Virus record (IMG/VR): IMGVR_UViG_3300038701_000415
Coordinates: 1-44,194 of that record
DNA: 44,194 nucleotides
From: a virus
Strand: one strand, 5' to 3'
Shown here: in pieces, positions 1 to 44,194 of the stretch
Numbering within the stretch: the stretch's first letter is position 1
How the letters are laid out: each line of letters starts with the position of its first letter
Translations under genes and position numbers: made by a program
The notes under the pieces: generated by a model
What the model saw: only the letters and a program-made list of their open reading frames with translations
The model's database searches: none
Told to the model about the DNA's origin: nothing

Positions 1-1
1 G

Positions 2-2482
2 ACGCTGGAGACGGTCGAGCCCGCGCTCTACGCCGACATCATCAAGCAGATCGGCTCCGCTGGCGTGGCCGCACAGGCCGCGGCGCAGGTCGACCCCAAG
101 CAGCCGCACCGCGCCCTGACGGTCGGGCGGCTGACCGAGATCTTCGAGCTGGCCGACCAGATGCTGGCGAACGCCCGCAACAGCCACGGCCTGCTGGTCG
201 AGGGCCGCCGGGTCTCGTTCGACAAGATCGCCAGCGAGGTCGCGAGCTACGTCGACGACCGGGCCAGCAGCCGCAAGCAGGCGAACCGGCCCGCCGAGCG
301 CCCGAGCCGGGTGCGCGAGATGTACGCCGACATGTTCGCTGGCTTCGGCGCTGTCCTGCGCCGGGTCGAGATCTGGGCGCGCGACATGGACAACGGCGAC
401 GCCCGCGGGCCGATGACGCGCTACCTTGTGCGCCCGGTCATGGCCGCGCTCGACGTCTACTACGAGGCCCGCCTCGATCCGCTCAAGCAGCTCGGCCAGC
501 TGCTGAAGGATCAGAAGGATCTGCTGAAGCACCGTCCGATCAAGGCCGATGAGCTCGCGCCGGGATGGAGCTTCCGCAACAAGGGCGAGCTTCTGATGGC
601 CATCGCCAACACCGGCAACGAGAGCAACTTCCGCAAGCTCCTGATGGGCGGCGGCAAGGTCGGCAACGAGTGGTCGTCGTGGACTTCGACCACATCCTTC
701 GCCGACGAGCTCGATACGTCGCGGTGGGACGCCTTCATCGCCCGCGCCATCGCTGATGGCACGATCACGAAGGCCGACATGGACGCGGTGCAGGGGATCT
801 GGGACATCTTCGAGGGCACCAAGAGCGGCGCGCAGGCGGCGCACCAGAAGATGTTCGGCTACCGCTTCGTCGAGATCGAGAACCGGGAGGTCGTGACGCC
901 CTTCGGCACCTACCGCGGCGGCTACGTCCCCGCGGTTATGGACCGCCTGATGAACCCCGGCGCTGACAAGTTCGAGGCGCAGGAGGTCATGTCGCAGCAG
1001 GACAACGCTTCGATGTTCCCCGGCGCGGAGCGCGGCTTCACGCAGAACCGGACGAGCGCGACCTACATCATCGACCTCGACATCACCCGGCTGCCTATGC
1101 ATTTCGACCGCGTGATGCAGTTCACGCACCTCGGGCCGGTGGTGCAGCAGGCCGCGCGCCTGATCAACCACCCCGAGTTCGCCGCTCAGGTCGCGCGGGT
1201 GAACCCCGCCATGACCTCGGCCGGGCTCATCCCGTGGCTTCAGCGCACCGCCCGCCAGCGGACGGCAGCGCCCGCCACCAACGTGCGCGGCCTGCGCCTG
1301 CTGGAGCGCGGGGCCAGCGTCATCGACCGGCGCGTCGGCATGCACATCATGGCCGCCAACATCAAGAACGCGGTCGAGCAGCTGACCGGCATCTTCCCGG
1401 TTCTGGCCCGCGTCCCGGCCAAGCATGTGATCGCTGCAGGCACGACGTGGAAGCTCGACGGCGAGGGCGCGCGGCGGCACGTCATGGCCTCCTCGCCCTT
1501 CATGCGCGAGCGCCTGCAGGTCGGGGCCAACGAGACCCTGAACCTGATCGACAACATCATGCGCGAGCCGGGGCTGCTGAACCGGGTGCAGGACGCCGCG
1601 GTCAAGTATTCGTACTTCGCCCAGCAGATCATGGCCAACGCGATGGAGCCGACCGTCTGGCTGGCGGCCGAGCGCGACGCGATGGAGAAGATCTACCCGA
1701 AGGCCTACGCCGAGTACCTCGCCCAGTCTGGCGACACGACGCAGGCCGACGCCAAGGCCAAGGCCGAGGTCTACGCCTACGCCGACGAGGTCGTGCGCTC
1801 GACGCAGGGCTCGACCCGCCCCAGCGACGTGTCTGGCATTGAGGGCACCTCGGCGCTGATGCGGATCTTCCTGCGCTTCTACTCGTTCTTCAACACGCAG
1901 GGGAACGCCTTCGTCGCCGAGTACAACATCTCGCGCAACCGTGACATCGGGTGGCGCGGGCACAGCGGTCGGGCCCTGTTCGCCTACGCCATGATCCTTG
2001 CGATCCCCGGCATCCTGTCCGGGCTGCTGGGCGCAACCCTGCGCGGCGACCTTGACGAGCTGGAGGACGACGAGGTCACCGACATCCTGATCAACCAGAT
2101 CCTGACGCCGCAGGTCGAGATGGTCGCGGGCACGGTGCCCTTCCTCGGGCAGACGGCCTCGATTGCCTACGGCAGGCTGGCGACCGACAACCCGTTCGAC
2201 GACCGCATCCGCGGCTCCGCGGGCCTCAGCGTCGCGTCGCAGGCTGGCATCGACGTCATCGACCTGATCGGGGACATCGCCGACCCGGAGACGGACGTCG
2301 AGACCTTCGAGGGCGTCAGCACGGTGCTGAACGCGACCGGCCTCCTGATCGGCCTGCCGACCAACTGGCTGGCCAAGCCGCTCGACTACGCAGGCCGGGT
2401 GCAGCAGGGAGAGGCCGACCCCGAGGGGATGGTCGACATCATGCAGGGCATCCTGACAGGCAGAGATGGAACCGAAGAGTGA
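2..2482 (+). CDS. C-terminal part of giant polyvalent internal virion protein (partial)
   Basis: The frame is open from the left edge, so this is the end of the gene that starts at 36226. Joined through the terminal repeat, the protein is about 3440 aa and this piece holds roughly its last 800. The part seen here is mostly alpha-helical. It has a run resembling the large polyvalent-protein-associated domains of phages (around 1340-1960, NIKNAVEQ, YSYFAQQ, RFYSFFNTQGN) and a strongly hydrophobic segment near 1975-2035 (FAYAMILAIPGILSGLLG) that could insert into a membrane. Such domains occur in large proteins thought to be ejected with phage DNA. An ATG at 65 would give 805 aa on its own, but the upstream frame is continuous and that ATG-like start (GTG) has no good ribosome site. 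Function of this part is inferred. Confidence 0.85.
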   Translation, partial: TLETVEPALYADIIKQIGSAGVAAQAAAQVDPKQPHRALTVGRLTEIFELADQMLANARNSHGLLVEGRRVSFDKIASEVASYVDDRASSRKQANRPAERPSRVREMYADMFAGFGAVLRRVEIWARDMDNGDARGPMTRYLVRPVMAALDVYYEARLDPLKQLGQLLKDQKDLLKHRPIKADELAPGWSFRNKGELLMAIANTGNESNFRKLLMGGGKVGNEWSSWTSTTSFADELDTSRWDAFIARAIADGTITKADMDAVQGIWDIFEGTKSGAQAAHQKMFGYRFVEIENREVVTPFGTYRGGYVPAVMDRLMNPGADKFEAQEVMSQQDNASMFPGAERGFTQNRTSATYIIDLDITRLPMHFDRVMQFTHLGPVVQQAARLINHPEFAAQVARVNPAMTSAGLIPWLQRTARQRTAAPATNVRGLRLLERGASVIDRRVGMHIMAANIKNAVEQLTGIFPVLARVPAKHVIAAGTTWKLDGEGARRHVMASSPFMRERLQVGANETLNLIDNIMREPGLLNRVQDAAVKYSYFAQQIMANAMEPTVWLAAERDAMEKIYPKAYAEYLAQSGDTTQADAKAKAEVYAYADEVVRSTQGSTRPSDVSGIEGTSALMRIFLRFYSFFNTQGNAFVAEYNISRNRDIGWRGHSGRALFAYAMILAIPGILSGLLGATLRGDLDELEDDEVTDILINQILTPQVEMVAGTVPFLGQTASIAYGRLATDNPFDDRIRGSAGLSVASQAGIDVIDLIGDIADPETDVETFEGVSTVLNATGLLIGLPTNWLAKPLDYAGRVQQGEADPEGMVDIMQGILTGRDGTEE
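3..128. repeat. Left copy of 126-bp terminal redundancy
   Basis: This stretch matches 44069-44194 base for base. The two bases before it (GA) differ from those before the right copy (CG). Both copies lie in the same reading frame of the giant virion protein gene. The simplest reading is the overlap left when a circular or circularly permuted genome is assembled with a k-mer of 127, not a packaging repeat, because it sits inside a coding sequence. Confidence 0.95.
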
Positions 2483-2486
2483 TTGC

Positions 2487-2496
2487 TGATATAAGG
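2487..2496 (+). promoter_or_regulatory. Possible extended -10 promoter before tail spike
   Basis: TGATATAAGG contains TG-A-TATAAG, which fits an extended -10 element. It is 21 bases before the tail spike start, with the AAGGAG ribosome site between. The hexamer 17 bases upstream (TGGAAC) is a poor -35. The same ten bases also precede the capsid gene at 28148. Weak evidence. Confidence 0.3.
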
Positions 2497-2516
2497 CGGC
2501 GCAAGGAGATCACGCG

Positions 2517-4814
2517 ATGACCACAGAGGCGACAGGCCCATACAACGGAAACGGCACCACGGTCGTGTTCTCGTACACGTTCTTGGTGCAAGACCCCGCC
2601 GATCTGACAGTGACCGTCACCTCGCCCTCGGGCGTGTCGGTGATCCAGACGCTGAACATCGACTACACCGTCAGCGGCGTCTCGAACCCCACCGGCGGGC
2701 AGATCACGATGGTGGTTCCGCCGCCCGTTGGATCGCTCCTGCTGATCACGAACGAGCCGACGCCGAACACCGGGTCGGACACCTCGCCCTACATCACGAC
2801 CGGCGCGGCCTATGGCTTCGACCGGCCCGGCGACGCCAGCGAGCTGTTCGACTTTGGCGACGCGACGGTCGCGCAGAACATCTACGGCAGCGTCATCCGC
2901 TTCACCAAGGCGGGCAAGCTGACCACGCGCGGCCTCGTCGCTATTGAGGTCGACGACGTCTACACCTACCGCGTCCGCTACAGCCGCTCGCTCGACAGCG
3001 GCGACCCCGCCAACGACGGCCTCCAGTTCGGCATCGACCTGCTGAACGGCTTTGGCAACCTGCTGGGCGAGCGTACGCTGGCCTCGGACAACACCCTGCT
3101 GGTGCAGTCGCAGGAGCGCAGCGTCGAGGTCAAGCTCGCCACCTCGACCCTACCAAGCGCCGAGGTGATCCTGCCAAGCAGCGTGAAATATGTGCGGCCG
3201 TGGGTGAAGGTCTACGGCATCGGCCACCAGACCGACATCGAGGTCTGCGGCGTCGCGGTCGACCCGCCTCCGGGCGCACAGGGCGTCCCCGGCCCGAACG
3301 CCGAGATCACGGTCTCCGGGGCCCCGGCGGTGGCGCGCACCTTCTACGTCACCATGTCGGGCAACGACAACAACGACGGCTCGACGCTCTATGCGCCGCT
3401 TGCGACGATTGGCGCTGGCCTCGCCAAGGCCGCGGCGCTCGAGGAGCCAGCGGTGGTGATCGTCCATCCGGGCGAGTACATCGTCCAGCCTGACACCGAG
3501 ATCCCGCGCAACTGCGCCCTCTACGGATACGACCTCCGCACGACCAAGCTCTCCTTGCCCTTCGGGTTCGAGGAGAACAACATGTTCCTGATGACCAGCG
3601 GCATCAAGGTCCGGGGCTTCACCTTCTCCGGCCTGCGCCACGAGGAGGGCTGGGATCTCGAGACCCCGCCGCAGAAGGGCTTCGCCTTCGCGTTCAAGCC
3701 GGGCGAGATCATCACCCGGTCGCCCTACATCGCCGACTGCTCTCAGCTCCACAGCTTCACGCAGGACGAGATGACCCTGCCCATCGACAAGGCAGCGGGC
3801 AACCCGCTGATGCCGCGCGGCGGGGGCAACATCATCGCCGACGGCTCGGTCCTCGGCCCGTCGTCGCCCCTGCGGTCGGTGGTGGTCGACAGCTTCACCG
3901 CCATCAACCCGAACGGCGTCGGCTACCTGATGATCCGCGACGCCTTCGTGCAGCTGGTGTCGGTCTTCACGAACTGGTCGCGCGTGGGCCTCTGGGCGCA
4001 TCAGGGCGGGCAGGTCACGGTCGCCAACTCCAACAACACCTTCGGCGACTACGCGCTGGCTTCGACCGGCTTCCGCAACATCCTGCAGCTGCCCGACTTC
4101 GACCCCCTCGCCCCGCTAGGTGTCTACGAGCCCGCGGCTGACCAGATCGCTCTCGACGCCGACACGATCATCAACAACATGTACGCGCAGCTCGCCAGCG
4201 AGTTCGTCGAGGTGCAGAACTTCACGGTCGAGCAGGAGGCGCTCACGCGGCGCGATGCGGCGACCCTGCTGAAGAACCTCGTCGATGACCTACGCAGCGG
4301 TCAGGAGCGCGGCATCCGCTACTTCATCCGCGGCCTGTTCGACTGGAACGCCGAGTACCATTTCGACCCGGCGCTCCTGCCGATCTTCCTGCGGTCGTAC
4401 GAGATCCTCCTCGCCGAGATCAAGCTGCGCCCGCCGCAGGTGATCCTGCCCGCAGAGGACATGCTGGACTACCTCTTCGCCTTCTTGGCTGCCCAGCTCT
4501 CCGACCCCCAGACCACCGGCTTTCCGTCGGTGATCGAGGCCACCGGCCAGCAGTTCAGCTACGCCGGGACCGGCGTGAACTACAACTCGCTGCCGATCTC
4601 GCAGCGCGGCACGGGCCGGGCGAGCGACCCGACGCTGGCGATCTACAAGGACGGCGGGGGCCGGGTCTACGCCACGTTCTCGACCGAGACTGGCGACACC
4701 TATCTCGGGGAAGACCTGCGGGTCGACTTCGAGCGCAACACCATCGAGGGGCAGGCATTCAGCCGTGGTGTGCAGAACATCGCTCTCCCCCTCATCATCG
4801 GAGTAGGAGGCTGA
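2517..4814 (+). CDS. Tail spike or tail fibre protein
   Basis: 765-aa protein. Residues 1-90 look like the N-terminal attachment domain of podovirus tail spikes (FSYTFLVQDPADLTVTV, then DYTVSGVSNPTGGQITM). After a short glycine/proline stretch (GAQGVPGPN, about 260) residues 275-480 carry a DUF1565/pectate-lyase-like right-handed beta-helix signature (FYVTMSGNDNNDGSTLYAP, PGEYIVQP, MTSGIKVRGFTF). The C-terminal part is not recognised. By family it should sit on the tail and bind or degrade surface polysaccharide, but I see no catalytic residues I can name. The start at 2517 has AAGGAG 10 bases upstream. It follows the giant virion gene by 34 bases and is followed within 2 bases by the next gene, so it belongs to a late tail operon. 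Confidence 0.8.
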   Translation: MTTEATGPYNGNGTTVVFSYTFLVQDPADLTVTVTSPSGVSVIQTLNIDYTVSGVSNPTGGQITMVVPPPVGSLLLITNEPTPNTGSDTSPYITTGAAYGFDRPGDASELFDFGDATVAQNIYGSVIRFTKAGKLTTRGLVAIEVDDVYTYRVRYSRSLDSGDPANDGLQFGIDLLNGFGNLLGERTLASDNTLLVQSQERSVEVKLATSTLPSAEVILPSSVKYVRPWVKVYGIGHQTDIEVCGVAVDPPPGAQGVPGPNAEITVSGAPAVARTFYVTMSGNDNNDGSTLYAPLATIGAGLAKAAALEEPAVVIVHPGEYIVQPDTEIPRNCALYGYDLRTTKLSLPFGFEENNMFLMTSGIKVRGFTFSGLRHEEGWDLETPPQKGFAFAFKPGEIITRSPYIADCSQLHSFTQDEMTLPIDKAAGNPLMPRGGGNIIADGSVLGPSSPLRSVVVDSFTAINPNGVGYLMIRDAFVQLVSVFTNWSRVGLWAHQGGQVTVANSNNTFGDYALASTGFRNILQLPDFDPLAPLGVYEPAADQIALDADTIINNMYAQLASEFVEVQNFTVEQEALTRRDAATLLKNLVDDLRSGQERGIRYFIRGLFDWNAEYHFDPALLPIFLRSYEILLAEIKLRPPQVILPAEDMLDYLFAFLAAQLSDPQTTGFPSVIEATGQQFSYAGTGVNYNSLPISQRGTGRASDPTLAIYKDGGGRVYATFSTETGDTYLGEDLRVDFERNTIEGQAFSRGVQNIALPLIIGVGG

Positions 4815-4815
4815 C

Positions 4816-5229
4816 ATGCCGATCATCGTAACGCCACGCCCGCCTCTGAACCTGTTCGAGGTCGTTCGCACCACCATCACCGACGAGTGGACGCAGGTCT
4901 ACCAGACGCCGCTCTACCGCATCCCTGCGAGCGGGCCTGACCCGCAGACAGACGTCGGGGCTGCGGCCATCATGACGGGCCTCATCGTGGCCAACACGTC
5001 GCCGCTGGCGACGACGGTGTCAGCGCGCATCCTCGACACCGAGAGCAACCCCTTCGCCCTGCTGACCGACATCCAAATCCCGGTCGGGGATTACATCCTG
5101 CTCGACATGGACCGGCAGGTGCTCAAGTCGGATGAGATCCTGCAGCTGCAGTGCGCGACCGCGACGACCGCGACGGTCCACTTCTCGTTCATCCTCAACC
5201 AGCGTGAACAGTTCGAGGTCATCACATGA
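4816..5229 (+). CDS. Small tail-associated protein
   Basis: 137 aa, beta-rich by appearance, with no signal peptide or membrane segment. It starts one base after the tail spike stop, with GTAGGAG as ribosome site, and overlaps the next gene by ATGA. The order spike, small beta protein, second fibre suggests a structural or connector role in the tail, similar to small fibre-associated proteins of marine podoviruses. I cannot assign a family. Confidence 0.55.
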   Translation: MPIIVTPRPPLNLFEVVRTTITDEWTQVYQTPLYRIPASGPDPQTDVGAAAIMTGLIVANTSPLATTVSARILDTESNPFALLTDIQIPVGDYILLDMDRQVLKSDEILQLQCATATTATVHFSFILNQREQFEVIT

Positions 5230-8000
5230 GCAACCCACGCTACGGCTCTGGCCGCAACCAGTTCATCGGGCAGGGCGTCGACGTCGACCTGACGAAGCTC
5301 GACGCCGCAGCCTACGAAGGCGCGGTGGTCTACTCCGAAAACCAGATTTACTTCTCGGACGGCTCCGGCTGGACGATCCCGCAGGATACGGTCGACATCG
5401 CCCGCCCCCGCGGCGTGCCGCCGCTGACCATCGAGCAGCAGGCGCAGCTGACGCTGTCGCCCTTCGCCAGCCCGACCGGGGAGACCCAGATCGGGATCAT
5501 CTACGAGTGGAACGCCGACGGCATCGCCGACTTCTCGGTCGGCGCGAACGTCGAGACGCGCACGGTCACGAGCACCACAACCAACATCTACGACATCCTC
5601 TACCCGGAGGACGGGTTCGAGCCCGGCGACGTGATCTGGTGGCGCGCGAAATACCTCGGCACCAACGGCACGCAGTCGCAGTACTCGACCCCCATCGCCC
5701 AGTTTTACCCGCCGCTCCTGAGCGACCCGGAGCCGGTGACGCGCGTCGGCGCGATCACGGGCGAGGTCGAGATCACGCCGTTTTTCAGCCTGTTCGGCCT
5801 GCAGTACGTCCAGACCGAGTTCCAGTTCTGGAACGAGGGGGATGACCCCGAGGTCGACCCGCCTTTGCTGGAGGTTACCTCGCAGCTGGGCGCAGCCCTC
5901 ACGCTGCCGGAGGAGCTGGCCGAGGGCGGTAACTACCTGTGGCGGGCGCGCTACGGCGCGAACCTGACCGGCGTGGGCTCGCCCACAGCCTTCACCAACT
6001 ACACGGTCGCCCGCGTCGTGAACAAGGGCGCAGGCTCGATGGTGCTGGTCTACGACCCGGCGCTGGCGAACAGCCGCACGATCACCCTGCCGCTTGGCAT
6101 CTACGGCGGGGTGGTCAACGTCACGGTCGACTGGGGCGACGGCAACGAGGAAACCTTCACCACCTCGGGCTACAAGAACCACACCTACGCCGCAGGCGTG
6201 ACGGGTCTGGTGACGGTCGTCATCAGCGGTCAGCTGGAGCAGTACGGCGGCAACACCAACATCCAAGGGCTGGTCCGGGTCGACAACATCGGCTTCAACC
6301 TCGGCCTCACCTCGCTGCGCGAGATGTTCCGCAACTGCACGCAGAACACGACCGTTGTCACGCCGAACCTGCCGCCGCAGGTGACGGACGCGCAGGGCAT
6401 GTTCTACAATGCCGACCCCGGTTTTGACCCTGCGTCTTTGGATACATCCAACATCCAAGACATGAGTGAGATGTTTTACCTTAGTCCTCAAACACAGAGT
6501 AACTTGGCTGGTTTGGACACATCTAGCGCAACAAATATGTATCGCATGTTCCGGCAATACGCTGGAACCAATCCCGATATGACGGGTTATGTCACGGCGA
6601 ATGTCACTAGCATAAAGGAGATGTTTTATGTCTCAAGTGTTGTGACTGGTATTGGGATCGAGACTTGGGACACGTCAGGCGTTACTGATATGTCTTTCTC
6701 GTTTCGCAGCATGTTTGGGTTCAGCAACGCATCAGGTTTTGCAAACTGGGATGTCTCTAACGTCGTCACGTTCAGGGAAATGTTTCTTTCGACGCCGGGA
6801 AACTACGACGTAGCAAACTGGGATGTCTCAAACTGTGTTGATTTTCATAGAATGTTTCAGTCGGCATCCCAGTTTAACCGGGACATTTCTGGATGGAACG
6901 TATCTAATGGGCAAGATTTCTCGTTTATGTTTGTCAATGCGGTTAGTTTTAACTCCCCTATTACCGGCTGGGATTTGTCGAGCGCCACCAGCGTAAATGC
7001 GATGTTTTCTGGTACTGCAATGAACAGCGACGTAACTGGCGTACAGCTTCCGCCTAATATCTCAAGTATGTTTCAACAAGCGTATGCTTTTAACCACCCG
7101 TCTATCAACTCTTGGGACGTATCTGGCGTCACCAACATGTCTGCGCTATTCAGGTCTGCTCGGGAGTTCAACCAGCCTCTGAATAACTGGGACGTATCGG
7201 GTGTCACGGATATGTCGGATATGTTCCATGCTGATAGCATCGGCAACAAGTTCAACCAAAATATAAACAACTGGGATGTGTCAAACGTAACAAATATGGC
7301 GCGCATGTTCGCACAAGACAGCAGGGCTTCGTTCGGTCAGCCTAATGCGTTTAATCAGCCTTTGGACAACTGGGATGTATCCAGCGTTCAGGATATGTCG
7401 CAGATGTTTGCGGTCATCGGGTCGACGACTACGGGGCTATTGAACATCCAGTTCGACCAAGACATTTCGTCTTGGAACCTGCGCGCAGCTGGCGTGTCTT
7501 TGCAGGACTTCATGACAGGTGGTGCAGGGCAGACATCATTCTCGACAGAGAACTATTCCAAGCTGCTCGCCGGGTGGGCCAACAACACCACCGGGAACAA
7601 CGGTCCGTTCAACGTGTCCGCAGGGTTCGGGGACCGCACCTACAACGACACCGACTACTTCGTCGGGGAGCTGTACGAGGACGCGGTCGAGGGTCGGGCC
7701 TACCTGACCAACTCGAACCGCCTCACGGTGTCGAGCGCGGGCGATCCGCTGGCCGATGGCGACTACCTCTACAGCGCGGTGACCCAGCTCTACGAGAACA
7801 CGAACGACTGGTACTTCATCAAGACCGGCGGCGTGTGGGAGCTGCGCGACAACCTCGACGTGGTGCAGGCAACGCAGCAAGATGTGGGCGATCTGGACGC
7901 GCCCCAGCTCGTCACGACGTGGGACGGCGATCTGGCCTCGGCTACCGTCCTGCGCACCGGGGCGGCATGGACCATCGTTGACGGAGGGCAGGTGGTATGA
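5226..8000 (+). CDS. Tail adhesin with PKD-like domain and BspA/DUF285 repeats
   Basis: 924 aa. The N-terminal part (about 1-270) has fibronectin-like spacing and probably anchors to the tail. Residues about 275-345 form a PKD-like unit (VTVDWGDGN then HTYAAG). From about residue 360 to 760 there are a dozen or more repeats of the BspA-like leucine-rich/DUF285 type, with cores such as NWDVSNVTNMARMF, FNQPLNNWDVSG and WDVSSVQDMSQMF. The C-terminal part holds LLAGWANN, also typical of the end of DUF285 proteins. BspA-type repeats are known from bacterial and protozoan surface adhesins. Here they most likely form the receptor-binding part of a tail fibre. The repeats coincide with a clear drop in GC and a change of codon use at about 6430-7480. 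The start overlaps the previous stop (ATGA). Confidence 0.8.
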   Translation: MSNPRYGSGRNQFIGQGVDVDLTKLDAAAYEGAVVYSENQIYFSDGSGWTIPQDTVDIARPRGVPPLTIEQQAQLTLSPFASPTGETQIGIIYEWNADGIADFSVGANVETRTVTSTTTNIYDILYPEDGFEPGDVIWWRAKYLGTNGTQSQYSTPIAQFYPPLLSDPEPVTRVGAITGEVEITPFFSLFGLQYVQTEFQFWNEGDDPEVDPPLLEVTSQLGAALTLPEELAEGGNYLWRARYGANLTGVGSPTAFTNYTVARVVNKGAGSMVLVYDPALANSRTITLPLGIYGGVVNVTVDWGDGNEETFTTSGYKNHTYAAGVTGLVTVVISGQLEQYGGNTNIQGLVRVDNIGFNLGLTSLREMFRNCTQNTTVVTPNLPPQVTDAQGMFYNADPGFDPASLDTSNIQDMSEMFYLSPQTQSNLAGLDTSSATNMYRMFRQYAGTNPDMTGYVTANVTSIKEMFYVSSVVTGIGIETWDTSGVTDMSFSFRSMFGFSNASGFANWDVSNVVTFREMFLSTPGNYDVANWDVSNCVDFHRMFQSASQFNRDISGWNVSNGQDFSFMFVNAVSFNSPITGWDLSSATSVNAMFSGTAMNSDVTGVQLPPNISSMFQQAYAFNHPSINSWDVSGVTNMSALFRSAREFNQPLNNWDVSGVTDMSDMFHADSIGNKFNQNINNWDVSNVTNMARMFAQDSRASFGQPNAFNQPLDNWDVSSVQDMSQMFAVIGSTTTGLLNIQFDQDISSWNLRAAGVSLQDFMTGGAGQTSFSTENYSKLLAGWANNTTGNNGPFNVSAGFGDRTYNDTDYFVGELYEDAVEGRAYLTNSNRLTVSSAGDPLADGDYLYSAVTQLYENTNDWYFIKTGGVWELRDNLDVVQATQQDVGDLDAPQLVTTWDGDLASATVLRTGAAWTIVDGGQVV
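6425..7480 (+). other. AT-shifted segment inside the adhesin gene
   Basis: From about 6425 to 7480 the coding sequence uses many A/T-ending codons (gat, ttt, aac, gta, tct), whereas the flanking parts of the same gene are strongly G/C-ending. The segment matches the DUF285 repeat domain almost exactly. This points to recent acquisition of the repeat module from a lower-GC source (inference). Confidence 0.7.
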
Positions 8001-8197
8001 GCGGCGTGAAAGCACTGCACGAACTGGTGAATGACACCGACAAGCCGATCTACTGGATCGCACAGGGGCCGGAGCTTGTCTTCGGCACCCTCCAGCCGGG
8101 CGGCCACCTCGCCACCGGGCAGGCCGATCTGGAGCAGTTCACCAGCCTCCGCCAATGGCGGGCGCGGGTGATCGAGCTGGGCGGGTCGTTCGACTGA
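7997..8197 (+). CDS. Hypothetical 66-aa protein
   Basis: Small soluble-looking protein that starts inside the adhesin stop (ATGA) and ends sharing TGATG with the next gene. This tight coupling supports it as real. Sequence features: a YWIAQGPE segment, a glycine-rich LQPGGHLATG turn and a C-terminal RARVIELGG. Not recognised. It may be a small chaperone or cap for the adhesin, since fibre-assembly genes often follow fibre genes, but nothing in it proves this. Confidence 0.55.
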   Translation: MSGVKALHELVNDTDKPIYWIAQGPELVFGTLQPGGHLATGQADLEQFTSLRQWRARVIELGGSFD

Positions 8198-8715
8198 TGG
8201 GTCCGCTGTGGGAAGCAACGCGCGATCTGCACCACAAGGCTGAGGGCCACCCCCTCGCCCAGCGGATGGTCGACGGGTCGATCACCGCGCAGGAGTGGTG
8301 CGACTGGTTGCACGCCCACTGGGTCATCCATCAAGCCATCGACCCGCACCTGCCCGCTCACGTCCGTCGCACGGACGCGCTGGCGCTCGACCTGCTGGAG
8401 CTGCTGCCCACGACCCCGTTCCCGTCGCGGGTCGCCGAGGGCTACGCCCGGTCGCTCGTGAGCCCGGCCCTCATCTTCGGCACGGCCTACCTCCTCGTCG
8501 GCGCGCACCGGCGCGGCGGGCAGGTCATCGAGCGCGCCATGCGCGAGAAAGGCGTCGAGCTGCCGTCGAACCACGTCGTGTTCGCCGATCCGCCAGCGGC
8601 GGAGCTGTTCGTGCGCGACCTGCGCAACCGGGTCGAGATCGCCGACGGCGCGCGCCGCGCCTTCGAGGTGCTGTATCTAGTCATGGAAGAGATTGAAGGC
8701 AGAAGGGGCCGCTGA
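8197..8715 (+). CDS. Heme-oxygenase-like protein
   Basis: 172 aa from the ATG at 8197, which overlaps the previous stop (TGATG). An earlier in-frame ATG at 8155 would add 14 residues but lies well inside the upstream gene. The N-terminal helix carries L11-H12-x-x-A15-E16, matching the proximal heme-ligand helix of heme oxygenases (LHxxAE). The helix at 95-112 reads AYLLVGAHRRGGQVIERA, matching the distal glycine-rich helix (G-x-x-x-GGQV) that lies over heme. The length is slightly short of bacterial enzymes (about 180-210 aa). Family members open heme to biliverdin, CO and iron using host electrons. In cyanophages such genes feed bilin synthesis. Here the gene sits between tail and lysis genes, so its role is open: iron or heme use, a bilin for a host phytochrome, or a fold reused for another task. 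The residue before the GGQV motif differs from the canonical acidic or Ser/Thr pattern. Confidence 0.65.
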   Translation: MGPLWEATRDLHHKAEGHPLAQRMVDGSITAQEWCDWLHAHWVIHQAIDPHLPAHVRRTDALALDLLELLPTTPFPSRVAEGYARSLVSPALIFGTAYLLVGAHRRGGQVIERAMREKGVELPSNHVVFADPPAAELFVRDLRNRVEIADGARRAFEVLYLVMEEIEGRRGR

Positions 8716-8717
8716 AT

Positions 8718-8966
8718 ATGGAACTGACATTCGTCTGGAGCGGGGTTCTCACCTTCGTCCTTGGTCTGATCGGGTGGGTGCTACGCAGCTACGTCGAAGA
8801 GGTGAGGCGGCTGAACATCCTGCTGAACCGAACGCGCGAAGAGCTGGCGAAGGAGTACGTCACGAAGGCCGAAGTCCACGCCGACATCAACCGGGTGATC
8901 GCCCGGCTTGAGGCCCTCGACAGCAAGCTCGACCGCATCATCGAGAGCTACAAGAGGAGCCCCTGA
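8718..8966 (+). CDS. Small membrane protein with coiled coil, lysis-associated
   Basis: 82 aa. One hydrophobic segment at residues 5-23 (FVWSGVLTFVLGLIGWVL) is followed by a charged coiled coil rich in E, K and R. Phage genes of this shape often lie directly before the endolysin. It may be a holin accessory or antiholin, but a single segment plus coil does not settle this. The stop overlaps the endolysin start (TGATG), and AGAGGAGC just upstream serves that next gene. Confidence 0.6.
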   Translation: MELTFVWSGVLTFVLGLIGWVLRSYVEEVRRLNILLNRTREELAKEYVTKAEVHADINRVIARLEALDSKLDRIIESYKRSP

Positions 8967-9565
8967 TGTACGTCCCCGCGCACAAGACGAAGATCATGAT
9001 CCACTGCCTCGCCACGCCGCCGAGCTGGGGGCAGGGCAAGACCGCCGAGCAGATGGTCGCTGAGGTCAGGCTGTGGCACACCGACCCCAAGCCGCAGGGT
9101 CGGGGCTGGAGCGACATCGCCTACGCCGAGATCGGGGACTACGAGGGGCGCGGTGCGCCGGGCCGCGACCTGAACAACGACGGCAACACATTCGATGACA
9201 CGGGTGCAGGGGCGTTCGGCCACAACACCGACACGATCCACCTCGCCCTCGCGGGCGGGCGCTGGCCCGACGGGCGCTGGGGCGCTCGCACTGACAAGTT
9301 CTCCGACCACTTCACCCCGGCGCAGGATCGCTGGCTGCGCGAGACCATCGCCAAGATCAACCGCGCCGCGGGCCGCGAGCTGCAGGTTCTGGGCCACAAC
9401 GAGGTCGACCCCAACAAGGGCTGCCCGGCGTTCGACGTGCCGACGTGGCTGAAGGACGCGCCTGCCGCACCAGTCACAAAGCCTGTTGAGACTAGGAACC
9501 CGCTCGCCGCTATCCTCAACGCCATCTTCAAGGCCCTCGGCCTCGGCAAGGGGGGCCCGGCATGA
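8966..9565 (+). CDS. Endolysin, T7-lysozyme-like N-acetylmuramoyl-L-alanine amidase
   Basis: 199 aa, amidase_2 family. The zinc ligands and catalytic residues line up with T7 lysozyme: H13 (IMIHCLAT), Y53, H144, K151 and C153 (GHNEVDPNKGCPAFD). It cuts the amide bond between muramic acid and the stem peptide. T7 lysozyme also inhibits T7 RNA polymerase, but no such polymerase is visible here, so only the cell-wall role is expected. Compared with T7 lysozyme it has an insertion around residues 60-80 and a C-terminal amphipathic tail (176-195, NPLAAILNAIFKALGLG), which may bind membrane. No signal peptide is seen, so it needs a holin for release. Confidence 0.92.
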   Translation: MYVPAHKTKIMIHCLATPPSWGQGKTAEQMVAEVRLWHTDPKPQGRGWSDIAYAEIGDYEGRGAPGRDLNNDGNTFDDTGAGAFGHNTDTIHLALAGGRWPDGRWGARTDKFSDHFTPAQDRWLRETIAKINRAAGRELQVLGHNEVDPNKGCPAFDVPTWLKDAPAAPVTKPVETRNPLAAILNAIFKALGLGKGGPA

Positions 9566-9738
9566 TCGCGCCCGTCATCCGCATCGTGCTGCGCTACGGC
9601 GTCGGAGCCGTGGTCGGCATGGAGATCGGGGGGATGCTGGCAGGCGACCCGGACATCGTGATGCTGCTGGCCGCAGGCGTCGGCGCGGCCACCGAGGCGG
9701 CCTACGTCTTCGCCAAGCGGCGCGGGTGGACGACATAG
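9562..9738 (+). CDS. Small holin-like membrane protein
   Basis: 58-aa protein with ATGA overlap to the endolysin stop. Two hydrophobic stretches, about residues 5-27 (IRIVLRYGVGAVVGMEIGGML) and 33-48 (VMLLAAGVGAATEAAY), are joined by a DPD turn and followed by a basic tail (KRRGW). Size, two-segment topology and position directly after the amidase fit a class of small holins. The assignment rests on shape and context only. Confidence 0.55.
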   Translation: MIAPVIRIVLRYGVGAVVGMEIGGMLAGDPDIVMLLAAGVGAATEAAYVFAKRRGWTT

Positions 9739-9754
9739 GAAGGGGGTGATCGAG

Positions 9755-9787
9755 ATGTACGGCAAGAAGAAGAAGCCCAAGAAATGA
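9755..9787 (+). CDS. Ten-residue lysine-rich peptide ORF
   Basis: Reads MYGKKKKPKK and stops inside the start of the next gene (ATGA). AGGGGG lies 7-12 bases upstream as a possible ribosome site. Very short basic peptides of this sort appear in some marine phages. It may be a translational coupling device for the spanin gene or a real micropeptide. Evidence is only the start, ribosome site and coupled stop. Confidence 0.35.
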   Translation: MYGKKKKPKK

Positions 9788-10011
9788 TCCTGACCCGCAT
9801 CAAGCTCTGGCTGGCGGCGGCACTGGCGGCCGTCGCGGCCTTTGTGGGGGTCTACCTGCGCGGACGGAAGGATGCCTCCTCACAGGCCCACACAGCGGAT
9901 CTGGAGGCATACCGGAAGACGAGGGAGGACATCGACGATGCGGAGATACATGGCAACGATCCCGCTGCTGCTCGCGACTGGCTGCAGCACTACGCTGACC
10001 GTGAGCACTGA
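9784..10011 (+). CDS. i-spanin-like inner membrane lysis protein (Rz-like)
   Basis: 75 aa with a single N-terminal membrane segment (residues 7-25, LWLAAALAAVAAFVGVYL) followed by a charged helical periplasmic part (about 28-75). The o-spanin-like lipoprotein gene lies inside its 3' half in another frame, the usual Rz/Rz1 arrangement. The pair should fuse inner and outer membranes at the end of infection. Short for an i-spanin (lambda Rz is 153 aa), but similar short forms occur in alphaproteobacterial phages. Confidence 0.65.
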   Translation: MILTRIKLWLAAALAAVAAFVGVYLRGRKDASSQAHTADLEAYRKTREDIDDAEIHGNDPAAARDWLQHYADREH

Positions 10012-10138
10012 CGCGCTATGCGACGGAACGAGAGAGACCCGCGCAGCACACGCGCGGGCCTTGGTGTCGGACGGTGGGGACCAGTCGGTCGTGACCGGGC
10101 AGGCGCTGCTGGCGCAGATGCAGGCCGCCTGCCGCTAG
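9938..10138 (+). CDS. o-spanin-like outer membrane lipoprotein (Rz1-like)
   Basis: 66 aa, starting inside the i-spanin gene in a different frame with GGGAGG about 8 bases before the ATG at 9938. An N-terminal signal with lipobox LLATG-C16 predicts cleavage and lipid attachment at Cys16. Two further cysteines follow. The in-frame region back to 9842 has no lipobox-compatible start and no good ribosome site. The stop shares CTAG with the stop of the convergent left-strand gene, so the lysis operon ends here. Confidence 0.75.
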   Translation: MRRYMATIPLLLATGCSTTLTVSTDALCDGTRETRAAHARALVSDGGDQSVVTGQALLAQMQAACR

Positions 10139-10311
10139 TCGATCAGGCCACGCCTGCGCCACCTGATCCTGAGCTTGTCGACCGCATCCCAGAACGCATC
10201 GCGATCTGTGTCGGGCACATAGACCGACAGGCGCACCAGCCCGCGGTCGAGCTGCCTCTGGTGATACGACCGCTGCGCCTCGGCGTGCTTGCTCGGTTCT
10301 TCATTTGCCAT
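10135..10311 (-). CDS. Hypothetical 58-aa basic protein
   Basis: Last gene of the leftward operon. The start at 10311 is preceded on its strand by AAGGGAG. It overlaps the end of the DUF5664 gene by 11 bases and ends in the CTAG shared with the o-spanin stop. The sequence has a beta strand (VRLSVYVP) followed by a helix (DRDAFWDAVDKLRIRW), which recalls the ribbon-helix-helix pattern of small DNA-binding proteins, and a basic tail. This is only a shape match. Confidence 0.5.
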   Translation of the reverse strand: MANEEPSKHAEAQRSYHQRQLDRGLVRLSVYVPDTDRDAFWDAVDKLRIRWRRRGLID

Positions 10312-10717
10312 CTCGATCTCCCTTCGGTCTGTCGTCTGTCCCGATCCCGCGCTGCTCGTACGCCATCAGAAACGCGATGCAGCACGCCGCGTGCCATGTG
10401 TGCGGGAGGCCTGTCTCCGGGTCGTTGTCCTCTCCCGCCCACCACGCCAGCATGTGGCGCAGGAGGGCGGCGTAGGGCCTGTGCCACGCCATGCCCAGCT
10501 CCCAGTTCCGCGGGGCGTACTTGTTCGCCCCGAAGGCCAGCACCGCCGCCGTGCCGGTGAAGAGCTCGGGCGGCAGCAGGTGCATTGGCGTCTTGTCCTG
10601 ATCGTTCTTGCGCCCCTCGCCCCGGCACTCTGGAGGGGCGGGGTCGTTGACGCCCCACCGCAGGTTGCAGGTGTGGCAGATCATCTGGTCGCCATACTGC
10701 AGGCCTTGGCACTTCAT
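10301..10717 (-). CDS. DUF5664-type dATP/dGTP pyrophosphohydrolase-like protein with Cys motif
   Basis: 138 aa. Residues 1-31 contain four cysteines (C3, C14, C17, C31), a probable zinc ribbon. Residues 40-130 match the all-helical DUF5664 family (KTPMHLLPPELF, FGANKYAPRNWELG, GEDNDPETGLPHTWH), with acidic residues and histidines placed for metal binding. The family includes MazZ-type dATP/dGTP diphosphohydrolases of phages with 2-aminoadenine DNA, but many members are in ordinary phages. No purZ-like gene is visible here, so base replacement is not implied. A nucleotide-pool role is the best guess. The ATG overlaps the previous stop (ATGA). Confidence 0.7.
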   Translation of the reverse strand: MKCQGLQYGDQMICHTCNLRWGVNDPAPPECRGEGRKNDQDKTPMHLLPPELFTGTAAVLAFGANKYAPRNWELGMAWHRPYAALLRHMLAWWAGEDNDPETGLPHTWHAACCIAFLMAYEQRGIGTDDRPKGDRDGK

Positions 10718-11019
10718 AGCAGCTCCTCCACGATCTGATGGATCTCGGCGTCTGCGGTCAGCTCGCGGATCTCGTGCAGGCCGATACGCAGGTCGTTGAT
10801 GCGCGCCTCCAGCTGATCTACCTCCTCCTCGTGGTCGCCCTCGCGCTCCCGCATCTCCTCGAGGTGCTTGATCGCCGCGCCGTCGGCCTCCTCGACCTTG
10901 TCTTCGAGGAGGTCGAAGACAAAGCCGAGCTCGGGGTAGCGCGCGCGGAGGGTGTCGAGGTCGGGCTCGTGGTTCTTGCAGGAGATCTCTGCGATGGCGA
11001 GGGTGATGTCGAACGTCAT
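10714..11019 (-). CDS. Hypothetical coiled-coil protein
   Basis: 101 aa from the ATG at 11019, chosen over the ATG at 11049 because GAGGAG lies just upstream of it. Residues 45-85 are highly charged and helical (EEADGAAIKHLEEMREREGDH), a likely coiled coil. It is very acidic overall. No family recognised. Translationally coupled to the DUF5664 gene by ATGA. Confidence 0.55.
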   Translation of the reverse strand: MTFDITLAIAEISCKNHEPDLDTLRARYPELGFVFDLLEDKVEEADGAAIKHLEEMREREGDHEEEVDQLEARINDLRIGLHEIRELTADAEIHQIVEELL

Positions 11020-11030
11020 GTGCGTGCTCC

Positions 11031-11453
11031 TCAAATGTGGTTGATGCATTCGGGGCCGAAGCCCGCGTCGATGGAGGCCGGGTCGGTCAGGGCCCGACCG
11101 CAGCGGCCGCAGCGGCCCTCGTGCCAGAACTCAAGCTGCTCGGGCATGTCGTCTGCCGCGAGCTTGCGCAGCGTCCAGTCGAGCGCCTTGAACGCGGGGT
11201 GCTGGGCGTTGCCCTTGCGGCCCGCGACCAGCGCGCCGAGATCGTCCTTGATGAAGCCGAGGTACTCGTAGTCGGTCTCGTTGTTCTGGCCGACCAGCAG
11301 GCTGGCGAAGAACATCTCGGCGTCCTTGGCCTTGGCGACGCGGAAGGTGTACCGCTTGCCGGTCTGCTTGGACACGAGCGTGAAGCGAGCGCGACCGCCC
11401 ATCGCGAACTTGTGGGCGGCCACGGCGTCGGTGATCAGGTTCGGGGAAGTCAT
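11031..11453 (-). CDS. DUF6011-like zinc-binding protein
   Basis: 140 aa from the ATG at 11453, which has ACAGGAG about 10 bases upstream; the ATG at 11504 lies before the promoter and is rejected. The C-terminus holds C115-x2-C118 and C136-x2-H139 in the pattern of the DUF6011 domain (CGRCGRALTDPASIDAGFGP). The N-terminal part is an alpha/beta domain with FTLVSKQTGKRYTF. Function of DUF6011 is unknown; such proteins are common in phage early regions. It is the first gene after its own promoter at 11483-11511. Confidence 0.7.
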   Translation of the reverse strand: MTSPNLITDAVAAHKFAMGGRARFTLVSKQTGKRYTFRVAKAKDAEMFFASLLVGQNNETDYEYLGFIKDDLGALVAGRKGNAQHPAFKALDWTLRKLAADDMPEQLEFWHEGRCGRCGRALTDPASIDAGFGPECINHI

Positions 11454-11482
11454 GGTCGAAAGCTCCTGTGGTGTGTGCCCAT

Positions 11483-11511
11483 GACATAAGATGCTGATCA
11501 GCATCTGTCAA
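11483..11511 (-). promoter_or_regulatory. Leftward promoter with palindromic operator in the spacer
   Basis: On the left strand: TTGACA (11511-11506), 17-base spacer, TATGTC (11488-11483). The spacer holds the perfect 16-bp palindrome GATGCTGATCAGCATC (11490-11505). Transcription would start near 11476 and reach the DUF6011 gene. The -35 lies in the last codons of the HNH gene. Closely related sequences occur at 17649 and 19051. Confidence 0.7.
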
Positions 11512-11941
11512 GTATGGATAGCACGCGCCCTCTGGCTTCGACTGCCTCTTCAAGTGTGGCGTAGGTTTTGCTGACACGAACACGAAACCCACTAGATACG
11601 CGCTCGATGCACGGTTCATCAGCTGTCGCTTCAAGGTTCCACAGGTTTTCTCTAAGCGTAGCCTCTCTCAGATTCTCCCAGCGGTTGTCATTGCGAACGC
11701 GATTGATGTGATCAACCTGAGCTTCCGGCCAACGCCCTAGCATATAGAAAAAGGCTAGCCGATGAGCGTAATACTTTCGCTCGCCATCAGGAATAATACG
11801 GACATACCCATCTGGGTCAGTATAGCCAGCCGGGTCGCCAGACTTTTTGGCGTTACGGCCTCGCCCCACTCTAATGTTCCAAAACCACAAGCCGGTCAGC
11901 GGATCATAAGTCAAGTTGTGCCTAAGCTGTTCTGGCGTCAT
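11498..11941 (-). CDS. HNH homing endonuclease-like protein
   Basis: 147 aa. The HNH core is visible: H60 (YYAHRLAF), D77-H78-I-N80 (VDHINRVRNDNRWENLR), N90. The N-terminal part (YDPLTGLWFW) is typical of phage free-standing HNH enzymes, and the C-terminal part (FRVRVSKTYATLEEAV) resembles the AP2-like DNA-binding tail of this group. It nicks or cuts DNA and is usually a mobile gene. Codon use is less GC-biased than the neighbours, which supports recent insertion. It lies directly after the DNA polymerase, with its start overlapping the polymerase stop (ATGA), and its last codons overlap the next promoter. Confidence 0.85.
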   Translation of the reverse strand: MTPEQLRHNLTYDPLTGLWFWNIRVGRGRNAKKSGDPAGYTDPDGYVRIIPDGERKYYAHRLAFFYMLGRWPEAQVDHINRVRNDNRWENLREATLRENLWNLEATADEPCIERVSSGFRVRVSKTYATLEEAVEARGRVLSILDRC

Positions 11942-13749
11942 ACTTCCTCATCCTCTAATTCGCCCCAAGATTTTCCTGTGCCGCCCTCGACCAGCGCCTC
12001 GGTCGGCGCGCCGGGGAAGATGTCGAGGTAGCCTGCGACCATGTCCTCCTTCATCCACTGCAGCGCCTCGGGCGCGTCCTCGATCCGGGCCTCGTCGATC
12101 AGGGCGTCGTGGATGGTCGCGGCCATCCGGGTGCCGAGGTGCTTGCCGCGGTCGGCCGCCTCTTTTAGCCGCGCCCGGTGCCGGATGATCGCCCGCGCCA
12201 TCACCGACAGCGCGGCGCGCTGCACCGGATAGTTCGCGCACTTCGGCAGGTCGGGTTTCTTGCCGAGGAAGATCGTGCCGCCGTCGACCATCGGCAGGTA
12301 GCCGTCTCCGAGCGCGTGGTTCATCATCGTATTGCGCAGGTTGAATGCCTTCGGATAACGGTCGGCCCAGAAGTCAATCAGCTCCTGCGCCCGCGAGATC
12401 GAGGTGCGCAGCGTGCCCGACAGGCCGAGCGACCCGGACCCGTAAATGATCCCGAACGACACGCCCTTCGCGCGCGACCGGATCTCCTTGCCATCGGGCG
12501 TCTTCTTGTCGATCCGGTAGCCCGCCATGTACGACCCGACCTCGCTGTGCAGGTCGCCGTGGACGCAGTCGTAGAGCAGCTGGTCGTCCTCGGCGAGCAG
12601 CGCCAGCACCTTGAGCTCGATGCCGCTGTAGTCGAGGGACACCAGCCGCTTGCCGGGCGGCGCGATGAACGACAGGCGCACGCTGGTGTGCTCGCCCAGC
12701 AGCTCGCGGTCGCGCGGGAACTGCTGCGCGTTCGGCGAGCTTGAGCTGAACCGGCCGGTGACCGCGCGGGCGATGTTGTAGCTGGGGTGCAGGCGGCCGT
12801 CGCTCGACCCCTGCGCCATGTTGATGAGCTTGTCGCCGAAGTTTGAGAGGTACTGGTTGATGGTCGTGAGGTCGGCGATGTTGAACAGCACGTCGGCGAG
12901 CGGGCCCTCGCCGCCCGCGAGCGCGGCCATCTCCTTGCAGGTCGAGGTCTTGATCTCCAGCTGCCCGGTCTTCTCGGTGCGCGGCCAATGGGCGAGGTAC
13001 TCGTCGGGCAGGATCTGCCCGAAATAGTCCGACCACTGCTTGCGCGACCGCAGGTTCGCGACCTCGTCCTCGCTGACCATCTCGCGGATGTTGGCCTCGA
13101 AGATCTCCTGCTTGGCCTGCCAGCTCGCGACCAGATCCCGGTGCCGCGCCTGATCGAGCAGCAGCCCGGTCTCGCGCATCTCATGGACCGGCACGATCAG
13201 GTCGTCGAACATCGCCTGTGCGGCCCGTGCAGCGGGCTCCTCGTCGAGCTTGGCCTGCCAGTGCTGCCAGAGCTTCCACGTCCACAGGGCGTCGTCTGCG
13301 GCGTACTTGAGCTGCTCTGCGGTGAGGTCGGGCGCGGCCCAGTTCGAGACCTGCTGATCCTTGGGCATCTCGTGCTTGAGGTCGGCCTTCAGCATCATCG
13401 CCAGCGACATCTGATCGCCGCCCATGCGGGCGCGGCGGGCGTGCGCGACCTCGATCACCCGGACGTGGGGCGCGTCGGCGGCGTCGAACCATTGGTACTC
13501 GAACCCGGCGTTGAACGCGATCCAGACGCCATCCTCGAACCAGTCGGCATAGGGCGCGAACTTGCGGCCCGGCAGGGCCCAGAAGTCGACGACCGCCCAC
13601 ACGTCGTCGTTGCAGATCTGGGCGAGCCTGACCTCGCTCTCGGCCGGGCGCAGGCCTGTGGTCTCGAAGTCGAGGGCGGCGTGCCCGGTGCCGACCCGGT
13701 CGAGCAGATCGTTCAGCTCGTCCTCGGTCGTGATCATCTGGTATTCCAT
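11938..13749 (-). CDS. Family A DNA polymerase with 3'-5' exonuclease
   Basis: 603 aa. The exonuclease domain (1-165) has D27-x-E29-T (ALDFETTGL), N80-x3-E84 (usually D) and Y149-x3-D153. Polymerase motif A is D373 in SLDYSGIELKVLA (Gly where Gln is usual), motif B is R424-x3-K428-x3-F432-x3-Y436, and motif C is H547-D548-A549 where most families have HDE. The F at position 432 suggests discrimination against dideoxynucleotides. No 5'-3' exonuclease domain. This is the phage replicase, working with the prim-pol/helicase across the intergenic region. ATG at 13749 follows an AGGAAG site. A second in-frame ATG at residue 5 is possible. Confidence 0.95.
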   Translation of the reverse strand: MEYQMITTEDELNDLLDRVGTGHAALDFETTGLRPAESEVRLAQICNDDVWAVVDFWALPGRKFAPYADWFEDGVWIAFNAGFEYQWFDAADAPHVRVIEVAHARRARMGGDQMSLAMMLKADLKHEMPKDQQVSNWAAPDLTAEQLKYAADDALWTWKLWQHWQAKLDEEPAARAAQAMFDDLIVPVHEMRETGLLLDQARHRDLVASWQAKQEIFEANIREMVSEDEVANLRSRKQWSDYFGQILPDEYLAHWPRTEKTGQLEIKTSTCKEMAALAGGEGPLADVLFNIADLTTINQYLSNFGDKLINMAQGSSDGRLHPSYNIARAVTGRFSSSSPNAQQFPRDRELLGEHTSVRLSFIAPPGKRLVSLDYSGIELKVLALLAEDDQLLYDCVHGDLHSEVGSYMAGYRIDKKTPDGKEIRSRAKGVSFGIIYGSGSLGLSGTLRTSISRAQELIDFWADRYPKAFNLRNTMMNHALGDGYLPMVDGGTIFLGKKPDLPKCANYPVQRAALSVMARAIIRHRARLKEAADRGKHLGTRMAATIHDALIDEARIEDAPEALQWMKEDMVAGYLDIFPGAPTEALVEGGTGKSWGELEDEEV

Positions 13750-13772
13750 GACGGCTTCCTGTGGTGTGAAGA

Positions 13773-13792
13773 GGCGGGCCCGAAGGCCCGCC
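13773..13792 (-). other. GC hairpin with UUCG loop between GapR and polymerase genes
   Basis: On the left strand the RNA would form an 8-bp perfect stem (GGCGGGCC/GGCCCGCC) closed by C-UUCG-G, an extra-stable tetraloop. No U-run follows, so it is not a standard terminator. It may protect or divide the transcript, or partly end it. Confidence 0.6.
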
Positions 13793-13800
13793 CGAGTAGC

Positions 13801-14061
13801 TTACAGCCCGAGGGCTTCGCGATACATCTCCAGCACCGCCTCTTCCTCGGCGATGTCGTCGGGGTTCCGCTTGCGCAGCGCAATCACCTTGCGCAGCACC
13901 TTGGTGTCGTAGCCGCGGAACTTGGCCTCGGCCATGACCTCCTTCTGCTGGTCGGCGATGTCCTTCTTCTCGGCCTCGAGGCGCTCGAAACGCTCGATGA
14001 ACTGGCGCAGCTCGTCCGCGGTCACTCGGTAGCTGTCGGGGCGGTCGGTGTCGTCTGACAT
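13801..14061 (-). CDS. GapR/DUF2312 family DNA-binding protein
   Basis: 86 aa. Matches GapR (DUF2312, UPF0335) along nearly the whole length: a long coiled coil (ELRQFIERFERLEAEKKDIADQQKEV) then AEAKFRGYDTKVLRKVIALRK and an acidic helical end. In Caulobacter GapR binds overtwisted AT-rich DNA, clamps around it and aids topoisomerases ahead of replication and transcription. A phage copy next to the DNA polymerase probably supports replication of the phage or interferes with the host protein. The ATG at 14061 has GAGGA upstream. The family is characteristic of Alphaproteobacteria and their phages. Confidence 0.88.
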   Translation of the reverse strand: MSDDTDRPDSYRVTADELRQFIERFERLEAEKKDIADQQKEVMAEAKFRGYDTKVLRKVIALRKRNPDDIAEEEAVLEMYREALGL

Positions 14062-14090
14062 GTTGGTGTCCTCTATGCGGTGTGGTGGAA

Positions 14091-14112
14091 GGGCGGGCCC
14101 AAAGGCCCGCCC
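14091..14112 (-). other. GC hairpin upstream of GapR gene
   Basis: 9-bp perfect stem GGGCGGGCC/GGCCCGCCC with loop CAAA (UUUG in the left-strand RNA), between the 14119 gene stop and the GapR start. Very like the hairpin at 13773, and like it followed by a CACCACA-rich leader. No U-run. Confidence 0.55.
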
Positions 14113-14118
14113 CGGTGA

Positions 14119-14844
14119 TCAGGTGCGCCGCTGACGGCGGGTGCGCTTGGGTGCCTCGGGCTCCGGCTCAGGCTCGGGGGTGACCTCCTCCTGTTCGGGC
14201 TCTGCCTCGGCTGCGCCGCCGAGCATCTCGGCGGCCTCGGCTTCGGTGATCCACTCGTCGATGTCGAACTTCGGCTTGAAGTTCCACTCGCCCTGCGCTT
14301 GGAACTTCTCGCGCGTGAAGCGGAACAGGGGGAAGTTCGGCTCGCCGCGCATAGTGCGCTCGGCGATCTCGTTGAACAGATCCCCGACGGCGTTCTTGCC
14401 GCTGACGCTGTTCGTGCTGAACGAGTACTGCACGACCTCCTCGCTCTCGGTCGACATGAAGCCGAAGCCGAGCATCGACTGCCAGCCGTCCTGCGCGCGA
14501 GCGTAGGGGCCCTTATCCTCCAGCTCGCGCTCGGGGATCGCCATCTCGGGCTGGTAGACCGACCACTGGTGGCGAGCCACCGGCTTGTTGTCCTTCCAGC
14601 AGATCCACCCGCGGAAGGCCGAGCGCGGCTCCATCAGGAAGATCTCGTCCTGATCGAGGTCGTCACGGTCGCGGCCGTAGGTGATCGCGCCGGTCTTGCC
14701 GGAGAAGGCGACGTACTCGACGCCGTCGCTAGCAGAGCCGGTGCTCTCCTCATTGCTGGCCTGCGACAGGGCGCGCGCCATTGCGTCCTTGTCGATGGAG
14801 GGGAGGTTGCCGCCCTTGGCGTAGGCTGCGAGAGATGTAGACAT
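14119..14844 (-). CDS. Possible single-stranded DNA-binding protein
   Basis: 241 aa. Residues 40-185 form a beta-rich domain (VEYVAFSGKTGAITYGRD, FRGWICWKDNKPVARHQW, VVQYSFSTNSVSGKNAV). The C-terminus is a long acidic, proline-rich tail (205-232, repeated PEPEPE) ending in a basic cluster RTRRQRRT. Beta domain plus acidic tail recalls phage single-strand binding proteins, although the basic last residues are unlike the usual acidic tip. Position between GapR/polymerase and the Cas4-like nuclease supports a role in replication or recombination. No family is named with certainty. Confidence 0.45.
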   Translation of the reverse strand: MSTSLAAYAKGGNLPSIDKDAMARALSQASNEESTGSASDGVEYVAFSGKTGAITYGRDRDDLDQDEIFLMEPRSAFRGWICWKDNKPVARHQWSVYQPEMAIPERELEDKGPYARAQDGWQSMLGFGFMSTESEEVVQYSFSTNSVSGKNAVGDLFNEIAERTMRGEPNFPLFRFTREKFQAQGEWNFKPKFDIDEWITEAEAAEMLGGAAEAEPEQEEVTPEPEPEPEAPKRTRRQRRT

Positions 14845-14891
14845 GATGTGCTCCTTCTACGTTGCACGTTTCAACAGAGGCTGTCTGGGCC

Positions 14892-15866
14892 TCACTCGAC
14901 GGTCAGGCGTTCGCTCGCCTTTGCGACCGTCATGAAGGGGCTGAGGTCGATCCCAGCCGCCTGCATCTTCTTCCAGTCGTACGACCGGCGGCCCGCGACC
15001 GAGGTCATGGAGACCCGGTGGTTGCCGACGATCAGCTCGCGCGCGTTGCGAGACTGGAGCTCCGTCTTGATGTCCTCGGAGGCCGAGGCCTTGCGCGCCT
15101 TGGCGTCGTCCTCATCCGCTTTGGCGAGGACGTACGCCTGCACGGCCGCATCAAGGTTCGAGCCGCGGTTGCCGCGCGTGACGGTGGCCGGGCCCTCGAT
15201 CTCGACGCCGCACTGCTCCGCGAAGGGGCAGCCGCCGTACTTCTTGCACTCGCCCGACCGCTTGCCCTCGCGGTCGAGCCGGTCGGCACCCTTTGCCCTG
15301 AGCATCTTCTTGGCCCGCGGTGCCAGCCGGTCGAGGATGTCGCGGTCGCGCTGTACGTCGAACTCGATGATGTCGTTATAGTTCGAGGCGTCCATGTACA
15401 CGATCTTCCCGGCCGTCGGCTTGGGGAAGTCCTCGCCCTGCAGGTGCGCCAGCTCCATGCCGATCTGCAGCTGCGTGACGTGCTCCGGCTTGGGCAGATA
15501 GTTCCGGTTCGTGCGGGGGTCGATGGTCTTGAACTCGACGCCCATCCAGCCGGTGTCTGCCCAGAGGTAGCCGTCAGGCGTGGCCGAGATCATGTGCTCG
15601 TCGCTGACCAGAGACACCTGATCGTCGCCCGCGTAGGCCATCTCCGCGCCCGACGCCAGCAGGCAGTCGACGAGGTAGAGCTCGCCCTGCTTGCCGCGCC
15701 GTGCGAAGCCCCAGTCCTGCTCGACCGGCGGCAGGTTACGCTCGAACCACTGCTTGCGGATGCAGCTGTCAGCGGTCGAGGCGTTCAGGTACTTGGCCCG
15801 GTCGATGCCAAAGCCCTCGTTGTCGTCGAGCGCCTGCGCGCCCGTCAGGATCAGATCCTTGATCAC
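14892..15866 (-). CDS. Cas4/RecB-like PD-(D/E)XK exonuclease with Fe-S cysteines
   Basis: 324 aa. The nuclease core is E62, D98 (SATPDGYL), E111-F-K113 (GVEFK) and Q132 (QLQIGM). Four cysteines, C35 near the N-terminus and C207, C213, C219 (GECKKYGGCPFAEQC), fit the iron-sulphur cluster of Cas4/AddB-type nucleases. Expected to resect DNA ends for recombination or to recycle host DNA, with the SNF2 helicase and possible ssDNA-binding protein as partners. The start is GTG at 15866 and overlaps the previous stop as GTGA. No cas1 or CRISPR array is present, so this is not CRISPR adaptation. Confidence 0.8.
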   Translation of the reverse strand: MIKDLILTGAQALDDNEGFGIDRAKYLNASTADSCIRKQWFERNLPPVEQDWGFARRGKQGELYLVDCLLASGAEMAYAGDDQVSLVSDEHMISATPDGYLWADTGWMGVEFKTIDPRTNRNYLPKPEHVTQLQIGMELAHLQGEDFPKPTAGKIVYMDASNYNDIIEFDVQRDRDILDRLAPRAKKMLRAKGADRLDREGKRSGECKKYGGCPFAEQCGVEIEGPATVTRGNRGSNLDAAVQAYVLAKADEDDAKARKASASEDIKTELQSRNARELIVGNHRVSMTSVAGRRSYDWKKMQAAGIDLSPFMTVAKASERLTVE

Positions 15867-16258
15867 AGCTCATCCCCCTCGACGGCTTGCATGGCGTACT
15901 CGGCGAGCGCATCGCGCATGCGGTCGCGCTGGGCCTCGGCCACTTTCGCGTGCGCGGTCATGCGCTCCGCCTGCAGCTCGGCGACCTCGACCTTCCGGCC
16001 GGTCTCTTTCTGCACGCGGTTGAGCATGCGCACACAGGACCAGAACACCTCCGACGCGGCGTCGCTCGGGTGCGTGGGCGTGCCGCTCTCGCGGAACGAG
16101 GGGTAGAGCTCCATCATGCGCTCGAACGCCTCGGGACCGATCAGCTCAAGGATGGTGGCCGCAGGCTTGGGTGCCTGCAGGTTGTCGATCTCGGCCCGGA
16201 GCTTGGCGTTCTGCGCCTCCAGATCCGCGACCTGTATCTCCAGCTGCTGCTGTTTCAT
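15863..16258 (-). CDS. Hypothetical coiled-coil protein
   Basis: 131 aa with an N-terminal heptad coil (residues 1-30, QLEIQVADLEAQNAKLRAEID), a central segment (ILELIGPEAFERMMELYPSF) and a C-terminal helix. Coupled to the helicase upstream (4-base overlap) and to the nuclease downstream. It may bridge the two, but this is only inferred from the order. Confidence 0.55.
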   Translation of the reverse strand: MKQQQLEIQVADLEAQNAKLRAEIDNLQAPKPAATILELIGPEAFERMMELYPSFRESGTPTHPSDAASEVFWSCVRMLNRVQKETGRKVEVAELQAERMTAHAKVAEAQRDRMRDALAEYAMQAVEGDEL

Positions 16259-17595
16259 TGTGCTGCCTCCTGATGTGCTGCTGCGGTGGTGTTGTGGGCT
16301 GCCCTCTTGGCCTGACTGATCCGGTGGACCGCCTTCGAGAGCTTGTTGTCGACGTAGAGGGTGTCGACGTGAACGGGCTTGCCCTGCCCCATGCGGTGCA
16401 GGCGGGCGTAGAACTGATCCATGACGCTAGGCGACCAGTCCTCCTCGACCACGACGATGGCGTTGCCGCCCTTCTGCAGGTTGAGGCTGACGCCCATCGC
16501 GCCGATCTGTCCGACCAGCACGTCGAGCTCGCCCTCGTTGAACTGGCGCTGGAGCTCGGTCTTCTGGGCCGACGGCGTGCGGCCGTCGAGCTGCGCGACC
16601 CGGAGCTTCTTGCCGCGCAGATCCTCGACCAGCGCGTCGATCACCTCGCGGTGCCACGCGCCGACGAGGATCGCGCCCTGCTCAGCATCTGCGCGCTGCC
16701 AGATGAAGTCGGCCGCGGCCGGGACCATCGACGCGCCCATCTCCCGACGCATGCGAGACAGGTTGTCGTCGTTGTCGGCTATGGCCCGCTCCAGCTGCGC
16801 CATCGTCATCTTGTCCAGCTCTCGGTTGAGCGCGCCGAGGCCCGACACTTCGACCGGCAGGCGGGTATGTGTAATGGCAGGCATGTCCTGCCACACGTCG
16901 TCCAGCGTGCGGCGGGTCGCGCACTTTGCGAGGATAGCTCCAAGCTCGTCGAGGTTGCGCGACCCCACCGTCATCTTCACGGGGCGGAACGCGCCGGGGA
17001 ACTTGCGCTCCTGCACGATGCAGTACCGCAGGTTGAAGCGGTCGACGGACAGCGTGCCGATCTTGCGCTTGATCTCCTGCGGCGCGGCCCGGAACAGGAA
17101 CGGGATCAGGTCGTCAGCCCAGCGCGTCATCGGCGAGCCGGTCAGGAACCAGCTGTGCTGGAAGGCGTTGACCATGCCGCCCTTGCCGAGGATGGCCTTG
17201 GTGCGCTTGGCCTTGGTGCTCTTCAGGGCGTGGCTCTCGTCGCAGATCAGCGCGGTGCGGCGACCGCCCAGCAGGTGCTCGGCCCAGCGCATCAGCTCGT
17301 GCTGGCGTTTGGTCGCTATCTCGTACGAGCAGATGAGAACGTCGACCTCGGGGTCGATCTCGGTCGTACCCTTGGCGAGGATCTGGGCGCGGCACCCGAG
17401 GTGGGCCTCGGCCTCGGCGGCCCACATGCGGAGCGAGATGGGCGGGCCGACGATCACGGTGCGGAGCACCTCAGCGATCACGAGGGCCTCAAGGGCGGTG
17501 CGGGTCTTGCCGGTGCCCATACCGTTGAAGCAGCCAGCGATCTCGCGGTCGGCGAGAAACTGGGCGTCCTCGATCTGGTGGGGGAGCAGTTTCAT
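16255..17595 (-). CDS. SNF2-type DNA helicase/ATPase
   Basis: 446 aa, superfamily 2. Walker A GMGTGKT at 25-31, DESH box at 119-122, LTGSPMTR at 151, and motifs V and VI (GVSLNLQKGGNAIVVVEE, QFYARLHRMGQGKPVHV) in the C-terminal half. It is compact and lacks the extra domains of chromatin remodellers, like the small SNF2 proteins common in phages with a similar replication set. Likely translocates on double-stranded DNA in recombination or replication restart. First gene after the promoter at 17649-17678, with GGACACACCACATG at its start. Confidence 0.9.
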   Translation of the reverse strand: MKLLPHQIEDAQFLADREIAGCFNGMGTGKTRTALEALVIAEVLRTVIVGPPISLRMWAAEAEAHLGCRAQILAKGTTEIDPEVDVLICSYEIATKRQHELMRWAEHLLGGRRTALICDESHALKSTKAKRTKAILGKGGMVNAFQHSWFLTGSPMTRWADDLIPFLFRAAPQEIKRKIGTLSVDRFNLRYCIVQERKFPGAFRPVKMTVGSRNLDELGAILAKCATRRTLDDVWQDMPAITHTRLPVEVSGLGALNRELDKMTMAQLERAIADNDDNLSRMRREMGASMVPAAADFIWQRADAEQGAILVGAWHREVIDALVEDLRGKKLRVAQLDGRTPSAQKTELQRQFNEGELDVLVGQIGAMGVSLNLQKGGNAIVVVEEDWSPSVMDQFYARLHRMGQGKPVHVDTLYVDNKLSKAVHRISQAKRAAHNTTAAAHQEAAQ

Positions 17596-17889
17596 GTGGT
17601 GTGTCCTACGTCGCTACAGTCTACAGCCGCCAATCGGGCGACAAGGGGAGCATATGATGCTGATCAGATGCTGGTCAAGGGGGTATCGTGCGGCGCGCCG
17701 GTGAATGTGGCGCATTCGGTAGAGCTCGACCAATCGCGAAAACCGCAAGCGGTAAGGATTGATGGTGGCGCGCCGCGCGATCAGGTGTGCCTGACCTGAA
17801 GCCGCAGGTCAACGGCTTGATCGGTGGCCGGAGATGTGTAGGCTGGCCGACGCCCGGCATGGTGCCGGGCGTCCGCGAGGCCTTGGCGT
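17596..17889. other. Gene-free, highly structured intergenic region
   Basis: I see no coding sequence here. It holds the helicase promoter (17649-17678) and then a string of inverted repeats: GCGGCGCGCC (17690) with GGCGCGCCGC (17767) enclosing GAATG-5-CATTC and ACCGC/GCGGT; AGCCG-8-CGGCT near 17801-17818, enclosed by CGATCA/TGATCG; and CGCCCGGCA-TGG-TGCCGGGCG (about 17850-17872). On the right strand these precede the terminator at 17918, as would a structured RNA. Alternatives are a replication origin or a DNA secondary-structure site. Confidence 0.55.
17649..17678 (-). promoter_or_regulatory. Leftward promoter with direct-repeat operator, helicase operon
   Basis: On the left strand: TTGACC (17678-17673), 18-base spacer, TATGCT (17654-17649). 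The spacer region reads on the right strand as GATGCTGATCA followed by GATGCTGGTCA, an 11-base tandem repeat that shares the GATGCTGATCA core of the promoters at 11483 and 19051. It drives the helicase, coiled-coil, nuclease and following genes. Confidence 0.6.
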
Positions 17890-18135
17890 TTAGCCCACGT
17901 CTGGGCCGCTTGGTCTGGCCCCGTCAGCTTCGGTTGGCGGGGCTTTTTCGTGCCGGTCTCGGGTGTGGTCTGCCAGAGCCCGCTTGCTGCGGAACTTCCG
18001 CCCGCACAAAGGGCAAGCCGGTTTATTTGCCGGGCGACGCTCTTCATCGCCGTAGAGTATCCGGTAAGCCTGTTCGGGGCTATCGACCCACGCCCTATTG
18101 TCTTCGTAGAACTGCTGCGCAGCGCCCCAACCCAT
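17890..18135 (-). CDS. Small C2H2 zinc-finger protein
   Basis: 81 aa from the ATG at 18135 (TGATG overlap with the upstream gene; a GTG one codon earlier is also possible). One classical zinc finger, C41-x2-C44-x12-H57-x4-H62 (CPLCGRKFRSKRALADH), with a basic recognition helix. The N-terminal part is helical. Single C2H2 fingers in phages are thought to bind nucleic acid or protein, and no target is known here. The C-terminal tail (EKAPPTEADGARPSG) is encoded by the terminator stem on the other strand, so its sequence may be shaped by the DNA structure. Confidence 0.7.
   Translation of the reverse strand: MGWGAAQQFYEDNRAWVDSPEQAYRILYGDEERRPANKPACPLCGRKFRSKRALADHTRDRHEKAPPTEADGARPSGPDVG
17918..17948 (+). 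terminator. Rightward intrinsic terminator inside a left-strand gene
   Basis: 11-bp stem (GCCCCGTCAGC / GTTGGCGGGGC, two G-T pairs) with a TTCG loop, followed by TTTTT. Oriented for right-strand transcripts, though it overlaps the 3' end of the zinc-finger gene on the other strand. It could end a structured RNA from 17690 onwards or block antisense readthrough. Confidence 0.75.
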
Positions 18136-18386
18136 CACCCGTCCCCTTTCTCAATCTCAGCCGCGCGGCGCTTACTTGCCCCCGGCGCGGGGGTTTTTTC
18201 GTTGCGCAGCATCACTCGCAACATTGACGTTTCCGACATGAAGGTGCTCCACCATTCTATCAGCCCGTGCTTTAGGCCGTTGGCGGCGAAAATCGGAATA
18301 TTGATTGTGGCTAAAACCAATAGGAGCACCATCAGAAGCCAACCCGGCATCCAGCGCGCCCACGGCGCAAGATCGTCGCGCTGCAT
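18135..18386 (-). CDS. Small single-pass membrane protein
   Basis: 83 aa from the ATG at 18386, with GGAGAAGG upstream; the longer frame to 18482 has a basic, unlikely N-terminus and overlaps the next gene. One membrane segment at about 14-33 (WLLMVLLLVLATINIPIFAA). The basic C-terminal end should face the cytoplasm or DNA. Early-expressed membrane proteins of phages often act on host functions or exclusion, but nothing specific is visible. Confidence 0.55.
   Translation of the reverse strand: MQRDDLAPWARWMPGWLLMVLLLVLATINIPIFAANGLKHGLIEWWSTFMSETSMLRVMLRNEKTPAPGASKRRAAEIEKGDG
18179..18199 (+). terminator. Second rightward intrinsic terminator inside a left-strand gene
   Basis: 6-bp stem CCCCCG/CGGGGG with loop GCG, followed by TTTTTT. 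It is encoded within the 3' part of the 18135-18386 left-strand gene and faces right, like the one at 17918. Confidence 0.65.
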
Positions 18387-18721
18387 CACCCTTCTCCTCT
18401 TTCTATCTCGTCGGCGCGGGCGAGGATGGCGTGTCTCATTTCGTGCATCGCCTCCACGCGGCCAACCTGATCGGGCAGGCAAAACTTCGGAGGCTTTATC
18501 AACCCTGCCGCCTCGCGCAGCCCCTCGGCCCGCATCCGCGCGTTCTCCGCCTCCAGCTCCGCCACACGGGCGGTGAGGGCGTCACGCTCGGCGGCGAGGG
18601 CGCGGAGGGTGTCGGCTGCGTCATATCCTCTGCTCTGCGTTGCTATTGGATCGAGCGCCGCCACGTTTCGGTCAAAGTATGTAGCCAGCCGCTCCACCGC
18701 CTCTGTCGTCGTGTCAGTCAT
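18386..18721 (-). CDS. Hypothetical coiled-coil protein, Ead/Ea22-like layout
   Basis: 111 aa from the ATG at 18721, with GGAGAAG upstream; the ATG at 18763 lacks a ribosome site and lies within the previous gene. Residues 35-70 are a strong coiled coil (TLRALAAERDALTARVAELEAENARMR). N-terminal TEAVERLATY and the coil are a pattern common in early phage proteins of Rhodobacterales. No function known. Overlaps both neighbours, so it is translated as part of the operon. Confidence 0.55.
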   Translation of the reverse strand: MTDTTTEAVERLATYFDRNVAALDPIATQSRGYDAADTLRALAAERDALTARVAELEAENARMRAEGLREAAGLIKPPKFCLPDQVGRVEAMHEMRHAILARADEIERGEG

Positions 18722-19001
18722 TGGTCTTCTCCTGTGCAATGAGGGTGCGGTCGAACATGGCATCGGTGATCTCCTTGATGACCATGCTGTGGGCGGCGTC
18801 GAGGCGCGCGTTCACGCCCTTGAGGTCGAGCAGGTGGTAGGCGGCGAGCCCGGACATCAGGTCGGTCTCCTCGGTCTTGTGACCGCGCTCGGCCAGCGTG
18901 ACGGCGAAGGTGTGGCCGAGCTCGCGGATCTCGGCGAGGGCGTTGTCGATGCTGATCATGGCGGTGCCGCCGTCGACGGTCTTGTACATCTTGAAGCGCA
19001 T
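18714..19001 (-). CDS. Hypothetical early protein
   Basis: 95 aa, first gene after the leftward promoter at 19051-19079. Mostly helical, with AEIRELGHTFAVTLAERGHKTEE. A second in-frame ATG lies at residue 5 and another at residue 15. The ribosome site is inside the repeated CACACCACAGGA leader. Being first in the early operon suggests a role in early takeover, but the sequence gives no clue. Confidence 0.55.
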   Translation of the reverse strand: MRFKMYKTVDGGTAMISIDNALAEIRELGHTFAVTLAERGHKTEETDLMSGLAAYHLLDLKGVNARLDAAHSMVIKEITDAMFDRTLIAQEKTND

Positions 19002-19024
19002 GGTCTTGGTCTCCTGTGGTGTGG

Positions 19025-19043
19025 CCGGGGCACCGCGCCCCGG
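19025..19043 (-). other. GC hairpin in the 5' leader of the early operon
   Basis: 7-bp stem CCGGGGC/GCCCCGG around a short loop. It lies between the -10 of the early promoter and the CACACCACAGGA leader, at or just after the predicted start of transcription. The arrangement resembles the leaders at 13773 and 14091. Confidence 0.45.
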
Positions 19044-19050
19044 TGATCAA

Positions 19051-19079
19051 CATATAAGATGCTGATCAGCAGCTGACAA
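19051..19079 (-). promoter_or_regulatory. Leftward early promoter with operator-like spacer
   Basis: On the left strand: TTGTCA (19079-19074), 17-base spacer, TATATG (19056-19051). The spacer contains GATGCTGATCAGCAGC, one base short of the perfect palindrome at 11490. Transcription would start near 19044 and enter the gene at 19001. It is back to back with the rightward promoter at 19106. Confidence 0.7.
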
Positions 19080-19105
19080 GTGGGTGCGCGCAAAAACTTC
19101 TCGGA

Positions 19106-19135
19106 TTGACCGGCGAGGATGGCGGCTCGTATGGT
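19106..19135 (+). promoter_or_regulatory. Rightward promoter for the primase-helicase gene
   Basis: TTGACC (19106-19111), 18-base spacer, TATGGT (19130-19135). It points right and would start near 19142. It lacks the palindromic operator of the divergent leftward promoter. Confidence 0.6.
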
Positions 19136-19151
19136 GGGGGCCCAAGAAAAA

Positions 19152-19240
19152 GCCCGGCTGGGTGAGCAGCCGGGCCAGTACAGGAGGCGGATGAGCAAGA
19201 TCCCCTCTGTGGGAAGAAGTCCTGTCCCACAGTATCTTGC
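19152..19240 (+). promoter_or_regulatory. Structured 5' leader of the primase-helicase transcript
   Basis: Two hairpins follow the rightward promoter. The first is GCCCGGCTG (19152-19160) with CAGCCGGGC (19167-19175). The second is a longer element where GCAAGAT (19195) pairs with ATCTTGC (19234) and CTGTGGGA (19207) with TCCCACAG (19225). The ribosome site of the leader ORF lies between them, and the second hairpin is inside that ORF, so ribosome movement could change the fold. Confidence 0.55.
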
Positions 19241-19277
19241 GCGCCCGTCCTCCGTCAACACCAGATGGAGTGCATAG
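19191..19277 (+). CDS. 28-aa leader peptide ORF
   Basis: Starts after a perfect AGGAGG site (19182-19187) and ends in TAG two bases before the primase-helicase ATG. The peptide is proline, serine and arginine rich (MSKIPSVGRSPVPQYLAR...). The strong ribosome site and the close stop/start suggest translational coupling. Whether the peptide itself acts is unknown. Confidence 0.5.
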   Translation: MSKIPSVGRSPVPQYLARPSSVNTRWSA

Positions 19278-19279
19278 GC

Positions 19280-21367
19280 ATGTCTGAACTCAAGAAAGCA
19301 GCGATAGAGCTGGCGCAGCGCGGGCTGTGGATCTTCCCCTGTTATGAGGGGACGAAGCGCCCGGCCATCAAAGGCTACCTGAAGGAGCGCATGAGCGTCG
19401 AGGACGTCGAGGCGTGGTGGGATCGCAACCCAGACCACAACATCGGCATGAACCCGGCGGCCAACGGCTTCGTCGTGATCGACCTCGACACCTACAAGCC
19501 GGAGTGCAACTGGGATCGGGAGATGCCCGACACCATGATGGTGGCCTCGGCCAGCGGCGGCGAGCACCACTATTTCAAGGACGGCGGCAACCGCTTCCCC
19601 GGCAAGTTCAACGGCTACACCGGCGTCGACATCAAGCACACGGGCGTCGTCGTCCTGCCGCCGTCGCGGTTCGAGAAGGGCACCTACGAGTGGGTCGACG
19701 AGGACGACCCCATCGAGCTGCCCGACTGGGTGCCGACCCGCGCCAAGGTCGTGGTCGATCCGATGGCGGCAGGGCTGCTGCAGGCGCGCCGGGGCGAAGA
19801 CGCCGAGCGCCTGATCGAGATCGTACAACAGGCCGAGAACACGCTACCTGATCGCGAGCAGTGGCTCGCCGTCGGCATGGGCTTGCACTTCGAGACGTGG
19901 GGCACCGAGCACGAGGACGCGGCGCGCGAGGCGTGGGTCGAGTGGTGCCGCAAGTGGGACGGCGAGGACGACAAGGACCAGCTCGAGATCGACGCGCTCA
20001 AGATGTGGGACAGCGCGACCCAGCCCGCCGAGCTGCTGGCCGAGGGGCGCAAGCCCTACACCGGCGGCAGCGTGCGGCACCACCTGAAGCCCAAGCCGGA
20101 AAAGCTTTTGCCCGCAGCCGAGGTCGACGAGGATGGTTACACGCTGATCGACGGCGACGAACTGCTGCGCACAGAGCTGGCGGACATCGAGTGGCTCGTC
20201 GACGATATGATCCCTGCGAGCGACCTGATCTCCATCGCGGGCCCGAGCGGCGTTGGCAAGACCCGCTACATCGCGCTGCTGATTGCCTGCCTGCTGACCG
20301 GGCGCACCGACCTGATGGGCCTGCCTGCCGCCAACCGGCCGATCTCGACCCTGTACTTCGCCAACGAAGAAAAGGGCGAGGATCTGCAGCGCCGGATCAA
20401 GGCGGCGATGCACGCCAACGGGCTGGTCGGCGGCCGCAAATCGTGGGTGCGGGGAAAGGACAGCGGCAGGGTCCGCTTCCTGACGCAGGTAGACGGTGCG
20501 CTGGTGCCCGACCTGCCGCTGCTGGACAAGATCTGCGACAAGGTCAGGAAAGAGGAGATCGGGGTCGTGATCTTTGACCCGTTTAACACGCTGGGCAGCG
20601 AAGAAGAGAACAGCGCGTCGAGCGTCGATCAGGTCATCTCGTGCTTTCACTACATCGCGCAGAAGACCAAAGCCGCCGTGATGTTCATCCACCACACGCC
20701 CAAGGATCGGACAGAGGCACCCGACGTGCTCAGGGGTGACGGCAGCGCATGGCGCGGCAGTGGCGCGATCTACTCTGCCCTCGACGGCGGTTTCACGCTG
20801 TTCCCATTCCTGCCCTCAAGCTGCGTTAGCGGCAACAGCGCCAAGGAGAACCGGCGCAAGCTCTTCCAGCTGCAGCGCGACGGCCGGGTACCGAAGTACA
20901 TCGTGACCGACCATGCCAAGCAACGCGAGGGCGAGCATTTGCCATCGACCGTCTACCAGTTCGTGTCGCACCCGGTGCGGCCCGGAGGAAAACCCATCGG
21001 TGCGCTCAAATGGGTCGAGCTGTCGGAGGCCGAGGAAGAGATGGAGAACGCCATCGGCGGCGCAGCCAAGCTCGCCGACGCGGGCCAGAAGATCGCTTGG
21101 GCAGGCGGTCTCGTGGCGATGCTAGGAGAGGGTGACCACCACACGTCGCTGGCAGCCGTCGACCAGTTCTTCCGCGACAACATGGTCGAGCATTGGGATC
21201 ACGACGGCAAAGACAAGATTGTCAGCAGCCGTGGACGGGGTGCCCGACTGCTCGAAGTCCTAGCCGCCCAGACCCGCGCCGCAGGTCACTTCGTGGCCGT
21301 CGATTACAAGACCAAGGGGACCGCGAAGCGGCCTGTTCTGACGGTGAGGATCAAGCGGTGCGAGTAG
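19280..21367 (+). CDS. Bifunctional prim-pol / AAA helicase replication protein
   Basis: 695 aa. The N-terminal 1-165 is a bifunctional primase-polymerase domain: D68-x-D70 (FVVIDLD), H96 (GGEHHYF) and DIKHTGVVVLPPS. The C-terminal half is a RepA/RecA-like ATPase, with Walker A GPSGVGKT near 322-329 and Walker B VVIFDPFN near 429. It should prime synthesis and unwind DNA for the family A polymerase, as in many phages without a DnaG/DnaB pair. I chose the ATG at 19280 because GGAG lies 10 bases upstream; the ATG at 19265 has no site. It directly precedes the iteron-like region at 21371. Confidence 0.9.
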   Translation: MSELKKAAIELAQRGLWIFPCYEGTKRPAIKGYLKERMSVEDVEAWWDRNPDHNIGMNPAANGFVVIDLDTYKPECNWDREMPDTMMVASASGGEHHYFKDGGNRFPGKFNGYTGVDIKHTGVVVLPPSRFEKGTYEWVDEDDPIELPDWVPTRAKVVVDPMAAGLLQARRGEDAERLIEIVQQAENTLPDREQWLAVGMGLHFETWGTEHEDAAREAWVEWCRKWDGEDDKDQLEIDALKMWDSATQPAELLAEGRKPYTGGSVRHHLKPKPEKLLPAAEVDEDGYTLIDGDELLRTELADIEWLVDDMIPASDLISIAGPSGVGKTRYIALLIACLLTGRTDLMGLPAANRPISTLYFANEEKGEDLQRRIKAAMHANGLVGGRKSWVRGKDSGRVRFLTQVDGALVPDLPLLDKICDKVRKEEIGVVIFDPFNTLGSEEENSASSVDQVISCFHYIAQKTKAAVMFIHHTPKDRTEAPDVLRGDGSAWRGSGAIYSALDGGFTLFPFLPSSCVSGNSAKENRRKLFQLQRDGRVPKYIVTDHAKQREGEHLPSTVYQFVSHPVRPGGKPIGALKWVELSEAEEEMENAIGGAAKLADAGQKIAWAGGLVAMLGEGDHHTSLAAVDQFFRDNMVEHWDHDGKDKIVSSRGRGARLLEVLAAQTRAAGHFVAVDYKTKGTAKRPVLTVRIKRCE

Positions 21368-21390
21368 GTGCAAAAAAGGTGCAGGGTGCA

Positions 21391-21505
21391 TATGGTGCAT
21401 GCACCATTGAGCAAGGAAACGCAATGATTTCAATGGTTTACATGGTGTATGGTGATGCACCATTGCACTACAAAACATCAATGAAATCAGTGCTTTGCAT
21501 AGGTG
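21391..21505. repeat. Imperfect tandem repeat, iteron-like
   Basis: Copy 1 starts at 21391 and copy 2 at 21448. Shared blocks are TATGGTG, ATGCACCATTG, AATGA, TCA and TTT-CAT-GGTG in the same order. Copy 2 lacks one base in the first block and has small insertions later. Base composition is close to half A/T in a 65% GC genome. Confidence 0.6.
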
Positions 21506-21514
21506 GTGGTGCAA

Positions 21515-21557
21515 CCCCTACCTACGGTAGGGGCACGCGCGCGAGGCTCGCGTGCCC
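21515..21557 (+). terminator. Overlapping mutually exclusive hairpins, attenuator-like
   Basis: Hairpin 1: CCCCTACC (21515-21522), loop TAC, GGTAGGGG (21526-21533). Hairpin 2: GGGCACGCG (21531-21539), loop of nine, CGCGTGCCC (21549-21557). They share GGG at 21531-21533, so full forms cannot coexist. No U-run follows the second, so simple termination is uncertain. Confidence 0.45.
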
Positions 21558-21671
21558 TCCGAGAGGTGCTGGGGACACAGGTTTTCAGATGCTGACAAGA
21601 GGTCGAAAACGACAACGCCCCCGGTCGTGATCCAGCCGGAAGACGGGTCGGGAGGTGACCACAACAGCTGG

Positions 21672-21720
21672 TTGACCGAGGGCGTCGGAGCTCGTAGGCT
21701 CTGTTCCACACCACTGGAAC
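21672..21720 (+). promoter_or_regulatory. Possible rightward promoter of the packaging operon, with inverted repeat
   Basis: TTGACC (21672-21677), 17-base spacer, TAGGCT (21695-21700). The -10 is weak. Just downstream GTTCCA-6-TGGAAC (21703-21720) forms an inverted repeat suited to a repressor. The next gene begins at 21749 after a GCAGGAGA site. Confidence 0.4.
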
Positions 21721-21748
21721 TTGAAGACTGTAACGCAGGAGAGCTGCA

Positions 21749-22042
21749 ATGAGCAAGCCAGAGACGCAATCAGCATCAATCTCGCCGACGTTTCGTCGGC
21801 TGGGCGTCGAGCCAGCAGAGCCGGTCGAGGTCGAGGAGCGGCCAGAGGCGCAGGTCATGCTGCTGCTGATGCAGGCGGCATCGGATGTTGTCGGGGAGGT
21901 TAGCGCCCGCCGGATCTGGGATCGAGCTGCAGAAGCAGGCTTGTACGATCAGCCGAGATCATTTCGTAGGGCGTGGTGCCGTGCGCGCTCACCGTTCTGG
22001 GGTTCTGTGTCGAATGTCCTGAAGTGGGGGCGCTCGGCATGA
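21749..22042 (+). CDS. Hypothetical protein upstream of RuvC
   Basis: 97 aa with ribosome site CAGGAGAG upstream. The N-terminal half is acidic, the C-terminal half basic (PRSFRRAWCRARSPFW), with no membrane segment. ATGA overlap with the RuvC gene supports co-expression. It may be a DNA-binding partner, but I do not recognise a family. Confidence 0.55.
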   Translation: MSKPETQSASISPTFRRLGVEPAEPVEVEERPEAQVMLLLMQAASDVVGEVSARRIWDRAAEAGLYDQPRSFRRAWCRARSPFWGSVSNVLKWGRSA

Positions 22043-22530
22043 GCAGCATGCGAGTTCTAGGGGTCGATCCCGGCCAGTACGGCGGGCTGGCGATCCTGCA
22101 CGGCGGTCGTTTGGTCAAAGGCATCCGCATGCCCATCGTCAAGATCCGAGGCAAGGCGAGCGTCGACGCCCGCGCCGTGCTGCACTGGTGGGACGACTGC
22201 CTCGTCCCGTTCGACGTCGCCGTGATCGAGAGCGTCCACGCGATGCCGCGGCAGGGCGTCAGCTCGAGCTTTCAGTTCGGGCGCATGCTCGGCGGCATCG
22301 AGACGCTGGTCGCCAGCACCGGCGCTCGGATCGAGTACGTCGCGCCTGCGACGTGGAAGAAGGCGATGGGGCTGGGCAGCGAGAAACGCGCCAGCATCGA
22401 CGCCGCCAAGGTTCGCTTCGGAGAGGTGGCTGATCAGCTGCTGAAGGAGCAGGTCGACGACGGCATTGCGGAAGCGGCCCTTCTTGCGGCATACTGGGTC
22501 GGAAACTGTAGAGAGGAGATCACCTGCTGA
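22039..22530 (+). CDS. RuvC-like Holliday junction resolvase
   Basis: 163 aa from the ATG at 22039, which overlaps the previous stop; the longer frame to 21973 lies within the previous gene. RuvC catalytic residues: D10 (VLGVDPG), E64 (VAVIESVHAM), D140/D141 (VDDGIAEAALLA). It cleaves four-way DNA junctions. In phages such enzymes resolve branches before packaging, which fits its place next to the terminase genes. Confidence 0.85.
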   Translation: MSSMRVLGVDPGQYGGLAILHGGRLVKGIRMPIVKIRGKASVDARAVLHWWDDCLVPFDVAVIESVHAMPRQGVSSSFQFGRMLGGIETLVASTGARIEYVAPATWKKAMGLGSEKRASIDAAKVRFGEVADQLLKEQVDDGIAEAALLAAYWVGNCREEITC

Positions 22531-22847
22531 TGGCTGCGAAGAAGGGCACAATGCCGCCGAACGCGGGCAAGGGCCGAGCTCGCGGATCGAAGAACAAGAC
22601 CACCGTCTTGCTCAAGGAGGCCATCGAGGAGAGCTTCGCCAACGTCGGCGGGGCCGAGTACCTGACCGCGATGGCGCTGCAGGAGCCGAAGGCGTACCTG
22701 ACGCTGCTGGCCAAGGTGCTGCCCGCGAAGATCGAGGCCGATGTGAACGTGTTCCAAGGCCAGCAGCTCGTCGAGCGGCTGCAGCAGGGGCGCGCTCTGG
22801 CGGCGCAGCAGCTGGGGGATCAGCATGACGAACAGCGCGTACACTAG
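22530..22847 (+). CDS. Terminase small subunit-like protein
   Basis: 105 aa, TGATG overlap with RuvC. Basic N-terminal part (NAGKGRARGSKNKTT), then a helical core (LLKEAIEESFANVGGAEYLTAMALQEPKAYLTLLAKVLP) typical of small terminase subunits and related DUF proteins of podoviruses. It should recognise phage DNA for packaging. Two small genes separate it from the large subunit. Confidence 0.7.
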   Translation: MAAKKGTMPPNAGKGRARGSKNKTTVLLKEAIEESFANVGGAEYLTAMALQEPKAYLTLLAKVLPAKIEADVNVFQGQQLVERLQQGRALAAQQLGDQHDEQRVH

Positions 22848-23004
22848 CCGCCCGCACGAGTTCGGCCCGGCGCTGCCCGGTCAGGGGTCGGACCAGATCT
22901 GCAAGCGGTGCGGTGCACGCGCATCGACAGCGCCGCAGGAATGCCCCGGCGGCCACCCTGCAGCGATCACCGAGACGGTGCATGACTATGACCCGCTCGC
23001 CTAG
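22825..23004 (+). CDS. Small Cys-rich zinc-ribbon-like protein
   Basis: 59 aa, starting within the end of the small terminase gene with GGGGGA upstream. It has C26-x2-C29 and C40-x3-H44 (CKRCGARASTAPQECPGGH), likely a zinc site. Not recognised. The position between terminase genes suggests a packaging or regulatory role, but this is context only. Confidence 0.5.
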   Translation: MTNSAYTSRPHEFGPALPGQGSDQICKRCGARASTAPQECPGGHPAAITETVHDYDPLA

Positions 23005-23176
23005 CTTCCACATCGCCTTCGACATTCCAGAGAACAGCGCGACGTCGATGACCATCGAGCCGAACGACGCAGGCGGCCCGCCGGTGCTGGTGTTCGAGCG
23101 CGAGGACGGTGAGCTCGAGGTCTTCAACTGGGAGGCGCAGGCCTACCAACCCATCGACTGGCTTGAGGTGCCATGA
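22982..23176 (+). CDS. Hypothetical 64-aa acidic protein
   Basis: Overlaps the previous gene by 23 bases and the large terminase start by ATGA. Reads as a short beta-rich domain (FHIAFDIPENSATSMTIEP, VLVFEREDGELEVF). The ATG at 22982 is followed by another two codons later. The ribosome site is weak, so it may depend on coupling. No family recognised. Confidence 0.45.
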   Translation: MTMTRSPSFHIAFDIPENSATSMTIEPNDAGGPPVLVFEREDGELEVFNWEAQAYQPIDWLEVP

Positions 23177-24654
23177 CCGATCTGGCCACGGCCAACGCGG
23201 AGCTGGCGAAGGAGATGGCGGCCTGCTACGCCGACCCGCTTCGTCACGTCCTGATCAGCTACCCGTGGGGCAGCGGGCAGCTGCGCGGCCGGGCAGGGCC
23301 GCAGGACTGGCAGCGAGACCTGCTGGTCGAGATCGGCGAGGAGGTCGCCGCCCGCGGCTTCGATGGCACCCGCCCAGTCGCGCCCATCCAGTTCAGCACC
23401 GCCTCGGGCCACGGCATCGGCAAGTCGGCCATCGTGGCGTGGCTGATCCGCTGGATCATGGACACCCGGCCGTTCGCCAAGGGCGTGGTCACGGCCAACA
23501 CCGGCGAGCAGCTGCGCACCAAGACGTGGTCGGAGCTGGCCAAGTGGCACAGCATGGGCCTGACGCAGCACTGGTACGAGCTCAACAGCGGCAGCGGCTC
23601 GCTGAACATGTACCACAAGGAGTTCCGCGAGACGTGGCGCGTCGACGCCCTCACCAGCCGCGAGGAGAACAGCGAGGCGTTCGCTGGCCTGCACGCCGCC
23701 AACTCGACCCCGTTCTACATCTTCGACGAGGCGTCGGCCGTGCCCGACCGGATCTACGAGGTGCGCGAGGGCGGCCTGACCGACGGCGAGCCCATGACCT
23801 TCGACTTCGGCAACCCGACGCGAAACAGCGGTCGGTTCTACCAGAACATGGTCGGCCGGTTCCGCAACAACTACATCCGGCGCTTCATCGACAGCCGGGA
23901 CGTCGAGCAGACCAACAAGGAGCTCTTCGACCAATGGGAAAAGGACTACGGAGAGGACAGCGACTTCTTCAAGGTGCGCGTGCGTGGGATGTTCCCCGAC
24001 GCTGGCTCGCTGCAGTTCATCTCGGTCGGCGACGTCGAGAGGTGCATCGAGCACGAGGTGTACGTCGGGCCCAGTGAGCCGCTCATCATGGGCGTCGACG
24101 TCGCCCGGTTCGGCGACGACAGCAGCGTGATCTACATGCGGCACGGGCGCGACGCCGACACGCCCGGCTTCCATGTGTACCAGCAGATCGACAGCATGAC
24201 GCTGGCGGCCGAGGTGTCCCGCCTCGCCAACGAGAAGCGGCCCGACGCGATCCTCGTCGACGGCGGCGGCGTCGGCGGCCCGGTGGTCGACCGGCTGCGC
24301 CAGCTCGGCCACGATGTGATCGAGATTAACTTTGGGTCGAGGGCGACGCAGAAGGGCTATGCCAACATGCGCGCCCAGATGTGGGGCAACCTGCGCGAGG
24401 CCATCAAGACGGGCATCCGGCTGCCCGACGACGAGGATCTCAAGACCGACCTGACCGGCGTCGAGTACGGCTACAACATCCGCAACGAGATCCAGCTTGA
24501 GCGGAAGGAGGACATGAAGAAGCGCGGCATGTCATCGCCCGACATGGCCGACGCTCTCGCCTTGACCTACGCCCTGCCCGTCAGCCACACTCAGCGCGCA
24601 GGCTACGGCGGTGCCGACTACGCGCACTCGACCCACGAATACGACCCGTTCTGA
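23173..24654 (+). CDS. Terminase large subunit
   Basis: 493 aa. The ATPase has Walker A at 78-85 (ASGHGIGKS) and Walker B at 182-187 (YIFDEA). The RNase H-like nuclease has D309 (GVDVARFGDD), D363 (ILVDGGGVGG) and D457/D460 (SPDMADALALTYA). It cuts and pumps DNA into the procapsid through the portal. The sequence type is not the T7 terminase. Together with the open ends inside a gene it fits headful packaging of permuted DNA, but this is inference. Confidence 0.93.
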   Translation: MTDLATANAELAKEMAACYADPLRHVLISYPWGSGQLRGRAGPQDWQRDLLVEIGEEVAARGFDGTRPVAPIQFSTASGHGIGKSAIVAWLIRWIMDTRPFAKGVVTANTGEQLRTKTWSELAKWHSMGLTQHWYELNSGSGSLNMYHKEFRETWRVDALTSREENSEAFAGLHAANSTPFYIFDEASAVPDRIYEVREGGLTDGEPMTFDFGNPTRNSGRFYQNMVGRFRNNYIRRFIDSRDVEQTNKELFDQWEKDYGEDSDFFKVRVRGMFPDAGSLQFISVGDVERCIEHEVYVGPSEPLIMGVDVARFGDDSSVIYMRHGRDADTPGFHVYQQIDSMTLAAEVSRLANEKRPDAILVDGGGVGGPVVDRLRQLGHDVIEINFGSRATQKGYANMRAQMWGNLREAIKTGIRLPDDEDLKTDLTGVEYGYNIRNEIQLERKEDMKKRGMSSPDMADALALTYALPVSHTQRAGYGGADYAHSTHEYDPF

Positions 24655-24697
24655 GCGTCGTCTCGACAGGTTGACGGGCGTCGTGTACATTCCGCGC

Positions 24698-25093
24698 ATG
24701 ATCGACGCCCTTGTGATATTCCAGAACGAGAACGCGCACCCGTTCGGCGGCCTGCTGAAGCGGGGCTATCGGCACGTCTGGTGCGCGGTCATCGACGACC
24801 GGAAGCACGGCTGGGTCGGCCACGACCTGCGCCTCGCCGGTCACGTCACCAGCGTGCTGGCCGACGTCGACTACCCCATCGCCGAGCACTTCCGGCAGCA
24901 GGGGCTCGAGGTCATCGGCATCCGCCGGGGCCAGCATCGCTTGACCGGGCCGTTCATCCTGAACAACTGCGTCGGCATGACCAAGTCGATCTGCGGCATC
25001 CGCTCGCTCGCCCTCACGCCGTGGCAGCTGCGGCAGCACCTCATCAAGACCAGCTCGGGAGACATCGCATGTCACGCCTCGCCCTGTACCTGA
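24698..25093 (+). CDS. Possible NlpC/P60-like (permuted) protein
   Basis: 131 aa from the ATG at 24698; the ORF extends to 24611 but that part overlaps the terminase end. It has a histidine in a beta strand (RGYRHVWCAV) and later NNCVGMTKSICGIRSLALTPWQLRQHL, a Cys-Val motif followed by TPxQL that recurs in phage proteins I associate with papain-like folds in which His precedes Cys. If active it could trim peptides or cell wall. A structural role in the head or tail is equally possible. Confidence 0.45.
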   Translation: MIDALVIFQNENAHPFGGLLKRGYRHVWCAVIDDRKHGWVGHDLRLAGHVTSVLADVDYPIAEHFRQQGLEVIGIRRGQHRLTGPFILNNCVGMTKSICGIRSLALTPWQLRQHLIKTSSGDIACHASPCT

Positions 25094-25323
25094 CCCTGCC
25101 CGGTGGCGGTGGTCGTCGCGCCCCGCCGCCCCCGCCTCCGCCCGCGGCACCGCCGCCCGCGCCGACCATGCAGGACGCCGCTGGCAGCCGCGCCCGCATG
25201 GACGCCACGCGACGGGCTCGCCTGCAGCAGGGCGTCGGCGGCAGCGTCCGCAACATGGGCGGCAGCGCGGGCCTCGGCCTCGCCGACACGCAGCGCGCAC
25301 TCAAGGCGCTGACGGGCCAGTGA
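25069..25323 (+). CDS. Proline-rich small virion-associated protein
   Basis: 84 aa with GGGAG before the ATG at 25069, overlapping the previous gene. It begins with a glycine run and a run of prolines (residues 16-32), then a basic helix (SRARMDATRRARLQQGVGG). Small proline-rich proteins of this shape lie just before the portal gene in many T7-like and BPP-1-like phages. Role unknown, probably connected with capsid or portal. Confidence 0.6.
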   Translation: MSRLALYLTLPGGGGRRAPPPPPPPAAPPPAPTMQDAAGSRARMDATRRARLQQGVGGSVRNMGGSAGLGLADTQRALKALTGQ

Positions 25324-25418
25324 TGGCGCAGCAACGCACCAACGCGGCGATCACCGCTCGGGCAAAGGGGCAGCCGCCTGCCCCGCGCCCGGCCTCGCCT
25401 GCACTATCGGAGGGCTGA
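25323..25418 (+). CDS. Possible 31-aa peptide before the portal gene
   Basis: TGATG overlap with the previous stop, ends 4 bases before the portal ATG. Sequence is basic and proline/alanine rich. No ribosome site of its own. It may only couple translation to the portal gene, whose GGAGG site lies within its 3' end. Confidence 0.3.
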   Translation: MAQQRTNAAITARAKGQPPAPRPASPALSEG

Positions 25419-25422
25419 CCGG

Positions 25423-27162
25423 ATGGTCGCGCAGACGCCAGAGAACCTGATGAACAGCTCGCTGAAGGGCAAGCGTGGCGCGATCTTCATGCGGTGGAAG
25501 CGGCTGGAGGACGACCGTTCGAGCTGGCGGTCGCACTACATCGAGATCACCGACTACCTGCTGCCGCGCCGCGGCCGCTACCTTATCGAGAGCCAGAACA
25601 GCAAGGGCCGCAAGCGCAGCACCAAGATCGTCGACAACACCGCCGGGCAGGCGCTGCGCACGCTCGGCGCTGGCATGATGTCGGGCATGACCAGCCCGGC
25701 CCGGCCGTGGTTCCGTCTGCAGACGCCCGACCCGGACATGATGGACGCTACCGGCGTCAAGGATTGGCTCGGGCAGGTGGAGCGGATCATCCGCACGATC
25801 CTGACCCGGTCGAACTTCTACAACGCCGCCTCGACCGTCTACACCGAGCTGGGCGCGTTCGGCACCGCCGCGCTCTACCGCCGCCGCCATCCGACCGACA
25901 TCGTCTCGTTCCGCCCGTTCACCGCGGGCGAGTACGTCATCGCCGAGAACGAGTTCGGCGAGGTCGACACCCTCGGCCGCGAGTTCACGATGAGCGTGTC
26001 GCAGATCGTCGAGCAGTTCGTGATCAACAAGATCGACGGCAGCGAGGACTGGTCCAACGTCTCGAAGGCCGTGAAGAGGCTGTGGGACCAGAAGAACTAC
26101 GACGAGCGCGTCGAGGTCATCCACCTGATCCAGCCGCGCCGCATGGAGGATCGAGACCTGACCCGGCCGCTCGATCCCAAGAACCGGCCGTTCATGGACG
26201 TCTACATGGAGAAGGGGGCCGACGGCGATAAGCTCCTGCAGGAGGGCGGCTTCGAGCGGTTCCCGGCGTACTGCCCGCGCTGGGATGTGCTGGGCGGGGA
26301 CGTCTACGGCGTCAGCCCCGGCATGGAGCAGCTCGGCGACATCAAGCAGCTGCAGCACGAGCAGAAGCGCAAGGCGCAGGCCATCGACAAGATGGTCAAC
26401 CCGCCGATGGTCGCGAGCCTGTCGCTGAAGGGCAAGCCGTCCACCGTGCTGCCGGGCGGCACGACCTACGTCGACCCGCAGCAGGGCACGCAAGGCTTCC
26501 AGCCCGCCTACACCGTGCAGCCCCGCATCAACGAGATGATGATGGACATCCAAGAGGTGCAGCAGCGCATCCAGCGCGGCTTCTACGCCGACCTCTTCGC
26601 GATGATGATCAACAGCGACCGCCGCATGATGACCGCCACCGAGGTGGCCGAGCGTCACGAGGAGAAGCTCGTCCTGCTCGGCCCGGTCCTGCAGCGCCTG
26701 AACACCGAGTTCCTCGACCCGCTGATCGAGGACGTGTTCCTGTTCGCGCTGGAGGCAGGCATGCTGCCGCCCCCTCCGCCCGCCATCGAGGGCGTCGACC
26801 TCGAGGTCAAGTACATCTCGCTGCTGGCGCAGGCGCAGGAGGCGGTCGCCGCGGCATCCATCGAACGCACCTTCTCGTTCGCTGGCAACCTGTCGGCCGT
26901 GTTCCCCGAGATCGTCGACAACCTCGACGCCGACGAGGCCATCCGCAACTACGGCGAGATCCTCGGCACCAGCCCCGAGGTCATCCGCGACGCCGATCAG
27001 GTCGCCGCCATCCGCGAACAGCGGCGCGAGGCGCAGGCACAGCAGGAGCAGATGGCAATGGTCCAGCAGGGCGCGCAGGCCGCCAAGGTGCTGTCCGAGG
27101 CTGACACCCAGAACCCGAACGCTCTCACGAGCCTGCTGCAGGGAGGCCAGCGGACGGTATGA
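25423..27162 (+). CDS. Portal (head-to-tail connecting) protein
   Basis: 579 aa, matching the podovirus head-tail connector family of T7 gp8 type (N-terminal KRGAIFMRWKRLEDDRSSW, then ITDYLLPRRGRYL, GMTSPARPWF, SPGMEQLGDIKQLQ). It forms the ring at one capsid vertex and passes DNA. The C-terminal region is glutamine/alanine rich (QVAAIREQRREAQAQQEQM). Ribosome site GGAGG lies 8 bases upstream. The next gene overlaps by ATGA. Confidence 0.93.
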   Translation: MVAQTPENLMNSSLKGKRGAIFMRWKRLEDDRSSWRSHYIEITDYLLPRRGRYLIESQNSKGRKRSTKIVDNTAGQALRTLGAGMMSGMTSPARPWFRLQTPDPDMMDATGVKDWLGQVERIIRTILTRSNFYNAASTVYTELGAFGTAALYRRRHPTDIVSFRPFTAGEYVIAENEFGEVDTLGREFTMSVSQIVEQFVINKIDGSEDWSNVSKAVKRLWDQKNYDERVEVIHLIQPRRMEDRDLTRPLDPKNRPFMDVYMEKGADGDKLLQEGGFERFPAYCPRWDVLGGDVYGVSPGMEQLGDIKQLQHEQKRKAQAIDKMVNPPMVASLSLKGKPSTVLPGGTTYVDPQQGTQGFQPAYTVQPRINEMMMDIQEVQQRIQRGFYADLFAMMINSDRRMMTATEVAERHEEKLVLLGPVLQRLNTEFLDPLIEDVFLFALEAGMLPPPPPAIEGVDLEVKYISLLAQAQEAVAAASIERTFSFAGNLSAVFPEIVDNLDADEAIRNYGEILGTSPEVIRDADQVAAIREQRREAQAQQEQMAMVQQGAQAAKVLSEADTQNPNALTSLLQGGQRTV

Positions 27163-27452
27163 CCTACGACGCCTCCGATCCCGCGCAGGTCGCCAAGGCC
27201 CAGAAGGCCGAGCAGGACCGCGAGCGCGATCTCGACTACATCCTGAAGGAGCCGCGCGGCCGCCGGTTCTTGTACGACCTGATCTATGGTACATGTCATG
27301 TTGGCAGGCTCAGTCACATTCCCGGTGACAGTGACAGCACTGCCTTCAACGAGGGGGCCCGGTCGGTGGGCGAGGCGCTGCTTGAGCAGGTCCGCACGCA
27401 GGCGAAGGCCAAGTACGTCCTGATGCTGCAGGAAAACCACTTCAGCGACTAG
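27159..27452 (+). CDS. Bbp19-like protein
   Basis: 97 aa. The core (LKEPRGRRFLYDLIYG, HIPGDSDSTAFNEGARSVGEALLEQV) matches the small family named after Bordetella phage BPP-1 Bbp19, which lies between portal and scaffold genes in that group. Function is not known; a role in head assembly is assumed from position. The middle of the gene has a short less GC-rich stretch (27283-27340). Confidence 0.75.
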   Translation: MTYDASDPAQVAKAQKAEQDRERDLDYILKEPRGRRFLYDLIYGTCHVGRLSHIPGDSDSTAFNEGARSVGEALLEQVRTQAKAKYVLMLQENHFSD

Positions 27453-27469
27453 GAAGAGAGGAAGAACCG

Positions 27470-28150
27470 ATGACCGAAGAGACCACCGGCGACCTGATCG
27501 CCGACGCAACCGAAACAACCGAAACGGCCACCGACACCACCGGGGCCGATCAGACCACGCTCGCCGAGGCCGCACAGGGTGCCGAGGGCGAGGACAAGAA
27601 TGCCGCCGATCTGCTGTCGGATGACGAGAGCGGTGGAAGTGAGGGTGTGCCGGAACAGTACACCTTCGAGCCGCCCGAGGGCCTCGAACTTGATGAGGAC
27701 ACCAAGGGCAGGATTGATGCGTTCGCCGACACGGCACGCGAGATGGGGCTGACGCAACAGCAGTACCAGTCCCTGATCGAGTTCGACATCAATCGCGCGC
27801 AGCAGCTCAACGAGGCGGCTGTCGAGAGCTGGAACGGCCGGGTCGAGGACTGGCGCAAGAGCGCACAGACCGACAAGGAGATCGGGGGCGAGCAGTTCAA
27901 GGAGAACCTCGCCGTCGCGGAAAGCGCCCTCAAGCAGTTCGGCGATGCCGACCTGCGGGCGCTCATGCGATCCCCGACCCCTGACAACCCGGACGGCATG
28001 GCCATCGGCAACCATCCCGCGGTGCTGCGCTTCCTGAACCGCGTGGGCAAGGCAATCGCCGATCCGTCGCTGATCACCGGGGAGAAGCAGCCCCCGATCA
28101 AGCGGCCGGAAGAGCGGATGTACCCGTCCATGTTCGACAAATCGGCGTGA
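27470..28150 (+). CDS. Capsid scaffolding protein
   Basis: 226 aa, acidic, rich in T, E, A and D in the first 70 residues, then a helical part with ELDEDTKGRIDAFADTAREMGLTQQQYQSLIEF and a lysine/arginine-rich end. Position directly before the capsid gene and the charge pattern fit T7 gp9-like scaffolding proteins that guide procapsid assembly and leave. AGAGGAAG precedes the start. Confidence 0.8.
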   Translation: MTEETTGDLIADATETTETATDTTGADQTTLAEAAQGAEGEDKNAADLLSDDESGGSEGVPEQYTFEPPEGLELDEDTKGRIDAFADTAREMGLTQQQYQSLIEFDINRAQQLNEAAVESWNGRVEDWRKSAQTDKEIGGEQFKENLAVAESALKQFGDADLRALMRSPTPDNPDGMAIGNHPAVLRFLNRVGKAIADPSLITGEKQPPIKRPEERMYPSMFDKSA

Positions 28151-28157
28151 TATAAGG
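28148..28157 (+). promoter_or_regulatory. TGATATAAGG before capsid gene (shared with 2487)
   Basis: The scaffold stop codon is part of this ten-base motif, which also precedes the tail spike gene. Here the ribosome site AAGGAGGG overlaps it and the capsid ATG is only 11 bases on, so an actual -10 at this spot would leave almost no leader. The match may be due to the ribosome site alone. Confidence 0.2.
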
Positions 28158-28167
28158 AGGGCCCAAC

Positions 28168-29166
28168 ATGGCCACACTCAGCGTCAAGAACCCGACCCTC
28201 GCAGATCTTGCGAAGGTCACCGATCCCGACGGCTCCATCGCGGACGTCATCGAGATCCTGAACGAGACCAACGAGATCCTCGCGGATATGACGTGGCTCG
28301 AAGGCAACCTCACCACGGGCCACCGCTCGTCGATCCGGTCGGGCCTCCCGACCCCGACGTGGCGCAAGCTCTACGGTGGCGTGCAGCCGACCAAGTCGCG
28401 GGCCGTGCAGGTCACCGACACCTGCGGCATGCTGGAAGACTACGCGGAGGTCGACAAGGCCCTCGTGGACATGGCCGGTGACCCGGCTGCCTTCCGTCTG
28501 CAGGAGGATCGCCCCCACATCGAGGGCATGAACCAAGAGATCGCGGACACCCTCTTCTACGGCGACGAGACGACCGCGCCCGAAGAGTTCACCGGCTTCG
28601 CCCCCCGCTACAATGATCTGTCGGCCGAGAACGGCGACAACATCATCGACGCTGGCGGCACCGGCTCGGACAACGCCTCGATCTGGCTCATCTGCTGGTC
28701 GCCCAACACCTGCCACGGCATCGTGCCCAAGGGGTCGACGGCTGGTCTCCAGCAGCGTGACCTCGGCGAGGTGACCATCGAGGACGCCGACGGCAACAAC
28801 GGCCGCATGCAGGCGTACCGCACCCACTACCGCTGGGACGCTGGCCTGTGTGTCCGCGACTGGCGCTACGTCGTCCGCATCGCCAACATCGACCGCTCGC
28901 TCCTGACGGCCGATCTGAGCGGTGGTGCTGACCTCAACGACCTCATGCACCGCGCTGTCACCGAGATCCCGAACCCCTCGTTCGGTCGGTGCGCATGGTA
29001 CATGGACAAGCAGGTGCTCGCGTTCCTGCGCCGCCAGACGGCGGAGAAGGTCTCCAACTCGACCCTGACCACCGACATGGTGGGCGGCACGATGCAGACC
29101 TCGTGGGGTGGCTATCCGATCCGTCGGTGCGACGCCCTGTCCATCAACGAAGCTCGCGTCGTGTGA
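28168..29166 (+). CDS. Major capsid protein
   Basis: 332 aa, HK97-fold type related to the Bbp17/BPP-1-like group. N-terminal part SVKNPTLADLAKVTDPDGSIADVIEIL, then NEILADMTWLEGN, TWRKLYGGVQPTKSRAVQVTD and C-terminal GGTMQTSWGGYPIRRCDALS. It builds the head with the cement protein encoded next. No protease is visible in the neighbourhood, in line with BPP-1-like assembly. Ribosome site AAGGAGGG. Confidence 0.92.
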   Translation: MATLSVKNPTLADLAKVTDPDGSIADVIEILNETNEILADMTWLEGNLTTGHRSSIRSGLPTPTWRKLYGGVQPTKSRAVQVTDTCGMLEDYAEVDKALVDMAGDPAAFRLQEDRPHIEGMNQEIADTLFYGDETTAPEEFTGFAPRYNDLSAENGDNIIDAGGTGSDNASIWLICWSPNTCHGIVPKGSTAGLQQRDLGEVTIEDADGNNGRMQAYRTHYRWDAGLCVRDWRYVVRIANIDRSLLTADLSGGADLNDLMHRAVTEIPNPSFGRCAWYMDKQVLAFLRRQTAEKVSNSTLTTDMVGGTMQTSWGGYPIRRCDALSINEARVV

Positions 29167-29188
29167 GCTTGAGAAAGGAGATCAGACC

Positions 29189-29656
29189 ATGATCCTTGAT
29201 GAACGTCTCGAGTTCGCCGACGCAACGAGCGTGGCAGCAGCCGCTGGCACCGCTCTGATCGGCGACGTGATCGACATGGAGACCGCTCGCGACATCGGCG
29301 CGGGCGAGCCCATCTACCTCGTGATCCAGTGCGACACGGACATCGTGACCGGCGGTGCCGCGGGTACGGTCAAGTTCCAGCTGGCGTCGGATGCTCAGGC
29401 AGCCATCGCCACGGACGGCTCGGCCACCGTGCATTTCGACACCGGCACGATTGCGACGGGCGCTGCTGGCGCAGGCCGCACGGCTGCTGGCGGCACCATT
29501 GCCGTCATCACCCTGCCGATGGAGGGCGCAGAGTACGAGCAGTACCTCGGCATCCTCTGCGTCACGGCGACGACCACCACCACCGGCGGCGCGATCAACG
29601 CCTTCATCACGAAGGACGTGTCGAAGTGGAAGGCCTACGCTGACGGCCAGAACTGA
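29189..29656 (+). CDS. Bbp16-like capsid cement protein
   Basis: 155 aa from the ATG at 29189, which has AAAGGAG 9 bases upstream; the ORF reaches back to 29108 inside the capsid gene. Matches the Bbp16 family layout: an N-terminal LDERLEFADATSV, IGDVIDMETARDIGAGEP, then repeated beta strands rich in T, G and A. In BPP-1 the cement protein locks capsomers together on the outside of the shell. A terminator follows directly. Confidence 0.82.
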   Translation: MILDERLEFADATSVAAAAGTALIGDVIDMETARDIGAGEPIYLVIQCDTDIVTGGAAGTVKFQLASDAQAAIATDGSATVHFDTGTIATGAAGAGRTAAGGTIAVITLPMEGAEYEQYLGILCVTATTTTTGGAINAFITKDVSKWKAYADGQN

Positions 29657-29661
29657 TCTGA

Positions 29662-29686
29662 GGGGGCCCGCACCGCGGGCCCCTTT
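29662..29686 (+). terminator. Intrinsic terminator after capsid/cement genes
   Basis: GGGGGCCCGC-ACC-GCGGGCCCCT with a 9-10 bp stem followed by TTT. Located right after the cement gene, so it would lower transcription of the tail genes relative to the capsid genes. The U-run is short. Confidence 0.7.
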
Positions 29687-29712
29687 CACCCCTTCGGAAG
29701 AGGAGAAACCCC

Positions 29713-30033
29713 ATGTCCATCAACGTCCGCTTCGACAAGAATGGCTTCTACCACCCCGCCTACGGCCGCATGGGTCGAGGCAAGAACGCCGGTCGCGTCT
29801 ACACCCTGCCCGACTTCTTCAAGACCGAGGGCAAGCTCCCTCTCTCTGCTCAGGTCATCGACGACAAGGAGCAGCTGGAGGAGATCCTCGAAGAGGAAGA
29901 GCAGCCGAAACCCATCAAGCCGAAGGTCGTCGACGAGGAGCAGCTGAAGCGCGCGGAGACCGCCGCCACTGCTGATCGCGGCAACCGTCGCCCGCCCACG
30001 CGCTCGCGCCGCAAGCCCAGCGCCGAGGAGTGA
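29713..30033 (+). CDS. Small head completion or structural protein
   Basis: 106 aa, beta-like N-terminus (INVRFDKNGFYHPAYGRMGRGKNAGRVYTLPDFF), then an acidic helix (KEQLEEILEEEEQ) and a basic tail. Found between cement and tail tube genes. Similar short proteins occur in related podoviruses; the role is not known. Confidence 0.6.
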   Translation: MSINVRFDKNGFYHPAYGRMGRGKNAGRVYTLPDFFKTEGKLPLSAQVIDDKEQLEEILEEEEQPKPIKPKVVDEEQLKRAETAATADRGNRRPPTRSRRKPSAEE

Positions 30034-30036
30034 TCC

Positions 30037-30633
30037 ATGCCTTCTGAAGTCCACATCGCGCGCCTCGCGCTCCAGAACATCGGTGACCGCTTTGACCTCA
30101 CCGCTCTGAGCGACCCGACGCCAGAGGCCGAGCAGGTCAATCTGGTGTTCAACGACGTGCGCGACATGGTGCTTCGGGAGTACCCGTGGAAGTTCGCCCG
30201 GAAGTATTCGACGCCCGCCTCGCTGGCTGGCGTCGTTCCCGGCAACTGGTCGCACATGTACACCTACCCGCCCGATGCGCTGCGCCTGCTGCGCATCGTC
30301 AACCCGCTGGGCGACCATCAGCCGCCGATCCGGTTCGAGGTCGCCCGCAACGCGCACGACATCAAGGTCGTGCTGACGGACCAGAGCGAGCCGATGCTGG
30401 AGTACACGCAGAAGGTCACCGACCCGGAGCGGTTCGACGCCCAGTTCGTGATGGCCTTCGCCTATCGCCTTGCCCAGTACATCGCCATGCCGATCACCGG
30501 GGACCGCCAGATCATGGCAGACATGAAGACGCTGGCCGACGCCGAGATCCGCAACGCGCAGGCCACAGACGCCAACGAGGGCTTCGAGGCCCCGAGGCCC
30601 GCCGAGGCGGGCTGGATCAGCGCGAGGGCCTGA
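30037..30633 (+). CDS. Tail tubular protein A (gp11-like adaptor)
   Basis: 198 aa. Matches the T7 gp11/P22 gp4-like adaptor type: N-terminal HIARLALQNIGDRFDLTALSDPTPEAEQ, REYPWKFARK, YTYPPDALRLL, and C-terminal MAFAYRLAQYIAMPITGD. It forms the ring under the portal and carries the nozzle and fibres. Followed by the nozzle gene after three bases. Confidence 0.9.
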   Translation: MPSEVHIARLALQNIGDRFDLTALSDPTPEAEQVNLVFNDVRDMVLREYPWKFARKYSTPASLAGVVPGNWSHMYTYPPDALRLLRIVNPLGDHQPPIRFEVARNAHDIKVVLTDQSEPMLEYTQKVTDPERFDAQFVMAFAYRLAQYIAMPITGDRQIMADMKTLADAEIRNAQATDANEGFEAPRPAEAGWISARA

Positions 30634-30636
30634 CAC

Positions 30637-33423
30637 ATGGTCAAGTACACCCAGCCGAGCTTCGCAGGTGGCGAGGTCTCACCCGCGGTCTCGGCACGGG
30701 TGGATCTGTCCAAGCGCGCGGTCGCGGCCGAGCGCGCGGAGAACTTCATCGTCGAGGTGACCGGCGGCATGAAGAGCCGCCCCGGCACGCGCTTCATCGC
30801 CGAGGCGAAGGGCACCGGGCCGACGCGCCTGATCCCCTTCGAGTTCAACACCGAGCAGACATACATCCTTGAGCTGGGCGACCAGTACATGCGCTTCTAC
30901 ACCTACGGGGCGCAGATCTTGGATGGCGCGACCCCGTACGAGATCGCGACGCCCTACCTCGCCGCCGACCTCTTCGACCTTGAGTTCGCCCAGAGCGGCG
31001 ACGTGATGACCATCGTCCACCCCGACTACGCTCCGCGCGAGCTCGTGCGGTTCGCGGCCACCGACTGGCGGCTGACGGAGATCACCTTTGCGCCCAGCCA
31101 GCCGCCGCCGACCGCCCTGTCGGTCACGAACAACTACAGCCAGAGCGGCGACATCTCGAACATCACCAAGGCCAACCCCGCGGTCGTCACCTCCAACGGT
31201 CACGGCCTGTCGACCGGGGCCGAGCTCGAGATCACCGGCGTGTCGGGCATGACCGAGCTCAACGGCAACACCTACCGCATCGTCGCCATCGACGTGGACA
31301 AGTTCCGGCTGGAGGGCGTCGACAGCAAGAACTTCAGCAACTACACCGGCGGCGGCACATGGTCGGTCAACGGCGATCTGCTGAAGTACAAGGTCACGGC
31401 CAACAACCGCGCCACGTTCGAGGAGAGCCTGTCGGCCCTCAGCGCCAGCAGCATCTCGATCTCCAACATCACGCAGGACGAGCCCGCTGTTGTGACGACG
31501 TCGTCCCCGCACGAGCTGGAGTACGGCGACGAGATCTACATCGACGGCGTCGCAGGTATGACGGAGCTCAACGACCGCCGCTTTCTGGTCGCTGGCGTTC
31601 CGAGCAGCACCACCATCGAGCTGATGAGCACGAGCCGCACGCTGATCGACAGCACGGTCTACGGAGCCTACACCTCGGGCGGCAGCATCCGCACCGCCTT
31701 TGTGAAGACCCGCGCGACGGCACAGGCGTGGGACAACACGACCTCGTGGCAGCCCGCCGCGGACGCGGACACCTACAACGTCTACCGCGCCGACGACAAC
31801 GGCCTGTTCGGCTTCATCGGCCGGGTCGACATCACCACGTTCCACGACGACTTCATCGAGGCCGACACGCTCGACACCGCCCCGATTGCCGCCAACCCCT
31901 TCGAGGAGGGGCCGGGCTTCTGGCCGAGCACGACCGGCTTCTTCCAGCAGCGCCAGATCTACGGCAACTCTCGGGCGTTCCCGAACCGGCTGTGGATGAC
32001 GCAGACGGGCGTCTTCTACAACTTCGCCACCTCGACCCCGCTGCGCGATGACGACGCCATCGTCGCCACCCTGTCGGCCCGACGCATCAACGAGATCCGG
32101 CACCTGATCCCCCTGAGCGACCTTGTCGTTCTGACCACCGGCACCGAGTATCGGGTGAAGGGCGCGGGCGACGCGGCGTTCACCCCGTCGACGGTCAACG
32201 TCAAGCCGCAGAGCTACTACGGCACGACCGCGCTCCGGCCCATCGTGGCGGGCGAGGTCGCGCTGTACATGGCCCCCGGCAACTTCATCCGCGAGCTGTC
32301 CTACCAGTTCTCCGAGGACAAGTTCATCGGCCGCGACATCACCGTGCTGGCCCGGCACCTGCTCGACCGGCAGGAGATCGTCGACTGGGACTTCGCCCCG
32401 TCGCCCTACGACATCGTCTGGCTGGTCCGCGGCGACGGCACCGCCCTGTCGCTGACCTACCAGAACGAGCAGGAAGTCTACGCATGGACGCGGGCGACGA
32501 CGCTCGGCCGGTTCAAGAGCGTGGCCGTGGTGCGCGAACAGGACAAGGACATCCCCTACTTCGCCATCGAGCGCGTGATCGGCGGCGTCACCAAGCTGTT
32601 CATCGAGCGCCTCGACGAGGGCGAGTTCGACGAGCTGCCCGACGCCTTCTGCGTCGACAGCGGCCTGAGCTTGGATGTGCCGGTGACGATCACCGACATC
32701 TCGCCCAGCAACCCTGCGGTGGTCACCGCGCCCTCGCACGGCTTCACCGACGGCGATCTCGTGGACCTGTCCGGGGTGCTGGAGGTGGCCGAGGTCGGCA
32801 CGACCCGGCAGCAGCCCTCGTCTCTCTACAACCGCGCGGGCTTTACGGTGGTCAACGCGACGACGGACACCTTCGAGCTGTACCAGCAGGGGGCACCGTT
32901 CAACGGTTCTGGCTCCGCCGTTTACTCTTCCGGCGGCGTGGCCAGAAAGGCGGTCACCACCTTGACCGGGCTTTCTCATCTCGAGGGAGAGGAGGTGGTG
33001 GCCGCCGCCAACGGTCGCGTCGAGCGCGGCCTCGGCGTGTCGGGCGGGTCGATCACCCTGAGCGAACCGGCCAGCCGGGTCCACGTCGGGCTGCCGTTCA
33101 CCTGCCAGCTGATCACGCTGCCGGTGTCCAGCTACGGCTCGCAGTCGACGGTCGACAAGCGCGAGCTGAACTACGGGCGACTGACGGTGCAGGTGTCTCG
33201 GGCGCGCGGGCTGTGGGCGGGGCCGAGCCTCGATCTGATGCGCGAGGTGCGCTTCCGCGAGCCGACGACCTACGGCGTCTACCCTGAGTTCCTGACCGAC
33301 GACATCGACGCCACCGTCAAGAGCAGCTGGGACAAGAAGAAGCAGGTCGTGCTGGAGCAGCGCGACCCCCTGCCGCTCACCGTGCTGGCCGTCACGCCTG
33401 ACGTCATGGTCGGGGGCAACTGA
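30637..33423 (+). CDS. Tail tubular protein B (gp12-like nozzle) with FCCH-like repeats
   Basis: 928 aa, gp12-type nozzle of T7-like tails. The N-terminus is TQPSFAGGEVSPAVSARVDLSKRA. Three inserted beta modules, at about 172-240, 275-345 and 685-760, share the pattern NPAVVT-GHGLSTG-EL-I-GVSGMTELN (ubiquitin-activating E1 FCCH-like). Such modules occur as decorative domains in tail proteins. It forms the lower part of the DNA channel. Stop overlaps the next start (TGATG). Confidence 0.9.
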   Translation: MVKYTQPSFAGGEVSPAVSARVDLSKRAVAAERAENFIVEVTGGMKSRPGTRFIAEAKGTGPTRLIPFEFNTEQTYILELGDQYMRFYTYGAQILDGATPYEIATPYLAADLFDLEFAQSGDVMTIVHPDYAPRELVRFAATDWRLTEITFAPSQPPPTALSVTNNYSQSGDISNITKANPAVVTSNGHGLSTGAELEITGVSGMTELNGNTYRIVAIDVDKFRLEGVDSKNFSNYTGGGTWSVNGDLLKYKVTANNRATFEESLSALSASSISISNITQDEPAVVTTSSPHELEYGDEIYIDGVAGMTELNDRRFLVAGVPSSTTIELMSTSRTLIDSTVYGAYTSGGSIRTAFVKTRATAQAWDNTTSWQPAADADTYNVYRADDNGLFGFIGRVDITTFHDDFIEADTLDTAPIAANPFEEGPGFWPSTTGFFQQRQIYGNSRAFPNRLWMTQTGVFYNFATSTPLRDDDAIVATLSARRINEIRHLIPLSDLVVLTTGTEYRVKGAGDAAFTPSTVNVKPQSYYGTTALRPIVAGEVALYMAPGNFIRELSYQFSEDKFIGRDITVLARHLLDRQEIVDWDFAPSPYDIVWLVRGDGTALSLTYQNEQEVYAWTRATTLGRFKSVAVVREQDKDIPYFAIERVIGGVTKLFIERLDEGEFDELPDAFCVDSGLSLDVPVTITDISPSNPAVVTAPSHGFTDGDLVDLSGVLEVAEVGTTRQQPSSLYNRAGFTVVNATTDTFELYQQGAPFNGSGSAVYSSGGVARKAVTTLTGLSHLEGEEVVAAANGRVERGLGVSGGSITLSEPASRVHVGLPFTCQLITLPVSSYGSQSTVDKRELNYGRLTVQVSRARGLWAGPSLDLMREVRFREPTTYGVYPEFLTDDIDATVKSSWDKKKQVVLEQRDPLPLTVLAVTPDVMVGGN

Positions 33424-33881
33424 TGCTGCGCGACCTGACGACCGACGACCTGCCCGCGCTTCTGCAGCACGCCCGGACGATCCACGCCGAGGGCGTCTAC
33501 GCGGCCTATCCGATGGACGAGAACCGCGTCGCCTACATCATGCAGGCGGTGATCGAGGCCCCCAACGCCTTCACCAAGGCCTACGAGATCGGCGGCGAGG
33601 TGGCCGGGTTCTTCTTGGGCGAGGTCATTCAGGATCTGTGGATCGACGTGCAGGTCGCTGTCGACCACCTCTTCTACGTTCGGCCGGAGAGCCGAAGCTC
33701 TCGCGCTGGCGTGATGCTGATCCGGGCGTTCGAGGAGTGGGCCGCGGAAAGCGGTGCTGACGTGATCCGCCCTGTCGTGTATGCTGGCCTTGACAACGCC
33801 GCTGTCAGCGGCGTGCTGACACGCATGGGGTACGAGACCTCGGGCACCGTACACAAGAAGGAGGTCGCCGGATGTGCCTGA
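33423..33881 (+). CDS. GNAT-family acetyltransferase-like protein
   Basis: 152 aa. GNAT layout: N-terminal RDLTTDDLPALLQHA, beta strands (AGFFLGEVIQDLWIDVQVAVDHLFYV) and the acetyl-CoA loop region RPESRSSRAGVMLIRAFEEWA. The substrate cannot be told. Phages of this group often carry a GNAT gene between nozzle and internal virion genes, so it may be virion-linked or act on host proteins. TGATG overlap with tube B; ends inside the next gene. Confidence 0.75.
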   Translation: MLRDLTTDDLPALLQHARTIHAEGVYAAYPMDENRVAYIMQAVIEAPNAFTKAYEIGGEVAGFFLGEVIQDLWIDVQVAVDHLFYVRPESRSSRAGVMLIRAFEEWAAESGADVIRPVVYAGLDNAAVSGVLTRMGYETSGTVHKKEVAGCA

Positions 33882-34420
33882 CATTGATCATCGCCGCTAC
33901 CGCCATCACCGCCTACAGCGCGGTGCAGCAGGCGCAGGCCCAGAAGGCGCAGGCCGAGTACAACTCCGCGGTCGCGCGCAACAACGCGATCATCGCAGAG
34001 CAGAACGCAGCCGACATCGTCCAGCGAGGTGAGATCGCCCGCGACGTGCAGCGCCGCCGGGTGCAGCAGACCATCGGGGCCGCCCGCACGGCCATCGCAG
34101 GCAGCGGGCTGCTGCTCGACGATACGCCCGGCACGACCTCCGCGCTGCTGCTCGATGATCTGCGCACCGCCGGTCAGTTCGACATCATGACGCTAAAGGC
34201 GAACATCGACCGCGAGGAGCGGCGCGCGCTCATTCAGGGGGCGCAGTTCGAGGCGCAGGCTGGGCTGTTCGACCTTCAGGCGGCCTCGATCAACCCCGCC
34301 CTCGCCGGGGCTGCGGCGGGGCTGGGGCAGGCCTCTGGCCTCCTCAACGCCATGCCGAGCGGGTCGGTGTTCCCCGGCGCTGGGGGATCGCCCAAGACCT
34401 CCGGCGCTCTCATGCAGTAA
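33872..34420 (+). CDS. Internal virion protein (gp14-like)
   Basis: 182 aa. A hydrophobic N-terminal segment (LTLIIAATAITAYSA, 3-17) is followed by a long alanine/glutamine-rich helix (QQAQAQKAQAEYNSAVARNNAIIAEQNAADI) and GSGLLLDDTPGTTSALLLDDLRTA, the layout of T7 gp14-type core proteins that enter the outer membrane on DNA ejection. Overlaps the GNAT gene by 10 bases. Confidence 0.78.
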   Translation: MCLTLIIAATAITAYSAVQQAQAQKAQAEYNSAVARNNAIIAEQNAADIVQRGEIARDVQRRRVQQTIGAARTAIAGSGLLLDDTPGTTSALLLDDLRTAGQFDIMTLKANIDREERRALIQGAQFEAQAGLFDLQAASINPALAGAAAGLGQASGLLNAMPSGSVFPGAGGSPKTSGALMQ

Positions 34421-34432
34421 GGCGACGACCGA

Positions 34433-36223
34433 ATGGCCATCCGAGTTCCCACCCCCGCCATCCAAGGCCCGCAGCAGCTCGGCGTGATCCAAGCGCAGGC
34501 CACGGACACGCCGTTCCAGAACCTGACGCTGCCCGACCTGTCGTTCAACTCGCGCATGCTGGCGCAGGTGGGCGAGGGCGCTGCACGCCTCGGGCAGTAC
34601 CTGCAGGAGCAGGAGGACGAGCGCCTGCTGCTGGAGCTGCAAGCCGGGCTGGGCGCGTGGGAGCGGGAGACCCTCTATGGCGAGCTGCCCGACGGCACGA
34701 GCGACGCCACGGGCGGCATCCTCGGCCTTGAGGGGCCCGACGCCTTTGGCGTCACCGAGCGGGTGGGACAGAGCTTCGACGAGCAGCTCGCCCAGTTCAA
34801 CGAGAGCCTGAGCGGCCTGTCGGCCCGCGGTCGGATGGCGGCGCGGCAGTACGCGCAGAGCCGCCGCGAGAGCATGCTCGACCGGGCGACGCGCTTCGAG
34901 TTCGAGCAGCGCGAGGCCTACAACCGGCAGCTCCGAGCGCAGGCGCTGGCCAGCGCGCAGCGCGCAGCGGCGACGTCGTGGGCGAGCGACGAGGAGCTCG
35001 CAGCCGCAGAGACCCGCATCCGCAGCGCGGCCGAGAGCTATTTCACGCCGGAGGCGGTCGCCGCCGAGGCTGCCCGGTCGGCCGAGAGCGCGGTCGAGGG
35101 CGGCTTCGTCGGGGTCTACGCGCAGGCGGATGCGGCCGAGGCGGCGACCCAGAGCATCACCCAACAGGTCGACGAGATGGTCGCCACCGAGATCGACGGC
35201 TTCTACCGCCAGACGATCCGCACGGCCCTGCTGGAGGGCAGCTCGGCCTCGGTCGCCCGCGCCCGCCAGATCTTCGATCAGGGCGTCGAGCGCGGCGTGA
35301 TCCGCCTGTCCGGTGACGACGACCTGCTGATCCGCGACGTCCGCTTCGGCGAGGAGCGCGACGTCACCATGAGCCTCGCGACCGAGCTGTTCGCGCAGTA
35401 TCCCGACGACGTCGGCAGCGCCATCGAGGCCGTCCGCGCCATGCGCGTGCCGGGCGAGCAGGAGTACTACATCATCGAGGAGCTGCAGCGCCGCTACAGC
35501 CAAGCTGACAGCGTGGCGCAGCAGCAGCGCGAGCAGACCTACGACGAGCTGGTGCAGCAGGCTCGCTCCGGCGCGCTGGTGCCGACCGACCCGAGGCTGG
35601 CCGACCTCACCGACGCCCAGCGCAACGCCCTCGACAACCTCAACCGCGGCATGGCCCTCGTCAACGACCCGGCCACCGTCCGCATGCTGAACGACGCCGC
35701 TCTGCAGGGCGAGACCGCGCTTGCCGACATCGAGCTGTCCGACATCGAGGGCATGCTCGACGCATCGACTTTCGAAACTTGGCGCAGCCGGATCACGGCC
35801 GCGCGCAACGCCGCCGCTGGCGAGCCCGCCTACGAATGGACCGGGGTGCGGACGGAGCTGGCCACGACCAACGCCGCGATCACCGCCCGGCTGGCGGTCG
35901 AGGACGAGGCGGTCCAGTCGGACCTGTTCCTGCTGTTCGAGGACGAGAAGCAGCGCCGCCTCGCCGCAGGCGAGACGTGGGACACGCGCGCCATCAACGA
36001 GTACGCCGATCAGCTGGGCGCGGAGATCCCGATCAGCCGCGGCATTCTCGGTACGACGGAGGCCCCGCTGTATCAGGTGCTGCTCGGCACGGTCGAGTAC
36101 ACCATTCGCGTGCCCGGCGTGCCCGAAGAGGCAGTCGCTCAGATTGCACAGCTCTTGGCGGAGAGCGGCGATCAGGTTACGCCTGAGCGCATCCAAGAAG
36201 TCTATGAAGAGGCGACACGCTAA
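34433..36223 (+). CDS. Internal virion protein (gp15-like)
   Basis: 596 aa, nearly all alpha-helical, with LSFNSRMLAQVGEGAARLGQYLQEQEDER near the start and LSGLSARGRMAARQYAQSRR later. The context (after gp14-like and before the giant protein) and helical make-up fit T7 gp15, which with gp16 forms the periplasmic part of the ejection tube. No enzymatic motif seen. Ends two bases before the giant gene start. Confidence 0.75.
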   Translation: MAIRVPTPAIQGPQQLGVIQAQATDTPFQNLTLPDLSFNSRMLAQVGEGAARLGQYLQEQEDERLLLELQAGLGAWERETLYGELPDGTSDATGGILGLEGPDAFGVTERVGQSFDEQLAQFNESLSGLSARGRMAARQYAQSRRESMLDRATRFEFEQREAYNRQLRAQALASAQRAAATSWASDEELAAAETRIRSAAESYFTPEAVAAEAARSAESAVEGGFVGVYAQADAAEAATQSITQQVDEMVATEIDGFYRQTIRTALLEGSSASVARARQIFDQGVERGVIRLSGDDDLLIRDVRFGEERDVTMSLATELFAQYPDDVGSAIEAVRAMRVPGEQEYYIIEELQRRYSQADSVAQQQREQTYDELVQQARSGALVPTDPRLADLTDAQRNALDNLNRGMALVNDPATVRMLNDAALQGETALADIELSDIEGMLDASTFETWRSRITAARNAAAGEPAYEWTGVRTELATTNAAITARLAVEDEAVQSDLFLLFEDEKQRRLAAGETWDTRAINEYADQLGAEIPISRGILGTTEAPLYQVLLGTVEYTIRVPGVPEEAVAQIAQLLAESGDQVTPERIQEVYEEATR

Positions 36224-36225
36224 CC

Positions 36226-39200
36226 ATGAACCAGCCTCTCGACTTTCGCTCCGCACTTCAGCGCCTGAACGGGCAGGGCCAAGACGCCGAGGCGTCGCCG
36301 CCGATCACCCCGACCGCGCCCGCCGTGCCGCGCGAGGACGCTGCGTCCGGGCTGGATTTCGCGGGCGCGCTGGAGCGGGTGCAGACCGGCACGCGCCGCG
36401 CCTCCACGGTGCAGCAGGCTCTCACCGGCGAGGCCCTAACCGCACGCCCCGGCCCGAGCATGCAGCGCGCCGAGCTGATGGGCACGACGCGCATGGGGCC
36501 GACGCGCGAGAATGCGGACGCCCTGACGATCCTGCGCAGCTCGGAGCGGCTGCTGTCCGAGGGCGCGACGCCCGACGCGGTCGCAGAGGTTCGCCGCATT
36601 GCGCGCGAGCAGCAGACCACCCTGCCGCTGGCGGCGCGCACCTACGTCGAGCAGGCAGAACAGGCGTCCGAACAGCGGCGCGCTGCGCTGCTGCAGGCCA
36701 ACCCGGCCCTGCGCCAGCTCACCGACCGCTTCGGCTACGCCGACCTCGTCACCGACCTTGAGCAGCTCGCCGCGGTCGAGGACGCAGCCAACAGCTTCGC
36801 CGGTCGTCTGATCCTGAGCCCGGCGGGCCGCGAGCGCGCGCTGTCGCTGTCGGAGACGCAGGAGGAGCTGTCGTTCCTTCAGGGCATGAGCGCGGCCGCT
36901 GGCCGCGGCTCGCTCCAGATCGCGGCGAACTTCCCCTACACCGCTGCCGGGCTGGCCATCGCCGACGTTCTCGACATCGGTCGCACGCGCGAGGAGATCT
37001 ACGACCGCCTCGCCGCGCGCTACGAGCGGGAGTACATGACGCCGGTCGAGGATCTGCCGCCGTCGGTGCAGGTCAACCTGCAGCAGGTCGCGAGCTTGCA
37101 GTACGACCGGGTGTCCCAGCTGACACAGGACGACGTGCCGCGCCTGCTGGAGGTCGCCGCCAACAACCTCGCATCGGCATCGTCGCTGATCGAGCTGGGC
37201 GAACGGCTGGGACGCAGCCCGCAGTCGGCCGAGTTCATCGACCACCTCGGCACCAAGGACAACACGGTCGGAGCGACCATCGAGGCCTTCCTTGAGCAGC
37301 CGGTCAACGGGGCTGCGTTCCTCGCCGAGACGCTGGCCGAGAGCGCACCGTCGATCATCGCCGCGGCCACGATTGCGCGCCTGACCGGGTCCACTGCGCT
37401 CGGTGCAGGGGCGTCGGGCTTCGCCTCGTTTAGCCGCGAGAACGTCAACACCGCCATCGGCTACATCAACGAGCAGGGCTACCAGATCAGCACGGTCGAG
37501 GACGCCATCGAGGTGCTCGGCAACGAGGAGCTGATGGCCGAGGCGTCCCGGCGCGGCCTCGCGCGCGGCGTCATCGTCGGCGTGCTGGACGCGCTGGCTG
37601 GCCGCGTCGCTGGCACGCGCCTGAGCCGCAACCCCATCGCCGACGTCGTCCTGCAGTCGCAGGTGCAGGGCGGGCTCGGCGCGGCCGGTGAGGTGCTGGG
37701 CAGCCTCGCCGCGACCGGCGAGATTGACGCGCAGGCTGCCTTCATCGAGTACCTCGCCGAGCTGCCGACTGCGCTGGTCGAGGTGCCCGGCATCGGCCTG
37801 CGCCGGTTCGGTCAGCTGCGGGCCGAGCGGCGGCAGGTGCTGCCGCCCGAGCTGGAGCAGCTGGTCGACGCTAACGCACTGCCCTCGGCGCAGCAGACAG
37901 CCGAGCAGGCGGCCGCCGACCTTGAGACGACGCGCGCCGCCATCGAGGAGACCCAGACCTTCGTCCGCGACCCGGACGCCGTGCGCGAGCTGCTGGAGGC
38001 GGCAGGCGATCAGGAGGTCACGATCCCCGCGGCCGAGGTCGAGCGCCTCTATCAGGAGGGCGCGCTGACCGACGCCGACATCGAGTACCTGCAGGTCGCC
38101 GACGAGGTGACGCAGCAGGGCGAGCTGTCGGGCGACGTGTCTGTCCCTGCCAGCCGCCTGCTGACGCTGCAGGGCGACGGCTTCTCCGCGCTGATCGACA
38201 ACGTGCGGGTGACGCCTGACGCTCTCACGGTCGCCGAGGCGCGCGACGCCATCGCCAATCGCGAGGCCGACATCCAGCGGCTGCAGGGCGTGATCGAGCA
38301 GGCCGAGGCCGCGGTCAGCGAGGTCCAGACGCTGTCGGACCAGATCACCGAGCAGGTGCGCGCCGTCGGCGCGCTGACGCGCGGGCAGGCCCGCGCGGTC
38401 GGCAACCTGATGGCAGAACGCTACGCCGCCCGCGCCGCCCTGTTCGAGCCGGGCACGACGGCGCAGAGCCTGTACGAGGCCGACCGCGTCCAGTTCGAGC
38501 GCGCCGATCAAGCAGGGGCCGGGCTGCAGCAGGGGGCCGAGCCCGCCACCGAGCTCGCCGCGGATCAGGACGTCGTCGGCGCGCAGGGGCTGCGCTTGCT
38601 GCACGGCACGCCGCGGGCAGACCTGACCATCGACGACATCCAGATCGTGCGCGAGGGGGCCAAGCAGAGCAAACGGGGCCGCAGGACCGGCGGCTTCTAC
38701 CTGACAAGTGTCGCGGACGCTGCGCAGGCTGAAGGCTACGCGCAGATGACCGGCGAGACCGGGCAGGTGCTCGACGTCATCATCGCCCCGAACACACGCA
38801 TTCTGCGCTTCGACGGCGACATCACCCGCCTGAGCGAGCGGCAGGTCAACGAGTGGACCGATCAGGGCTACGGGCTGGTGATCGGTCGCGACGTCCGCGG
38901 CCGCACAGAGTACGTCGTGATCGACCGCAACGCCATCCAGCGCATCGGCCCGGCGACGCCGTTCGAGCAGGCGGGGCTCCCGCTCTTCGATAACCCTCTG
39001 CAGATTGAGGGGCGGGTGACTGTCCGCGCGATTGCAGAGGGGATGACCGAGGCGCACATGCAGGCCTACGGTCGGCAGCTCTTTCCCGAGGACAGCCCGG
39101 AGGACTACGCCGAGGTTCTTCGCGTCGCTCGCGAGGAGCTGGCCGCGCAGCTGCAGCAGCCCAACTCTGGGCATGGCTGGTACTCCAAGGACGTCGACCT

Positions 39201-42200
39201 CGCGATCCAGCAGACCGCCCGCATCCTTCCCGGCCTTGATACCAGAGAAGGCCGCGCCGCGTTTCTGACCTTCGCGGGCATCTTCTCCAATGGTCTCGAC
39301 CCGCAGCAGGCGTGGCAGATCTCGATTGAGGCGTACGAGGCGTGGCAGGCCACCGGCGAGATCGTCCTCAACCGCGCCGACGCTGCGCGGGCGGTCGGCC
39401 GCGAGCCGCGCATGACCTCGTTCAAAGACAAGGCTGGGAGCAAGGTCACGCAACCGGCTGGCTGGGGCCCGCGCAATGCCGCCAACGAGCAGCAGCTGCA
39501 GATGTTTAAAACGCTCATCGAGCAGCAGGGGAGCGTCACCGCCGCCCTCGACTGGCTGGTGAGCCCGCAGCCGCGCGCCGACATCAACCAGCTGATGGCA
39601 GACGCTGGGGTGAAGACCCCGCGGTTCAAGACGAAAGCCGAGCGCGAGGGGCCGCCGACGTACGGGGCGCTGATCTTCAGCGAAAAGCTCGGCCGATATA
39701 CGCTCGGCCTTCATGGTGTTCCGGTCGGCAGCGAGGACACCACGGTCGATTTGTGGTACACCCGCACCTACCGCCGCTGGGCCGGGCGGCTGCTGGAGAA
39801 GCCGGTCGGCAAGGAGGGTGTCGCCTCACAGCCAGACCCGGCGCGTGGCGGCATCGAGCGGCAGACCATCTTCTCCCTCACGGGCGACCTGATGGCGGAT
39901 TACCCGGAGCTGTCGGCAGGCGACGTGCAGGCCATGCTCTGGTTTTTTGAAAAGCGCCTCTGGGGCGCACAGGGATTGAGGACCGATGAGGGGACCAACT
40001 CAGCAGGGGCGCGACAGGCGCTCGAAGCCCGAGGCCTTGAGTTCGATGAGCGAGGCGGAAGCCTCGCGCCGGGTGCAGAGGGTGGCGCAGCTGTCACCCT
40101 TGAACAGCCCGCCATCGAGCCCGGAGGAACAGGAAGCTATTCGGGCGGAGGCCTTGCGCCGCTCGAAGGTGCGCCAAATGTCCGCGGGGCAGCTGGCCCC
40201 GACGCCGAGCTCGTCGCCGTCGCCGAACGCTACGCCGCCGAGAACGGAATAGACCTTCGCCGTCAGGCGGAGTTCGTCGAGGTCGACCCCGAAAGGGCGA
40301 CGCGCATCGCGCAGGCCTACGAGGAGATGGAGCACGCGCCGCAAGATCCGGCGGTGCAGGCGGCCTATGCCGACCTGATCGCGCAGACCATCGCGCAGTA
40401 TCAGGCCCTCGTCGACGCGGGCTACAGCTTCACCTTCTTCGACAGCGAGACCGACCCCTACGACGGCAACCCGTGGAACGCGATGCGCGATCTCCGGGCC
40501 AACAAGACGATGGCGGTCTACGGCACCTATGACGGCTACGGCACCGAGGGCCTCACCGAGGAGGCCATCGCCGACAACCCGATGCTGCAGGACACGGGCC
40601 TTGTGTGGCCCGACCAGAACGGTGTAGACCGCCCGGTCACGGCCAACGACCTGTTCCGCGCCGTGCATGACGCCTTCGGCCACGGGATCGAGGGCGCGGG
40701 CTTTCGGGCCCGCGGCGAGGAAAACGCATGGCAGGCGCATGTGCGCCTGTTCACCGGCGACGCCATCGCCGTGCTGACGAGCGAGACGCGCGGCCAGAAC
40801 AGCTGGCTGAACTACGGGCCCTACGGTGAGCAGAACCGGACGGCCGGGGTCGAGGACACGGTCTTCGCCCAGCAGAAGGCGGGCATCATGCCCGAGTGGA
40901 CATGGATGGAGGGGCGCGCAGGCGACGCTCCAACACAGGAGGCGACCGATGCAACAGAAGCCACGCTCCTTGACCGGGGCATCTCTCCAGACCCTGCAGC
41001 AGTTCGCGGCCGAGGCGCAGCAGCGGGGGCCGCAGCCGTCGAAGGCGTCGAACGTGCCGGTGCCGGATTGGCAGACCAACAGGACCGGGATACCCGTGAG
41101 CAACCCGTCACCGCAGACGACCTCGGACGCCTAGACGACCCTGAGTTCCTGCGCGAGTTCCTGACCCGCCCCGGCTGGGGCGCGGTCACCGCCTCGCTCG
41201 CGCTGCCCGACGACGCCTTCTACCAGCGCCAGCGGGAGGAGAACCCCGCCGCCTACGAGCGGTCGCTGCAGCGTCAGGCGGATCGGAACCAGCGGGAGAA
41301 CGAGTACCTGCGCACCCTGCTAGAGCAGGAGGGCATCGCCTACCTGACGGTGCAGGGGATGTACCAAGGCGAGCCCGACGGCACGAGCTACATCATCGCC
41401 GCCGACGAGGCGACGGTCATGCGCTTCGGGCGCAGGTTCGGTCAGGAGAGCGTCCTGACGCGCGACGGCCTGATCTTCACGCAGCGCGCGCAGGCCGACG
41501 TGCAAGCCACCGGCGACGTCATGGTCGGCGAGCAGGCGCTGGCCGAGGACTTCTACTCGGTCACCCCCGGCGGCACGCAGTTCTCGATGGGGCTGGCCTT
41601 CGGCACCAGCGGGCCCGGCGTGCCCGTGATCCCAGAGGGCTACACCCAAAGCGCGGAGCGGCCGCAGCTGCCGGTGCGCCCAGACGGGACGGTCGAGCTC
41701 TTCCACTGGTCGGGCAGCGAGCTCACCACCGTCGATCCCGCCTTCGCCGGGACCGGGCCGCTGCAGGGCGCAGAGCGCCAGCGCGGGGCGCGGGTGTCGT
41801 TCTTCGGCATCAACCCGCGCGAGCGGATGCGGTCGCAGGGCACGGGCTACGTTAAGGAGGCCGGGCTGGGCGCGGTGCGGCACGTCGCCTTCGTCGAGCC
41901 TGACGCGCTGTACCCGCTCTTCGAAGACCCCGACGGCATCGCAGATGGGAAGAACATCAGCGACGCCGAGGCCGCGATCCGCGACGCGGGCTACCTCGGC
42001 TACTACACCACCGACGACGGCTCCGGCCGTGCGCCTCTGGGCAACGTCGCCGTGCTGTTCGAGGCGGTGCCGGTGCAGGTCGTGCCGCCCGAGACCCCGG
42101 CGCTGGAGCAGCCCGCGCAGGGCCCGCAGACGCCCACCCGCGGCGCGGTCGGCGCGCCCCGCGGGTCGTACACCCTGCCGCAGGCAGACGGCGACCCTAA

Positions 42201-44194
42201 CCTCCTGCAGTTCACCACGACGGCTGACGCCTCGACCTTCGTCCACGAGGTCGGGCACATGTTCCTGTTCCAGATGATCCGCGATGCCGCGGACCCGCGG
42301 ATCTCCGCGGAGGGCAAGGCGCAGCTTGAGCGGCAGATCGCGGCGACCCGGTCGTGGTTCGCGTCCAACGCGCAGGACGCCTACACCGACCTCGGCAAGA
42401 TCGCCAAGGACGCCCGCCGCCGCGCCGACGCGCTCCCGGCTGGCCCGGACAAGAACCAAGCTGTCGTGCGCGCCCAGCGCCTCGAGGCCGCCTACGACCG
42501 GGCTCGGCAGGGCGGTGGTGCCGCCTACATGGAGCAGGTGGCCGGGGCCTTCCTCGACCCGCGCGCGCAGGGCTACGACGAGGCGGCCGAGGTCGTGTTC
42601 CACGAGCAGTGGGCGCGGGCCTTCGAGGTCTACCTCGGCAGCGGCAGCGCGCCGAGCGCGGATCTGCGGACGGTGTTCGCCCGCTTCGCCAAGTACATCA
42701 CCAGCATCTACCAGAGCCTGCGCCGCCTGAACGTCAACGTGTCGCCCGAGATCACGGACGTCTTCGACCGCCTGCTGGCGACCGAGACGGCGATCCAGAC
42801 CGAGCGGCGTGGCGCGGTCTACCAGCTGTCGCCGGGCGTGCTGGACGGCGCGACGCCGAACGAGGCGCGCCAGCTGCGCCGCCTCGCCGCCGAGGCCGAG
42901 GAGGAGGCCCGCACCCAGATCGCGCGTCGCGAGCAGAACGCGCTGAACCAGAAGGCGCGGGAGCAGCGCCGCGCGCGCCGCGAGCAGCTGACCAACCAGA
43001 TCACCGAGGAGGTCGGCAACGAGCCGGTCTACAAGGCGATGGAGCTGGCCGCGACCGGCAGCACCCCCAACGGCGATGTCGTCCTGAACACGGGCAAGAT
43101 CAGCCGCCCGGAGGTGATCGCCGCGGCCGGGGTCGAGTTCGCCGACGCGCTCCCGCGCCGGGTGATCTCCGGCCGCACCCCACCCAAGGACGCCATCCCG
43201 CTCACCGACCTCGCCCTGCTGTCAGGTTTCCCTGACATCGACACCATGCTGGTCGAGCTGACAGATCCGAACCTGCGCAGCATGCAGGACGAGATCGCCG
43301 CCCGCGTCGATGCTGCGATGGAGGCCGAGTTCGGGGCCGAGACCGACCCGGACGCCCTGAGCGATGAGGCGGTCGAGGCCGCCCAGAACGACAAGTTCCA
43401 AGAGCTGCAGCGTCTGCAGCTCCGCATCTTGCGCCGCCTTGCTGCCGAGCCGCTGGCGCAGGTCGCGCGGCGGCAGGCGGAACAGGCAGGCGCGCCTGCC
43501 GCCGCCGCTGATCAGGCAGCCGGGGCCGCCGCACAGGCCGAGCAGGCCGCCGCACGCACCCCGCGCGAGGGCGTGCAGGCCTCGCTGGCTCGCATCCGGG
43601 CTGACGTGCAGCGGAAGGCTAACGCGCCCCAGCGCCGGGCGCAGGCGGCCGCGGGTCGGCAGACCCGGACGATCCAGCGCAACATCGACCCCGAGGCCAT
43701 CAACGAGGCGGCGCGCCGGTACGTCCAGTCGCTCACCGTCCAGAAGGCCACGCCCGCCCGCTACCAGCAGGCAGCGAACCGGCTGTCGATCAAGATCGAG
43801 CGGGCGATTGCCGCGCGAAACTACGACGAGGCCGCCAGCCTGATGGAGCAGCGCGCCCTCAACCTCGCGATCTCACGCGAGGCCGCGGCCGTGCAGGACA
43901 TGGTGACCAAGAAGCGCCGCCGGTGGCGCGAGCTCACCGCCCGGTCCAACAAGCGGCTGGCACAGAGCTACGACATGAACTGGGTCAACGCGATCCGGGT
44001 CGTGCTGGAGCCGCTCGGCCTCGGCCGGGCGTCCGACACCAACTACTCCGCAGAGGAGGCGCTCGCCGCGCTGGAGACGGTCGAGCCCGCGCTCTACGCC
44101 GACATCATCAAGCAGATCGGCTCCGCTGGCGTGGCCGCACAGGCCGCGGCGCAGGTCGACCCCAAGCAGCCGCACCGCGCCCTGACGGTCGGGC
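36226..44194 (+). CDS. Giant polyvalent internal virion protein (partial, continues at left edge)
   Basis: Open without a stop from 36226 to the right edge (2656 codons) and continues at position 129 in the same frame; the joined length is about 3440 aa. Visible parts: 789-905 an ART-like domain (LRLLHGTPRADL, GGFYLTSVADAAQAEGYA); around 980-1100 a domain with HGWYSKDVDLAI and LTFAGIFSNGLDPQQAW; 1478-1560 a conserved domain with H1481-D-A-F-G-H1486 and EENAWQAH1505, then LTSETRGQNSWLNYG; 1826-1950 a second ART-like domain (FHWSGSELTTVDPAFAGTG, GYLGYYT); H2007-E-V-G-H2011, a zincin metallopeptidase motif with FHEQWARAFEVYLG downstream; then a long charged coil. This is the polyvalent protein layout of phage and conjugative element proteins injected with DNA. 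It occupies the T7 gp16 slot. No transglycosylase motif is seen. Enzyme activity is inferred. Confidence 0.88.
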   Translation, partial: MNQPLDFRSALQRLNGQGQDAEASPPITPTAPAVPREDAASGLDFAGALERVQTGTRRASTVQQALTGEALTARPGPSMQRAELMGTTRMGPTRENADALTILRSSERLLSEGATPDAVAEVRRIAREQQTTLPLAARTYVEQAEQASEQRRAALLQANPALRQLTDRFGYADLVTDLEQLAAVEDAANSFAGRLILSPAGRERALSLSETQEELSFLQGMSAAAGRGSLQIAANFPYTAAGLAIADVLDIGRTREEIYDRLAARYEREYMTPVEDLPPSVQVNLQQVASLQYDRVSQLTQDDVPRLLEVAANNLASASSLIELGERLGRSPQSAEFIDHLGTKDNTVGATIEAFLEQPVNGAAFLAETLAESAPSIIAAATIARLTGSTALGAGASGFASFSRENVNTAIGYINEQGYQISTVEDAIEVLGNEELMAEASRRGLARGVIVGVLDALAGRVAGTRLSRNPIADVVLQSQVQGGLGAAGEVLGSLAATGEIDAQAAFIEYLAELPTALVEVPGIGLRRFGQLRAERRQVLPPELEQLVDANALPSAQQTAEQAAADLETTRAAIEETQTFVRDPDAVRELLEAAGDQEVTIPAAEVERLYQEGALTDADIEYLQVADEVTQQGELSGDVSVPASRLLTLQGDGFSALIDNVRVTPDALTVAEARDAIANREADIQRLQGVIEQAEAAVSEVQTLSDQITEQVRAVGALTRGQARAVGNLMAERYAARAALFEPGTTAQSLYEADRVQFERADQAGAGLQQGAEPATELAADQDVVGAQGLRLLHGTPRADLTIDDIQIVREGAKQSKRGRRTGGFYLTSVADAAQAEGYAQMTGETGQVLDVIIAPNTRILRFDGDITRLSERQVNEWTDQGYGLVIGRDVRGRTEYVVIDRNAIQRIGPATPFEQAGLPLFDNPLQIEGRVTVRAIAEGMTEAHMQAYGRQLFPEDSPEDYAEVLRVAREELAAQLQQPNSGHGWYSKDVDLAIQQTARILPGLDTREGRAAFLTFAGIFSNGLDPQQAWQISIEAYEAWQATGEIVLNRADAARAVGREPRMTSFKDKAGSKVTQPAGWGPRNAANEQQLQMFKTLIEQQGSVTAALDWLVSPQPRADINQLMADAGVKTPRFKTKAEREGPPTYGALIFSEKLGRYTLGLHGVPVGSEDTTVDLWYTRTYRRWAGRLLEKPVGKEGVASQPDPARGGIERQTIFSLTGDLMADYPELSAGDVQAMLWFFEKRLWGAQGLRTDEGTNSAGARQALEARGLEFDERGGSLAPGAEGGAAVTLEQPAIEPGGTGSYSGGGLAPLEGAPNVRGAAGPDAELVAVAERYAAENGIDLRRQAEFVEVDPERATRIAQAYEEMEHAPQDPAVQAAYADLIAQTIAQYQALVDAGYSFTFFDSETDPYDGNPWNAMRDLRANKTMAVYGTYDGYGTEGLTEEAIADNPMLQDTGLVWPDQNGVDRPVTANDLFRAVHDAFGHGIEGAGFRARGEENAWQAHVRLFTGDAIAVLTSETRGQNSWLNYGPYGEQNRTAGVEDTVFAQQKAGIMPEWTWMEGRAGDAPTQEATDATEATLLDRGISPDPAAVRGRGAAAGAAAVEGVERAGAGLADQQDRDTREQPVTADDLGRLDDPEFLREFLTRPGWGAVTASLALPDDAFYQRQREENPAAYERSLQRQADRNQRENEYLRTLLEQEGIAYLTVQGMYQGEPDGTSYIIAADEATVMRFGRRFGQESVLTRDGLIFTQRAQADVQATGDVMVGEQALAEDFYSVTPGGTQFSMGLAFGTSGPGVPVIPEGYTQSAERPQLPVRPDGTVELFHWSGSELTTVDPAFAGTGPLQGAERQRGARVSFFGINPRERMRSQGTGYVKEAGLGAVRHVAFVEPDALYPLFEDPDGIADGKNISDAEAAIRDAGYLGYYTTDDGSGRAPLGNVAVLFEAVPVQVVPPETPALEQPAQGPQTPTRGAVGAPRGSYTLPQADGDPNLLQFTTTADASTFVHEVGHMFLFQMIRDAADPRISAEGKAQLERQIAATRSWFASNAQDAYTDLGKIAKDARRRADALPAGPDKNQAVVRAQRLEAAYDRARQGGGAAYMEQVAGAFLDPRAQGYDEAAEVVFHEQWARAFEVYLGSGSAPSADLRTVFARFAKYITSIYQSLRRLNVNVSPEITDVFDRLLATETAIQTERRGAVYQLSPGVLDGATPNEARQLRRLAAEAEEEARTQIARREQNALNQKAREQRRARREQLTNQITEEVGNEPVYKAMELAATGSTPNGDVVLNTGKISRPEVIAAAGVEFADALPRRVISGRTPPKDAIPLTDLALLSGFPDIDTMLVELTDPNLRSMQDEIAARVDAAMEAEFGAETDPDALSDEAVEAAQNDKFQELQRLQLRILRRLAAEPLAQVARRQAEQAGAPAAAADQAAGAAAQAEQAAARTPREGVQASLARIRADVQRKANAPQRRAQAAAGRQTRTIQRNIDPEAINEAARRYVQSLTVQKATPARYQQAANRLSIKIERAIAARNYDEAASLMEQRALNLAISREAAAVQDMVTKKRRRWRELTARSNKRLAQSYDMNWVNAIRVVLEPLGLGRASDTNYSAEEALAALETVEPALYADIIKQIGSAGVAAQAAAQVDPKQPHRALTVG
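44069..44194. repeat. Right copy of 126-bp terminal redundancy
   Basis: Identical to 3-128. Lies inside the giant gene in the same frame, so the two window ends join to give one uninterrupted reading frame. Confidence 0.95.

Follow-up and report, generated by a model that had tools for sequence, protein, structure and literature searches.

Here, we describe a widespread branch of phage heme oxygenases (HOs) with a rebuilt active site, for which we found no published description; literature searches likewise returned nothing on HO-like genes in phage tail modules. Its representative in the window, positions 1 to 44,194 of IMG/VR virus record IMGVR_UViG_3300038701_000415, is an HO homolog and not a canonical HO, as judged from sequence comparison and a structural model. 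The explanation that we favor, and to which we would give about even chances, is that the protein is a diverged HO that serves as a phage accessory at the end of the receptor-binding (tail fiber/adhesin) module, where it would bind heme, perform oxidative heme or peroxidase chemistry, and act late.

Gene order around the HO-like gene

The HO-like gene occupies positions 8197 to 8715 on the plus strand, as the initial annotation had placed it, and encodes 172 amino acids (aa) from an ATG start; a longer listed open reading frame (ORF) from 8155 has its start within the upstream gene. Tail protein genes (65 to 5229) come first in the gene order, before a 924-aa tail adhesin with DUF285/PARCEL repeats (5226 to 8000, plus strand; PF03382, E = 6.7e-85) that forms the module immediately 5'. 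Between the adhesin and the HO-like gene lies a small gene of 66 aa (7997 to 8197, plus strand), whose stop codon shares one base with the HO-like start (TGATG). On the 3' side, a membrane/coiled-coil protein (8718 to 8966; phrog_462, E = 1.3e-9) opens the lysis region, which also contains an amidase endolysin (8966 to 9565; phrog_822, E = 9.4e-30) and an Rz-like spanin (9784 to 10011; phrog_1026, E = 5.3e-6), all on the plus strand. The setting proposed initially, between a tail adhesin and lysis genes, thus holds. No promoter signal and no plus-strand terminator were found around the HO-like gene, and none of the anti-phage defense models matched.

A relative of the 66-aa gene occurs in a second contig (L328, about 2620 to 2790; E = 9e-8), where it is again flanked by a DUF285 adhesin and an HO-like gene, and a third contig (L356, 4714 to 4989) shows a likeness in the same setting, recognized by eye at E = 4.7. 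The related proteins share the pattern YWIA.GP ... ATGQ. With the L356 match being one made by eye, this sequence evidence suggests that the 66-aa gene, the DUF285 adhesin, and the HO-like gene form a three-gene module.

Two further observations concern the virion genes of the window. Plus-strand frames of 2662 and 826 aa (36208 to 44193 and 2 to 2479) look like one giant virion gene split by the contig ends. In addition, a 137-aa tail protein (4816 to 5229) reappears in two related phages (L009, 5600 to 5998; L012, 5591 to 5998) as a C-terminal domain of the fiber gene that directly precedes the HO-like gene. For host assignment, the closest amidases are those of Rhodovulum and Microcystis phages (44%), and the portal and capsid-region genes are closest to Limnohabitans and unassigned phages, a mixture that does not settle the host. 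The nonphotosynthetic host presumed in the initial annotation is not established.

Homology and predicted fold

The product of the HO-like gene matches the Pfam model PF01126 at 26.6 bits (E = 6e-6; gathering cutoff, 23), with borderline scores for its relatives (21.7, 23.5, and 14.3 bits). Against a hidden Markov model (HMM) of phage HOs it scores 22.3 bits, compared with 5.1 for the best of 2000 shuffles and at most 2.1 for the other frames of the window, and profile-profile comparison with phage HOs gives a probability of 90.5% (E = 1.3e-6). An HO alpha-helical fold is predicted for the protein. AlphaFold2, supplied with an alignment of 40 sequences, other phage HOs among them, returned a model with a pLDDT of 95.2 and a pTM of 0.91, whose best PDB matches in Foldseek are rat HO-1, HmuO, and SynHO1 (TMq about 0.8, mostly 0.77 to 0.83). 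Because canonical HOs were part of the input alignment, this fold is not independent proof, yet it agrees with the Pfam result; a model built from only the four closest relatives was uninformative (pLDDT 46). Both points weigh against the explanation that we favor. In BFVD, Foldseek retrieved two proteins from uncultured phages that carry the name heme oxygenase or heme-oxygenase-like. The HO homology proposed initially is borne out by both the HMM and the structural comparison.

The family profile finds mammalian HO-2/HO-1 first, with plant HO chains absent up to an E value of 10. Across the family, dN/dS values of 0.08 to 0.37 (0.37 and 0.24 for the window protein against two relatives) point to purifying selection.

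Active-site residues

Residues were compared in an alignment of 31 HO-like proteins and 36 canonical phage HOs. The proximal helix reads LHHKAE (residues 11 to 16), as expected from the LHxxAE motif that had been noted, and its His12 and Glu16 (codons at 8230 to 8244, plus strand), equivalent to human His25 and Glu29, are found in 31/31 HO-like and 36/36 canonical proteins. Both groups also retain Thr8, Gly27, Asp65, Tyr98, Gly107, Gly108, and Phe156. All 31 HO-like proteins keep T8, H12, E16, Y98, G107, G108, R143, and F156, which correspond to human T21, H25, E29, Y134, G143, G144, R183, and F207.

The distal helix departs from the canonical form that had been read into it. Its motif is G102-A-H-R-R-G107-G108-Q-V, in which four residues, rather than the three of the G-x-x-x-GGQV given initially, separate G from GG. 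Here Ala103-His104 (8503 to 8508, plus strand) replaces human Gly139-Asp140, with A-H in all 31 HO-like rows and G-D in all 36 canonical rows; Gly107-Gly108 (8515 to 8520, plus strand; human Gly143-Gly144) is invariant in both groups. The canonical GDxxGG is therefore absent and reads A103-H104-x-x-G107-G108, next to a proximal His and Glu that are present. Also on the distal side, Leu100 stands in place of the canonical Arg (human Arg136), and further shifts from the canonical group replace Glu by Asp49, His by Ala or Thr at position 96, and a basic residue by Trp5. The human Tyr58 position is His45 in 29/31 HO-like proteins, and Leu159 takes the human Asn210 position in the window protein, so that the canonical distal network of Tyr58, Arg136, and Asn210 becomes H45, L100, and L159. 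Conservation of His104 is partly made by the search, since 50 of 61 loci were retrieved solely via the peptide HLMGGEIM, which imposes this residue, and this too counts against the favored explanation. Ala103, Leu100, His45, and Asp49 are not imposed by the peptide, and neither the window group nor L281 depended on it for retrieval.

Compared with the PF01126 enzymes HO-1, HmuO, and SynHO1, the phage protein is thus alike in fold, proximal His-Glu, distal GG, and the equivalents of Tyr134, Arg183, and Phe207. It differs by Ala-His for Gly139-Asp140, Leu for Arg136, His for Tyr58, Trp for Lys18, and a shorter middle region. As far as alignment and model go, the protein probably binds heme. Against the favored explanation, Trp5 replaces the propionate contact made by Lys18 of human HO-1 in every HO-like member, and Leu159 replaces Asn210. 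Replacements of Gly139 or Asp140 in human HO-1, Asp140His among them, are reported to lower heme oxygenation, which also speaks against it, and to favor peroxidase chemistry (studies cited in PMC5542595; PMC5623701; PMC7948506).

The plant enzyme GmHO-1, however, naturally carries Ala149-His150 at the distal pair, uses an alternative hydrogen-bond network, and is active (PMC7948506). Inactivity can therefore not be claimed for the phage HO-like protein, and we dropped the reading that Asp140His means inactive; by analogy with the plant enzyme, activity may be kept despite the Ala-His pair. Since Tyr58 of human HO-1 is hydrogen-bonded to Asp140 (PMC5623701), His45 and His104 can be seen as a matched replacement. 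GmHO-1 also resembles the phage protein in the loss of Arg136 (PMC7948506), and it has Arg23 at the Lys18 position. Unlike the phage protein, plant-type HOs contain an irregular insertion and, in place of the His-Glu contact, one between His and Ala26, and they show no close sequence match to the phage family.

The same residues bear on a different chemistry, in which the protein would be a nonheme HO-like dimetal oxidase (HDO) that uses conserved His and acidic residues and modifies the adhesin or a surface molecule. H12, H13, H18, H104, H126, E16, D49, and D65 are invariant in the HO-like set, which is enough in number, geometry aside, for the HDO standard of three-His/three-carboxylate ligands on core helices, and methane monooxygenase and ribonucleotide reductase bind iron through the residue at the Tyr58 position, which is H45 here (PMC5623701). 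We nevertheless consider an HDO distinctly improbable: the HO-specific heme contacts are retained, the nearest fold and sequence matches are heme-type HOs, and the index-328 ligand position (Tyr137) is Thr/Val/Ile in the phage proteins.

Distribution and phylogeny

Relatives of the HO-like gene occur in about 70 IMG/VR contigs (34 clusters) on several phage backbones. Seven close IMG/VR relatives fall into two further lineages (76% and 68% identical), and a scan with the neighboring DNA polymerase gene recovered related podophages, some of which have the HO-like gene in the same place, among them L281, L294, and L295 with a 40% version. In five others (L274, L275, L282, L285, and L287), small or fiber genes are followed directly by lysis genes, without an HO-like gene. 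The HO-like gene is thus accessory, being present at this place in some related podophages and missing in others. A scan with the L281 protein yielded 62 contigs of up to 110 kb (31 clusters at 90% identity). No relatives were found among named phages or plasmids. When bacterial and archaeal genomes were scanned twice with patterns taken from the window group and the canonical phage HOs, no confirmed relative emerged, a negative that does not extend to the larger L298-L359 group.

Among the 31 HO-like and 36 canonical phage proteins, the HO-like proteins form a separate clade (support, 0.97) on a long branch, separate from the HOs of cyanophages, pelagiphages, and T4-like freshwater phages. 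The hemO products of cyanophages, Pelagibacter phage Mosig, and T4-like freshwater phages are likewise phage-encoded members of the HO family, with 15 to 27% identity to the window protein. In contrast to it, they keep GDxxGG and fall outside the HO-like clade, and the freshwater set adjoins a bilin reductase. The initial annotation, which named cyanophages as the phages with established HOs, is outdated on this point: Mosig and a freshwater phage with a proposed alphaproteobacterial host carry hemO, and the freshwater enzyme was shown to be active (PMC11480375).

Homology to these known phage hemO genes, one with a demonstrably active product, would agree with an auxiliary metabolic HO of the ordinary kind, which would provide biliverdin for bilins or phytochrome of the host in the manner of hemO-pcyX cassettes. 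This role is improbable. Neither the window nor the flanks of the related loci contain a bilin reductase (FDBR), compared with 79 canonical freshwater-set loci that have one, and the HO-like loci therefore differ from the hemO-pcyX bilin cassette; the distal motif, moreover, is unlike that of all 36 canonical phage HOs. The suggestion of a bilin made for a host phytochrome accordingly becomes unlikely. As a separate observation, the canonical HO and bilin reductase of one T4-like freshwater contig (L016, 3233 to 8843) adjoin DnaK-like, small heat-shock-like, and ClpS-like genes, as read from translations.

Genomic context of relatives

In four podophage lineages, the HO-like gene lies between fiber genes and endolysins of differing type, namely amidase (window), CHAP-type (L009), M15 (L281), and a 214-aa protein read as CHAP-like (L012). 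In T4-like contigs, it is located between a fiber gene and a fiber-assembly gene (phrog_3304). Genes on the 5' side include those for DUF285, S74-chaperone, Mtd_N, and tail-assembly-chaperone proteins. An adhesin, fiber, or fiber-chaperone gene is found at most two genes upstream in about 20 of the 29 clusters that have an upstream gene (about two thirds), a manual count in which several large unassigned proteins were classed by eye. In 11 of these 29 clusters, the start codon shares 1 or 4 bases with the stop of the preceding gene, and a 1-base overlap is likewise seen in the window, L002, and L005 groups. The coupling toward the small gene and the adhesin that had been noted for the window therefore recurs, as translational coupling, in many unrelated phages. 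The L311 and L355 groups have no adjoining adhesin, which counts against the favored explanation.

Upstream of HO-like genes and near tail fibers, we also observe a galactose-3-O-sulfotransferase-like gene (L332, 4335 to 4976) and a glycosyltransferase-like gene assigned by eye (L306, 3411 to 4475). Iron delivery to HxH iron-binding tail fibers was considered and rejected, since the large upstream fibers lack an HxH motif; the few such motifs found were in two glycosyltransferase-like neighbors and one fiber-assembly protein.

A position directly behind fiber genes is the usual one for fiber chaperones (PMC10579305) and, together with the altered distal network, would suit an HO fold that has lost its catalysis and been taken over as a protein scaffold, for example as an assembly factor or cap for the upstream adhesin. 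PfHO of malaria parasites (Plasmodium) sets a precedent, as a divergent HO with an altered active site in which the fold is kept and heme degradation is lost (PMC11634067). However, the proximal His and GG pair that are missing from PfHO are retained in the phage protein, along with Glu. A separate tail assembly chaperone gene is also present in L298, L307, L339, L009, and L012, HO-like genes adjoin unrelated adhesin types, and the window protein has no PHROG or Pfam chaperone match. We therefore regard a silent scaffold as unlikely.

Proposed role

In the favored explanation, that of a diverged and late-acting heme enzyme, the HO-like protein would bind heme through His12 and would use its Ala-His distal pair as plant-type HOs do. 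It could then oxidize heme, opening the ring and freeing iron and CO, or act as a heme peroxidase. The protein would be made together with the adhesin and act late, in a role tied to it. The different active site, the lack of a bilin partner, and the repeated occurrence directly after adhesin genes in unrelated phages point toward a late function tied to host recognition, and a benefit linked to the adhesin or the targeted cell surface is more likely than bilin supply. More tentatively, and at doubtful odds, several unrelated phage backbones might share a receptor-binding-module heme enzyme with a plant-type Ala-His pocket, which would bind heme and work on or with the tail adhesin as a virion component, maturation enzyme, or heme peroxidase.

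So far, phage HOs have been interpreted as aids to the bilin metabolism of the host, and their existence outside cyanophages is already known (PMC11480375). Simple assays of heme binding, biliverdin formation, and virion association make the role of phage heme enzymes outside cyanophages directly testable. In addition, the HO-like branch represents a natural Gly139Ala/Asp140His-type HO outside plants, which is useful for the debate on plant-type HOs that lack Asp140.
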